The translations under genes and the position numbers were made by a program. A DNA stretch of 48,437 nt from the NCBI GenBank assembly GCA_022822865.1, contig JAJDYJ010000072.1, forward strand, positions 1 to 48,437, read 5' to 3'. Positions 1-48,437 of this stretch are shown here, one piece after another (the stretch's first letter is position 1; the number at the start of each line of letters is the position of its first letter). The notes under the pieces are model-generated. The model did not search any database and was not told the origin of the DNA. It worked only from the letters and a program-made list of their open reading frames with translations. Source of the DNA: Pseudomonadales bacterium. Its GTDB lineage: Bacteria > Pseudomonadota > Gammaproteobacteria > Pseudomonadales > Pseudohongiellaceae.

Positions 1-2
1 GG

Positions 3-752
3 CAACCCTCCGGCGTTTTGGTGTGTCTTTTTGTTGATTCGAGACCAACGCAAAGATACCCAAAACGCCGGAACCTTTCCAGGATTTCCAGCAGTTTGTT
101 CAATCAAATCAGTTGGTTGAGAGTTTACGGACAAGAACTAGCTAGACCGGTACCCGGCGATACTTTTCACCCTCGATCGATCCGGATTGCAGCCAACCAA
201 CTGCCAATAGCCCTGCAGGAACATTGGATCTGGTGGAATCTGCCAACTCCTACAGTACGCACATCGGGTTTTTCGGAGCTATACGAGGAAGAGCCAGACG
301 ACGTGGATTGGCATGCGCCGGCCGAGACAAAACGGCTTCTCGACATGATGTCGGAAGTGAATCGCGCCAAGGTTCGAGAGGCACAGACCAAAGGCCATCG
401 GATGATCGGTACGATCTATAAGCGGACAAGGCGCGACAAGAGCGGCCAGAAAGCGCAAAGAGCGGAAGTGCGATTCGATAATGTGGCGGGCTGTCTTAGA
501 ACCCCGGCAGGAGGCTCAAGCAGACAGCTTGTAATTGTCGTCGAGAAAGACGAAGTCAGATCGAGACTGATCTCAAGCCGTGAAACAGCGCGGCTGATGG
601 GATTGCCGGACGAGTACATCCTTCCATGCAACTACAATGAAGCGTACCACTTGACCGGCGATGGAGTCGCCGTGCCAGTTGTCCGTTTTCTTGCTGACGA
701 AATCATGGAGCGAGTACTCATTCAAGCACCTCAAGCAAGACAGGCCGCCTAA
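3..752 (+). CDS. DNA (cytosine-5)-methyltransferase, C-terminal part (5' end outside window)
   Basis: The frame is open to the left edge, so this is the 3' part of a longer gene. The C-terminal half carries the late motifs of C5-cytosine methyltransferases: a motif IX-like segment RLISSRETARLMGLPDEY and a motif X-like segment GDGVAVPVVRFLADEI that would close the AdoMet-binding domain. The segment between, with ETKRLLDMMSEVNRAKV, matches the target-recognition part of this family. The catalytic PCQ and ENV motifs would lie upstream and cannot be checked. The enzyme methylates cytosine at a short recognition site. The vsr gene downstream on the same strand is its usual companion. No restriction endonuclease is visible on this side. 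Base composition is lower in GC than the rest of the window, suggesting acquisition by transfer. Confidence 0.88.
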   Translation, partial: QPSGVLVCLFVDSRPTQRYPKRRNLSRISSSLFNQISWLRVYGQELARPVPGDTFHPRSIRIAANQLPIALQEHWIWWNLPTPTVRTSGFSELYEEEPDDVDWHAPAETKRLLDMMSEVNRAKVREAQTKGHRMIGTIYKRTRRDKSGQKAQRAEVRFDNVAGCLRTPAGGSSRQLVIVVEKDEVRSRLISSRETARLMGLPDEYILPCNYNEAYHLTGDGVAVPVVRFLADEIMERVLIQAPQARQAA

Positions 753-803
753 GCATTGCAGCACTCGGAAGACAAGGATTGGAATTGATTCGATAATCAA
801 AAA

Positions 804-1223
804 ATGCCTAGCGAGCAGCGCAGTCAAATCATGCGGTCGGTCAAGAGCCGCAATACTAAGCCGGAATTGATCGTCAGAAGACTTTTGCATCGACTTGGCT
901 ACCGTTACCGGCTGCACAGGGCAGACCTACCGGGCAATCCCGATATTGTCTTTACATCTCGCAAGAAAGTGATTTTCGTCCACGGATGCTTCTGGCATGG
1001 ACACTCTTGTAAACGCGGCAATCGAGTGCCCAAGTCGAATGCGGATTACTGGCAAGCCAAGATCAAGCGAAACATCGAACGATTCTCACGGCAACTTACG
1101 GAACTTGCAGAGGCAGGCTGGACGGAGCTTACGCTCTGGGAGTGCGAACTTAAGGACGAGGATTCTCTAGAGCGAATACTGAAGAATTTTCTCCGCGAGG
1201 GTCACCAGAGCAAACGCGCCTGA
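804..1223 (+). CDS. vsr: Very short patch repair (Vsr) DNA mismatch endonuclease
   Basis: A 139-residue protein, the normal length for Vsr. It starts MPSEQRSQIMRSVKSRNTKP, the family's N-terminal pattern, followed by GNPDIVF and the core VIFVHGCFWHGHSC, which holds the catalytic Asp and metal and zinc ligands. The later WECEL segment is also typical. Vsr nicks 5' of the T in T:G mismatches that arise when 5-methylcytosine deaminates, so it repairs damage caused by the methyltransferase immediately upstream (gap about 50 bp, same strand). The pair is therefore a methylation and repair unit. Its low-GC character matches the methyltransferase and supports an accessory island. Confidence 0.95.
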   Translation: MPSEQRSQIMRSVKSRNTKPELIVRRLLHRLGYRYRLHRADLPGNPDIVFTSRKKVIFVHGCFWHGHSCKRGNRVPKSNADYWQAKIKRNIERFSRQLTELAEAGWTELTLWECELKDEDSLERILKNFLREGHQSKRA

Positions 1224-1401
1224 GCAAAATTTGGGGATCCTAGCTATTTCAGGAGTTCCTCGTTTCAGGCCGAATCAAAGACCTTGGTTCAATACTTGGG
1301 ACAAGATAGGAGCAATTCTTGAGATTGCCCCTCCAATTTGCCCACGACCGTAAGCCCGTAATGGCTATTACCCAAAATGTCAGTGCAAGGGCTATGTATT
1401 C
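1224..1401. other. Intergenic gap between convergent vsr and membrane-protein genes
   Basis: This 178-bp AT-richer stretch holds no open frame of note and no clear hairpin-plus-T-run terminator. It is compatible with simple convergent 3' ends in an acquired segment. Confidence 0.5.
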
Positions 1402-1881
1402 TCATTCAGGATCTGCGTTTTCTGGTGGCTCAATCACCCTGAGCGAAAAACCTTCTCTTTGAAGACATCGCTGGAAGTAGCTTTGCCTGTTGACAGGTCT
1501 TTCGGACCTCGTTCTATTCGTAACAAATGCGCCGTCAGCCACCGGATAAACCTGCTCAGCCTCAAGGTTACAAGATCGCCTTATCGCGATTGCTTCTTCA
1601 CTAGAAATGTTATCAGGAGGTACCAATTCGTATCGCGTCCCATTAGCAGCCCGGTTAGTCAGCCAATCTGCAAAGGTAATTATTACCACAAGTCCGACAC
1701 CAGCCATGCCAACCAGCGATATGCCTTTAATGAATTCATAAACCGCAGGCGTCTTGAAGTGCTTCCACCAAATTGGCGAAGTACCAAGCAGAACCACCCC
1801 TGCAAACAACGATCCAAAGAATGACGCCAAAAATGATCGATCACTAAAAAACGTCCATATTTCATACAAGAAGTTCATCAT
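1402..1881 (-). CDS. Small membrane protein of unknown function
   Basis: I do not recognise this 159-residue protein. From the ATG at 1881 it has two hydrophobic stretches, FLASFFGSLFAGVVLLG and ISLVGMAGVGLVVIITFADWL, and then a polar C-terminal domain of about 85 residues with two cysteines (SCNLEAE, QRCLQRE). The frame is open 27 codons further upstream to 1962, but that part would overlap an inverted repeat. The ATG at 1881 has a GGTGGA about 8 nt before it, so I prefer it. The gene is convergent with vsr and shares the lower GC of the left edge. It is probably island cargo; function unknown. Confidence 0.6.
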   Translation of the reverse strand: MMNFLYEIWTFFSDRSFLASFFGSLFAGVVLLGTSPIWWKHFKTPAVYEFIKGISLVGMAGVGLVVIITFADWLTNRAANGTRYELVPPDNISSEEAIAIRRSCNLEAEQVYPVADGAFVTNRTRSERPVNRQSYFQRCLQREGFSLRVIEPPENADPE

Positions 1882-1927
1882 CTCCACTATTCCACCGAAC
1901 ATGTAACCCGACGCTAAGATTACTCCA

Positions 1928-1953
1928 GCAGAACATGTCCAACCATGTTCTGC
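1928..1953. repeat. Perfect 10-bp inverted repeat at the island edge
   Basis: GCAGAACATG at 1928-1937 is repeated in inverse orientation as CATGTTCTGC at 1944-1953, with a 6-nt loop. It lies just beyond the 3' end of the PQQ dehydrogenase gene and upstream of the preferred start of the membrane-protein gene, where base composition changes. It could be an operator, a hairpin that ends the dehydrogenase transcript (no T-run follows), or a recombination site. The sequence alone does not decide. Confidence 0.6.
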
Positions 1954-1976
1954 CGAATGCATCCAAGAAACCTAAC

Positions 1977-3920
1977 TCAGCGCAGCGTGTAGGCGATCAA
2001 TTCGGCCACCCCGCGGGTGCCGCCGCCTACGAACATGGCCAGGTACTGCGTGCCGTCATGCTCGTACGTGAAGGGCAGGCCCACCTGATTATCGGGCAGT
2101 TCGATCTCGGCGATGATGTCGCCTGTCTCCTTGTCGACGGCGCGCATGGTGGGGCCGGCGTCGGCGCTGCCGTTGCCTTCGGCCACGAACAGCAATGTCT
2201 TGGTCAGCAGGACGCCGGCACGGGTGGGCACCCCGGTGGGCGGCAGATCCACGCCTTCCATCAAGGGATGGTTGGCGATGCGCTCGGGCGTGTCGGCATT
2301 GGCAATCCACCACAGGTGATCGCCGCTGTTCATGTCGATGGCGGTGATCCGGCCGTAGGGCGGTTTGACCACTTCAAGGCCCTGAATCCGGGGTATGCGC
2401 ACGCCGAAGCCCTGGCTGAGGTCGATATCCGACTCTGGATTCTTGGCCAGGGCCAGAACCTGTAGCTGGGTTCGGGAAGGCACATAGAGAATGCCGGTTT
2501 CAGGATCGATGGCCGAGCCTTCCCAATTGGCGCCGCCGGTCGAGGAGGGCAGGCTCAGCAGGCCGCGGGTGCCGTCGGGAGCGTTGGCGAGCGACGGCGG
2601 CGTATACAGGCTCGGGCTGAGACGAAAATCGGCGATGGCTTCGAGCGCCAGGGCCCTGAGTTCCGGCGTGAAGTCGATCAGATTGTCTTCGGTAAAGCCC
2701 TGAATATCGAATGGCGCCGGCCGCGTGGGGAAGGGCTGGGTGGGCGCGTACCACTCGTTGGGCACGTCGCCGGACGGCACCGGGCGCTCCACGATCGGCC
2801 AGATGGGCTCGCCGGTATGCCGGTCAAATGCGTAGATGAATGCCTGCTTGGTCACCGACATGACCACGTCCCGGCCGTTGGGCAGATCGATCAGCACCGG
2901 CGCCGCCGGCACGTCCCAGTCCCAGATGTCGTGATGAATGAACTGGAAGTGCCACTGCCTTTCGCCGGTTTGCACATCCAGGGCGACTATGCCGCTCGAG
3001 AACAGGTTGGCGCCCGGTCGGTCGCCGCCGTAGTAGTCGCCCGTCGGGTCTTCCACGGGCAGATAGACATGCCCCAGTTCCGGATCGCCGGACATCGGCG
3101 CCCAGACGCCGGAATTGCCGGTGAACTCGACGCCTTCGTCGAGCCAGCTTTCGTAACCGACCTCGCCCCGTTCCGGGATGGTGTGGAAGGTCCACAAGCG
3201 CTCGCCGGTGCGCACGTCGAAGCCGCGAATATCGCCCTTGGTATTCATCTTGGCGCGGGGCCGTCCACCGGTGCGGTGAGCCGCTCCGACGACGATCACG
3301 TCGTTCATCACGAAGGGCGGAGCGGACAGGCCGATGTCGGGGTAGGGGAAACGCGGGTCGTCGCCGTTGCGCACGCCTACCATCAGGTCCACGGTGCCGT
3401 TGTCGCCGAACTCGGGGTCGGGGATACCGGTTTCGGCATCGAGTGAAACCATGTGATAGCCGGGGCTGACATCGATAACCCGCTTGATCTCGCCGTCGGT
3501 CCAGTAGGCAACGCCGCGGCCGGAACCCTTGCGCGGCGCCTCGTCGTATCGATCGCCTTCCTGGTATCGGTAAAGCCAGAGAACCTGTCCGGAAGTCGCG
3601 TCGAGCGCCATGACGTTCCGGGTGCTGCCGACGTTGGTATACAGGACTCCGTCGATTTCCAGCGGCGTGGCGGGATTGTTGTACACGGGGTCCGGCCCGA
3701 TGCCTTGCGTCGAAAATCGCCAGGCGATCTCGAGTTCCTGAACATTATCGGCATTGATCTGATCCAGCGGTGAGTAGCGCTGGGAAAACTCGCCGCCGTG
3801 ATAAAGCGGCCAATCGCCCTCGTCGACGCTCGTGCCGGACTGACCTGCAGCCGACGGGCCGTAAGCGAGCGCGGCAACGGCTGCGAAAATGGCGAACAGG
3901 GGACTTGTGGTTGTTTTCAT
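1977..3920 (-). CDS. Periplasmic PQQ-dependent dehydrogenase (GCD-like beta-propeller)
   Basis: A 647-residue quinoprotein. The chosen ATG at 3920 opens a clear signal peptide (MKTTTSPLFAIFAAVAALAY, ending near AAGQ) and has GGGAG 8-9 nt upstream; the frame continues 45 codons further but without export features. The mature protein begins with GDWPLYHGGEFSQRYSPLDQ, the usual entry to the eight-bladed PQQ propeller. It has HHDIWDWDVPAAPV near residue 329 and GGANWEGSAIDP later, as in quinoprotein glucose/alcohol dehydrogenases. There is no membrane anchor and no CXXCH heme motif, so electrons must go to a separate carrier. It oxidises an unknown sugar or alcohol in the periplasm. No pqq biosynthesis genes are present here. 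Confidence 0.88.
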   Translation of the reverse strand: MKTTTSPLFAIFAAVAALAYGPSAAGQSGTSVDEGDWPLYHGGEFSQRYSPLDQINADNVQELEIAWRFSTQGIGPDPVYNNPATPLEIDGVLYTNVGSTRNVMALDATSGQVLWLYRYQEGDRYDEAPRKGSGRGVAYWTDGEIKRVIDVSPGYHMVSLDAETGIPDPEFGDNGTVDLMVGVRNGDDPRFPYPDIGLSAPPFVMNDVIVVGAAHRTGGRPRAKMNTKGDIRGFDVRTGERLWTFHTIPERGEVGYESWLDEGVEFTGNSGVWAPMSGDPELGHVYLPVEDPTGDYYGGDRPGANLFSSGIVALDVQTGERQWHFQFIHHDIWDWDVPAAPVLIDLPNGRDVVMSVTKQAFIYAFDRHTGEPIWPIVERPVPSGDVPNEWYAPTQPFPTRPAPFDIQGFTEDNLIDFTPELRALALEAIADFRLSPSLYTPPSLANAPDGTRGLLSLPSSTGGANWEGSAIDPETGILYVPSRTQLQVLALAKNPESDIDLSQGFGVRIPRIQGLEVVKPPYGRITAIDMNSGDHLWWIANADTPERIANHPLMEGVDLPPTGVPTRAGVLLTKTLLFVAEGNGSADAGPTMRAVDKETGDIIAEIELPDNQVGLPFTYEHDGTQYLAMFVGGGTRGVAELIAYTLR

Positions 3921-3998
3921 CTGAAATTCTCCCGACTTGGGCCACAACAGGTTGCCAACGATACCCGGTTGGGAATTGCTGGTCCAGAGCCGTCCGTA

Positions 3999-4027
3999 TT
4001 GCGGGCGCAATCGGCGGGTGATATAAC
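3999..4027 (+). promoter_or_regulatory. Candidate sigma-70 promoter for the secreted TPR gene
   Basis: TTGCGG at 3999-4004 and TATAAC at 4022-4027 are separated by exactly 17 bp, in the divergent gap between the PQQ dehydrogenase and the TPR gene. Transcription would begin near 4034, leaving a short leader before the ATG at 4054. Confidence 0.45.
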
Positions 4028-4053
4028 TTCGGGCATTCCTTGCAATCTCTTCC

Positions 4054-5475
4054 ATGCAGCGCTATTTCCGTATCATGAAACGCAGCGAACGGAGCAATTC
4101 CCGGTTCCGCAAGGCAAACTTCATTGTTGTCCCGGCCCTTTGCTGGCTGGCCGGAACCGCGGTTCTGGCCCAGGAAGCCGGCGAAGGCGCGGAGCAGGAA
4201 GCCGCGATCCGGTACTCGGTCCTGTATCTCGAACCGGCGGTGCCGGTTCCGGAAGAAATCGACTTCGAGTTGCCTCCGCCCGAAATACCCCGAAGTCCGG
4301 AACTCGATCCCGAATTCGAGGAGCGGATACGGGACATCCAGCAATTCAGCGAAGCCATCACCGATTCGGAAATTCTCGCCGGAGCCTGGGACAACAGCCT
4401 GGTGGAGCAACTGAACTCGCTGGGCGCCCTGCAACAGCAGCAGGGCGACCATCTCGGCGCGATCGAAACCCACGAACGGGCGATTCACGTCCAGCGCATC
4501 AACTCCGGCTTGCACACCATCGAACAGACGCCGCTCGTGGAGCAGATGATCGACAGCTTCATCGCGATGGGAGACTGGACCCAGGTCGATGTCTACCAGA
4601 ACTATCTTTTCTACATCCAGCAAAAATTCTATGGCAACAACGACCCCCGGCTGATTCCGGCCCTGGGCGATCTGGCCAACTGGCACGCACGCGCCTTCAC
4701 GATGCGCCAGGGCGAGTCACTGGCGATGCGGCTGAGTTCGGCCCAGATGCTGTTCAAGGCGGCGGCGCGCATGGTCGAAGTCCACTTCGGGCCGGACGAC
4801 GACCGCTATGTCGAATACCTGCGCGGCGTGGCGCGTTCGGCCTACCTCGTGGCTCTCAACCAGGATCTGTTGCGGGAACTGGCCCGGGCGCAGTTCAGGG
4901 CGCCCCAGGAAACATTGCGGGACATGCTTTACTGGCACTTCCCGATCGTGCCGACCGGGTTCCGCGCCGGCGAAGACGCCCTGCTCGCCATCAGGGAATA
5001 CTATATGGACCGCGAGGGCGAAGCCGAGCAACTGGCCGAAGCGACCGCCCAGGTGGCGGACTGGTACTTGCTGTTCAACCGGCGCGCTCCGGCAAGAGAG
5101 ATGTACCTGGAAGCATGGGAAACCGTGGCGGAGGAAGAGAACGCCGACGAATTGCGGCTGCGATTGTTCGGACAAGTCCGGGAAATACCCGTATTCGCCG
5201 CCGACGACAACGGTTGGATGATTGAAAACCTGGGTTTCATGGAAGACGTCGAAGTCGAAGAAGTCAGTTACAACCACATTGACCTGCGGTTCGACGTCAC
5301 GCAATGGGGTGAGGTGCGCAACATCGAGACAGTCGGCGAGCCATCGCCGCAGACCGAGTCCCAGCAAGGCTGGGTCAGGCGCAACGTTCGCGATTCCATG
5401 TTCCGGCCCATGCTGGTCGATGGCGAAAACGCGCGTTCCGACGGAAACCTGTTCAGATTCAGATACTGGTATTGA
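4054..5475 (+). CDS. Secreted TPR-type protein with TonB-C-like C-terminal domain
   Basis: A 473-residue protein. A signal-like hydrophobic stretch (FIVVPALCWLAGTAVLAQE) follows a basic N-terminus, so it is exported. A second ATG at 4075 is possible; neither start has a good ribosome site. Residues of about 110-220 contain helical pairs such as NSLGALQQQQGDHLGAIETHERA, a tetratricopeptide pattern, and the middle stays helical. The last 80 residues (HIDLRFDVTQWGEVRNIE, then FRPMLVDG and FRFRYWY) resemble the TonB C-terminal fold seen in TPR proteins annotated as energy transducers, but there is no cytoplasmic anchor or proline-rich linker as in true TonB. Probably a periplasmic scaffold. It is divergent from the PQQ gene; a functional tie is unproven. 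Confidence 0.7.
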   Translation: MQRYFRIMKRSERSNSRFRKANFIVVPALCWLAGTAVLAQEAGEGAEQEAAIRYSVLYLEPAVPVPEEIDFELPPPEIPRSPELDPEFEERIRDIQQFSEAITDSEILAGAWDNSLVEQLNSLGALQQQQGDHLGAIETHERAIHVQRINSGLHTIEQTPLVEQMIDSFIAMGDWTQVDVYQNYLFYIQQKFYGNNDPRLIPALGDLANWHARAFTMRQGESLAMRLSSAQMLFKAAARMVEVHFGPDDDRYVEYLRGVARSAYLVALNQDLLRELARAQFRAPQETLRDMLYWHFPIVPTGFRAGEDALLAIREYYMDREGEAEQLAEATAQVADWYLLFNRRAPAREMYLEAWETVAEEENADELRLRLFGQVREIPVFAADDNGWMIENLGFMEDVEVEEVSYNHIDLRFDVTQWGEVRNIETVGEPSPQTESQQGWVRRNVRDSMFRPMLVDGENARSDGNLFRFRYWY

Positions 5476-5558
5476 CTCCAGGCCGATCCCGAAGGCTACC
5501 CGATCGGAAACTCCCGGCCCCGGAAGTTGTCAAAATTCCCTGAACAGGCGCGGAAAAA

Positions 5559-5591
5559 TGTTAAGCTGTGGTTAAGCGGAGTTGGTATAAC
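5559..5591 (+). promoter_or_regulatory. OmpR/PhoP/PmrA-type direct-repeat box plus -10 upstream of the envelope run
   Basis: GTTAAGC occurs at 5560-5566 and again at 5571-5577, a period of 11 bp. Read as half-sites this is TGTTAA-N5-GGTTAA, one mismatch per half from the PhoP box pattern (T/G)GTTTA-N5-(T/G)GTTTA. Read as GTTAAG-N5-GTTAAG it resembles a PmrA box. TATAAC at 5586-5591 lies 10 bp downstream and could be the -10, with the box replacing a -35. It precedes the long plus-strand run that starts at 5636. That a PhoP/PmrA-like regulator binds here is inference. Confidence 0.4.
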
Positions 5592-5635
5592 AAGGAAAGC
5601 AACTCCTTAATGCGCATACCGGCGAGGACAGGCTT

Positions 5636-6808
5636 ATGCAAGATTTCATCATCGGTTCCGCCTCCCTGACGCGGTTTCTGCTGGCCTGCGGTCTGGCCGC
5701 CGGACTGGCCGCATGCGAGATGCAGCAGCAAAGTTCTTCGCAGTCCATGCCGATGCCGCCCAGTTCCGGCGGTTTTCCGCCATCGTCGCCGGCGGGCGGT
5801 TTGCCCAGTCCGCCGACGCCGTCTTCTCCTTCTTCGATGCCGAGCATGCCATCGCCGTCCACTCCCGGCGGGATGCCGTCGATGCCATCTCCTTCATCGT
5901 CCGGCGGGATGCCTTCCACGCCTGGTGAAATGCCTTCCATACCCGGTGGCATGCCTTCGGGGGGTATGCCTTCGACACCCGGCGCGCCATCCGCTCCAGG
6001 GGGACTGCCTTCCCTGCCCGGCGCCGGTTCCACCGCACCCGGAGCTCCCGGCCTGCCGACATTGTCCAATCCGCCCGGACTGCCGGGAATGCCTTCCACC
6101 GGCGGTCAAGGCGATGCGGGCGGCATGCCTTCATCTAATCAAGGCGGAGGGTTGCCGGGGCTTGACCCGTCGGCAAGCGGCGGCGGCCTGGATCCCGCCA
6201 GCGGCAGTTCCGGCAATATGCCCGGATCGCCGGGAGGCGGTTTTGACCCTGCGGGCGGCGGATCCGCCAATCTGCCCGGAGCCCCCGGCGGCGGCGACTA
6301 CACGCTCGACACATTGCCCGGCGGCGGCGTGTTTCAGGGTAGCGCCGGCGCGGGACAGCCAGGCGGCGACGGCGGCATGACCGCGGCCCAGCGCGCGGCT
6401 GTGCTGGACGAACAATTGCGCCGCACCTACGAAGTCTACGACGACGTTCTGCGCCGGGAGCAAGCCGAGGCGCGCGGCATCGAAAATCCAGCCGGCAATA
6501 GCGGCGGCGGCAGTTCCCTGCCCGGCGGCGGAATCGAAACCGGTTCGCAGCAATCCGGCGGCGCGGGCGCGCCCAACGGTCCCGGAGGAGGCGATCTCGA
6601 CGACCGGAGCAACTTTCCCGTTTCTCCCGGAGGCGGCAGGGACAAGCAGCAGACTTTCCCGCCCCCGGACGATATTCCGAGCGGCCGGGACGACGACGTG
6701 GTGGCGCGTCAATTGCGCGAAGCGGCAATGACCGAGCCTGACCCGGTATTGCGCGAAGCGCTATGGGACGAATACAGAAACTACACCGGTATAACGACCG
6801 ACCGGTAA
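5636..6808 (+). CDS. Pro/Gly/Ser/Met-rich lipoprotein
   Basis: A 390-residue protein with a signal peptide and lipobox LAAC (Cys about residue 27), so it should be lipidated and exported. Residues of about 40-220 are low complexity, built from short units around GGMPS, PSMPSP and PGAPG, and then Gly/Ser-rich. This part is probably unstructured or loosely collagen-like. A short ordered helical segment follows (AAQRAAVLDEQLRRTYEVYD), then another Gly-rich stretch, and a conserved-looking end (VARQLREAAMTEPDPVLREA). A GAGG lies about 8 nt before the ATG. It opens the plus-strand envelope run, 17 bp before the next lipoprotein gene. Function unknown; a flexible surface or periplasm-spanning linker is plausible. 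Confidence 0.75.
   Translation: MQDFIIGSASLTRFLLACGLAAGLAACEMQQQSSSQSMPMPPSSGGFPPSSPAGGLPSPPTPSSPSSMPSMPSPSTPGGMPSMPSPSSSGGMPSTPGEMPSIPGGMPSGGMPSTPGAPSAPGGLPSLPGAGSTAPGAPGLPTLSNPPGLPGMPSTGGQGDAGGMPSSNQGGGLPGLDPSASGGGLDPASGSSGNMPGSPGGGFDPAGGGSANLPGAPGGGDYTLDTLPGGGVFQGSAGAGQPGGDGGMTAAQRAAVLDEQLRRTYEVYDDVLRREQAEARGIENPAGNSGGGSSLPGGGIETGSQQSGGAGAPNGPGGGDLDDRSNFPVSPGGGRDKQQTFPPPDDIPSGRDDDVVARQLREAAMTEPDPVLREALWDEYRNYTGITTDR
5740..6360 (+). repeat. Low-complexity coding repeats (GGMPS/PGG-type)
   Basis: Imperfect short repeats encode Gly-Gly-Met-Pro-Ser, Pro-Ser-Met-Pro and Pro-Gly-Gly units. They create several long antisense open frames that are artefacts. Such tracts are prone to length changes by slippage. 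Confidence 0.7.
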
Positions 6809-6825
6809 GTCATGGGTAACGAGCA

Positions 6826-8031
6826 ATGAACTTGACATTTTCGCGATTGACGGGATTGGGCCTTGCGGCGCTGATGGCCGGCGGATGCGCCACACATACG
6901 GTGCGAACGACGAACTACGAGCCGGTCGTCACCGACGCCGAAGCGATTCCGGAAGAGTTTTTAATGGATGTCGGCATCGCGGTGTTCGATCCCGGATTCG
7001 ACGAAATCGATGACGACGACGAGGAAACGACCAACCATCAGATCAGGCTGGCGGAATCCCGGTATGCTCCCTATCTGCTTGCCGAAACCCTGATTCGCTC
7101 CGGCAACTGGGGCATTGTCTATGTTATGCCCAATGACTCCAGTCCGATGGATATCCGCATTGACGGCACGGTCCTGGCGTCGACCGGCGAAAGCATGAAA
7201 ATGCGCGTGCGCGTCAGCGACGCCGCCGGCCGCGAGTGGTACACGCGAGAATACGGCGAAGCCATCAGCCAGTTCGCCTATGAACCGGGCCAGCGGCAGC
7301 AGAACGACCCGTTCCAGGTGATTTACAACTCCATCGCCAACGATCTGCTGGCGTATCGCAAGGCGAATATCGACGAAGAGGATATCGCGCAAATCCGGGC
7401 GGTTTCGGAAATGCGATTCGCCCAGCGCTTCTCTCCCGAAGCATTCGGGGATTACTTGACGACCGACGGCGCGGGCCGCTACCGTCTGGCCTCCCTGCCT
7501 GCGGAAACCGATCCGTCACTGCGTCGAATCCGCGAAATTCGCGAACGCGACTACATGTTCCTCGATACCGTGCAGGAATATTACTCCGGCTTCTCCCGGG
7601 AAATGCGCGAACCATACGATACCTGGCGCGAACAGAGTTACCACGAAACCCTGGCGTTGCGTGAACTCGAAAACAACGCCAAACGCCGTTTCATTCTCGG
7701 CACCGCGGTCGTGCTCGGCGGTCTGGCGGCAGCCGCCAATGGCGGCGATTACGTTACACGGGTCGGAGGCGCAGCCGGTGTCGGCGCCGGCGCCTACCTG
7801 ATCAAGAGCGGGTTTGACAGGCAGGCCGAAGCGCAAATTCACATGCAGGCGCTGGAAGAGATGGGCGCATCGCTCGAAGGAGAAGTCGCGCCAAGGGTGA
7901 TCGGTCTCGAAGACCAGACCATCACCTTGTCCGGAACGGTCGAGGAACAGTACGAACAATGGCGCGAAATTCTGGCCGATCTATACGCCGCCGAGCAGGG
8001 CGAACTGCCCTCCGCGACGATCAGCGACTGA
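6826..8031 (+). CDS. Lipoprotein of unknown function with C-terminal glycine-rich hydrophobic segment
   Basis: A 401-residue protein starting MNLTFSRLTGLGLAALMAGG with lipobox AGGC, hence a lipoprotein. The N-terminal half (GIAVFDPGFDEIDDDDEE, then AESRYAPYLLAETL and GNWGIVYVMPND) looks like an alpha/beta domain. Residues of about 285-330 contain RRFILGTAVVLGGLAAAANG and GGAAGVGAGAYLIKSGFD, a glycine-zipper-like hydrophobic segment that may sit in a membrane. The end (QTITLSGTVEEQYEQWREIL) is helical. It lies 17 bp after the Pro/Gly lipoprotein gene and 77 bp before the TPR gene, so it is probably the second gene of the operon. I do not recognise the family. Confidence 0.75.
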   Translation: MNLTFSRLTGLGLAALMAGGCATHTVRTTNYEPVVTDAEAIPEEFLMDVGIAVFDPGFDEIDDDDEETTNHQIRLAESRYAPYLLAETLIRSGNWGIVYVMPNDSSPMDIRIDGTVLASTGESMKMRVRVSDAAGREWYTREYGEAISQFAYEPGQRQQNDPFQVIYNSIANDLLAYRKANIDEEDIAQIRAVSEMRFAQRFSPEAFGDYLTTDGAGRYRLASLPAETDPSLRRIREIRERDYMFLDTVQEYYSGFSREMREPYDTWREQSYHETLALRELENNAKRRFILGTAVVLGGLAAAANGGDYVTRVGGAAGVGAGAYLIKSGFDRQAEAQIHMQALEEMGASLEGEVAPRVIGLEDQTITLSGTVEEQYEQWREILADLYAAEQGELPSATISD

Positions 8032-8108
8032 ACGCGGACTCGGACGTTCACGCTAGAACCTCAGTTCGATCGACTGATCGGGCGCGGCAAATCGTAGAAT
8101 GACGAAAC

Positions 8109-9632
8109 ATGCCGGAACAGGAAAACGCACATCGATCGCCGGAGCATGCGGATAAACGCGCGGTTCGGGTACACGCGCTGCCGCCTCCCGACTCTCGCCG
8201 GCCGTCGGTCTGGCTGTGGCTGGGCGTCGCCTTATTGCTGATCACGGCCCTGCTGGTCATCTTCGTCCTGCCGGTAATCGTCACCGAGTACGAACTTCCG
8301 CTCGAACTTCGGACCGAAGCGGTCCCGCCGCCGGCGCCGTCCCCCGCCAGATCGCCCGCGGACGGACTTTCCCCATTCGAGGAGGCGATGCTCGCGCGGG
8401 AACGAACGCAGGCGCAGGAGGTGCTTGCCGTCATACTCGAAGCCCAGGACGAACTCGAAGGCTTGCAGGTCGGAGAATGGGCCGGAGAGACCTACGACGC
8501 CGCGCTTGAAGCCGCCCGCGCCGGCGATGAATTCTATCGCGAGCGGGAGTTCGATCAGGCCGACGCTTCGTACCGGGAAGCGGCCGATATTCTCAATGAC
8601 CTGCTTGAGTCCGTGCCGCAAAGACTCGAACAGGCGCTTGCCGCCGGCGAGGACGCGCTGCTGCGAGGCAATCCGGATCGTGCCGGGGAACAATTTCAGG
8701 TTGCTTTACTGTTTGAGCCCGGTAATTCCACCGCTCAGGCCGGTCTCGAACGAACCGCGAACTACGAAGAGTTCGCGGCATTGCTCAACAGTGCCGGCGA
8801 ACTGGCGCGGACAGGAGATCTGCAACGATCGTTGGAGGTCTACCGCGAGGCGGCGGCCCTGGATCCGTCCAATCCGCTGGCGCGGGCGGGGATGGGCGAC
8901 GTGACTGGCCGCATCCGGCAGCAGGAATTTTCCGACGTCATGTCCGCGGGGTTCGCTCTGCTCGAAGCGGGCGACCCGGAGGCGGCCATCGCCGAATTCG
9001 AACGCGCGGCAGGGCTCGGCGTGAACGACGAGCAAGCCAGGACCGCCATCGAACAGATCCGCAACCAGGTCGCTTCGGTCGAAATCGAGCGCTTGCGCGG
9101 CCGAATCGAGGATGCCGAGCGATCCGAACAATGGCAGCAGGCGGTCGACGCCTACGACGAAGTGCTTGCCATCGACGCAAACGTCGTATTCGCCATCAAT
9201 GGGCGCGACTATGCCGCAGGCCGCTCTCAACTCGACAATCTGCTGAGCGAGGCCATCGCCAACCCGTACCGCTTCAACGAAGACGATGTCTACCGGCAGG
9301 CGCTGGACGTCTATTACACCGGTCGCGCGATCAAAAATCCCGGAGCGAAACTGAACGAACAACTCGATGAGCTCGAAGTATTGCTGACCAATTCCCAAAT
9401 TCCGGTGGAAGTACAATTCGCCTCGGACAAGCTTACCAGCGTTACCTTGCTCAGAGTCGCCGAACTCGGCGAGTTCGAGCAGACCAGTCTGGCGTTGAAG
9501 CCTGGCCGCTACGTCGCCCTCGGCAGGCGCATCGGGTACCGCGAAGTTCGCGAGGAGTTCACCGTTGGATACGGCCAGACGCCGGCGCAGGTCGTCGTGC
9601 AATGCGTGGATCGATTGAATAGCAGGCGCTGA
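8109..9632 (+). CDS. Membrane-anchored TPR protein with PEGA-like tail
   Basis: A 507-residue protein. After a cytoplasmic head of about 35 residues comes one transmembrane helix (SVWLWLGVALLLITALLVIF), placing the rest in the periplasm. Residues of about 100-360 form tetratricopeptide-like helical repeats (ALAAGEDALLRGNPDRAGEQ, AALDPSNPLARAGMGDV, GFALLEAGDPEAAIAEFERA). The C-terminal 80 residues (SLALKPGRYVALGRRIGYRE, ending VVVQCVDRL) resemble a PEGA-type beta domain. It is followed after 4 bp by the PEGA/FGE-fold gene, and both share the same topology of short head, one helix and large periplasmic part. They are likely partners in the ExbB/VWA assembly; this is inferred from context. Confidence 0.8.
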   Translation: MPEQENAHRSPEHADKRAVRVHALPPPDSRRPSVWLWLGVALLLITALLVIFVLPVIVTEYELPLELRTEAVPPPAPSPARSPADGLSPFEEAMLARERTQAQEVLAVILEAQDELEGLQVGEWAGETYDAALEAARAGDEFYREREFDQADASYREAADILNDLLESVPQRLEQALAAGEDALLRGNPDRAGEQFQVALLFEPGNSTAQAGLERTANYEEFAALLNSAGELARTGDLQRSLEVYREAAALDPSNPLARAGMGDVTGRIRQQEFSDVMSAGFALLEAGDPEAAIAEFERAAGLGVNDEQARTAIEQIRNQVASVEIERLRGRIEDAERSEQWQQAVDAYDEVLAIDANVVFAINGRDYAAGRSQLDNLLSEAIANPYRFNEDDVYRQALDVYYTGRAIKNPGAKLNEQLDELEVLLTNSQIPVEVQFASDKLTSVTLLRVAELGEFEQTSLALKPGRYVALGRRIGYREVREEFTVGYGQTPAQVVVQCVDRLNSRR

Positions 9633-9636
9633 AGCC

Positions 9637-11706
9637 ATGACGCAACCTGACTCCGATCTCGCCGAACCGATAGTTCCGGTCGGATATACGCCGCCCGGGG
9701 GCGACAGGCTCGGATTCGCTTTTCGCTGGCGCTGGATCTACGCCGCTATCGTCGCCTTTGCCGCCTTGAGCGGATTTGCTATCTGGTTCGTATTGACGGC
9801 CAAATCGGTTTTTGTCGAAGTCGACCCAATCACGGCGGAGATCGAAATCAGCGGCGGCCTGAGCTTCATGATCGGTCCCCGCTACCTGCTTCGCGAAGGT
9901 GAATACCGGCTCCGACTGAGCAATGCGGGCTACCACGACAGCGACATCGTCCTCGCGGTGGGCGAGGAAGCCTCGCAGACCCGGCAATACGTCATGAATC
10001 CACTGCCCGGCAGGATTTCGGTCGGCGCCGGAGGCCTTGAAGGCGCCCGGGTCAGCATCGGCGGCGCGGACATGGGCAATACGCCGGTCATCGACGCCGC
10101 GGTGGAAGCGGGAGACTACGAACTGGTGGTCAGCCTCGACCGTTATCGGGATTTCAGCCGAGAAATCAGCGTTGAAGGCCGCGAGCTCGAGCAACGGTTC
10201 GAAGTCGAACTTCAGCCCGCCTGGGCCGAAGTCAGCCTGGCAAGCGAACCGGCCGGCGCCGAAGTGCTGGTGGACGGCGAATTCGCCGGGCATACGCCGC
10301 TCATCGCCGAAATTCCCGAAGGCGAACGTGCGCTCACGCTGCGACTGCCGGGACATAAGGCTTGGCGGGAAATTCTCGAAGTCACGGCCGGAGAACCGCT
10401 GCGCTTGCCGCGGGTCAAGCTGGAGGCGGCCGATGGACTGGTTTTCGTCCAGTCCAGTCCTGCCGGCGCCAGCGTCACCGTGGACGGCGAATTCAAGGGT
10501 CTGACGCCGCTTGAAATCTCCCTGCCGCCGGAACGGGCGCATGAATTCACGCTGTTCCGTGAAGGCTATAATCTGCATCGTTCAAGACTGGAAACCCGGC
10601 CCGATCAGCAACGGGAAGTGAGAATCGAGCTTGAACCGGTGCTCGTCAGCGTACGCATGCAGGTGGAGCCGGCCGACGCCGAGTTGTATGTGAACGGCAA
10701 TCTCGTCGGCCCGACGGACCGGCCCGTAGATTTGCTGGCGGCGAGTCAGACCATCGAGATTCGCAAAAGCGGCTACGTTCCCTTTACGACCGAGTTTACT
10801 CCGCGTCCCGGCCTCGACCAGATCATCCGCGCCAGTCTGAAGTCGCTCGAACAGGCCCGGCTCGAAAGTATCGCCGAGCTGACCAACGCCGCCGGCCAGA
10901 ACATGAAACTGATCTTCCCAGAGGGAAGAACTTTCACCATGGGCTCGTCGCGCCGGGAACCGGGCCGCAGGCCGAACGAAACCTTGCGCGAAGTGAAACT
11001 CGAACGGCCTTTCTATATCTCCGAAACCGAAACCACCAACGGACAGTTCCGCCGGTTCGAACCGGAACACAGTTCGGGCACGGCGGCGGGCATGACGCTC
11101 GACAACGGCAGCCAACCCGTAGTGCGGGTGTCTTGGCAACAGGCCGCACTGTTTTGCAACTGGCTCAGCGAGCGGGAATCGCTGCCGCCCTTCTACGAAG
11201 TAGCCAATGGACAGGTGGTGGGCTTCGACCCGGAGTCTCACGGCTATCGTCTGCCGACAGAAGCGGAATGGGCATGGGTCGCGCGCGTTGACGCCGACGG
11301 CGGCAGCTTGCGGTATCCCTGGGGCGACAGTCTGCCGCCTCCCCCCCGCGCCGGAAATTTTGCCGATCTCGGCGCCCGTTCGGCGCTGACGCTGGTGATG
11401 CGGGACTACAATGACGGCGAAGTCGTAACGGCGCCGGTGGGTTCGTTCGCGCCCAATCGGCTTGGCCTGTACGACCTGGCCGGCAACGTGGCGGAATGGA
11501 TGCACGATTTCTACGGCTCTGTGGGATTGAGCGGAACCGTACCGACCGACCCGCTGGGGGCGGACACCGGCGAATCCCATTCGATTCGCGGCTCAAGTTG
11601 GACCCATTCTTCAATTACCGAATTGAGGCTTTCCCATCGTGATTTCGGCGCCGAGCCACGTTACGACCTCGGCTTTCGGGTAGCCCGTTACCTTGAGGAG
11701 GAATAG
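9637..11706 (+). CDS. Membrane-anchored PEGA-repeat protein with FGE-sulfatase (SUMF1-like) domain
   Basis: A 689-residue protein. One transmembrane helix at about residues 32-52 (WIYAAIVAFAALSGFAIWFV) anchors it. Then come several PEGA beta repeats to about residue 405, for example SEPAGAEVLVDGEFAGHTPL and SPAGASVTVDGEFKGLTPLE. From about residue 425 there is a formylglycine-generating-enzyme/SUMF1 fold: GRTFTMGSS, VRVSWQQAALFCNWLSE, YRLPTEAEWAWVARV, YPWGD, GLYDLAGNVAEWMHDFYG and LGFRVAR. The Cys pair that makes formylglycine in true FGE is absent; the equivalent stretch reads RGSSWTHSSITELRLSHRD. It is therefore probably a binding or structural module. The gene lies between the TPR anchor (4 bp) and the small exported peptide (3 bp). 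Confidence 0.9.
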   Translation: MTQPDSDLAEPIVPVGYTPPGGDRLGFAFRWRWIYAAIVAFAALSGFAIWFVLTAKSVFVEVDPITAEIEISGGLSFMIGPRYLLREGEYRLRLSNAGYHDSDIVLAVGEEASQTRQYVMNPLPGRISVGAGGLEGARVSIGGADMGNTPVIDAAVEAGDYELVVSLDRYRDFSREISVEGRELEQRFEVELQPAWAEVSLASEPAGAEVLVDGEFAGHTPLIAEIPEGERALTLRLPGHKAWREILEVTAGEPLRLPRVKLEAADGLVFVQSSPAGASVTVDGEFKGLTPLEISLPPERAHEFTLFREGYNLHRSRLETRPDQQREVRIELEPVLVSVRMQVEPADAELYVNGNLVGPTDRPVDLLAASQTIEIRKSGYVPFTTEFTPRPGLDQIIRASLKSLEQARLESIAELTNAAGQNMKLIFPEGRTFTMGSSRREPGRRPNETLREVKLERPFYISETETTNGQFRRFEPEHSSGTAAGMTLDNGSQPVVRVSWQQAALFCNWLSERESLPPFYEVANGQVVGFDPESHGYRLPTEAEWAWVARVDADGGSLRYPWGDSLPPPPRAGNFADLGARSALTLVMRDYNDGEVVTAPVGSFAPNRLGLYDLAGNVAEWMHDFYGSVGLSGTVPTDPLGADTGESHSIRGSSWTHSSITELRLSHRDFGAEPRYDLGFRVARYLEEE

Positions 11707-11709
11707 GTC

Positions 11710-11964
11710 ATGCGAATCCTGATTGCGAGATTGTTGCTGTTCGCTGCCTTGTTGGGGGTCGCCGTCCAGGCGCAAACCCGGCAACAGCAGCAGGACGATC
11801 AGTCCGCTACACAAGGGCAGGAACAGGTTGAGCAGGAAGAAGCCGAACCGCAAGAGGGCGATTCCGGCGACGAGGAAGCCGCCGAAGAAGAGCAATTCGA
11901 GCGCTTCATCCCGACCGAACAGGTCTCGCGCGATCTCGGCGTTTCGTTCCCGGCGGACATTTGA
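11710..11964 (+). CDS. Small exported acidic peptide with conserved-looking C-terminal tail
   Basis: An 84-residue protein with a signal peptide (MRILIARLLLFAALLGVAVQ, cleavage near AQA). A Gln/Glu-rich low-complexity linker of about 40 residues follows, and then a distinct end FERFIPTEQVSRDLGVSFPA plus DI. The final segment is less degenerate than the linker and looks like a recognition tail. From memory, tails of the form F(I/V)P(S/T)E...SFP(V/A)DI occur on small proteins beside ExbB-like genes elsewhere; I cannot verify this here. It sits 3 bp after the PEGA/FGE gene and 24 bp before the ExbB-like gene, so it may be a small accessory subunit of that complex. Confidence 0.7.
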   Translation: MRILIARLLLFAALLGVAVQAQTRQQQQDDQSATQGQEQVEQEEAEPQEGDSGDEEAAEEEQFERFIPTEQVSRDLGVSFPADI

Positions 11965-11988
11965 GATCCCATCGAAGGACAAGGAATC

Positions 11989-12804
11989 ATGAGACAAGGG
12001 CTGCTTTACCAGACGCTTTACCAGTTGGCCGCGTTGATTACCGCGGTAATCGTAGTGCATGCGACCTATGTGGCGATCATCCGCCCGAACGCGGAGATCA
12101 TTCAGGAACAGCAGGCCCAGTTGCAGCAAGCCGATCCGGATTATGTGCCGGATCGTTCGGTGTACATCATCCTGCGCAATGTCGAACAGGAAACCTGCAT
12201 CATTCTCTTTCTCTGGGCGCTGTCGATCATCGGCATGAAGACCGTAACGACGATGCGCGAGCGCGCCCTGCTCGACCGCACGCTGATACCCCTGTCGGAA
12301 GGCATGAGTATCCTGCCGGAAGACGCGCGCAGCTATTCGCGCCCGGTGCAGGCGCTATCGGCAAAGGAACGCGGCCGTCTGCTGCCGCGGGCGCTGCTCG
12401 CCGGATTGCATCGCTTTCAGACCACGCGCGACATCCAGGACGTTTCCGCCACGATAAAGGATACCTGCGAAACCGAGGCCGACCGCCTCGAAACCGAACT
12501 CACGATCGTGCGTTACATCGCCTGGGCCATTCCCTCGATCGGCTTCCTCGGCACGGTGCGCGGCATCGGCACCGCGCTCGGTCAGGCATACCAGGCAGTG
12601 GCCGGAGATATCGTCGGCGTGACCGTGAGCCTCGGCGTGGCCTTCAACTCCACCTTCGTCGCACTGGTGGTCAGCATTCTGCTCATGTTCCTGCTGCATC
12701 AATTGCAATTGCTGCAGGATCGGCTCGTGCTCGACTGCCAGGGTTATTGCGACGACCGCTTGATCCGGCGCCTGCAGGTGCCTGACCGGGAGCACCACGC
12801 ATGA
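11989..12804 (+). CDS. MotA/TolQ/ExbB proton-channel family protein
   Basis: A 271-residue inner-membrane protein. Hydrophobic segments lie at about 9-30 (LAALITAVIVVHATYVAI) and 69-88 (CIILFLWALSIIGMKTV). A charged cytoplasmic stretch follows, then the paired helices diagnostic of the family: YIAWAIPSIGFLGTVRGIG near 175-195 and VSLGVAFNSTFVALVVSIL near 212-235. The LGTV and AFNST threonine regions match the ion-path helices of ExbB, TolQ and MotA, which form pentamers around a TolR/ExbD/MotB dimer. No separate ExbD or TolR gene is present; the two VWA genes downstream carry ExbD-like N-terminal helices and are the likely partners. Its last 4 bp overlap the next gene. Confidence 0.88.
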   Translation: MRQGLLYQTLYQLAALITAVIVVHATYVAIIRPNAEIIQEQQAQLQQADPDYVPDRSVYIILRNVEQETCIILFLWALSIIGMKTVTTMRERALLDRTLIPLSEGMSILPEDARSYSRPVQALSAKERGRLLPRALLAGLHRFQTTRDIQDVSATIKDTCETEADRLETELTIVRYIAWAIPSIGFLGTVRGIGTALGQAYQAVAGDIVGVTVSLGVAFNSTFVALVVSILLMFLLHQLQLLQDRLVLDCQGYCDDRLIRRLQVPDREHHA

Positions 12805-14132
12805 GCCTGAAGGTTATCGAGTTGAACGATGTCTCGTTACAGATCGGAGACGCGGCCGGCGTCGCCGCCGCCGGTCCCGGATTCGCCTTGCTCGAAGGCA
12901 GGGAAGCGATACTCGGCGCGGAGGCGGAAGAGCGGCATCGAATCCATCCAACGAGCAGTTACGACAAATTCTGGCACGAGCTGGACATGGAGCCGCTACG
13001 CATTGACGGCCGCATTCGCCATCACGCCGATCTCGCCTACAGCCAGTTGCTGGAACTCGCGCGCAAGGCGCAAATCGACAAAGAAGTCCTGCTTGCGGTC
13101 CCCGGTCATTACAGCAACCGACAGTTGGGGCTGCTGCTCGGAATCGTGGGTCAATGTCCTTTCCGTGTCACCGGCATGGTCGATTCCGCGCTCGCGGCAG
13201 CGGAGAACGCGTCGAGCGAGGAGCGCATCGTATACGCCGGCCTGCACCTGCACCAGGTGCTGTTGACCCGCCTGATCAGAAAAGACGGCGAGTTGGCCGT
13301 CGACAATGTCGTGCCGATTCCGCAACTGGGCCGGCAGCAACTGCTCGATGTGCTGATGCGGATCGCCAACGACGCCTTCATTCGGCAATGCCGCTTCAAT
13401 CCGCAACACGAAGCGGCTTCCGAGCAGGAACTGTATTCCATGCTGGCGGCCTGGATCGGCGAAAAGGGCGATGAACAGGGCAATCTGGAAATGGAACTGA
13501 AAGCCGGCACCATGACCCATACGGCGAAACTGCCGCGGGACCAGTTGCTCGCGGGATTGCGGAAATTCTACGACAAACTGCTGCTTTCGCTGCGCCCGCT
13601 GACCGAACCGCCCGGCGCCGGCATCCTGCTCGATCATCGGCTGGCCCTGCTGCCGGGAGCGGTCGCCGCCCTTGGCGAGGCCGGGCCGCTGCGGGTGGCG
13701 CGGCCCGAAGCCGTGACCGAAGCCTGCCTGCGCCATCACGAGCTGATCGCAGGAGGCGACGGCGTACATCGGATTCGCGCCTTGCCCGACCTCGATTCTC
13801 CGGGTGAAGTCGCGGGGAAGCGCGCCGGTCGCAATGCGCCGACCCACGCGCTGTTCCGCAATCGGGCGATGCCGGTTGCCGACCTGACGCTTGTCAACAA
13901 CCTGAACGGCAGCGGCGACAATGCGCTGGAGTTCGATCTGCCCGGCCCCTCCACGACCCTGGGCAGAATTCTGAGAAAACAGTCCGAAGTCCTGCTCGAC
14001 TGCGGCGAAATCGAATTCCGGCTCAACGACGCGCCGGTAAAAGGCAGCCACCTGCTCAAACTCGGAGACCGTATACGGTTCCCCGAAGTTTCCGACGAAC
14101 TGCTGATGATCGAGGTGAGCGATGGCCGCTAA
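12801..14132 (+). CDS. Actin-like ATPase-fold (ASKHA-like) protein with FHA-like C-terminus
   Basis: A 443-residue cytoplasmic protein with no signal or membrane segment. The N-terminal part has an Hsp70/actin-like layout: a first beta-hairpin region IELNDVSLQIGDAAG, then KEVLLAVPGHYSNRQLGLLL followed by VTGMVDSALAAAE. This parallels the DnaK pattern of a VP-x-x-(F/Y) strand, a helix and a second phosphate region. The usual DxG of phosphate-1 is not obvious, so ATP hydrolysis is uncertain. The last 80 residues (TTLGRILRKQSEVLLDCGEI, ending DRIRFPE) resemble an FHA-like beta sandwich. It overlaps the ExbB gene by 4 bp and the first VWA gene by 11 bp, implying coupled translation. It may be the cytoplasmic regulator of the motor. 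Confidence 0.6.
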   Translation: MSLKVIELNDVSLQIGDAAGVAAAGPGFALLEGREAILGAEAEERHRIHPTSSYDKFWHELDMEPLRIDGRIRHHADLAYSQLLELARKAQIDKEVLLAVPGHYSNRQLGLLLGIVGQCPFRVTGMVDSALAAAENASSEERIVYAGLHLHQVLLTRLIRKDGELAVDNVVPIPQLGRQQLLDVLMRIANDAFIRQCRFNPQHEAASEQELYSMLAAWIGEKGDEQGNLEMELKAGTMTHTAKLPRDQLLAGLRKFYDKLLLSLRPLTEPPGAGILLDHRLALLPGAVAALGEAGPLRVARPEAVTEACLRHHELIAGGDGVHRIRALPDLDSPGEVAGKRAGRNAPTHALFRNRAMPVADLTLVNNLNGSGDNALEFDLPGPSTTLGRILRKQSEVLLDCGEIEFRLNDAPVKGSHLLKLGDRIRFPEVSDELLMIEVSDGR

Positions 14133-15225
14133 CGGCAACAGGCGCAGACGCGGCGTATCGCCGCTCAGTCTGGCGTTCCTCGATGTCATGTTCTGCGGCT
14201 TCGGCGCGGTGATTCTGATCTTTCTGATCCTGGACCATACGGCCAACGTATCGGACGTGGAAAGCGATCCCGATCTGGAGCTGGAGCTCCATCTGCTCGA
14301 GCGCGAGATCACCGAAGGCATGGAAGGCAACCTCGAACTGCGCAACCTGATAGCGAGCCTCGATGAAGAATACGAAGAGGGCGAGGTCGAAGCCGAAGAA
14401 CTGCGCGAGCAGGTGGAGCTGTTGATGCGCGAACTGGAGTTGCTCAACAGCACCGGGGCCGACAACGATCAACTGCGCGATCGCCTGCTGACGGAAGTCG
14501 AGACGCTGGAGGAACAGATCGAGGATATGAGGGCGCTTGAGTTCGAGCAATCCGGCAACAACGTGCGTCAATACCTGGGCGACGGCAACCGGCAATACCT
14601 GTCGGGCATGTTCCTCGGAGGCCAGCGCATCCTGATTCTCATGGACGCCTCGGCCAGCATGCTCGACGAGACCCTGGTCAACATCATCCGCACGCGCAAT
14701 ATGCCCGACGAGCGCAAGGTGCTATCGCCGAAATGGCGCCGGGTGCTGCGCGCGGCGGACTGGATCACGACGCAGATTCCGGTTACCAGCCGCTACCAGA
14801 TCTGGAGCTTCAACACGAGAGTCACTCCGGCGCTGGAAGGCGACCCGCAGGAATGGCTCGAAGTCGCCGATCGGGACCGGCTCGGGGAAGCCGTCGACAA
14901 TCTGCGCGCAACCGTGCCCGAGGACGGCACCAATCTGGAGCAGGTTTTCCGGCTCGCGGCCGGAATGTCGCCGCCGCCGGACAATATTTTCCTGATTACC
15001 GACGGTCTGCCGACGGTCGATCGGCCGGGGCCCGCGAGAGGCCTCGTGACGCCCCGGGACCGGATCGAATTGTTCGAGAACGCGATCCGCGAACTTCCGC
15101 CCAATGTTCCGGTCAATATTATATTGATGCCGCTCGAAGGCGATCCGAGCGCGGCGGCGGCGTACTGGCAACTGGCGATGTCCACCAGAGGCTCGTTCCT
15201 GTCGCCGTCGAGAGACTGGCCGTGA
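14122..15225 (+). CDS. VWA-domain protein with ExbD/TolR-like N-terminal helix (VWA-1)
   Basis: A 367-residue protein. A basic head (NRRRRG) precedes one transmembrane helix, PLSLAFLDVMFCGFGAVILI, with an Asp at residue 21 at its start, like the proton-carrying Asp of ExbD (D25), TolR (D23) and MotB (D32). Residues of about 48-140 are strongly acidic and coiled-coil-like (ELELHLLEREITEGMEG, EEVEAEELREQVELL). A von Willebrand A domain follows with a full MIDAS: DASAS at 175-179, DGTNLE and FLITDGLP. The VWA domain lies in the periplasm and should bind a metal-bridged ligand. The gene overlaps the actin-like gene by 11 bp and is followed after 22 bp by a paralogue. Confidence 0.85.
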   Translation: MAANGNRRRRGVSPLSLAFLDVMFCGFGAVILIFLILDHTANVSDVESDPDLELELHLLEREITEGMEGNLELRNLIASLDEEYEEGEVEAEELREQVELLMRELELLNSTGADNDQLRDRLLTEVETLEEQIEDMRALEFEQSGNNVRQYLGDGNRQYLSGMFLGGQRILILMDASASMLDETLVNIIRTRNMPDERKVLSPKWRRVLRAADWITTQIPVTSRYQIWSFNTRVTPALEGDPQEWLEVADRDRLGEAVDNLRATVPEDGTNLEQVFRLAAGMSPPPDNIFLITDGLPTVDRPGPARGLVTPRDRIELFENAIRELPPNVPVNIILMPLEGDPSAAAAYWQLAMSTRGSFLSPSRDWP

Positions 15226-15247
15226 GACGCGTCGGACGGGGAACTCG

Positions 15248-16252
15248 ATGAGACGCAGAAACCGCGAAACCGAGCAGTTCAGCATATCCTTTCTGGATGT
15301 GGCGTCCTGTGGATTCGGCGCTATCATCATCTTGCTGATGATTACCAAGTCGGCCGCGCCCACCAATGAATTTTTCACCGACACATTGCCCACCGGCGTG
15401 ATCCAGGAATTGACGCGGGAACTTTTCGCGATTCGCTCGCAAACCACGGAATTGCAGGAAGAGTTGAACGCCAGCCAGGAACGCAACGCCGACCAGGAGG
15501 AGTTGATCGGCAGTCTGGACAGCAGGAGAGAGGCGCTGGTTGCCGAATACGATCTGGCCCGGGACCAGGGCGACGCGACCTCCGAGGAAATCGGCGAACT
15601 CATGCTCGCCCGGCAGACGCTGACAGAGGAAATGGAGCGATTGTTCGAGGAAACCCAGGTCCGGCAGAGCAGTTATATCGGCGGTGTGCCGGTGGACAGC
15701 GAATACGTCATTTTCGTAATCGACACCTCCGGCAGCATGTACGAAAACGCCTGGGGCAGAATGCTCGAAACGATCGAGGAAACCCTGGACGTCTATCCCG
15801 AAGTGAAAGGCATCCAGATAATGAACGACATGGGCGACTACATGTTCGATTCTTTCCGCGGCGAATGGATTCCCGACACGCCCTCGCGGCGCGTGCAGAT
15901 TCTCTCCACCTTGCGCACCTGGGATCCTCCGTACAGCAACAGCAGTCCGGTGGAAGGCGTCACCGCGGCGATCGGCTCCTTTTATTCCCCGGACAGGAAA
16001 ATCAGTGTCTACGTGCTGGGCGACGATTTTCAGCAGGGCGGTTCGATCGAACAGGTATTGCGCACGATCGACCGGATCAACGTGGAAGACGCCAACGGAG
16101 ATCGGCTCGTGCGCATCCATGGCATCGGTTTTCCGGTAATATTGAGTGGTTCCGCCCGGTTTCAGCAAAGCGGCTATCGCTATGCCTCGCTGATGCGGGA
16201 ACTGACCCAGCGGAACGGTGGTACATTTGTGGGCTTGAACGACTTCAGGTAA
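15248..16252 (+). CDS. VWA-domain protein with ExbD/TolR-like N-terminal helix (VWA-2)
   Basis: A 334-residue paralogue of the preceding protein. It has the same architecture: a basic head, a helix FSISFLDVASCGFGAIIILL with Asp at residue 17, a coiled-coil stalk (ELQEELNASQERNADQEELI, LMLARQTLTEEMERLFEE) and a VWA domain. The first MIDAS motif is canonical (DTSGSM from residue 159). The later positions are less typical (NSSPVEG and VLGDD instead of DGT and ITDG), so metal binding may be altered. Both paralogues keep the Asp and the CGFGA motif in the helix, which suggests they form a heterodimer inside the ExbB-like pentamer. It is 22 bp after VWA-1 and 17 bp before a lipoprotein gene. Confidence 0.85.
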   Translation: MRRRNRETEQFSISFLDVASCGFGAIIILLMITKSAAPTNEFFTDTLPTGVIQELTRELFAIRSQTTELQEELNASQERNADQEELIGSLDSRREALVAEYDLARDQGDATSEEIGELMLARQTLTEEMERLFEETQVRQSSYIGGVPVDSEYVIFVIDTSGSMYENAWGRMLETIEETLDVYPEVKGIQIMNDMGDYMFDSFRGEWIPDTPSRRVQILSTLRTWDPPYSNSSPVEGVTAAIGSFYSPDRKISVYVLGDDFQQGGSIEQVLRTIDRINVEDANGDRLVRIHGIGFPVILSGSARFQQSGYRYASLMRELTQRNGGTFVGLNDFR

Positions 16253-16269
16253 ACGGTAATGAGACGGTA

Positions 16270-16878
16270 ATGAAGAGCTCCGCCCTATCGATTTGCAGAA
16301 TATTGTTGCCGGCATTGCTGCTCAGCGCCTGCGGCGCCAGCAGCGTGGTCATCAGCGGCAGTTTCCCCACGCCCAATATCGGCAGGTTGCCGATTTCGCT
16401 GGCCGTGGTCTACGACGACAATCTGCAGGACTTCACGTACACGGAATACAGCGAAACCGGCCAGGAGGAATACTACATCCAGAGCGGCCAATCCCATGTC
16501 CAGCTTTTCAACGCCGTGCTGCCAGCGATGTTCGACGACGTGACATTCGTGGATAACGTGGAAGCCGCGGCGGGCTCGGGCGTAGACGCGGTCTTCGTAC
16601 CCAATATCGAGGAATTCCAGCTCGCCCTGCCGGCCAAGACGCGGCTCGACGTATACGAAGTCTGGATCAAGTACAACATGCGCCTGCTGACGGCGGAAGG
16701 CGATTACCTCGCCGACTGGGAGTTGACGTCCTATGGCAAGACGCCGACGGAAACTTTCCTGACCACCGAATCCGCCATCAACGACGCGGCGGTCGTGGCG
16801 TTGCGGGATCTCGCTTCCACTTTTGCGCTCAGTTTCGCGCGAGTGCCCGAAATCAGCGCCTGGCTGGCGAACCGATGA
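16270..16878 (+). CDS. Lipoprotein of unknown function
   Basis: A 202-residue protein. The ATG at 16270 gives a signal peptide with lipobox LLSAC (ILLPALLLSACGASS). The frame is open upstream into the VWA gene, but only this start makes an export signal. The mature protein contains LPISLAVVYDDNLQDFTYTE, GVDAVFVPNIEEFQL, a helical EVWIKYNMRLL segment and a C-terminal INDAAVVALRDLASTFALSF. It resembles small outer-membrane lipoproteins with a mixed alpha/beta domain, but I do not assign a family. It sits between VWA-2 (17 bp) and another lipoprotein gene (19 bp) in the same run, so it is probably the outer-membrane side of the system. Confidence 0.75.
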   Translation: MKSSALSICRILLPALLLSACGASSVVISGSFPTPNIGRLPISLAVVYDDNLQDFTYTEYSETGQEEYYIQSGQSHVQLFNAVLPAMFDDVTFVDNVEAAAGSGVDAVFVPNIEEFQLALPAKTRLDVYEVWIKYNMRLLTAEGDYLADWELTSYGKTPTETFLTTESAINDAAVVALRDLASTFALSFARVPEISAWLANR

Positions 16879-16897
16879 AGCCGACGGAGAAAATCCG

Positions 16898-17563
16898 ATG
16901 AAACATGCAGGCGGCGTTACAGGCAAACTGCTCCCCCTTGTCCTGATGCTGTGCGCCGGGTGCACCAGCACCACGGTCGACGAATTCCGCCAGGGGGAAA
17001 CCGGCATAGCGAGCCACGAAACCGTGGTGATTCTCGGCCGGCGCCAGGCCAGCGCCCGCGAAACGAGCGGTGATTTCGTCGAATGCGTGGGAGACCGTAT
17101 CGCCCAAGGCGCGAACGGCCTCAGCGTCGTTCCCGAACAGGAGTTTCTGGACGCCATGTTCCCTTGGTTCGAGCCGCGCACTGCGCCAATGCGGCCCGAG
17201 CATCTTGCGCGACTCATGGTGGAGGAACAGGTGGCCTTTACGATGCGAGATTTTGGCGTGCGTTACATCATCTGGCTCGACGGTTATACCGAAAGGCTGA
17301 ACCAGGTCGGGTCGATCTCTTGTACCGTTGCGCCTGGCGGCGCCGGCTGTTTTGGCTATGGTTCCTGGGAAGACGACGCGAGTTTCAACGCGGAGATATG
17401 GGACGTGGAAAGTTACAATGGCGTCGGCCAGATCAGCACTGACGCCACCGGGCAATCCTTCATGCCAGCCATCGTGATCCCGATTCCGCTGATCGCGCGG
17501 GTCGAGGCCAATGCCTGCCAGCGGCTCGGCGACCAGTTGAAGAGTTTCGTATTGGGTGGTTGA
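16898..17563 (+). CDS. Lipoprotein of unknown function
   Basis: A 221-residue protein. The ATG at 16898, preceded by CGGAGA, gives MKHAGGVTGKLLPLVLMLCA with lipobox CAGC. The mature part has four more cysteines (FVECVGD, SISCTV, AGCFGYG, EANACQRLGD), which could form disulfides in the periplasm. It begins ETVVILGRRQASARETSGDF, followed by LSVVPEQEFLDAMFPWFEP, and later VRYIIWLDGYTERLNQVGSI, a pattern seen in lipoproteins with a nucleoside-hydrolase-like or CsgG-like fold; that similarity is weak. It lies 19 bp after another lipoprotein gene and 14 bp before the M48 protease gene. Confidence 0.75.
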   Translation: MKHAGGVTGKLLPLVLMLCAGCTSTTVDEFRQGETGIASHETVVILGRRQASARETSGDFVECVGDRIAQGANGLSVVPEQEFLDAMFPWFEPRTAPMRPEHLARLMVEEQVAFTMRDFGVRYIIWLDGYTERLNQVGSISCTVAPGGAGCFGYGSWEDDASFNAEIWDVESYNGVGQISTDATGQSFMPAIVIPIPLIARVEANACQRLGDQLKSFVLGG

Positions 17564-17577
17564 CGGAGGTCGTCAGC

Positions 17578-19074
17578 ATGAACAGATTTCTTGTCTACAT
17601 CAGGGATATCGCGGCCCTGCGCTGGCCGCTGTTCGCATTTTGCCTTGCCGCATTGACGCTACTCGACTCCTGCGCGGTGAATCCGGCGACCGGTACGCCC
17701 AATCTCGTACTCATGTCCGGCGACCGGGAAAAGGAGATCGGCCTCGAAGAGCACAACAAACTTATGGAGACCGCGATCGTCTACGATGACGACGCCTTGA
17801 GCGATTATGTGACCGAGATCGGCAATCGTATCGCCCAGGTTGGCGACCGGCCCGACCTGGACTATCGGTTCTTCGTAATCGACAGCCCGGCAATCAACGC
17901 TTTTGCGCTACCCGGCGGCTATATCTACGTCAACCGGGGCCTCATCACCTACCTCAATTCCGAAGCCGAACTCGCCGCGGTGCTGGCGCACGAGATCGCG
18001 CACGTCACTGCGCGCCACAGCGTACAACAGCATGCGCGCGGCAGGCTGGCGCAGACGGCGGCGCAGGTGGGCGGCCTCGCCACCGCCGTGGTGACGGGCA
18101 GCGGCTACGTGGGCTCGCAGATTTCCCAGGTCGCCTCGATCTGGGCCAGGGCCGGTCTCAGCGGCTACGGCCGAGAGCACGAACTCGAAGCAGACCAGTT
18201 CGGAGCGGAATACCTTCGCGAAGCCGGCTACGATCCCATGGCCATGATCGACACGCTTACGGTGCTGAAGAACCAGGAAGATTTCCGGCGCCTGACAACC
18301 AACCAGGGCGGAGGCTATCACGGATTGTTCGCTTCCCATCCCCGCAACGACCAGCGTTTGCAGCAGATTGTCGCCCAGGTGCGGAACTTCGATCCACAAG
18401 CCGCGTACGGCAGTAACGACAGCCGTTTCCGCGAAGTCACCGAAGGCCTGATTGTCGGTGAGAGCCGTATGGCGAGAACCAACGAGACTCGCAATCGCTA
18501 CTATCAGCCCGAACTCGGCTACACCGTCGTTTTTCCTGACGAATGGAACGTGACCGAGACCATGACGACCGCGACCGCCACCGGTCCCGAAATGGGTTCG
18601 CTCAAGATCGAGGCGATGCGGCTGCAAGGCGGCGAACCGCCGCGGGACTTCCTGGCGGGTCGCCTCGAAGGCGGCGTGCTCGAGAAATCCGAAGGCCTCG
18701 ATCAGTTCCGCTTGCTCGGTCATACGGGGCTCGCGCTGAATCCCGCGACCGGGCGCAGGGAGCGGGTCGCCGTGCTGTATTTCGGTCCGCGCGCCTATCT
18801 GTTCAGGGGTGAGTTGCCCGCCGCCGGCGCGGAAGAGGCCGACGCCTTGCTGCTTGAGTCGATCAAGAGTTTCCGGCCGATCGAACGCGGCGAACTGGCC
18901 CTGGCCGAGGAATTGCGCATCCGCTATGTCGTGGCGGATGAGAATTTCGATTTCGCCGTCGCGGCGCGCGATTCCAAGATCAGCGAATATCCGGAAGAGA
19001 CCCTGCGCCTGCTCAATGGCTATTACCCCATCGGCAGCCCGGAACCCGGCGAATGGATAAAGCTGGTCGAATAA
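17578..19074 (+). CDS. M48-family periplasmic metalloprotease lipoprotein (YggG/BepA-like)
   Basis: A 498-residue protein. The ATG at 17578 has GGAGG about 8 nt upstream. The signal peptide ends at a Cys followed by AVNPATGTPNLVLMSG, the usual N-terminus of M48 lipoproteins. The zinc site is complete: HEIAH at 138-142 and the third ligand in EHELEADQFGAEYL. SHPRND follows, as in the family. After the peptidase domain there is an extra region of about 230 residues (YTVVFPDEWNVTETMTT, then AVLYFGPRAYLFRGEL) and an end with a LysM-like PEPGEWIKLVE. Related proteases clear misfolded outer-membrane or LPS-assembly proteins. The 3' end overlaps waaF by 22 bp. Confidence 0.9.
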   Translation: MNRFLVYIRDIAALRWPLFAFCLAALTLLDSCAVNPATGTPNLVLMSGDREKEIGLEEHNKLMETAIVYDDDALSDYVTEIGNRIAQVGDRPDLDYRFFVIDSPAINAFALPGGYIYVNRGLITYLNSEAELAAVLAHEIAHVTARHSVQQHARGRLAQTAAQVGGLATAVVTGSGYVGSQISQVASIWARAGLSGYGREHELEADQFGAEYLREAGYDPMAMIDTLTVLKNQEDFRRLTTNQGGGYHGLFASHPRNDQRLQQIVAQVRNFDPQAAYGSNDSRFREVTEGLIVGESRMARTNETRNRYYQPELGYTVVFPDEWNVTETMTTATATGPEMGSLKIEAMRLQGGEPPRDFLAGRLEGGVLEKSEGLDQFRLLGHTGLALNPATGRRERVAVLYFGPRAYLFRGELPAAGAEEADALLLESIKSFRPIERGELALAEELRIRYVVADENFDFAVAARDSKISEYPEETLRLLNGYYPIGSPEPGEWIKLVE

Positions 19075-20171
19075 TCGCCAGCGCAGCCGTTCACGGCAAT
19101 CCAGGGAAGTACCTCATCGTCGGCCCGTCCTGGATCGGCGACACGGTCATGGCCCAGTCGCTGTTCAGACAACTGAAGGTCAATCATCCGCACAACGAAA
19201 TCTCCGTCATGGCGCCGTCCTGGACGAGGCCGCTGCTCGACCGCATGCCCGAGGTGTCCGAAAGTCTCGATTCGCCCTTTCGGCACGGCGAGCTGAACTG
19301 GCGGCTGCGCCGGCGAATCGGACGGGATTTGCGCCGACGGGGCTTCTCCCATGCTATCGTTCTGCCCAATTCCTTCAAGTCGGCCCTGGTTCCGTTTCAC
19401 GCCGGAATTCCCGAGCGGATCGGCTGGCGCGGAGAATGGCGCGGCCCGCTGTTGACCGATTGCCGCCGTCTCGACAAGCAGGAGTTTCCCCTCATGGCGC
19501 AACGTTTCGTCGCGCTCGCGTTTCCCGCCGACAGTCCGCCGCCTGCGTGGCGCGAAGAAGAGTGGCCGAAACCTGAACTGCAAGCGAGGCCGGCCGAACT
19601 CGAACTTGCCTGCCTGCGGCTGGAGCTCAATCGGGGAGAACCGATCCTGGCGCTTTGCCCGGGCGCCGAATACGGACCATCGAAGCAATGGCCCGCCGCC
19701 GGCCATATCGAACTGGCGAATCTGTATCTGCGCCGCGACTGGCAGGTTTGGCTGTTCGGTTCGAACAACGACCGCGCGATAGCCGCCGAAATTGCCGCGG
19801 GCCTGGAGCCCGGTCTGACGACGAAGTGCCGCGATCTTACCGGGCGCACGAGTCTCGCCGAGGCCATCGACTTGCTGTCCGCGGCCACGGTCGTGGTATC
19901 GAACGATTCGGGCCTGATGCATGTAGCGGCCGCGCTGAACAAACCCCTGGCCGCGATATACGGTTCGAGTTCGCCCGAATTCACGCCTCCCCTTTCCGGC
20001 AAGGTAGAATTGCTTGCCACCGGCATCGAATGCCAGCCCTGTTACCGGCGTGAATGCCCTTACGGACATCTGCGCTGCCTGACCGGGATGCAACCCGCGA
20101 CAGTGGCCGGCGCCATCGACAGGCTGCGGGAAGAAAGCTCCGGGGAAGCGGCGAATTGCGGATTCTCATAG
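19053..20171 (+). CDS. waaF: ADP-heptose:LPS heptosyltransferase II
   Basis: A 372-residue GT9 glycosyltransferase that adds the second L-glycero-D-manno-heptose to the LPS inner core at the inner membrane's cytoplasmic face. The N-terminal motif YLIVGPSWIGDTVMAQSLF is typical of WaaF. The donor-binding half has ALCPGAEYGPSKQWPAAGHI, DLTGRTSLAEAIDLLSAA and VVSNDSGLMHVAAALNKPLA, all conserved. C-terminal CQPCYRRECPYGHLRC is the usual cysteine-rich end. Its start lies inside the M48 gene (22 bp overlap) and its end overlaps waaC by 16 bp, so LPS core genes are translationally linked to the envelope run upstream. The same waaF-waaC-waaG cluster occurs in Pseudomonas. Confidence 0.95.
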   Translation: MDKAGRIIASAAVHGNPGKYLIVGPSWIGDTVMAQSLFRQLKVNHPHNEISVMAPSWTRPLLDRMPEVSESLDSPFRHGELNWRLRRRIGRDLRRRGFSHAIVLPNSFKSALVPFHAGIPERIGWRGEWRGPLLTDCRRLDKQEFPLMAQRFVALAFPADSPPPAWREEEWPKPELQARPAELELACLRLELNRGEPILALCPGAEYGPSKQWPAAGHIELANLYLRRDWQVWLFGSNNDRAIAAEIAAGLEPGLTTKCRDLTGRTSLAEAIDLLSAATVVVSNDSGLMHVAAALNKPLAAIYGSSSPEFTPPLSGKVELLATGIECQPCYRRECPYGHLRCLTGMQPATVAGAIDRLREESSGEAANCGFS

Positions 20172-21226
20172 TCAAGGTCTCTTCGCTTGGAGACATCATT
20201 CACACCCTGCCGGCCGTTACCGATGCCGCCGGGGCGCGCAAGGACGTGGTGTTCGACTGGGTCGTCGAAGAGAACTTCGTCGAAGTGCCCGGCTGGCATC
20301 CCGCCGTCGAGAAGGTGATTCCCGTCTCGATCCGCCGCTGGCGCCGCAACTTCCTGAAATCCTGGTTCAATCGTGAAGTTCGCTCTTTCCGGCAACGCTT
20401 GCGGGCCGAACACTACGATCTCGTGATCGATGCCCAGGGACTGATCAAGAGCGGCATCATCAGCCGCATGTCCAAGGGGCTGACCATCGGCCTGAGCAAC
20501 CAGACCGCGCGGGAACCGCTGTCATCCCTGTTCTACAATCAATCCTACAAAGTGCCCTGGGACCGCCACGCGGTCGAGCGGGTGCGGCAACTGTTCTCGC
20601 GGGCGCTGAATTATCGTTATAACAGGCAACTGGTCGATTACGGCATCGACATCTCGAGGATCAGCCCGGAACCGGCGCCGGCCAATTCCGGCTCCGTGCT
20701 GTTCCTCCATGGCACGACCTGGGCCACCAAGCACTGGCCGGACGCCTATTGGCGCTCGCTCGGCGAAATCGCGGCCGATGCCGGTTATCGGATCCTGCTC
20801 CCCTGGGGCGATGAGCGGGACAGGCGCCGCGCGGAACTGATCGCCGGCGGCAATGGCCGGGCGACGGTGCTGGAAAGGCAGACGCTGTCCGGTCTGGCCC
20901 GGCACATGCTCAAGGCCGAAGGCGTGATCGCCGTCGATACGGGCCTCGGTCACCTGGCGGCCGCGCTCGGCAAGCCGGCGCTGACCCTGTACGGGCCGAC
21001 CAATCCGGATCTGACCGGCACCTTCGGTCCGCGCCAGCTCCATCTGACCTCGGACATCGACTGCGCGCCTTGCATGAAGAAAAACTGCGCCTATCAGGGA
21101 CCGCCGGTTTTCGACCCGGCGCAAGACGACTCTTTCGAAGTGCGGCCGCCCTGCTTCGCCGCCAACAAGCCCGTCGAGGTCTGGCGGCAGTTCGAACAAT
21201 TGATCGATGGGCGGGCCGCCCGATGA
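20156..21226 (+). CDS. waaC: ADP-heptose:LPS heptosyltransferase I
   Basis: A 356-residue GT9 enzyme that transfers the first heptose onto Kdo2-lipid A. I place the start at the TTG at 20156, with GGGGAA upstream, because it gives RILIVKVSSLGDIIHTLPAV at the extreme N-terminus, exactly as in WaaC. Longer readings from 20054 add an unrelated stretch inside waaF. Other family marks are YDLVIDAQGLIKSGIISR, LFLHGTTWATKHWPDAYWRS, GVIAVDTGLGHLAAALGKPA and LYGPTNPDLTGTFG. It overlaps waaF by 16 bp and waaG by 4 bp (ATGA), indicating translational coupling. Confidence 0.95.
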   Translation: MRILIVKVSSLGDIIHTLPAVTDAAGARKDVVFDWVVEENFVEVPGWHPAVEKVIPVSIRRWRRNFLKSWFNREVRSFRQRLRAEHYDLVIDAQGLIKSGIISRMSKGLTIGLSNQTAREPLSSLFYNQSYKVPWDRHAVERVRQLFSRALNYRYNRQLVDYGIDISRISPEPAPANSGSVLFLHGTTWATKHWPDAYWRSLGEIAADAGYRILLPWGDERDRRRAELIAGGNGRATVLERQTLSGLARHMLKAEGVIAVDTGLGHLAAALGKPALTLYGPTNPDLTGTFGPRQLHLTSDIDCAPCMKKNCAYQGPPVFDPAQDDSFEVRPPCFAANKPVEVWRQFEQLIDGRAAR

Positions 21227-22335
21227 AGCTGGCCTTCCTGATCTATTCCTGGTTTCCCCATGGCGGCCAGCAACGCGACATGATGCGGCTGGCGCGGGAA
21301 TGCCTGGACCGCGGCCATGAAGTGATCGCTTACGCCATGCGCTGGCGCGGTCCGAGACCGGAAGGTCTGCGCATCGAACCGGTAGAGGCGCGCGGATTCG
21401 GCCGGCTGGCCCGGTACCGGAACTACACCGAACAGGTGCGAACGGCTCTTGCGGCGGAACCTGTCGACCTCGTGATCGGCTTCAACAGGATGCCTCTTCT
21501 CGACGTGTACTTCGCCGCGGATTCGTGTTTCGCCGAAAAGGCGCGAACCCAACGCGGCGCCTACTACCGCTTCACGCCCAGATTCAGGCATTTTCGCGCC
21601 TACGAAAAAGCCGTGTTCGGCGACGGCAGCACAACCAGGGCGCTGGTGCTGTCGGAGCGGCAGCGGGACGAGTACGTTCGGCATTATCCCGGCTGCGCCG
21701 GGCGCTTGCATGTGCTGCCGCCGGGATTGTCGGCGGACCGGAAGATTTCCGCCCGCGACCCGGAAACGCGCCGGCGCTGCCGCGAGGAACTGTCGCTTTT
21801 CGGGGACGAAAAACTGATATTGCAGATCGGCTCGGGCTTCCGCATCAAGGGTGTCGACCGCTCCCTGCGCGCCGTCGCCTCGCTGCCCGAACCGATCGCT
21901 AAAAATTGCCGCTACCTGCTGGTGGGTGCGGGCCGGTCCGCTCCAGTGTTTGCCCTGGCGCGCAAGCTCGGCATACGTGACCGGGTCAGGGTGCTGGCGG
22001 GACAGGACAATGTGGCGCGGCTGTACCAGGCGGCGGACCTGCTCTTGCATCCGGCGTATTCGGAAAGCGCGGGCCATGTGCTGCTCGAAGCGACCGTGGC
22101 GGGCCTCCCGGTGCTGACCACGGCCACTTGCGGCTATGCCCCGCATATTCTCAAGGCCGGTTCGGGCCAGGTGTGCGGAGAGCCTTTCAGTCAAGAAGAA
22201 CTGAACGGCCGGCTGCTGGAAATGCTGGGTCAACTCGACAGCGCGCCATGGAGCGAAAACGGTTTGTGCTATGGACAAAACGGAGAACTGTATAACATGG
22301 CCGAAGCGGCTGTAGATTTTCTCGAACGGCAATAG
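21223..22335 (+). CDS. waaG: LPS core glucosyltransferase I-type GT4 glycosyltransferase
   Basis: A 370-residue GT4 enzyme, close to the length of E. coli and Pseudomonas WaaG. The ATG at 21223 overlaps the waaC stop as ATGA and gives MKLAFLIYSWFPHGGQQRDM, the family N-terminus. Later motifs include VIGFNRMPLLDVYFAADSCF, LSERQRDEYVRHYPGC, LHVLPPGLS and the donor site LLLHPAYSESAGHVLLEATV, with the E-x7-E pattern of GT4 enzymes. It adds the first hexose to HepII of the LPS core. It is followed after 7 bp by the carbamoyltransferase gene, the same functional neighbourhood as in Pseudomonas aeruginosa. Confidence 0.9.
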   Translation: MKLAFLIYSWFPHGGQQRDMMRLARECLDRGHEVIAYAMRWRGPRPEGLRIEPVEARGFGRLARYRNYTEQVRTALAAEPVDLVIGFNRMPLLDVYFAADSCFAEKARTQRGAYYRFTPRFRHFRAYEKAVFGDGSTTRALVLSERQRDEYVRHYPGCAGRLHVLPPGLSADRKISARDPETRRRCREELSLFGDEKLILQIGSGFRIKGVDRSLRAVASLPEPIAKNCRYLLVGAGRSAPVFALARKLGIRDRVRVLAGQDNVARLYQAADLLLHPAYSESAGHVLLEATVAGLPVLTTATCGYAPHILKAGSGQVCGEPFSQEELNGRLLEMLGQLDSAPWSENGLCYGQNGELYNMAEAAVDFLERQ

Positions 22336-22342
22336 AACAAAA

Positions 22343-24091
22343 ATGTCGGAATACACTCTCGGACTGGCTGGGGCGATCGGGCACGATCCGGCGGCGGCGT
22401 TGTTTCGCGGCGGGGAACTGGTGGCGGCCGTTGAGGAGGAGAGGCTGACGCGGCGCCGGCACGCCCGCAACGAGATGCCCTACCACGCGGTGAGGCAATG
22501 TCTGCAGATCGCGGGGATTCGCGCAGCGGAAATTGACGTGATCGCGATTTCCTACAGCCCGATCAGCCTGTTCGGTTCGGCCCGCTGGCATTACGCCCGG
22601 CGTCACTGGTACGCCCCGGACCGCAGCCTCGACAGCCTGTTCAACGGCAACCGCCGTTACCGGCGGTATCTTCGCAATCTGCGGCAAACGCTCGAGCAAT
22701 TGCATATCCCGCCCGACCAGGCGCGGATCGTGCCCGTCGAACACCAGGTCGCCCATGCCGCCAGCGCCTATCTGCTGAACGAGCCGGAACGGAAAACCGC
22801 GATCTTCTGCAACGACGTCAAGGGCGAATATTCCAACATGCTTTTCGCCACCGGCGAAAACGGCCGGATCGTCAAACGGAAGGAGTTCCACAACCCTGAT
22901 TCCCTGTGCGGCATGTATGCGGCCCTGACCGATTACTTCGGATTCGAGATTCTCGACGGCGAACTCAAGGTCATGGGCATCGCGCCGCTCGGCGATGCGG
23001 AAAAATACGATCTGTCGCCGCTGGCGCAGTGCCGCGGCGGCAAGTTCAAGGTCAACAACAAGCTGATCGGCACGGTCGGCCTGCGCCGTTACAAGGCCCG
23101 GTCCCAGGGTCACTATTTCAGCCGCAAGCTGGTAGACCTGCTCGGGCCGCGCCGGGTGGGCAATCTGGTCGACGATCCCTATCTGCATTACGCCGCCGCG
23201 ATCCAGAAACTGTACGAAGACATGGCGGTGCAATTGATCGAACATCATCTGGGGGACGTGCTCGACGAAACCGGGATCCTGGCCGTCGCCGGCACGGGCT
23301 CGATGAACATCCGCCTGAACCAGCGGCTCGCCGCCATGGACAAGGTCGAACGCCTGATCGTGCATCCCGCCTGCAGCGATTCAGGCACCGCCATCGGCGC
23401 CGCCGCCTGGGCCATCCGACAATCGGGCGTAAAGCTCGAGCCGGTCGAGAGCATGTCGCTGGGACCCGAATTCACCTCCCGACAATGCGTGGACGCTTGC
23501 CGCGATCATCGCGAAAAGCCGGTCTGGGAAGAACTCGAAGACCCGCATGCAAAAGCCGTCGAACTGCTGGCCGCGGGAGAACTCGTGGGCTGGTTCCGCG
23601 GCCGGCTGGAATTCGGCCAGCGCGCGCTCGGTAACCGCAGCGTGCTGGCGAATCCGCAACAGGAAAACGTCGCCGACCAGATCAACCGGCAACTCAAGTT
23701 CCGCGAAGTGCGCAGGCCCTTTGCCTGCTCGGTGCTGGCCGAAGCCAGCGGCGAAATGCTGGCGGGCCAGCAGACGGACCGTTATCGCTGCATCGGCGTT
23801 CGCGTCGACGAAAGCTGGCGCCGGCGCTATCCGGGCATCGCCTACGCCGACGGCAGCACCCGGGTGCAGGTGGTGGACGCCGAACATTCCCCCGATTTCC
23901 ATCGCCTGCTGGCGTTGTTCAACGAGCGGACGGACCACCCCCTGCTCTTCAACACTTCCATGAGCCGGCCCGGAGAAGCGCTGGTCTGCACGCCGGAACA
24001 CGCGGTCGAACTGTTCGTCAATTCCGGCCTGAAATACCTGATCCTCGAAAACCTCCTCGTCACCCGCCGCCCCGAGGAAGATTCGTGGTGA
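22343..24091 (+). CDS. Carbamoyltransferase of the NodU/CmcH family (WapO-like)
   Basis: A 582-residue two-domain enzyme. The N-terminal Kae1-like domain has GHDPAAALFRGGELVAAVEE and EERLTRRRH at the start, VEHQVAHAASAYLLNEPE with a metal-binding His, NDVKGEYSNMLF and LKVMGIAPLGD. The C-terminal YrdC-like domain has GRLEFGQRALGNRSVLANPQ and LFNTSMSRPGEALVCTP. The family transfers carbamoyl from carbamoyl phosphate, via carbamoyl-AMP, to a hydroxyl. In P. aeruginosa the homologue in the waa cluster (WapO) carbamoylates HepII of the LPS core; position 7 bp after waaG supports the same role here. It ends the plus-strand run, 10 bp from the end of a convergent gene. Confidence 0.88.
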   Translation: MSEYTLGLAGAIGHDPAAALFRGGELVAAVEEERLTRRRHARNEMPYHAVRQCLQIAGIRAAEIDVIAISYSPISLFGSARWHYARRHWYAPDRSLDSLFNGNRRYRRYLRNLRQTLEQLHIPPDQARIVPVEHQVAHAASAYLLNEPERKTAIFCNDVKGEYSNMLFATGENGRIVKRKEFHNPDSLCGMYAALTDYFGFEILDGELKVMGIAPLGDAEKYDLSPLAQCRGGKFKVNNKLIGTVGLRRYKARSQGHYFSRKLVDLLGPRRVGNLVDDPYLHYAAAIQKLYEDMAVQLIEHHLGDVLDETGILAVAGTGSMNIRLNQRLAAMDKVERLIVHPACSDSGTAIGAAAWAIRQSGVKLEPVESMSLGPEFTSRQCVDACRDHREKPVWEELEDPHAKAVELLAAGELVGWFRGRLEFGQRALGNRSVLANPQQENVADQINRQLKFREVRRPFACSVLAEASGEMLAGQQTDRYRCIGVRVDESWRRRYPGIAYADGSTRVQVVDAEHSPDFHRLLALFNERTDHPLLFNTSMSRPGEALVCTPEHAVELFVNSGLKYLILENLLVTRRPEEDSW

Positions 24092-24101
24092 AAAAAACCG
24101 G

Positions 24102-25616
24102 TTACATGCGTCGGTAGACTTGCATCCGGGATTCTTGCGCGTCGGGGAAGGTAATTCCCAGTTCCAGCAACTCGGCGATTTCAGGTTGTGCGAGCAATTG
24201 CTCGATGGCGAGGGAAGTTTCCACCACGATCAGGTCTCCCGGAGCCATGGCGAGAACTTGCTGCCCGGTCAGGCGCGACTGGACCTGATCGTATTCCGGG
24301 ACCATTCCGCTGTAGTACGCGACCGCCCGATTGTTGGTCAGCAGTTCGGCTGATTCGCCGCTGTTCTCGTTCAACCATTCGACGGCGTCGTGGACGTAGG
24401 ACTTCGAGCGGCCGAAGGTGTAATAGGAATCCACGGCGGAGAAGACGAAGAACAACACGAGCAGCCAGGGCGCGAGGCGGGTTCCCGGCGTCATGCGGGC
24501 AAGCATTTCGCGGGCCGTGAACGGCACGGCCAGGGCCAGGCCGAGGCTGAAGACCATAGCGTACCGGCTGGTGAGATAGCGCGTTACCAGCAGAAAGGCG
24601 AGTACGACGAGCAGGTTGACCGCGGCGAAAGCGACTACGGGCAAGGCCATGTCGCGATCCGGCAGCAGCCATTTTTTCCAGTATCCCCAGATCAGGATGA
24701 GCGAGAAAGGCATGCCGACGGCGTAAAGCAGTTCCGCCGCCAGTATGACCATCAGTCCGGCGAGCAGGAAGAAGGGCAGATAACGGCCGGAATAGGTAGC
24801 CGCGTGTTCGCCGAATATGGCTTCCGCCATCGCCGCCATTTCCTGTCCGCCCGGGTCCAGCAGGGATTGCAGGAACGGCGTGTAAGACGAAGCCAGCGCG
24901 GCCGCCTGCTGAAACAGGTTCAGGTCGAAGGCCAGGCCCGCCGGGAAACACAGCAGCAGGACGGCGACCGCTGCGCCCTGGGCGCGGAAACAAAGCAGAT
25001 AGCGCTCCGCCCGCCCGTGACGGCGGTCGAACAGCAGGCAAAGCGGCGCGGTCACGAGATAAAGCATCGCCTCGGGGCGGAACACCGCGGCCAGCAGCAA
25101 CGCGCCGCAATAGTACAGGCAGAACTTCCACAAGCCTTCGGCGCCATAGCGGATCAGCCACCACATGCCGAGCATGACAAAGGCCCAGAAACCCGCATCG
25201 CGCAGGATCTGATAGCGGTATTCGTTGATTTCGGGGAACAGCAATATCGTCAGCGCCGCCAGCGAGAGCAATATGCGATCTTCCGAGAACTCGCGGCAGA
25301 TGCCGACGAACGCGAAGGCTAGCACCGCGAAAAACAGCCCGTTAAGCACGTAAGCCGCGGTCAGGAGTTCGATCCCCGTTGCCGCGACGAGGCCGATCAG
25401 CACCGGGTAACCGGCCCAGGCGAAATGTTCGAATGCCGCGCCGATTCCCTCGTCCAGGAATATCCCGGCGGTTCGAACGTAGAGAAAGGCATCGTCGTTC
25501 GGCACCGAAACGGTGAAACCGGCGTAGACCGAAAGCAGCAGGCTCCCCGCCACCGCCCAGATGCGCGCATCCAGCCGCGTCAGGCGCTCGCCGAGACCGT
25601 TGAACGCAGCGGTCAT
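24102..25616 (-). CDS. Polytopic membrane glycosyltransferase (GT39/ArnT/PMT-like)
   Basis: A 504-residue integral membrane protein with about ten or more hydrophobic helices. A first periplasmic loop carries FTVSVPNDDAFLYVRTAGIF, whose paired acidic residues match the metal-binding Asp motif of GT-C enzymes that use polyprenyl-phosphate sugars. EINEYRYQILRDAGFWAFVM and VFRPEAMLYLVTAPLCLL follow. The C-terminal soluble region of about 100 residues (SGESAELLTNNRAVAYYSGM) resembles the periplasmic domain of such enzymes. It probably adds a sugar to LPS or another envelope glycan. The ATG at 25616 is only 4 bp from a 167-bp palindromic repeat that separates it from the LpxL-type gene upstream on the same strand. 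Confidence 0.8.
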   Translation of the reverse strand: MTAAFNGLGERLTRLDARIWAVAGSLLLSVYAGFTVSVPNDDAFLYVRTAGIFLDEGIGAAFEHFAWAGYPVLIGLVAATGIELLTAAYVLNGLFFAVLAFAFVGICREFSEDRILLSLAALTILLFPEINEYRYQILRDAGFWAFVMLGMWWLIRYGAEGLWKFCLYYCGALLLAAVFRPEAMLYLVTAPLCLLFDRRHGRAERYLLCFRAQGAAVAVLLLCFPAGLAFDLNLFQQAAALASSYTPFLQSLLDPGGQEMAAMAEAIFGEHAATYSGRYLPFFLLAGLMVILAAELLYAVGMPFSLILIWGYWKKWLLPDRDMALPVVAFAAVNLLVVLAFLLVTRYLTSRYAMVFSLGLALAVPFTAREMLARMTPGTRLAPWLLVLFFVFSAVDSYYTFGRSKSYVHDAVEWLNENSGESAELLTNNRAVAYYSGMVPEYDQVQSRLTGQQVLAMAPGDLIVVETSLAIEQLLAQPEIAELLELGITFPDAQESRMQVYRRM

Positions 25617-25619
25617 GGC

Positions 25620-25786
25620 CTAGGAGCCTGCGCCGTGGAAATTCACGGCTGCAAATCCGCTCTCATCCACGCCTTTAGCCGCTCGATTTCGTTGCATATC
25701 CACCAATATGCGCCTCAACCGATCGGCTAAAGGCGCGGCGATAGCGAATTTTCGCTTTCGCGAATTCCCACGGCGCAGGCTCCTAG
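25620..25786. repeat. 167-bp palindromic intergenic element (MITE/REP-like)
   Basis: The whole gap is an imperfect palindrome. CTAGGAGCCTGCGCCGTGG at 25620-25638 is exactly repeated, inverted, at 25768-25786. Inside are a second pair based on CGCCTTTAGCCG at about 25670 and 25725, and a central stem GCATAT/ATATGC near 25694-25711. Arms are about 80 bp, so the transcript or single strand would fold into one long hairpin. The stop codon (TAG) of the acyltransferase gene lies in the right-hand CTAG. A similar end occurs at 48299. It looks like a mobile palindromic element inserted between two genes. Confidence 0.75.
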
Positions 25787-26730
25787 CCGCCGGATGACTG
25801 TCGATAGAGGTCGGGGTCGCCGGCTTCCCGGGTCTTGAAGCGCCGGTGCAGCCAGAGGTATTGGTCCGGCTGCTCGCGCACCGCTTCCTCGACCAGGCGG
25901 TTGATCCTGATGGCGTCTTCGCGTTCATCGCCGCTGGGAAAATTATCCAGTTCGGGGCTGATGCGCAGATGGTAGCCTGAATTATCGGGCTTCCGGTAAT
26001 GGCTGAGGAACAGCACGGGCGACCCGTTCGACTCGGCATAGCGGCTGGTGGCGGTGATCGTGGCCGCTTTCACGCCGAAAAATGGCGCGAAAACCGCCCG
26101 GCGCGGGCCGTAATCCTGATCCGGCGCATACCAGACTACCATCCCGTCACGCAGACAGCGCAACATGCCGCGCACGTCGCGCCGCTCGACGACTCGCGGA
26201 TACCGGCGCCGGCGGCAATTGACCATGACGCCGTCGAACAGGGGATTCTCGTGCGCCCGATAAGTGACCGCCATCGGATGAAACAGGCTGAGCAGGAATC
26301 CGCCGATTTCAAGGGTGGTGAAATGCGCGGCGACAAGCAGCACGCCGCGGCCTTTGGCAACGGCCTCCCGCAAATGCTCCAGTCCTTCGATACTTGCGCG
26401 CGACCGAAAGTCTTCCGGGTCGCGATACCAGGAAATCGCGACCTCCATGAGGCCGATTCCGTTCGAAACGAAAGTCCGGCGCGCCAGCCGCCGCAACTCG
26501 CGGGAATCCAGTTCGGGAAAGCAGAGCCGCAGATTGACTTCGCAAATATTCCGGCGCCGCCGCGCCAGAAAATAACTGAGACGCCCGATGCCGGCGCCGA
26601 GCCTGAGCTGCCAGGAATACGGCAACCAGGCGACCGCCCTGCCAAGCAGAACGAATATCCAGACAGGCCAATAGCGGGGAGCGATAAATCGCCGCAAGCG
26701 AACAAGCTCGCTGGAAACATCCCGATTCAT
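25783..26730 (-). CDS. Lipid A biosynthesis acyltransferase (LpxL/HtrB family)
   Basis: A 315-residue protein, close to LpxL length. I use the ATG at 26730 (MNRDVSSELVRL); an in-frame ATG at 26787 lies in the promoter region. A hydrophobic N-terminal segment (YWPVWIFVLLGRAVAWLPY) anchors it in the inner membrane. The catalytic HX4E motif is AAHFTTLE (H136, E141). YAPDQDYGPRRAVFAPFFG and ATITATSRYAESNGSPVLFL are also typical, and QYLWLHRRFKTR closes it. It transfers an acyl chain from acyl-ACP to Kdo2-lipid A. It sits next to LPS core genes. The stop codon falls within the end of the adjacent palindromic element. Confidence 0.9.
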   Translation of the reverse strand: MNRDVSSELVRLRRFIAPRYWPVWIFVLLGRAVAWLPYSWQLRLGAGIGRLSYFLARRRRNICEVNLRLCFPELDSRELRRLARRTFVSNGIGLMEVAISWYRDPEDFRSRASIEGLEHLREAVAKGRGVLLVAAHFTTLEIGGFLLSLFHPMAVTYRAHENPLFDGVMVNCRRRRYPRVVERRDVRGMLRCLRDGMVVWYAPDQDYGPRRAVFAPFFGVKAATITATSRYAESNGSPVLFLSHYRKPDNSGYHLRISPELDNFPSGDEREDAIRINRLVEEAVREQPDQYLWLHRRFKTREAGDPDLYRQSSGG

Positions 26731-26880
26731 GCGGCCAGAATCCCGACTCGCCCAAGAAGCCGTTACCGTAGCTAAATCCAATTCCAATTAAAAGCTGGTT
26801 CAATGTGGAACGGTCGGCGATGCCGATATAATGCCCCGATCGAAAATTGATCGAGAGTAAAGCCGCAACCGGAGACGTAT
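26731..26880 (+). promoter_or_regulatory. Divergent promoter region with -10 TATAAT for the M20 gene
   Basis: The 150-bp divergent gap contains TATAAT at 26827-26832, which would give a plus-strand transcript starting near 26839 and a leader of about 40 nt before the ATG at 26881. No good -35 is seen at 17 bp; TGTGGA at 26804-26809 is the nearest. The leftward promoter for the acyltransferase gene is not clear. Confidence 0.35.
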
Positions 26881-28347
26881 ATGAAAACCTTGTTCCCCAG
26901 ACCCCTTGCGCTTGCCGGGGGTTTCCTGTTCACCCTGATCAGCCTGTCCGGCAACGCCCAGGACGATAAGGATCGGGTCGCGCAATCGATCGACGCGAAG
27001 GCCGGACACTATGGCGAGATCGCCCAGCAAATCTGGGATCTTGCCGAGGTGGGCTATCTGGAAAACGAAAGTTCGGCCTTGCTGCGGCGCCAGCTCGCGG
27101 ACGCCGGATTCGAGATCAGCGCCGGCGTTGCCGGCATCCCCACCGCCTTTGTGGCTTCCTGGCGCAATGGCGACGGACCCGTCATCGGCATCCTGGCGGA
27201 GTATGACGCCCTGCCCGGGATCAACCAGGATCGCAACCCGCTACGCACGCTGGTCGATCAGAAAGCGGCCGCGCACGCCTGCGGGCATCATCTTTTCGGC
27301 ACCGGCTCGGTGGCGGCCGCCATCGCCACCAGGGAGTGGATGCAGTCGAACGGGACGGAAGGGGAAATTCGCCTGTACGGTACGCCTGCCGAAGAGGGTG
27401 GCGCCGGCAAGGTATACATGGTCCGGGACGGGCTGTTCGACGATGTCGATGTGGTGCTGCACTGGCACGCCGGCGACGCCAATTCCGCCGACGCCACCAG
27501 TTCCCTGGCCAACAAGTCGGCGAAATTCAGATTTTCCGGCGTTTCCGCACATGCCGCGGGAGCGCCCGAACGCGGACGATCCGCCCTGGACGCGGTGGAA
27601 GCGATGAATCACATGGTCAATCTGATGCGCGAGCACGTGCCCATGGAGACCCGCATCCACTACGTGATCACCTCGGGTGGTTCAGCCCCGAATGTGGTGC
27701 CCGATTTCGCGGAGGTTTACTACTATGTGCGCCATCCGGATCCGGCTCAGGTCACGCAGATTTTCGACCGCGTGGTGCAGACGGCCCAGGGGGCGGCGCT
27801 CGGCACGGATACGGACATGTCCTTCGAAGTCATCCACGGCCTGTACAACATATTGCCGAACGTCTCGCTGCAGGAAGCGATACACGCGAATCTGACGCGT
27901 GTCGGCGGGGTCGAATACGACGCGGAAGAAATAGCGTTTGCAAACACCTTGCGCGAATCCCTGCCGGCGTCCGCTCCGCCGATCGAAGCCGCCGCGAGCA
28001 TTCAGCCCATGGTCGTCGACGAAGAGGCGAGAGGAGGCTCCACCGATGTGGCGGACGTGAGCTGGGCCGTCGCCACCGGCGGCATGCGGGCCGCCACCTG
28101 GGTTCCCGGCACGGCTTCCCACTCCTGGCAGGCGGTGGCGGCCGGCGGCACATCCATCGGCAACAAGGGCATGATGGTCGCCGCCAAGACACTGGCCATG
28201 ACGGCGATCGACCTGTTTACGCATCCGGAACTGGTGGAAGCGGCGCAGGCGGAACACGCCGGGCGCTTGCCCGACAACTGGCGTTATGAACCGTTGGTGG
28301 GAGACAGGGCGCCGCCGTTGGACTACCGTTTGCCTGCCGCCAATTGA
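26881..28347 (+). CDS. Exported M20-family amidohydrolase (AbgB-like)
   Basis: A 488-residue protein with a signal peptide (FLFTLISLSGNAQD), so it acts in the periplasm, unlike cytoplasmic AbgB. Metal-site motifs of the M20D group are present: EYDALPGINQD, HACGHHLFGTGSVAAA, YGTPAEEGGAGKVYMV and HWHAGD. The dimerisation domain starts at FRFSGVSAHAAGAPERGRSA. The C-terminal SHSWQAVAAGGTSIGNKGMM matches AbgB-type enzymes that split p-aminobenzoyl-glutamate or related N-acyl amino acids. The substrate here is unknown. It is convergent with the DUF1501 gene (15 bp gap) and appears to be a single gene with its own promoter. Confidence 0.88.
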   Translation: MKTLFPRPLALAGGFLFTLISLSGNAQDDKDRVAQSIDAKAGHYGEIAQQIWDLAEVGYLENESSALLRRQLADAGFEISAGVAGIPTAFVASWRNGDGPVIGILAEYDALPGINQDRNPLRTLVDQKAAAHACGHHLFGTGSVAAAIATREWMQSNGTEGEIRLYGTPAEEGGAGKVYMVRDGLFDDVDVVLHWHAGDANSADATSSLANKSAKFRFSGVSAHAAGAPERGRSALDAVEAMNHMVNLMREHVPMETRIHYVITSGGSAPNVVPDFAEVYYYVRHPDPAQVTQIFDRVVQTAQGAALGTDTDMSFEVIHGLYNILPNVSLQEAIHANLTRVGGVEYDAEEIAFANTLRESLPASAPPIEAAASIQPMVVDEEARGGSTDVADVSWAVATGGMRAATWVPGTASHSWQAVAAGGTSIGNKGMMVAAKTLAMTAIDLFTHPELVEAAQAEHAGRLPDNWRYEPLVGDRAPPLDYRLPAAN

Positions 28348-28362
28348 TTCCGGCCGCGGCGA

Positions 28363-29835
28363 TCAGGCAATGATCTGCGGTATCGGTTTGCCGCTGATGT
28401 CCGACAAACGATAATCGCGGCCGCTGTAGCGATATGTCAGCTTCTCGTGGTCGAGGCCCAGCAGATGCAGGATGGTGGCATGGAAGTCGTGGGGCGAGAT
28501 TGGCTGCTCCTGGGCCTTGTAGCCCCATTCGTCTGACGCGCCGATCGCCTGGCCGCCCTGAATGCCCGCCCCGACCATCAACGCGGTCTGGGTGCCCGGA
28601 TTATGGTCGCGGCCCACGCCGCGCTGGGATATCGGCATGCGGCCGAACTCCCCGTGCCACAGGATCAGGGTGTCATCCAGCATTCCCCGCGACTTCAGGT
28701 CGGCGATCAGTCCGGCGATGGGCTTGTCGGATTCCGCCGCGTGCAAGGTATGGTTTTCCACCAGGTTGCTATGCGCGTCCCAGGTGTCAGTGTTCTGCAC
28801 GCCGACGCCGCCCATGAAAAGCTGGACGAAGCGCACGCCCCGCTCCACCAGGCGCCGGGCCATCAGGCACTGTTTGCCGAAGGGTTCGGTGAGAGGGTCG
28901 TCAAGTCCGTACAGTCTCCTGGTGGCCTCGGACTCGGTACGGATGTCAATGGCCTCCGGCGCACAGCCCTGCATGCGATAGGCCAGTTCGTAGGAGGAAA
29001 TCCGCGCGGCCAGTTCCGAATTGCCCGGATACTTCTCCATGTCCATGCGATTCAATTCCGACAGCACTTCGAGGCGCGCCCGTTGCCGCTCCGGCGTCAT
29101 CGATTCCGGCGTTTCGAGATCGACGATCGGGTCTCCGCTCGAACGGAACAGCGTGCCCTGATAGCTGGCCGGCATGAAACCCGAGCCCCAGTCGTTCGGA
29201 CCGCCGAGCGGTCCGCCGCGATAATCCGTCATCACCACGAATGCCGGCAGGCTGGAACTTTCGGAACCCAGCCCGTAGGTCACCCAGCAGCCTACGCTGG
29301 GAAAGCCCATGCTGATCTGGCCCGTCTGCATCTCGTAGGTCGCCTGGATGTGATCGTTGGATCTGCCGTACAGCGACTTGACGAAGGCGATATCGTCCAC
29401 GTGCGCGGACAGATGCGGGAACAGTTCCGAGACCCACATGCCGCTTTCGCCGTATTGCCTGAATTCGAACGGGCTCGGCATCAACGGGCCGGGCATGCCC
29501 TGGCGGACGGCGAATTTTTCGCCGATCAGGTCTTCCAGCGGCTGCCCCGCGTACTTGGTCAGCGACGGCTTGTAGTCGAAGGTATCGATCTGGCTCGGCC
29601 CGCCGCTCATGAACAGGGAGATGACGCTTTTCGCCCGCGGAGCGAAATGCGGCGGCTTCGGCGCGAAGGCGCCGGGAAACTGCTCCGTGCATTGGGCTCC
29701 GCCGCCGGGTGCCTGTTGCGCGAACGCCCGGTCGTCGTGCAACAGCGAGGCCAGGGCCAGGCCGGCGACGCCGCCGCCGGACTGCATGAGAAAGTCCCGG
29801 CGCGACCAGAATTTCTTTTTCGGCTTGTCATGCAT
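28363..29835 (-). CDS. DUF1501 (sulfatase-like, Tat-exported) protein
   Basis: A 490-residue protein starting MHDKPKKKFWSRRDFLMQSG, a twin-arginine signal (SRRDFL) followed by a hydrophobic helix, so it is exported folded. Internal motifs FMSGGPSQIDTFDYKP, QMGFPSVG-type loops, LWHGEFGRMPISQ and GRDHNPGTQTALMVGAGI are those of DUF1501 (PF07394), an alkaline-phosphatase-superfamily relative common in Planctomycetes. The end GLDHEKLTYRYSGRDYRLSD is also typical. It is 4 bp downstream of the DUF1549/DUF1553 gene, its constant partner, and they should act together in the periplasm. Role unknown; polysaccharide or sulfate ester handling is a guess from related gene clusters. Confidence 0.9.
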   Translation of the reverse strand: MHDKPKKKFWSRRDFLMQSGGGVAGLALASLLHDDRAFAQQAPGGGAQCTEQFPGAFAPKPPHFAPRAKSVISLFMSGGPSQIDTFDYKPSLTKYAGQPLEDLIGEKFAVRQGMPGPLMPSPFEFRQYGESGMWVSELFPHLSAHVDDIAFVKSLYGRSNDHIQATYEMQTGQISMGFPSVGCWVTYGLGSESSSLPAFVVMTDYRGGPLGGPNDWGSGFMPASYQGTLFRSSGDPIVDLETPESMTPERQRARLEVLSELNRMDMEKYPGNSELAARISSYELAYRMQGCAPEAIDIRTESEATRRLYGLDDPLTEPFGKQCLMARRLVERGVRFVQLFMGGVGVQNTDTWDAHSNLVENHTLHAAESDKPIAGLIADLKSRGMLDDTLILWHGEFGRMPISQRGVGRDHNPGTQTALMVGAGIQGGQAIGASDEWGYKAQEQPISPHDFHATILHLLGLDHEKLTYRYSGRDYRLSDISGKPIPQIIA

Positions 29836-29839
29836 GTCG

Positions 29840-32455
29840 CTATCTCCTGTACAGGAACTCGCTCAGGTTGAAGATGACATGAGTGAGATCTTCCAGCGAG
29901 CCGGCCGCCACCAGTTGCCGCGCGAGGGCGGCCTCCTCCCCGGCGGGCGCCCGGGCCAGGGCGGTCCGATACGCAAGATCCACCTGCCGCTCCACATCGT
30001 AGGGGGCCAGCTCCTCGATCCGGCGCGCGAACAGGCTCGCCTGTCCAAGTACGAACGGGTTGTTCATCAGGGTCAGGGCCTGGGGCGCGACGGTCGAGGT
30101 ATTGCGATAGGCCGCCGTGATGTTCTGGTCCGGCAAATCGAATGTCTCGAAAAACGGGAAGGTCAATGTGCGGCGGCGATAGACGTACAGGCTGCGGCGC
30201 CATACTTCCGGCCCGTCCGCCTGTTCGTCCCAGCGGCCGTAAGCCTGGGCGGTGTCCAGGATTTCCTGCGGAATGTACGGAAATACGGGCCTGCCGCCGA
30301 TGCTCAGGTCGATGCCGCCGCTGACCGCCATCATGACGTCGCGGATCGCTTCGGCTTCCAGCCGCTGCGGCCGGTAGCGCCATAGCAGATGATTTTCGGG
30401 GTCCGCGGCGGCGTTCCGTTCACTGTCGTAGGACGAGGCCATGGCATAGGCTTCGGAACTCATGATCAGGCGATGCAGATCCTTGGTGCTCCAGCCGTTG
30501 TTCATGAATTCCACCGCCAGCCAGTCGAGCAATTCGGGATGGCTGGGGCGGTCGCCGACGACGCCGAAGTTATCCAGGCTGGCGACGATGCCGCGGCCGA
30601 AATGATGATGCCAGACGCGATTCACCCAGACCCGCGCGGTCAGGGGATTGTCCTCTGACGTAATCCATTGCGCCAGGGCCAGCCTGCGGCCGGAAGTACG
30701 GCCGTTGGGCCGGGGAACCGCGGTGGGCGGGTCGCCGAAGGTCGCCACGGTGAGAAATTCCGGCTCCATCTCCGGACCGGGGCTGAACGGGTCGCCGCGG
30801 ATCAGGAATGGCGACGGCGGCACTTCATAGGCGCCGGGACCCTGGTGCAGGAAACTGCCCGGTTCCTCCATTCTGATGCGGCACTCGGGGCAGCCCAGCA
30901 CATTGTCCCCGGCCCGGTCCGGCGTATAGCGGTAATCGCCGTCGGTAACGACTTCCATCATAGCCGGCTGCGCCGGCCGCTGCGCCTCGATCTCCTCGAT
31001 CTGCCGCCGCAGGAATTGCCGGCTGACCTTGTCCGGCTCCGACATGGCGGCGTCCACCTGGTCGCGAGGCACGCCGATGGTCAGAACCTGCGCGGCCAGC
31101 AATTGCTGCCCGTCGCTGCGCTCCTCTTCCGGCGTGAGCACCGCCTCCAATACGTCCTGGGGAAAATCCCTGCGGATTCGCTCGATCTTCAGTTCCGTCA
31201 AATAGGGTTGTTCGATCTCCCTGATCCGTTCGCGAACCGCCGAAACCCGTTCGTCCAGTTCCGCTGTCCTGGCGAGGTATGCGAGGGCCTGATCGTCCGG
31301 CAACATCGGCCAGTCGGTTTCCACGTAGCCGAAAATCGAGGCCGTCATGCTGTAGTAGTCTTTCTGCAGGATCGGATCGAACTTGTGGTCGTGGCAGCGG
31401 GCGCACTGGATCGTCATGCCCAGCACGCCCCGGCCCAGGGTCGCGACGACATCGTCGAGATAATCCCAGCGCCGCTCGGGGTTGTCCTTTTCCCGGAAGT
31501 TGACTCGCGGCCCCGCGCGCAGGAAGCCGGTGGCTATGCGGGTCTCGAAGGTGGTCTCGTCGAGTTCGTCGCCGGCGACCTGTTCGGTGATGAACCGGTC
31601 ATAGGGCTTGTCGTCGTTGAAGGCGTCAACGACGTAGTCGCGATAGCGCCAGGCGTTGGCCCGGTCCACATCCTGCTCGTAGCCGTCGGAATCGGCGTAA
31701 CGCGCCACGTCCAGCCAGTGACGTCCCCAGCGTTCGCCGTAATGGGGGGAGGCCAGCAGCTTGTCGATCTGCCGCTCCCAGGCCCCGGGGGCGGTGTCGG
31801 CCAGGAAGGATTCAAGCTCCTCGACGGTGGGCGGCAGACCAATCAGATCCAGATATGCCCGGCGCAACAAGGTCTCTTTATCGGCCCGCGGCGCCGCGGC
31901 GACGCCCTGCTCCCGGCGTTTCCCCTCCAGGAAGCGATCGATGGGATGGTCGAAATCGTCAACGGCGGGCGGCGGCGCCTGTTCGGGCAGCCGGAATGCC
32001 CAGTAGTCACGCGCCGATGCCGGCACTTCGGTAGCAAAGGCCGAGAACTCGCTGGCGGCAACGGTGGTAGCCGGCCCATCGTCCCATACCGCTCCGGCAT
32101 CGATCCAGGCCCGGAACTTTTCAATATCTTCCTCCGGCAGGGGCACGCCCAGCGGCATGGCGGGACCTTCCATGCCGGCAAGTTGCCGAAACAGGGGGCT
32201 GGCGGCGGCGTCTCCCGGCACGATGGCCGGGCCGCGAATGCCGCCTTCGAGGGCTTTTTCCCGAGTGCTCAGATCGAGCCCGGAGCTTTGAATCGCCGGG
32301 CCGTGACAGTTCCAGCAGGTGCGCTCCATGATCGGGCGAATTTCATGGCTGAAGAATTCAGCGTCGGACTGGGCCTGGGCGGCAATGGGGGGAAAACCGG
32401 CGACCGCCAGCGCGGCGGTCAACTTCACCAGGTCAGAAACTGACAGTGATCGCAT
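29840..32455 (-). CDS. Planctomycete-type cytochrome c with DUF1549/DUF1553 domains
   Basis: An 871-residue exported protein. The ATG at 32455 has GAGG 5 nt upstream; a GTG two codons earlier is less likely. After the signal peptide comes a PSCyt1 heme domain with CWNCH (about residue 47) and FRAWIDAGAVWDDG. A PSCyt2/DUF1549 domain follows (HPIDRFLEGKRREQ, LLRRAYLDLIGLPPTVEELE, ERWGRHWLDVARYADSDGYE) with a second CxxCH, CARCHDHKFDPI. The DUF1553 domain has LAQWITSEDNPLTARVWVNR, HHFGRGIV and RRSLYVYRRRTLTFPFFETF. It forms an operon with the DUF1501 gene. Covalent heme suggests an electron-transfer role in the periplasm. The substrate is unknown. Confidence 0.92.
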   Translation of the reverse strand: MRSLSVSDLVKLTAALAVAGFPPIAAQAQSDAEFFSHEIRPIMERTCWNCHGPAIQSSGLDLSTREKALEGGIRGPAIVPGDAAASPLFRQLAGMEGPAMPLGVPLPEEDIEKFRAWIDAGAVWDDGPATTVAASEFSAFATEVPASARDYWAFRLPEQAPPPAVDDFDHPIDRFLEGKRREQGVAAAPRADKETLLRRAYLDLIGLPPTVEELESFLADTAPGAWERQIDKLLASPHYGERWGRHWLDVARYADSDGYEQDVDRANAWRYRDYVVDAFNDDKPYDRFITEQVAGDELDETTFETRIATGFLRAGPRVNFREKDNPERRWDYLDDVVATLGRGVLGMTIQCARCHDHKFDPILQKDYYSMTASIFGYVETDWPMLPDDQALAYLARTAELDERVSAVRERIREIEQPYLTELKIERIRRDFPQDVLEAVLTPEEERSDGQQLLAAQVLTIGVPRDQVDAAMSEPDKVSRQFLRRQIEEIEAQRPAQPAMMEVVTDGDYRYTPDRAGDNVLGCPECRIRMEEPGSFLHQGPGAYEVPPSPFLIRGDPFSPGPEMEPEFLTVATFGDPPTAVPRPNGRTSGRRLALAQWITSEDNPLTARVWVNRVWHHHFGRGIVASLDNFGVVGDRPSHPELLDWLAVEFMNNGWSTKDLHRLIMSSEAYAMASSYDSERNAAADPENHLLWRYRPQRLEAEAIRDVMMAVSGGIDLSIGGRPVFPYIPQEILDTAQAYGRWDEQADGPEVWRRSLYVYRRRTLTFPFFETFDLPDQNITAAYRNTSTVAPQALTLMNNPFVLGQASLFARRIEELAPYDVERQVDLAYRTALARAPAGEEAALARQLVAAGSLEDLTHVIFNLSEFLYRR

Positions 32456-32591
32456 CGTCACCTCGCGCAGACGCGTTTCGGGATCGATTGGGGTTCTCTC
32501 TTGTTAGGCCAACAATATCGGCTGGTTTCGCACTTGGCAAGACTGCGCGCGGCTTCATTTCGCCTGAAGCAAGGGGGCGGAACCGCTATGC

Positions 32592-32597
32592 TATGAT
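32592..32597 (+). promoter_or_regulatory. Possible -10 element for hldE
   Basis: TATGAT lies 18 bp before the hldE start, in the 160-bp divergent gap. It is preceded by a GC-rich tract and no convincing -35, so support is weak. Confidence 0.25.
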
Positions 32598-32615
32598 CCG
32601 CTTCGCCTGTTCAGC

Positions 32616-34076
32616 ATGAGCAAACAGCCCATGAAGCCGACCATGCCCGCCTTTCAGGACGCCCGTTTGCTAGTGGTCGGCGACGTCATGCTCGACCGCT
32701 ACTGGCACGGCAAGGCTTCGCGAATTTCGCCCGAGGCGCCGGTGCCCGTCGTGCGCGTCGGCAAGCGCGAAGACCGGCCCGGCGGCGCAGGCAACGTGGC
32801 CCTGAATATCGCCGCGCTCGGCAGCGCGGCCACCCTCGTCGGCGTCGTCGGCGCCGACGATACCGCCGGTGAATTGCGCTCGCGGCTCGAAGCCGCCGGC
32901 GTCTATTGCGAGTTTCTGCGTTCCCCCGACAAACCCACGATCACCAAGTTGCGCGTGATCGGCCATCAGCAGCAACTCATCCGGCTCGATTTCGAACAGC
33001 GCTTCGACGCGACAGATACCGAAGGCCTTGCCGGCAAGGTCGCCGGTCTTCTGGCGGAAACCCAGGTTCTGCTGCTGTCGGATTACGACAAGGGCGGAAT
33101 CGGCGATGTCGAGGAATTGATCGCGCTCGGCAGGAAGCAGGGGATTCCGGTCATCGTCGATCCGAAGGGCAACGACTTTTCGCGTTATCGCGGGGCAACC
33201 CTGATCACGCCGAATCTGGCCGAATTCGAAGCCATCATGGGTCCGAGCGCCAACGAGACGGAACTCGTGGCGAAAGGCGAGGAACTCATCAGGCGGCTGG
33301 AACTCGAGGCCGTACTCATTACCCGCGGCGAACTCGGCATGACGCTGATCCGGCCGAATGCGCCGGAATTGCATCTGCCGGCGCGAGCGCAGGAAGTCTA
33401 CGATGTCACCGGCGCAGGAGACACGGTGATTTCCGTGCTGTCCGCGGCGCTCGCGGCAGGGGAAAAGCTGACCGACGCGGTCGTCCTGGCCAATCTGGCC
33501 GCGGGGCTGGTAGTGGGCAAACTGGGCACGGCCGCCATCAGCGCTCCCGAGTTGCGGCGGGCGCTGATCGAGGAGCAGGACAGCGGCAGAGGCATCATGA
33601 GCGCCAGTCAATTGCACATCGCCGTGCAGGACGCCCGGGACCACGGCGAGCGCATCGTTTTCACCAATGGCTGTTTCGACATCATCCATGCCGGCCACGT
33701 CGGTTATCTCGACGAGGCGCGCAAGCTCGGCGACCGGCTCATCGTCGCGGTCAACGACGATGCCTCGGTGCGCAAGCTGAAAGGAGCGGGCCGGCCGATC
33801 AATCCGCTCGACCGACGCCTGCGGGTACTGGCCGGCCTCGGCGCCGTGGACTGGGTCGTGAGCTTCAGCGAAGACACGCCCGAGAATCTGCTGCGGGACT
33901 TGCGGCCGGACGTGCTCGTCAAGGGCGGCGACTACACGCTCGACGAGGTGGTCGGCGGCGAACTGGTCAAGTCCTGGGACGGCGAAGTGCAGGTGCTAGC
34001 CTTCATCGACGACTGTTCGACTTCCGCGATCGTCGAAAAAATGCGCCAGGCGGATGAGGAATCGCCACCCGATTGA
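32616..34076 (+). CDS. hldE: Bifunctional heptose 7-phosphate kinase / heptose 1-phosphate adenylyltransferase
   Basis: A 486-residue two-domain enzyme of ADP-heptose synthesis. The N-terminal PfkB-type kinase domain has LLVVGDVMLDRYWHGKASRI, RPGGAGNVALNIAALG, NLAEFEAIMG and the catalytic DVTGAGDTVISVLSAAL. The C-terminal cytidylyltransferase-like domain has FTNGCFDIIHAGHVGYLDEA, with the nucleotide-binding HAGH at about 358-361, then GRPINPLDRRLRVLAGL and VLVKGGDYT. It makes the donor used by WaaC and WaaF nearby. The length equals that of E. coli HldE. It is convergent with the aldo/keto reductase gene (5 bp apart). In P. aeruginosa the homologue lies in the same region. Confidence 0.96.
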   Translation: MSKQPMKPTMPAFQDARLLVVGDVMLDRYWHGKASRISPEAPVPVVRVGKREDRPGGAGNVALNIAALGSAATLVGVVGADDTAGELRSRLEAAGVYCEFLRSPDKPTITKLRVIGHQQQLIRLDFEQRFDATDTEGLAGKVAGLLAETQVLLLSDYDKGGIGDVEELIALGRKQGIPVIVDPKGNDFSRYRGATLITPNLAEFEAIMGPSANETELVAKGEELIRRLELEAVLITRGELGMTLIRPNAPELHLPARAQEVYDVTGAGDTVISVLSAALAAGEKLTDAVVLANLAAGLVVGKLGTAAISAPELRRALIEEQDSGRGIMSASQLHIAVQDARDHGERIVFTNGCFDIIHAGHVGYLDEARKLGDRLIVAVNDDASVRKLKGAGRPINPLDRRLRVLAGLGAVDWVVSFSEDTPENLLRDLRPDVLVKGGDYTLDEVVGGELVKSWDGEVQVLAFIDDCSTSAIVEKMRQADEESPPD

Positions 34077-34081
34077 GTCGT

Positions 34082-34879
34082 TTACGGATTCACGCCTTCG
34101 ACTGCCGACTGGATGTTTTCGCGGAGGTGGTCGGGGTTGATGGTGCCGACGATTATCGAGGAGATTCCGGGGGGGTCGAGGAGGAAGCGGAAGTTGTCGG
34201 CGACCGAGGGGGTTTTGTCCTGCGTGGCGCCGTGGACGGCGTGGCCGCTGGCGAGGCCTTTCTTGATGAGTACGCCTTTGCCGGCTTTTTGCGCCTGTTC
34301 GATTACCGGACTCTGACTGGTGTCCGACCGGTTGTAGGTGAGCATGAGTGCGTCAACGACGTCGATTGCGCGCAGGCCGCCTTCAATGGTCTTGGAACTC
34401 ATGCCGATGGCGCGCAGCAGGCCTTCGTCGCGCAGTCGTTCGAGGGTTTCGAGACAGTCGGAGTTGTCGAGGATGTCGAGGTCGTTGCCGTCGGAATGGA
34501 TCAGCACGAGGTCGAGACGGTCCGTGCGCAATTGGCGCAGGCTTTGTTCGATGCTTGCGCGCACATGGCCGGCGGAAAAATCGAACCGCGAACGGCCGCC
34601 TTCGAATATCTCCCCGACTTTGGTGCATAGCAGCCATTTGTCGCGATCCGGCAATAGCCGGCCGATGCGTTGTTCGCTGCTGCCATAGGCGGGAGCGGTG
34701 TCGAGCAGGTTGATTCCGGCTTCCCGGGCGAGGTCGAGCAAAGCGGAGATTTCCCGGTCGGAAGGCAGCTCGAATCCTTCGGGGTACTTCACTTCCTCAT
34801 TGCGGCCGAATTTCACGGTGCCGAGCCCCAGGCAGGAAACCCGCATGCCGGTCGTGCCGAGGTCGCGAAGAGGCAGCAT
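34082..34879 (-). CDS. Aldo/keto reductase family protein
   Basis: A 265-residue single-domain NADPH-dependent oxidoreductase. The catalytic tetrad is visible: Asp and Tyr in LLDTAPAYGSSEQRIG, Lys in LLCTKVGE and His in LDLVLIHSDG. The C-terminal SSIIVGTINPDHLRENIQS matches the cofactor-binding end of the family. The substrate is unknown. It lies 4 bp downstream of an FAD oxidoreductase gene on the same strand, between hldE and waaA. From memory the same pair occurs in the Pseudomonas aeruginosa LPS region (around PA4991-PA4992), which suggests a conserved but undefined role. Confidence 0.9.
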   Translation of the reverse strand: MLPLRDLGTTGMRVSCLGLGTVKFGRNEEVKYPEGFELPSDREISALLDLAREAGINLLDTAPAYGSSEQRIGRLLPDRDKWLLCTKVGEIFEGGRSRFDFSAGHVRASIEQSLRQLRTDRLDLVLIHSDGNDLDILDNSDCLETLERLRDEGLLRAIGMSSKTIEGGLRAIDVVDALMLTYNRSDTSQSPVIEQAQKAGKGVLIKKGLASGHAVHGATQDKTPSVADNFRFLLDPPGISSIIVGTINPDHLRENIQSAVEGVNP

Positions 34880-34883
34880 GATT

Positions 34884-36062
34884 TCAGTCCCAGAACGGCC
34901 GCCCGAGCGGCGGAGAGGCGGCAGTCGCCGGAAGAGTGTTTTCCGTGCCGGGCCTGATGCCGTCCTTTGTCAATCGTGCAATCACCATATCGCCAAGCAC
35001 CGGAGCGAGAGTCAACTTGGTCGGCCAGACCACGATGATGTCCTCCTCGTCACAGATAAGCGCATTGTCCGGTCTTCCGCCCCTGGCGCTTGCGGGTTCC
35101 GCCCGATCAATATCGAAACAGCGCCAAGTCAGGTTTTCGAAGTTCAGCATGGGGAACAGGCGTCGCAATAGTTGCTTCGCGGATTCTTCTTGCTCCTCGT
35201 CGGAGCGGGAAACCCCTTTCTCGGCCAGATCGCCGCCGAGATACCACACCGTTTCTTCTTCCGCGTTGCCATGCGAGGTAATGGTCAAGGCCGGCGAGGC
35301 GCTCAAGCCTTTTCCCAGAACATGCAGGAACAGCGGCGGCAGCGACGCCCCACTTACAGAAACCATCTTCAACGGTCTGGTCTGGCAGGAGGGTGGATTG
35401 TCGAGGTTGGCTTGCCCGATCAACCGTTCGTTCCCCTGTCCTGCGCAAAAGACATAACGATTCGCTTTCAATTCGACCAGATTCCCTTCTATTTCCACGA
35501 GCAGGTCTCGTTTTCCCTTTCGGCGAACAAATTGTTCCGAATCATTGGCAATGGTGGATATCCGGTGTTTTTGAGGCGCCGACAGCGCTTCAATGAGCGA
35601 TAGCGAATCGATCACAAAATCCGGCAGTCGGTAGAGCACCCCACTCCCGCGCAGAATTTCAGGCGTTTCTTCCGATGCGACCAGATTCGCCTTGCCGGCA
35701 ACCGCCTTGCTACCGAAGAAAGTCTTCAGGCCCGAACCGAATCCCGGGCCGGACCACATATAGTATTGTTCGCTCAACACCCGGCAGGCGGAAAGGTCGA
35801 TCTCGCCGTGGCCCTCGATGCAGTCGCGCCAGCGCCGGGGCATGTCGGCGATGGCGCGGGAGGCGCCGCTGAAAGCGCCGTGCAAGGCGTACTTGAGTCC
35901 GCCGTGAATGATTCCCTGGGAATTGATCGATTGCCCGCCGCCGAGCCGGTCCCGTTCGAGCAATATCGCCTGATAGCCTTCGGCGGTCAGCCGGTTGAGC
36001 AGCCACAGCCCCGCAACGCCGCCGCCGAATATGACGATGTCAGTTGAATAGCTGGGGGGCAT
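34884..36062 (-). CDS. FAD-dependent oxidoreductase (DAO family)
   Basis: A 392-residue flavoprotein. The N-terminal dinucleotide-binding motif is DIVIFGGGVAGLWLLNRLTA, followed by LLERDRLGGGQSINSQGIIH, as in D-amino-acid-oxidase/glycerol-3-phosphate-dehydrogenase relatives. ANRYVFCAGQGNERLIGQA and VVWPTKLTLAPVLGDMVIAR are further family-like stretches. No signal peptide, so cytoplasmic or peripheral. It is translated with the aldo/keto reductase (4 bp gap) and is divergent from waaA (88 bp). The substrate is unknown. Confidence 0.85.
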   Translation of the reverse strand: MPPSYSTDIVIFGGGVAGLWLLNRLTAEGYQAILLERDRLGGGQSINSQGIIHGGLKYALHGAFSGASRAIADMPRRWRDCIEGHGEIDLSACRVLSEQYYMWSGPGFGSGLKTFFGSKAVAGKANLVASEETPEILRGSGVLYRLPDFVIDSLSLIEALSAPQKHRISTIANDSEQFVRRKGKRDLLVEIEGNLVELKANRYVFCAGQGNERLIGQANLDNPPSCQTRPLKMVSVSGASLPPLFLHVLGKGLSASPALTITSHGNAEEETVWYLGGDLAEKGVSRSDEEQEESAKQLLRRLFPMLNFENLTWRCFDIDRAEPASARGGRPDNALICDEEDIIVVWPTKLTLAPVLGDMVIARLTKDGIRPGTENTLPATAASPPLGRPFWD

Positions 36063-36150
36063 CCTTTAACTTTTCCCGCATTGTGGCCGGGCCGGCTCAA
36101 GAATACCGCAGGCACAGCGGCAGTTCACTGCGCCCGGAACGGCTCCCGCC

Positions 36151-37416
36151 ATGCAGCGAGCGATCTACAGCATAATTTTCACCCTGGCCCTGCCGCTGAT
36201 CTGGATTCGCCTGCTCTGGCGCTCGCGCGAATCGCCGGCTTATCGGCAGCGCATGGGCGAACGCTTCGGCCGCATTCGTATGCCGGACTCGTTCGACCCG
36301 GAAAGGCAGACGATCTGGCTGCATGCCGTTTCCGTGGGTGAGAGCATGGCGGCCGCGCCGCTCGTCGCGGCCTTGCAAGCCGAGTTCCCGGATTTGCAAT
36401 TCGTCGTGACGACGATGACTCCCACGGGCGCGGAACGGGTGCGGCAGCAAATGGGAGAAGGCGTCATTCATCGTTACGCACCTTACGATGCGCCCTGGAT
36501 CGTGAATCGCTTCCTTACCGCTTTCCGGCCGAAAATGCTGATCCTGATGGAGACCGAACTGTGGCTGAACACGATCCGTCTGGCGCGCCGGAAAGGATTG
36601 AAAATCGTGCTGGCGAACGGCCGTCTTTCGGAAAAATCCCGGCGTTCCTACGCCCGTTTCGGGAGATTGACGCGGAACATGTTGCGGCAGGTTCATGTCG
36701 TATGCGCCCAGGCCGAGGAGGACGCCAGCCGATTTCGGGAACTGGGCGCCGAATCGCCCCGGGTAACCGGCAGTCTGAAGTTCGCATTGCATGACGCGGG
36801 CGGCCTAACGCGTCCGCTTGCGGCCATTCACGACTGGAAAGGCGAACACGAGTTGATCGTCGCGGCCAGCACGCGCGAGGGCGAGGAACCCGCGATATTG
36901 GAGGCCTGGCGGCACGTTCTGGAGAAATTTCCCCAAACCCGGCTGCTGATCGTGCCGCGCCATCCCGAGCGATTCGATCAGGTGTTCCGCCTTTGCGTCG
37001 AAGCCGGTTACGCCACCGGAAGGCGCAGTAGCGCCGAATCCTTAACCGCCGAAGCCCGAATCGTCATTGGCGATTCCATGGGTGAAATGATGGAATATTT
37101 CGCCTGTGCCGATATCGCCTTTGTCGGCGGCAGCCTGGTCGATACCGGCTGCCACAATGTACTCGAACCTGCGGCCCTGGGACTGCCGGTAACCATCGGG
37201 CCCTCCCGTTTCAATTTCGCGGCGATCTGCGAATTGCTGGAAAATGCCGGCGCCTTGCGCAGCGCTGGGGACAGCGGCGAACTCGGCGAAATCTGGAACG
37301 AATTGCTCGCGGACCGGGACTCACGGAAGCGAATGGGCGAAGCCGGCAAAGCCGTCGTCGCCGCCAATCAGCAGGCTCTCGAATTGACGCTGAACGAAAT
37401 CAGGCGGCTGCTGTAG
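36151..37416 (+). CDS. waaA: 3-deoxy-D-manno-octulosonic acid (Kdo) transferase
   Basis: A 421-residue GT30 enzyme that transfers Kdo to lipid IVA, the first core step. The N-terminal hydrophobic anchor IYSIIFTLALPLIWIRLLWR is followed by RQRMGERFGRI and IWLHAVSVGESMAAAPLVAA, with the acceptor-site Glu. VVTTMTPTGAERVRQQ, RPKMLILMETELWLNTI and GSLKFA follow in order. The donor domain has AASTREGEE, VPRHPERFDQV, FVGGSLVDTGCHNVLEPAAL and GLPVTIGPSRFNF. Length agrees with E. coli WaaA. Its last 17 bp overlap the 3' end of the prolidase gene on the opposite strand. Confidence 0.96.
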   Translation: MQRAIYSIIFTLALPLIWIRLLWRSRESPAYRQRMGERFGRIRMPDSFDPERQTIWLHAVSVGESMAAAPLVAALQAEFPDLQFVVTTMTPTGAERVRQQMGEGVIHRYAPYDAPWIVNRFLTAFRPKMLILMETELWLNTIRLARRKGLKIVLANGRLSEKSRRSYARFGRLTRNMLRQVHVVCAQAEEDASRFRELGAESPRVTGSLKFALHDAGGLTRPLAAIHDWKGEHELIVAASTREGEEPAILEAWRHVLEKFPQTRLLIVPRHPERFDQVFRLCVEAGYATGRRSSAESLTAEARIVIGDSMGEMMEYFACADIAFVGGSLVDTGCHNVLEPAALGLPVTIGPSRFNFAAICELLENAGALRSAGDSGELGEIWNELLADRDSRKRMGEAGKAVVAANQQALELTLNEIRRLL

Positions 37417-38719
37417 CCTCGGCGTTCCGGGTCAAATTTTCGACTCCGTCCGCGGTGACGCGGACGTTGTCCTCGATTCTCACTCCGCCATGGTCGTACA
37501 AGGCGGCGACGGCATCCCAGTTGATCAGTTCCGCGGCCGGCGACTCGCGGGCAGGTTCGAGCAACAGCGGAATGAAGTAACAGCCCGGTTCGACGGTAAA
37601 CACCATGTTCTCCGCCATGCCGCGCGTAGTGCGCAAGGCCGGCGAATGATCCGGCGGCGGCGTCTGCGCGCCCGTGGCGTCGCGCTGCCTGCCGCCCACG
37701 TCGTGAACCTGCACGCCGAGCAGGTGCCCGACGCCATGGGGCATGAACAACTGGGGAACCTGCAACTCCCAAAGCCGCTCCGCATCGCCCCGGCAGATGT
37801 CTAGTGCAAGCAGCAAGTCCGCAAGCTTGCGCAAGGCGCTCAGATGCAGGTCCACGTATTCCGGTCCCGGCCGGATTTCCCCCACGAGTTCCTGCTGCAG
37901 GCCGTCCATGCCAGCGACCAGATCCTGGAATAGCGGGTTTGCCGAATGGGCGGTCCAGGTTCGGGTCACATCCGAACAATAGCCGTTCACCCGGCAGCCG
38001 GCGTCGATCAACAGCACCCGCGCCGGTCCGGCCAGCTCCCGGCGCTTGTGCTGGTAGTGCAGAATGGCCGACTTCTCGTCGAGCGCGATGATCGGCGTAT
38101 AAGGCAGTTCCTCTTCGAGTTGCCGGCAGGCTTCGAGGAACGCGAGATGTATATCGAACTCGCTGCCGCCCGCGAGAAAACACATGCGGGCCGCCTGGTG
38201 GCCGCGCAGCGCCAGCCGGTTGGCCGCCCGCATCTGTTCGGTTTCGTAAGGCGTCTTGACGGCGCGGGCAAAGTCGAGTTCGCCGACGAGTTTTTCCGGA
38301 TTGCAATGTGCGGCATCCACACCCAGGCGCAGCGCGACCTCCGGATCGGGTCCAAGGTAGGCCGTGCCCTTGCCGGGCTTCGGAATTTCCCCGGCTGAAG
38401 CAAGCGGCTGCAAATCGAATGCTTCGCGCCATTGCTCGTCGATGGGAAAGTCCTGCTCGTACCAGTAATCCGCGGGTACGACCTGGTAGTACACGGGTTT
38501 CCGCCCCGGCCGTACGAGCAGAAACTGGTTCGGCCGGTTGACCGGCAGCCAGTGGCCGAAATGGCCGTAGGCCTGGAAGGAAATTTCGCGGTCGTCTGCG
38601 AAATAGCAATCCGCGCCGCCGCTATGCAGAAGTACGCCTTCAAACTCGCCGTCGATGGACTGTTCGTAGAGATTCCGCATATGCGCGACATGTTGCGCAT
38701 AGCCGTTCGCCGAATCCAT
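37400..38719 (-). CDS. pepQ: Xaa-Pro dipeptidase (prolidase, M24B)
   Basis: A 439-residue protein matching PepQ in length. The N-terminal creatinase-like domain begins QHVAHMRNLYEQSIDGEFEG. The C-terminal pita-bread domain holds all five metal ligands: two Asp in LLIDAGCRVNGYCSDVTRTW, His in LFMPHGVGHLLGVQVHDVGG, Glu in VFTVEPGCYFIP and Glu in GGVRIEDNVRV. It splits dipeptides ending in proline in the cytoplasm. A minus-strand TATAAT (38763-38758) lies upstream and may be its -10. It overlaps the waaA end by 17 bp, tail to tail, and is divergent from the acyltransferase/exporter operon. Confidence 0.93.
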   Translation of the reverse strand: MDSANGYAQHVAHMRNLYEQSIDGEFEGVLLHSGGADCYFADDREISFQAYGHFGHWLPVNRPNQFLLVRPGRKPVYYQVVPADYWYEQDFPIDEQWREAFDLQPLASAGEIPKPGKGTAYLGPDPEVALRLGVDAAHCNPEKLVGELDFARAVKTPYETEQMRAANRLALRGHQAARMCFLAGGSEFDIHLAFLEACRQLEEELPYTPIIALDEKSAILHYQHKRRELAGPARVLLIDAGCRVNGYCSDVTRTWTAHSANPLFQDLVAGMDGLQQELVGEIRPGPEYVDLHLSALRKLADLLLALDICRGDAERLWELQVPQLFMPHGVGHLLGVQVHDVGGRQRDATGAQTPPPDHSPALRTTRGMAENMVFTVEPGCYFIPLLLEPARESPAAELINWDAVAALYDHGGVRIEDNVRVTADGVENLTRNAEATAAA

Positions 38720-38875
38720 TTCCCTCTCCTGCCGCCGCCCTGAATCGGGCAGGCAAAATTATACAGTGAGTGAAGGGACCCGCCGCAGCCGGCGAAAATT
38801 TTTTTTGTGAAAATTTAGCGCGGCCCCCAAGCCTTGCCTACATTGATGCGCACTCTCCCGAACAAGGGCGTAATC
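38720..38875. promoter_or_regulatory. Divergent control region of pepQ and the acyltransferase/exporter operon
   Basis: The 156-bp gap holds a leftward -10 (TATAAT at 38763-38758). A GC hairpin CGCCG-CAGC-CGGCG lies at 38781-38794, followed by four A and eight T (38795-38806), which reads on the plus strand like an intrinsic terminator. TTGTGA (38805-38810) could be a -35, but no matching -10 is clear. A short attenuated leader before the operon is possible. Confidence 0.35.
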
Positions 38876-39766
38876 ATGATCAGGCGGCAAGCAGAATTTT
38901 CCGAGGAAGAGACGGCCGCGGTCTCGACACTCCTGCGCGAACCGCGCGGGCGCACCCGGCGTCTGCTCGCCGCCAACCGCAAATGGCTGGCGGCGCTCGA
39001 ACACCGGCGCAACAGCCGGATGGCGGAGACCGCCTTGCGGCGGCACGCGGCCCGGCTGCACTTTCCGCAGGCGCACAATCTGCGGGAGCTGCTGGGCGAC
39101 GACCCGCGGCCGCGGCTGCTCGCGTCGTATCACTTCGGCGATTACATCTATGGCGTGAACCTGCTGGGCGCAACGGTCAATACCTGCGCCAGGGCGATTT
39201 ACCTTTCCCAGGCTCCCGGCAGCGCCGCCTATTTCGCGAACATGAAACGCGCCTTCGGCGAAACCGCCATGGGGCCCGAGTCGCGAATGGCGGCGCAAGA
39301 GACCAGCATTGCCGGACTGGCGCCCCTGCTGCGCCGCGAAGGCGTTCAGATCATCACGTTTTGCGATCTCGGCGAAGAGTTCGGCGGCCGGACCGAAGTC
39401 GACTTCCTTTACCGCAAAGCCTGGTTTTCCCGCGGCCCCGCGCTGCTGGGCCTCACCAACCGCATCCCCTTGCTGCCGGTGATCGTCTGGTTCGACGGCA
39501 AGCGGGAGCAAATCGTACTCGGCGCACAAATCGAGCCCGAGCGCTTCGACGGCGAGACCCTGGCGCAGGCCGCGGGGCGCATCACCGCGGAACTCGTGCG
39601 CTTCTTCGAACCGTTCTTTCGTCTCAATCCCGAGCAATGGCGCTATCTCAGCCTGTTGCCTCTCTATTTCTTTCAGGCCGGCGCCGCCGGCGCACTTCAA
39701 TCCAAGGAGAAAACTCATGCAAGTACGCAACAAGACCCTGCAACTGATCAATCGTCACACCAATGA
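38876..39766 (+). CDS. LPLAT/LpxL-superfamily acyltransferase-like protein paired with an ACP
   Basis: A 296-residue protein from the ATG at 38876, which has AAGGGCG upstream; an earlier ATG at 38834 is possible. The layout follows LpxL-type enzymes: PRLLASYHFGDYIYGVNLLG at the active-site block, ITFCDLGEEFGGRTEVDFLY at the acceptor block, then GPALLGLTNRIPLLPVIVWF and FFRLNPEQWRYLSLL. The motif is HFGDY (H86, D89) instead of HX4(D/E), so the catalytic geometry may differ. No N-terminal membrane helix is present. Its last 50 bp overlap the ACP gene, which implies that it uses that ACP as acyl donor. It probably acylates the cargo of the exporter downstream; this is inference. Confidence 0.65.
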   Translation: MIRRQAEFSEEETAAVSTLLREPRGRTRRLLAANRKWLAALEHRRNSRMAETALRRHAARLHFPQAHNLRELLGDDPRPRLLASYHFGDYIYGVNLLGATVNTCARAIYLSQAPGSAAYFANMKRAFGETAMGPESRMAAQETSIAGLAPLLRREGVQIITFCDLGEEFGGRTEVDFLYRKAWFSRGPALLGLTNRIPLLPVIVWFDGKREQIVLGAQIEPERFDGETLAQAAGRITAELVRFFEPFFRLNPEQWRYLSLLPLYFFQAGAAGALQSKEKTHASTQQDPATDQSSHQ

Positions 39767-39959
39767 AGCGGACCGGGCAGACGTCTGTCTGGACAGCCGG
39801 ATCGAGGATCTCGCACTCGATTCGCTGGCGATGTTCGAGATCGTCTTCGAACTCGAGGAATGCTTCGGGGTGGAACTCGACGAACAGGAACTGGCGGCGA
39901 TGAAGACCCTGCGCGATCTGGTCGAAAGCGTCGAGAAGAAGCTTGCCGGAGAGGACTGA
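39717..39959 (+). CDS. Dedicated acyl carrier protein
   Basis: An 80-residue acidic protein. The phosphopantetheine attachment site is DLALDSLAMFEIVFELEE, with Ser36 in the DSL motif, and ECFGVELDEQELAAMKTLRD follows as in the ACP family. A strong AAGGAG lies 7 nt before the ATG, although the start is inside the acyltransferase gene by 50 bp. It is not the housekeeping acpP, because no fatty-acid synthesis genes are near. It should carry an acyl or aminoacyl group for the acyltransferase and the exported product of this operon. Confidence 0.93.
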   Translation: MQVRNKTLQLINRHTNEADRADVCLDSRIEDLALDSLAMFEIVFELEECFGVELDEQELAAMKTLRDLVESVEKKLAGED

Positions 39960-39989
39960 ACCAGGACCGACCGGTCGAGGAATCGCCGA

Positions 39990-41240
39990 ATGGAAAGAAA
40001 GGAACTGATCCGGCCTGAAGCGCTGCGGCGGAAATACCTGTCCGCGGAGTCGCGCCCCCTTGCCGGCGGAAAGAACCTGCTGCGCAACGCGGTCTTCGTT
40101 CTGATGGCGATTACGGTATGCGCGGCCTTGCTGCTGACCTTCACTTCCTACAAGGTCACCGAACAGGCGCCGGGAGTGCTCGTGCCCCTCGAAGGTCTGC
40201 AAAAACTCTCCATCGGAGGCTCCGGCCGGCTGGATTCGCTACTGGTCGAGGAAGGCGACCCGGTTCGGCCCGGGCAGGCGCTGGCCAGGGTATCGCTTGC
40301 CTCGGTCAGCCAGTTTTCCGAGACGCACGAATTGCGGATCGAGGCCTTGCGCAAGCGCCGCGATTCATTGCGGGAGAAATTGCCGCTGCACGAGCGGGAA
40401 CATGAACTCGCCCTGCGCCGCAACGGCGAATTGCTCGCTCATGCCGATGCGTCCCTGCTGACCGCGAGGCGCAAGCAGGCCTTGTTGCGCGAACGGATAC
40501 GGGTCAGCGAACGCCATCTGCGGCAAATCGAATCCCTTTTCGAGGCGGCCGCGATTACCACCTTCCAGTTCGACGAAGCGTACGCGGCGCATCTGCAACT
40601 CGAGCAGGAAGCCGCCGAGAGCGAGCGCCAGGCGGCGGAACAGGAAATCCGGCGCAAGGGCCTGGAAGCCGATTCGCGGCAGCAGGAACTTGCAAAGGAC
40701 CAGCTCGACCTTGCCCTGCGGGAAGAAATCGATCAGCTTTCCTCGGAAATCCTGCAACTCGAAACGCAACAATCGGTGGTCTTGCGCGCCGACCGCGCGG
40801 GCCTCGTCGCAACCATCGCCGTCGGCGCCGGAGACAGTTTCCGCGCCGAGCAGCCGCTGATCTATCTCGGCCCGGAAAAATCCATACTCGCCGCGGAGTT
40901 GTACGTCCCTTCCCGGGTGATCGGCAAGCTTGCCGTGGGCCAGCGGGTGTTGCTCAGTTACGAATCCTTCGACTACCGGGAGTACGGCCGCTATGCGGCA
41001 ACGATCGAAAGCGTCGCCGGCGCGCGCCTCGACCCGCGGGAACAATTGCTGCCGCTGAGCCTGCTCAACGAACCGGTCTACCGGGTGCGCGCGGCGCTCG
41101 AACGGCAAAGCGTCCAGGGCCCGGAAGAACACGCGCTGCTCGCCGGCATGCAGTTCCAGGCGAACGTCGTGACCGACGAACTGCCCCTGATCGGGCTGGT
41201 CTTCAAACCCCTCAGATCCCTGCGAGGCCTGGTCTGGTGA
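39990..41240 (+). CDS. HlyD-family periplasmic adaptor (membrane fusion protein)
   Basis: A 416-residue protein. One transmembrane helix at about residues 31-50 (NAVFVLMAITVCAALLLTF) follows a cytoplasmic head of about 30 residues. EQAPGVLVPLEGLQKLSIGG begins the lipoyl-like half, and RLDSLLVEEGDPVRPGQALA is the family hallmark. A long alpha-hairpin (about 115-265, rich in Glu, Arg, Gln) comes next. The second lipoyl half and beta barrel follow, with VVLRADRAGLVATIAVGAGD and QRVLLSYESFDYREYGRY. Such proteins link a C39-type ABC exporter to an outer-membrane channel (as CvaA or RaxA). The next gene starts inside its stop codon (GTGA), so they are translated together. No outer-membrane TolC gene is present. 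Confidence 0.92.
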   Translation: MERKELIRPEALRRKYLSAESRPLAGGKNLLRNAVFVLMAITVCAALLLTFTSYKVTEQAPGVLVPLEGLQKLSIGGSGRLDSLLVEEGDPVRPGQALARVSLASVSQFSETHELRIEALRKRRDSLREKLPLHEREHELALRRNGELLAHADASLLTARRKQALLRERIRVSERHLRQIESLFEAAAITTFQFDEAYAAHLQLEQEAAESERQAAEQEIRRKGLEADSRQQELAKDQLDLALREEIDQLSSEILQLETQQSVVLRADRAGLVATIAVGAGDSFRAEQPLIYLGPEKSILAAELYVPSRVIGKLAVGQRVLLSYESFDYREYGRYAATIESVAGARLDPREQLLPLSLLNEPVYRVRAALERQSVQGPEEHALLAGMQFQANVVTDELPLIGLVFKPLRSLRGLVW

Positions 41241-43333
41241 ATGGCATGACAAATCGACTGTTCGCCCGGCGCGGCAGCCTGCCGATGATTTTCCAGGCCG
41301 AAGCCAACGAATGCGGCCTGGCCTGCCTGGCGATGATCGTCAGCTATTTCGGCCGCGTCACCGACATCCGTTCGATCCGCGAAAGCAGCAATCTGCCCGC
41401 CTTCGGCGCCTCGCTGAAACATCTGACGAGGGCGGCGGCAGCGGCGGGGCTCAAGGCCCGCTCGCTGAAACTGGAACTTGAAGACATCAAACGGCTGAAC
41501 ACTCCGGCGATCCTGCATTGGGATCTCGACCATTTCGTCGTGCTGAAGAAATGCGGCAGCGGCGGCGTGGTCATCCACGATCCGGCCGTGGGGATCAGAA
41601 AGTATCCGCTGAAGGAACTGGACGACCATTTCACCGGCATCGCCGTCGAATTGAGTCCGGCCGGCGGCGCTGTCGACGCGGCGCCCGCGCGCCGCCTGCG
41701 TCTGCGCGACCTGATGCGCTTCTCCAGCGGCGCCGCGCGAGGCATGGCGCTGATCCTGCTGCTGTCGCTGCTGGTACAGGCGTGTTCGCTGCTCAGCCCC
41801 TTGTATCTGCAACTCGTGATCGATCAGGGCCTGGCTCGCGGCGACATGGATCTGGTGCTCGTGGTCGCGCTGCTGTTCGGCCTGCTGATGCTGGCGCGAA
41901 TCGCTCTCGGCCACGTCCGTTCGCTGGTTACGATGCAATTCTCGATCCGGCTCGGTTTCGAGATGGTGGCCGGCCTGTTCGAACATCTGTTGAAGCTCCC
42001 CTTGCGATTCTTCGAAAGAAGGGAGATGGGCGACCTGGTCTCGCGATTCTCGTCGGTGGAGAAGGTCAGCGCGCTGATCTCCCAGGACATGATCACGGTG
42101 CTCGTCGACGGCCTGCTATCCGGTCTTTCGCTGATCTTGCTGTACGTCTATTCGCCGCTGCTGGCGACGGTCTGCCTGGGATTCGTCATCGCCGCGATGC
42201 TGCTCCGGCTGAGTTCGCTGCCGGGCGAGAAACTGCGCCGCCAGGAGACGATCGTGCGGGCGGCTAAAAGCGAAAGCCGGCTGATGGAGAACATCCGCTG
42301 GGCTTCGGTCGTCAAGAATTACGCCATCGAAGAACAGCGCAGCGCCGACTGGCAGAACCATTACGTCAATTCCGCCAACGCCGGCTATCAACTCGGAACC
42401 TTCCAGCTCTGGTTCGGTTCCGGCCAAGGTCTGCTGTTCGGCATCGAGCAGATTCTGGTCATTTACATCGGCGCGAGCCTCATCGCCGGCGGCAGCCTGA
42501 CCATCGGGCAGTTGATGGGATTCATCTTCCTGAAACAGCATTTCTCGTCTTCGGTGCTCGCGATGTTTCCGAAGCTGGCGGAATTGCGCCTGATGCAACT
42601 CGACCTCGAGCGCATCGCCGACATCGCGCTCGAGGAAGCGGAGGAAAGCGATGCGATGACCGGCCTGCCGCGCCGCGCTTTCAGCGGCAAAGTGCGCGGC
42701 GAGGGACTCGGCTTCCGCTATTCGGCCGACGAGCGGCCGATTTTCGAAGCACTGGACTTCGCGGTCGAACCAGGGGAAACGCTGGTCGTAACCGGTCCGT
42801 CCGGCTGCGGCAAGTCGACCTTGCTGAAACTGCTCGCCGGGCTGGAAAAACCGGGCACAGGCAACCTGCTTTTCGACGGCAGCCCCTTGTCCAGGCTGGG
42901 CCTCTCGGCCCTGCGTTCCGCTTCCGCGGCCGTGCTGCATAGCGACGGCCTGCTCGCGGGCGACATCGCCTTCAACGTCAATCTCGACGAAGAGCCATAC
43001 AACCAGGCCCGGCTCGAAGAAGCCTGCCGCCGGGCATGCATCCTCGACGAGATTCTGGCCTTGCCGCTCGGCTTCAATACCCGGGTCGGAGAACTCGGCA
43101 ACAGCCTCTCGGCAGGGCAGGTACAACGGGTTCTGCTCGCCCGGGCGCTTTACAAACGGCCCAGGCTGATCCTGCTCGACGAGAGCCTCGCCTGTCTGAG
43201 CGACGCGGTCGCACGGAAAATTCTCGAAAACATCGGCGAATTGCGCATCGCCGTCGTCCTCGTAACCCATAACCCGGCGCTGGCGCGATTCGGCACGCGG
43301 CAGATCAGCCTGCCCGCCGCGCAGGCGGCATGA
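41237..43333 (+). CDS. C39 peptidase-containing ABC exporter (CvaB/RaxB-like)
   Basis: A 698-residue fusion of protease, membrane and ATPase domains. The C39 domain has all catalytic residues: Gln20, Cys26 in ANECGLACLAM, His99 in HWDLDHFVVLKK and Asp115 in IHDPAVG. Six helices follow (about 155-430). The ATPase domain has Walker A GPSGCGKST (about 520), a signature LSAGQ (about 623), Walker B RLILLDES (about 644) and VTHN. Such exporters cut the leader of a peptide after a double glycine and export it. No precursor gene is visible here. A GTG start at 41237 overlaps the HlyD stop; ATG at 41246 is an alternative. The Y1-like gene follows after 36 bp. Confidence 0.93.
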   Translation: MNGMTNRLFARRGSLPMIFQAEANECGLACLAMIVSYFGRVTDIRSIRESSNLPAFGASLKHLTRAAAAAGLKARSLKLELEDIKRLNTPAILHWDLDHFVVLKKCGSGGVVIHDPAVGIRKYPLKELDDHFTGIAVELSPAGGAVDAAPARRLRLRDLMRFSSGAARGMALILLLSLLVQACSLLSPLYLQLVIDQGLARGDMDLVLVVALLFGLLMLARIALGHVRSLVTMQFSIRLGFEMVAGLFEHLLKLPLRFFERREMGDLVSRFSSVEKVSALISQDMITVLVDGLLSGLSLILLYVYSPLLATVCLGFVIAAMLLRLSSLPGEKLRRQETIVRAAKSESRLMENIRWASVVKNYAIEEQRSADWQNHYVNSANAGYQLGTFQLWFGSGQGLLFGIEQILVIYIGASLIAGGSLTIGQLMGFIFLKQHFSSSVLAMFPKLAELRLMQLDLERIADIALEEAEESDAMTGLPRRAFSGKVRGEGLGFRYSADERPIFEALDFAVEPGETLVVTGPSGCGKSTLLKLLAGLEKPGTGNLLFDGSPLSRLGLSALRSASAAVLHSDGLLAGDIAFNVNLDEEPYNQARLEEACRRACILDEILALPLGFNTRVGELGNSLSAGQVQRVLLARALYKRPRLILLDESLACLSDAVARKILENIGELRIAVVLVTHNPALARFGTRQISLPAAQAA

Positions 43334-43369
43334 CGCACGAAGATTTCAGCTTCAGGGAGGAACACGCCA

Positions 43370-43969
43370 ATGACAGACGGACAGCATCCAGCCACGAGCA
43401 CCTGGTTCCTGGTCAATCGCGCGAAAGTTCAGGGCACGGCCTTCTTCGACGAGGCCTGCCATGACTACTTCCAGTTGCGGCTGCTCAACTGCCTCAAGGT
43501 CTACAAGGTGCAATTGCACGCCTACGCGCTGTTGCCGAACGAGGCGTGGCTGCTGCTTACTCCGGGCATGCCGAAAAGCATGTTCACCCTGCTCGACTTC
43601 GTCAATCGATGTTACTCGGAGTATTTCAACGAACGCTTCGACCGCAATACCGCGGTCTTTCAAAACCGGCCCTTTCTGGCGATCATCGACAGCGCGCAAC
43701 TTTTCCTCGACTGTCAGAAGATGATCGAACGCTGGCCGATCGCCAGCGGCGCCGTCGATCATCCCGGCCTGTATCGCTGGTCGAGCTATACGGCCAACGC
43801 TTTCGGCGGCCGCCACCAATTCCTCACCCGCCACCCCTGGTTCGAACAATACATCGCGGCAACCGAAAGCCCCATGGAGCACTACCGCGAATTCATCGCC
43901 AGGCCCTTCGACGCAGTCCACCTCGCCGAACTCGAACAACGCCTCCTGCCCCCGGCGAATTTACCGTGA
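43370..43969 (+). CDS. Y1-transposase/RAYT-like protein lacking catalytic residues
   Basis: A 199-residue protein whose outline follows the Y1 (IS200/REP-associated) transposase fold: FFDEACHDYFQLRLLNCLKV, VQLHAYALLPNEAWLLLTPG, NRCYSEYFNERFDR, VFQNRPFLAIIDSAQLFLDC and PGLYRWSSYTANAF. The HUH metal motif, normally MPNHVHLL, reads LPNEAWLL (E58, W60). The position of the catalytic Tyr (YIELNPVRAGLV in relatives) reads MIERWPIASGAV (M118). It therefore cannot act as a transposase. The start has AGGGAGG about 9 nt upstream and lies 36 bp after the exporter gene, so it looks like a retained operon member. A nucleic-acid-binding or structural role is likely but unproven. Confidence 0.75.
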   Translation: MTDGQHPATSTWFLVNRAKVQGTAFFDEACHDYFQLRLLNCLKVYKVQLHAYALLPNEAWLLLTPGMPKSMFTLLDFVNRCYSEYFNERFDRNTAVFQNRPFLAIIDSAQLFLDCQKMIERWPIASGAVDHPGLYRWSSYTANAFGGRHQFLTRHPWFEQYIAATESPMEHYREFIARPFDAVHLAELEQRLLPPANLP

Positions 43970-44031
43970 TTTCTTGCCTCAACATGGTTACAGAGTTATG
44001 TTGATTCTCCAATCAAGCGGAGTTCACGAGC

Positions 44032-44271
44032 ATGACTACTATCAGGCGGCGCAATCAATACGGAAATTCGATTGGCCTGACGCGGCGAGAACCCGGGGAA
44101 AACGAGCGTTCGCCCGACAAGCCTGCGCAAGCCGGGAAAGAATCCGCCAGCGAGGCAACCGAATCCGACAATATCGTGGAACTCTTCCGAAAATATTTCG
44201 GACCGTCCAATGGAGTGGACCTTGAACTACCGCCGCGCGAACCCATGCGGGAACCGCCGACCTTCGATTGA
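44032..44271 (+). CDS. Small antitoxin-like protein preceding a broken VapC
   Basis: A 79-residue protein. The start MTTIRRRNQYGNSIGLTRRE recalls the GNSIGL strand of AbrB/MazE-type antitoxins, though the rest of that fold is missing, and the centre is a polar linker. The end (IVELFRKYFGPSNGVDLELP, then PREPMREPPTFD) has the amphipathic and proline-rich look of a toxin-wrapping tail. Its stop is directly followed by a PIN-toxin remnant, the usual antitoxin-toxin order. The family assignment is tentative and rests mainly on context. It may be an orphan antitoxin left after loss of its toxin. Confidence 0.5.
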   Translation: MTTIRRRNQYGNSIGLTRREPGENERSPDKPAQAGKESASEATESDNIVELFRKYFGPSNGVDLELPPREPMREPPTFD

Positions 44272-44398
44272 GTCGGAAGCGTCCATATTGCTGGACACCA
44301 ACGTTGTATCCGATGGATTGAAGTTGGCCACCCGCAATGTCCGCGATTTTGAAGGTGCCAGAGTTATCGTGATTGACCTTTGGCTGAGAACGAGGTAA
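44267..44398 (+). pseudogene. VapC-type PIN toxin remnant with a large in-frame deletion
   Basis: The frame reads ASILLDTNVVSD and continues directly as GLKLATRNVRDFEGARVIVI plus DLW. The first block is the N-terminus of VapC/FitB PIN toxins with the first catalytic Asp. The second is their C-terminus. About 100 residues between them, including the central acidic ligands, are missing, so the product of about 43 residues cannot form a nuclease. No good start codon remains next to the first block; an ATG at 44210 lies within the antitoxin-like gene. This is the deleted toxin of that locus. Confidence 0.75.
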
Positions 44399-44513
44399 GT
44401 CACAACTCAGATTGGATTGACCATCATCCCCTTGCCCGTGGAACCTTTGGATGCAAATTGACACGATGCGGCAAACTTACTAGCCTGCCGGGAAGCGATG
44501 GGAGAGATTCGGT

Positions 44514-45533
44514 ATGAGCGGAAAAGCCTTTGCCTTGATGAGCTTGTCCATGTTTTGCGCCGGTGCGGCGGCGCAGGATTACGTGCAGACTTACACCGAG
44601 TGGGGCGTGCCCGATTTTCAGGGAGTCTGGAAGCACGCCACGGTCATGCCCTTCGAGCGGCCCGAGGCGCTCGGCGAAAAGCGGACCTATACGGAAGAAG
44701 AGGTGCTGGAACTCGAACGCCGGGTGCAGCAGCAATTCGACGCGGACAACGAGCCGCTCGATCCGAACCGGCCGGCGCCCGAAGTGGCCGAGTCGCTGCC
44801 GCCGATCGGTAATTACGACCTGTTCTGGCGTGATGACGCGCAATTCCTGCCGACGATCGGCGGCGAATTCCGCACTTCAGCCATTATCGAACCCGAAAAC
44901 GGCCGCATGCCCGATGTGTATCCGGAAGCCAGGGAGCGCCTGCTCGCGGCGCGGGGCGGACGCCAGGGCCGAACCAACGACGGCCCGGAAGGCCGCGGTC
45001 TCGGCGAACGCTGCCTGGTCGGCTTCGGCAACTTGTCGGGGCCGGTGATGAGCCCGGTCATCTACAACAGCCACCTGCAATTCGTGCAGTCTCCAGGCTA
45101 CATCACCATCGTCGCGGAAATGGTTCACGACGCGCGCATCATCAGGATCGGCGGCGAGCGCAATCCGGCCGCCGCGGCCCAGCGCAAGTGGATGGGAGAC
45201 TCCGTCGGCCGCTGGGAAGGCGACACGCTGGTGGTGGAAACGCAATATTTCAACGATTGGCACAGCCTGCGCGGCCTGCCTGTCGACAATATCACCATCA
45301 CCGAGACCTTCCGCCGCGAATCGGATTACAAGCTGATTTACGGCTTCCGGGTCAGCGACCCCAGCGTATGGGCCGGTGAATTCTATGGCGAGTATCCACT
45401 GTCACGAATCGACGAACCGCTCTACGAATACGCCTGTCATGAAGGCAACTACGGCATGTTCGGCATCTTGCAGGGCGCCAGAAGGCTTGAGGTGATGTCC
45501 GAACTCGAAGCCGGCGGCGAAAGCGAGCAATAG
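44514..45533 (+). CDS. Secreted protein of unknown function (RWEGDTLVVET family)
   Basis: A 339-residue protein with a signal peptide (MSGKAFALMSLSMFCAGAAA). The mature part begins VPDFQGVWKHATVMPFERPE and RTYTEEEVLELERRV. GLGERCLVGFG and IYNSHLQFVQSPGYITIVAE sit in the middle, and the signature VGRWEGDTLVVETQYFNDWH in the C-terminal half. This pattern recurs in secreted proteins of environmental Proteobacteria and Acidobacteria without a known activity; that is recollection, not a search. It stands alone on the plus strand, convergent with glcB (9 bp gap). The gap before it (44399-44513) holds no clear promoter. Confidence 0.8.
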   Translation: MSGKAFALMSLSMFCAGAAAQDYVQTYTEWGVPDFQGVWKHATVMPFERPEALGEKRTYTEEEVLELERRVQQQFDADNEPLDPNRPAPEVAESLPPIGNYDLFWRDDAQFLPTIGGEFRTSAIIEPENGRMPDVYPEARERLLAARGGRQGRTNDGPEGRGLGERCLVGFGNLSGPVMSPVIYNSHLQFVQSPGYITIVAEMVHDARIIRIGGERNPAAAAQRKWMGDSVGRWEGDTLVVETQYFNDWHSLRGLPVDNITITETFRRESDYKLIYGFRVSDPSVWAGEFYGEYPLSRIDEPLYEYACHEGNYGMFGILQGARRLEVMSELEAGGESEQ

Positions 45534-45542
45534 CGGCCGAAG

Positions 45543-47726
45543 TCAGGAATTCGCTCGTACAGCCTGTTTTTTCGCCAGTCGCACCCGATGCAGGGCCGGT
45601 TCGGTGTAGCCGTTCGGTTCCCGCACACCCTGGAAGATCAGGTCCCGGGCGGCCTGGAACGCGAATGAGCCGACCGGATTCGGCGCCATCGGTTCATACA
45701 GCGGATCGGCGGCATTCTGTCCGTCGACCACGGCGGCCATGCGCAACAGCGATTCCTCCACCTGCTCCTCGTCGATGAGTCCGTGGTGCAGCCAGTTGGC
45801 GACGTACTGGCTCGAAATCCGCAAGGTCGCGCGATCTTCCATCAGCGCCACATCGTCGATGTTCGGCACTTTCGAGCAGCCGATGCCCTGATCGATCCAG
45901 CGCACCACATAGCCGAGAATGCCCTGGATATTGTTGTCGAGTTCACGCTGGATGCGTTCGGCGCCGAGCGCGGAAGGATCGGCGAGCAAGGGCACTTCCA
46001 GCAGGTCGTCGATGGGAACCGGCGGACGCTTGCGTAATTCCTCCTGCACGGTGAATACGTCGACCTTGTGATAGTGCAAGGCGTGAAGAACGGCCGCCGT
46101 GGGCGATGGCACCCAGGCGGTATTGGCGCCGGCCATGGGGTGCATGACTTTCTGATCGACCATCGCCGCCATCAGGTCGGGCATGGGCCACATGCCCTTG
46201 CCGATCTGGGCCCGGCCCGGCAGGCCGCATTCGAGGCCGGTGTTGACGTTGTGGTCTTCATAAGCGGCAATCCAGGTCGAGGCCTTCATTTCGTCCCGGG
46301 GCAGCATCGGTCCGCCATGCATGCCGGTATGGATTTCGTCGCCGGTGCGGTCGAGAAAGCCGGTGTTGATGAAGACCACCCGGTCCCTGGCGTTGTAGAT
46401 GCATCGTTTCAGATTGAGCGTGGTGCGCCTTTCCTCGTCCATGATGCCGATCTTGATCGTCAGCGGTTTCAGTCCCAGCAGTTTTTCCACCGCCGCGAAC
46501 AGATCGCAGGTGAATTCCACTTCGTCGGGTCCGTGCATCTTGGGCTTGACGATATAGATGCTGCCCGCGCGCGAGTTGCGCAGCCGGTTGCGGCCCTGGA
46601 TGTCGAGACAGGCGGCGGCCGAAGTGATAACCGCGTCCATGATGCCTTCGAAGATCTGGCGCCCGCGGCTGTCGTAGATGGCGTTGTTGCGCATGAGATG
46701 GCCGACATTGCGCACAAGCAGCAGACTGCGGCCCGGCAAGCGCAGGATCTCCCCGCGCGGCGACAGGTATTCACGGTCTTCGGCGAGCACCCGGGTGACG
46801 GAGCCGCCGCCCTTGACGAAGGTTTTCGCGAGGTCGCCGCGGATCAGGCCGAGCCAGTTGCGATACACCTCGACCTTGTCGGCCGCGTCTACCGCGGCCA
46901 CGCTGTCTTCGCAATCCTGGATCGTGGTGATCGCAGCTTCCAGCACCACGTCCTTGACCCCGGCAGGATCGGCGGCGCCGACTTCGTGTTCGCGGTCGAT
47001 GGCGATTTCGATATGCAGACCGTGATTGATCAGCAGCACGGCCGCGGGATTCCCTTCCGCTCCGAGATAGCCCGCGAACTGCTCCGGATCGCGCAATCCG
47101 TGAACGGCGGCCCCGCAATCCGCTTCGAGCCGGCCATTCGCGACGCGGTACTGGCGCGCTTCGGCATGGCTCGCGCCGTCGAGCGGGCAGACCTCGTCAA
47201 GGAACTTCCGCACGTAGTCGATCACCCGCTGTCCACGCACCGGGTTGTATCCCCCTCCGCGTTCGGCGCCGCCGGCCTCGGAGATGGCGTCGCTGCCGTA
47301 CAGGGCGTCGTACAGCGATCCCCAGCGGGCATTGGCGGCATTGGTGGCGAAGCGGGCGTTCCGGACCGGCACGACGAGCTGCGGCCCGGCTATCGTGGCA
47401 ATTTCCGGATCGACATCGTCCGTGCTGATCTCGAAATCCTCCGGCGCGGGTTGCAGATAGCCGATCTCGCGCAGAAACGACTGATATGCTCCGCGGTCGA
47501 ATCCGGCGCCCTGATCGCGGTGATGCCAGTCGTCGATTCTCTGTTGCAGTTGATCCCGGTGCGCGAGCAATTCCTCGTTGCGGCCGGCAAAGTCGTTGAT
47601 CACCTCTTCGAAACCCGGCCAGAAGTCTTCCTGGCTCAAGCCGATTTCCGGCAATAGCTCTCCATTGACAAAAGCAGCCAGTTCAGCGGCGACGCGCAAG
47701 CCGCCGATCTCAAAATCATCGTTCAT
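45543..47726 (-). CDS. glcB: Malate synthase G
   Basis: A 727-residue enzyme, the usual length for isoform G. It condenses glyoxylate and acetyl-CoA to malate in the glyoxylate and glycolate pathways. I place the start at the ATG at 47726 ([20 protein letters not shown]); the frame runs on to 48365 but that part crosses the promoter of the opposite gene. Family motifs include [90 protein letters not shown] and [15 protein letters not shown]. No glycolate oxidase or isocitrate lyase gene is close. It is divergent from a small secreted-protein gene. Confidence 0.96.
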
Positions 47727-47804
47727 CGGGTGGATGTCCCTTGTTGATCCTAGTTTGACCGGATCGCGGTTTTCATTTTTTGTGGCGTTGGACCGGTCCG
47801 CGCA

Positions 47805-47810
47805 TATAAT
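47805..47810 (+). promoter_or_regulatory. Consensus -10 (TATAAT) for the small secreted-protein gene
   Basis: TATAAT lies 34 bp before the ATG at 47844 in the divergent gap with glcB. The nearest -35-like hexamers are TTGGAC at 11 bp, which is too close, and TTGTGG at 19 bp, so the promoter is plausible but not ideal. Confidence 0.4.
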
Positions 47811-47843
47811 AGCCCAGTTGACCACTTTGATGAGGGTAGTCCG

Positions 47844-48302
47844 ATGAAACGCCTTACCGTCGCCGCATGCTGCCTTTGCCTGTTGCCCTTCGCCATGACG
47901 CTGCAGGCGGCTGAAGAACAGATCGACATCGACTCCATGACCGTTCCTCAATTGCGAGCCGAAATCGAAAAGATCGAGAAGGAAGTCTACCGGGTCTTCA
48001 ATCTGCGCACTCCGGATGAGACCCTGCACGTTACCTGCCACATGTACACGCCCACCGGTTCGAACATCTCGCGAGAAGCCTGCGAGCCGAACTTCCTGAT
48101 CGATGCTCGCTCCCAAAACGCCCGGGCCTACCAGGATGGATTCGATGAATTGCTTGACACGGAAGGACTGCTGGCGGAAACGAGTTCGGACTTCGAGCGA
48201 TTCAACGCGGCCATGGAGGCCCTGAACGAGGAATACGACTACTTCCGCGAACTGAATATCATTCTTGCGGTACTCAGGGGTCGAATGGAAGAAATACGCT
48301 AG
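47844..48302 (+). CDS. Small periplasmic protein of unknown function
   Basis: A 152-residue protein with a signal peptide ([20 protein letters not shown], cut near QAAEE). The mature part is helical and acidic ([20 protein letters not shown]). It has two cysteines that could pair ([20 protein letters not shown]), a central [20 protein letters not shown] and a helical end. A GAGGGTAG precedes the ATG. Its TAG stop is formed by the CTAG that begins a copy of the repeat end described at 25620. I do not recognise the family. Confidence 0.75.
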
Positions 48303-48437
48303 GAGTCTGCGCCGTAGAACGATTCGCGGTCGGGCGCATGGAGCCGCCCGACGATGAACCCGCATGGGCGACCGCGGAGCCCGTCGATGGCCGCGCGGGG
48401 GCTCGCGAAGCCCTCCGGAAGCGCTTCGTCCGGCCGT
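48299..48437 (-). CDS. Possible 3' end of a minus-strand gene ending in repeat sequence
   Basis: On the minus strand a frame is open from the window edge for 45 codons, ending [20 protein letters not shown] and FYGADS, then TAG at 48301-48299. The stop and last five codons lie in the repeat end CTAGGAGTCTGCGCCGTAGA, and the stop overlaps that of the plus-strand gene. The 167-bp element at 25620 ends in the same frame (NFHGAGS then stop). It may be a true gene with a repeat-derived C-terminus or a chance frame. Too little is visible to decide. Confidence 0.35.

Follow-up and report, generated by a model that had tools for sequence, protein, structure and literature searches.

Twelve genes on the + strand of the window (the whole 48,437-nucleotide stretch of DNA analysed), occupying approximately positions 5636–19074, probably encode a proton-driven 5:2 motor with a VWA1–VWA2 axle, working within a trans-envelope machine. 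From the gene content and order, the invariant Asp, Thr and DxSxS residues, the lack of a nearby ExbD and the VWA and Hsp70-like folds in structural models, we infer the following arrangement: (i) the ExbB-like protein would form a pentamer in the inner membrane; (ii) the helices of a single VWA1 and a single VWA2 molecule would pair in its pore, as the ExbD, TolR or MotB helices do; (iii) protons passing D21 of VWA1, D17 of VWA2 and the channel threonines would turn this heterodimer relative to the pentamer; (iv) a long coiled coil would carry the motion over the periplasm to the two VWA heads, which may grip partners via their metal-site residues. If this reading is right, the motor delivers its output through two adhesion-type heads, where other such motors use a domain that binds peptidoglycan or a TonB partner.

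The motor is not new as a kind. In June 2025, Williams-Jones et al. (PMC12204202) described paired 'TPH-vWA' genes, predominantly unlike pairs, that lie beside tolQ-like genes without tolR, and reported no known function for the family; in their AlphaFold3 model, the Asp pair sits inside the threonine ring of the channel (section 8, Fig. 4 legend). Their publication refutes the claim, made in the original prediction, that no stator with such an architecture had been described. The operon displays the same features, namely an unlike VWA pair next to a tolQ-like gene, no tolR or exbD (their Fig. 4c,d), a conserved Asp in a pore-type helix and channel threonines, and it is plausible that its motor is of the TPH-vWA kind. 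The likeness to the TPH-vWA proteins of Idiomarina is one of description, and Idiomarina is absent from the titles of the named loci (the best 80 of at least 570 matching stretches). What differs is the setting, in that section 8 and the passages found in PMC12204202 do not describe an operon surrounding the second family, and the term sulfatase does not occur in its main text. By the same kind of term search, VWA and von Willebrand are both absent from the main text of PMC12505986, and vWA from the text of PMC12905483, which cites Williams-Jones et al. 2025. No mention of the operon was found among the titles and openings of abstracts listed by searches of openly accessible journal papers.

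The channel subunit and the VWA pair

The channel subunit (11989–12804, + strand) matches MotA_ExbB (PF01618) with 54.7 bits against a cut-off of 22.9 (E = 1.1e-14), which upholds its assignment to the MotA/TolQ/ExbB type. Residues T189, T212 and T222, each invariant in 86/86 channel sequences, are candidate pore threonines, equated by eye with those of ExbB/TolQ. A PDB search with the ExbB alignment gave no match at the limits set. VWA1 (14122–15225, + strand) and VWA2 (15248–16252, + strand) lie, like the channel gene, where they had been placed, and we kept the earlier coordinates of all three. Both VWA proteins have the predicted build: a basic head, one pore-type helix bearing an Asp, a coiled coil and a VWA domain with a MIDAS-type motif. 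The helix of VWA1 contains D21 in the stretch FLDVMFCGFGA and that of VWA2 contains D17 in FLDVASCGFGA, each Asp lying two residues inside a hydrophobic stretch. Across homologues, D21 is identical in 100/100 VWA1 sequences and D17 in 97/97 VWA2 sequences (counted after removal of identical strings, so that a gene retrieved with two different starts may be counted double, and leaving out loci L001, L002, L028 and L029 and sequences outside the length limits). The Asp placement is thus more than chance, and the Asp persists in sequences whose CGFGA has degenerated into SGLGA or SSAFAA.

The metal-site residues of the heads are equally well conserved: D175, S177, S179 and D294 of VWA1 in 100/100 sequences, with T270 more variable (91/100), and D159, S161, S163, S232 and D259 of VWA2 in 97/97. 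VWA1 falls slightly below the cut-off of VWA_2 (E = 1.4e-5, 26.1 of 27 bits). The sequence match of VWA2 to VWA is weak (0.015); its AlphaFold model resembles VWA structures, the best being BatB (3ibs, 1.6e-6). This AlphaFold2 model, whose mean confidence is modest (73.0; stalk, 42–80), contains a stalk helix of 87 residues, about 13 nm long if helical throughout. For VWA2 alone, a PDB search returned only weak unrelated matches; for VWA1, it returned coiled-coil and 14-3-3 chains, which carry no weight.

Like ExbBD/TolQR, the predicted motor combines a MotA_ExbB channel domain with an N-in single helix bearing an early Asp, but the periplasmic domain of ExbD/TolR gives way to a long coiled coil ending in VWA heads, and neither VWA protein matches the PF02472 partner (no match at E 1). 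The type IX secretion/gliding motor GldLM, which is of the 5:2 type, is accompanied by the FGE-fold protein GldK; the operon likewise joins a motor to an FGE-fold protein, whose best NCBIfam match is GldK, although its FGE domain is joined to PEGA repeats and is predicted to be anchored in the inner membrane. GldL and GldM models were not among the matches of the eight proteins scanned. In Myxococcus, the TolQR-type gliding motor AglRQS works with the VWA adhesin CglB, the VWA domain being there a separate protein, whereas the operon studied here has pore-type helix and VWA domain in one chain.

Gene order and distribution

A scan of named genomes confirmed at least 570 matching stretches, a single gene being able to yield two; the best 80 of them make up the named loci, a set that therefore leans to near kin. 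Isolates with the operon in this set include Pseudomaricurvus alcaniphilus (L100), Seongchinamella sediminis (L109) and Parahaliea mediterranea (L112). Within the set, ExbB precedes VWA1 in 71/71 loci with at least 3 kb ahead of VWA2. This test concerns the order of ExbB and VWA1; that VWA2 follows VWA1 wherever a locus has VWA1 is taken from the listing of the same best 80 loci. Forty-seven of the 80 have full flanks: ExbB is present in 47/47 and the gene order is strict in 45/47. According to the listing, the exceptions, L088 and L112, both carry an additional match out of place; L112 has an extra VWA2-like match before VWA1. L083 and L084 are without the four upstream genes within reach.

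The three genes of the originally proposed operon are real, but the proposal left out both a gene for a 443-residue protein (12801–14132) and the wider operon. A seven-gene core comprises lipoproteins A and B, a TPR protein, a PEGA/FGE-like protein, ExbB, VWA1 and VWA2; outside it stand the 443-residue Hsp70-like/FHA-like cytosolic protein, lipoproteins l1 and l2 and an M48 protease, which most named gammaproteobacterial loci (among the best 80 of at least 570) add. In six genomes of another class, ExbB, VWA1 and VWA2 abut (6/6) and the genes from lipoprotein A to FGE are found in 5/6; in L179 (G445), no FGE lies within the 1.6 kb remaining on the contig. The absence of l1, l2 and M48 from this class is well testable in three of the six only (L180, L181 and L183). 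If the motor reading is right, its carriers are many gammaproteobacteria and some members of this other class.

Within the genus, 34 of 37 genomes, our own included, have a match; the three without one are 72–85% complete, and one of the 34 (G017) has VWA1 only, its contig ending there. This distribution fits a resident trait. The distance matrices of nine operon genes are strongly correlated (mirror-tree, 0.86–0.95), and because all nine correlate, co-inheritance does not single out an ExbB–VWA contact.

Occupancy of the channel pore

An ordinary ExbD concealed in the operon can be rejected, in agreement with the original prediction: with E allowed up to 10, PF02472 has no match on the contig of the window, and a narrower model built from four ExbD sequences of the same genome finds none in 97 operon loci. 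The PF02472 search of 27 carrier genomes described next is the stronger test, one of the four source sequences of the narrower model being mis-trimmed at a wrong Met and its positive controls being those source sequences themselves. Nor was a separate ExbD gene paired with the channel found in relatives (27 genomes, 97 loci): in 27 carrier genomes, only three have PF02472 on the contig of the operon, at distances of roughly 43, 145 and 720 kb.

It has been suggested that another family of VWA transducers binds at the motor edge (PMC12204202), and the VWA proteins studied here could similarly be TonB/TolA-like transducers, the pore being filled by an ExbD from elsewhere. Our genome has four ExbD-type genes (PF02472, E 10), all on other contigs, and the contig of one of them, C98, has no PF01618 gene over the cut-off. 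The Asp offset in the helix is 2 in VWA1, VWA2 and two of the genome's own ExbD proteins and 5 in a third, but hhalign detects no significant similarity between the VWA and ExbD helices (probability 3.5 and 3.4, from four ExbD rows over a 40-residue stretch, run without a positive control); the likeness to ExbD hence rests on pattern and context. We nevertheless consider edge binding unlikely: an Asp invariant in both VWA proteins would be odd for an edge helix, the SHLS motif given for edge binders (PMC12204202) is absent by eye from both helices, and the nearest ExbD on the same contig as the channel gene lies about 43 kb away in the 27 genomes. The original idea of an ion-driven machine is partly supported: the invariant Asp and the lack of an ExbD with the channel in the relatives searched speak for it, the missing profile similarity of the helices speaks against it, and its claim to novelty falls.

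Slightly less likely still is a pair of distinct homodimeric motors, one of VWA1 and one of VWA2, sharing one channel protein. In its favour, either protein taken by itself carries an invariant Asp, as a pore helix should, but the two genes are adjacent in every named locus long enough to hold both (best 80 of at least 570), and the published family consists predominantly of unlike pairs (PMC12204202).

The 443-residue protein encoded between ExbB and VWA1 in most loci bears on a further alternative. Its predicted model has the fold of an Hsp70 nucleotide-binding domain, and its C-terminus is weakly FHA-like (0.016); a Pfam scan of the family gave no convincing match. By eye, the phosphate loops that Hsp70 proteins carry, of the DLGTT or DLGGGT kind, are absent here, the alignment rows inspected having ELND-like and QLHQ-like stretches instead. 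In the motor reading, the protein probably serves in the cytosol, as a platform or a regulator. One could also imagine a non-conducting sensor or scaffold built on the motor fold, in which the VWA pair would signal strain in the envelope to this cytosolic protein; its FHA-like end would suit such a role, as would the FGE-like domain devoid of the usual cysteines. We judge this improbable, given that the Asp and Thr residues expected for proton transfer are fully conserved and that the 443-residue gene is missing between ExbB and VWA1 in 6/6 genomes of the other class.

Lastly, phage defence of the Zorya type, in which ZorAB also joins a MotA-like protein to a single-pass partner, or another defence role can be set aside, the PADLOC matches being weak (channel to ZorA2, 0.011; VWA2 to ZorB1, 0.023) with no further Zorya match among seven proteins scanned, while Pfam does not find in VWA1 or VWA2 the OmpA-type domain that ZorB carries, the operon resides in 34/37 genomes of the genus and a search of 72,556 plasmid records gave no match to VWA2.

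Predicted lipoproteins and scaffold around the proposed motor

The large gene set around the predicted motor suggests a whole envelope-spanning machine. We put forward tentatively, as somewhat less probable than its opposite, a full, hitherto undescribed version in which the proton-driven channel turns the VWA1–VWA2 axle and the heads grip and release outer-membrane lipoproteins of the operon, working against a periplasmic scaffold of PEGA and cysteine-less FGE domains that resembles the pairing of GldK with the motor in type IX secretion, and with the Hsp70-like/FHA-like protein as cytosolic regulator. The partners of the heads would most likely be the operon's own lipoproteins, lipoprotein B first, and the PEGA/FGE scaffold, and the task of the machine may lie in outer-membrane or lipoprotein upkeep. 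The full version would give these bacteria another means of exerting force in the envelope, alongside Ton and Tol. The operon adds partners to test, namely the two core lipoproteins, the TPR protein and the PEGA/FGE scaffold, to which most named gammaproteobacterial loci add the Hsp70-like/FHA-like protein, l1, l2 and the M48 protease.

Each of the four core partners has an orthologue in 45/47 full-flank loci (from the best 80 of at least 570), and all genes described below are on the + strand. Lipoprotein A (5636–6808) is of low complexity, rich in Gly, Pro and Ser, with a likely lipobox LAAC at residue 27 (by eye); a loose pattern finds a lipobox-like motif in 60/64 orthologues. Lipoprotein B (6826–8031) has the lipobox AGGC, with Cys21 invariant (alignment A7, 21 sequences) and the motif in 68/75 orthologues; a 61-member search of A7 in the manner of a Pfam scan returned no convincing family, and a PDB search with the lipoprotein B alignment no match at the limits set. 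The TPR protein (8109–9632) is membrane-anchored (predicted TM 40–58; TPR_11, 1.3e-9). The PEGA/FGE-like protein (9637–11706), anchored by a predicted TM 34–52, combines four PEGA repeats (1.1e-47) with an FGE-sulfatase domain (3.2e-39) that also resembles GldK (1.5e-30), its 106.9 bits lying below the NCBIfam cut-off of 350. Formylglycine-generating enzymes have catalytic cysteines near a C-terminal RGGSW-type motif; this domain has no Cys at 650–680 in 79/79 sequences, so that one domain of the operon, at the least, seems to be catalytically dead.

Among the remaining genes, for which counts again refer to the full-flank loci from the best 80 of at least 570, the one for a small acidic protein (11710–11964) with a hydrophobic N-terminal segment is present in 32/47, and those for l1, l2 and the M48 protein in 47/47 each. 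The starts of these last three were picked by eye. Lipoprotein l1 (16270–16878) has the lipobox LSAC, with an invariant Cys (alignment A5, 18 sequences) and the motif in 101/108 orthologues; its Pfam scan gave no family with weight. Lipoprotein l2 (16898–17563) has CAGC (by eye), again with an invariant Cys (alignment A6, 17 sequences); the motif is found in 84/106 orthologues, the pattern missing the window copy, and a Pfam scan gave no family. None of the lipobox motifs counted has an Asp after the Cys. The M48 metalloprotease (17578–19074) is BepA-like (M48_BAM_BepA, 4.9e-41, under the NCBIfam cut-off) and possibly itself a lipoprotein: a lipobox-like motif occurs in 57/83 orthologues, the atypical LDSC of the window being missed by the pattern. 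The operon thus encodes four, perhaps five, predicted lipoproteins.

Gene content, conservation and distribution of the operon

The genes for the ExbB/TolQ-type protein (11989–12804, + strand; PF01618, 1.1e-14), VWA1 (14122–15225, +) and VWA2 (15248–16252, +) lie on the same strand and in one operon, as originally predicted; overlooked in that prediction was the gene for a 443-residue protein (12801–14132, +), located between the ExbB-like gene and VWA1. The VWA domain scores near the Pfam cut-off in VWA1 (1.4e-5) and is weak by sequence in VWA2 (0.015, Pfam). The AlphaFold2 model of VWA2 (37 sequences; mean pLDDT 73.0, stalk block means 42–80) displays a helix (residues 7–34), a second helix (residues 49–135) and, from about residue 153, a predicted alpha/beta domain whose Foldseek matches are VWA structures, with BatB at the top (1.6e-6).

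Operon genes were counted in the 47 loci with full flanks among the best 80, retained from at least 570 confirmed stretches (one gene can yield two) in a scan of named genomes. The ExbB-like, VWA1 and VWA2 genes, the genes for the predicted lipoproteins l1 and l2 and the M48 protease gene are each found in 47/47 loci, the 443-residue gene in 46, the predicted lipoprotein genes lA and lB and the TPR and PEGA-FGE genes each in 45, and the small gene in 32; the detected genes keep the order of the window in 45 of the 47. Among the best 80 loci, 71 extend 3 kb or more ahead of VWA2, and in all of these ExbB lies ahead of VWA1; wherever VWA1 is present in the loci listed, VWA2 comes after it. ExbB adjoins VWA1 directly, without the intervening 443-residue gene, in six genomes belonging to another class, and lA, lB, TPR and PEGA-FGE lie upstream in five of them. 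The core thus comprises seven genes: lA, lB, TPR, PEGA-FGE, ExbB, VWA1 and VWA2.

Matches are found in 34/37 genomes of the genus, own genome included, and in 3/21 from the rest of the order. The VWA2 profile (E 0.001) matches 25 of 276 genomes in a class sample (17 below 1e-80), and the VWA1 profile 10 of 299 in a phylum sample (9 below 1e-56); the weak remainder look like coiled-coil or partial matches.

At two loci (L083 and L084), the lA-lB-TPR-FGE block was not detected upstream of ExbB and the ExbB-to-M48 part is intact. Downstream of the operon, the window carries glycosyltransferase family 9 and carbamoyltransferase genes (19053–24091); among the loci listed, a GT9-like neighbour is present at many up to L073 and at none from L074 on. 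Two MAG contigs (L069 and L098) are titled Klebsiella pneumoniae, a label that looks wrong, their operon resembling that of Pseudomonadales-type gammaproteobacteria.

Membrane helix, channel threonines and ExbD genes

D21 of VWA1 and D17 of VWA2, identical in 100/100 and 97/97 sequences, respectively, stand at offset 2 within a hydrophobic stretch preceded by four Lys/Arg; the CGFGA motif is variable. Among three own-genome ExbD proteins measured, two have their Asp placed likewise, in agreement with the predicted ExbD-type placement, whereas the TolR-like one has offset 5. Compared by profile with those of the four own-genome ExbD proteins, the VWA helices gave no significant match (probability 3.5 and 3.4); between VWA1 and VWA2 the probability was 99.7. 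In the channel protein, T189, T212 and T222 are each identical in 86/86 ExbB-like sequences. Since the ExbB alignment matched no PDB chain at E 0.001, it is by eye, from the GFLGTVRGI pattern, that we take T189 and T222 to be the ExbB/TolQ pore threonines.

In line with the original proposal, no ordinary ExbD gene was found in the operon: PF02472 matches occur in 27/27 carrier genomes searched, only three of which have one on the operon contig. In the nearest case (G044), about 43 kb separate it from the channel gene and about 37 kb from the first gene of the operon; in the other two it lies about 145 kb (G364) and 720 kb (G024) from the VWA genes. The own genome contains six MotA_ExbB and four ExbD genes above cut-off; channel and ExbD-type genes occur together on three contigs (C31, C90 and C55), and a fourth (C98) carries ExbD with no channel gene above cut-off. 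On contig C66 (L175:3560–4560, −), an ExbB-like channel lies beside a DUF2149 protein (PF09919, 1e-27), a candidate for a further channel-and-partner pair without ExbD.

Published precedent and putative mechanism

The idea that such a stator was undescribed is superseded by Williams-Jones et al. (Mol Biol Evol 2025; PMC12204202), whose proposal matches that of the original prediction. They report VWA genes, predominantly unlike pairs, that tightly co-occur with tolQ homologues without tolR/exbD; their pore helix carries an Asp, placed within the Thr ring in AlphaFold3 models, and the proteins are presented as putative force transducers. Term searches returned neither VWA nor von Willebrand in the main text of a 2025 stator phylogeny (PMC12505986), and no vWA in a 2026 Ton/Tol review that cites Williams-Jones et al. 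(PMC12905483). The motor core appears to belong to the recently predicted kind, and no description of the operon was found by title or abstract start in the open-licence PMC literature; what is new is therefore the operon.

The most likely assembly is a proton-driven 5:2 motor, in which a VWA1–VWA2 axle would occupy the channel pore and possibly rotate, the coiled coil would pass motion on to the VWA heads, and these may grip operon-encoded lipoproteins or scaffold. What the data show directly is conservation and synteny; the folds are predictions, and the place of the helices in the pore, the stoichiometry, the use of protons, the rotation and the binding partners are inferred. Because four or five of the twelve operon genes look like lipoprotein genes and the protease is BepA-like, our guess is that the machine serves outer-membrane or lipoprotein upkeep.

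VWA2-type heads elsewhere

A stand-alone protein (L028:8174–8926, −), a lipoprotein by eye, has a head of the VWA2 type (44% identity across 205 residues) without the pore-type helix; its contig differs from the operon contig of the same genome. At L029:7066–8799 (+), a BlaR1-type M56 peptidase (PF05569, 5.5e-42) shares its open reading frame with a head of this type (41% across 192 residues), which here appears to be carried on another membrane anchor.
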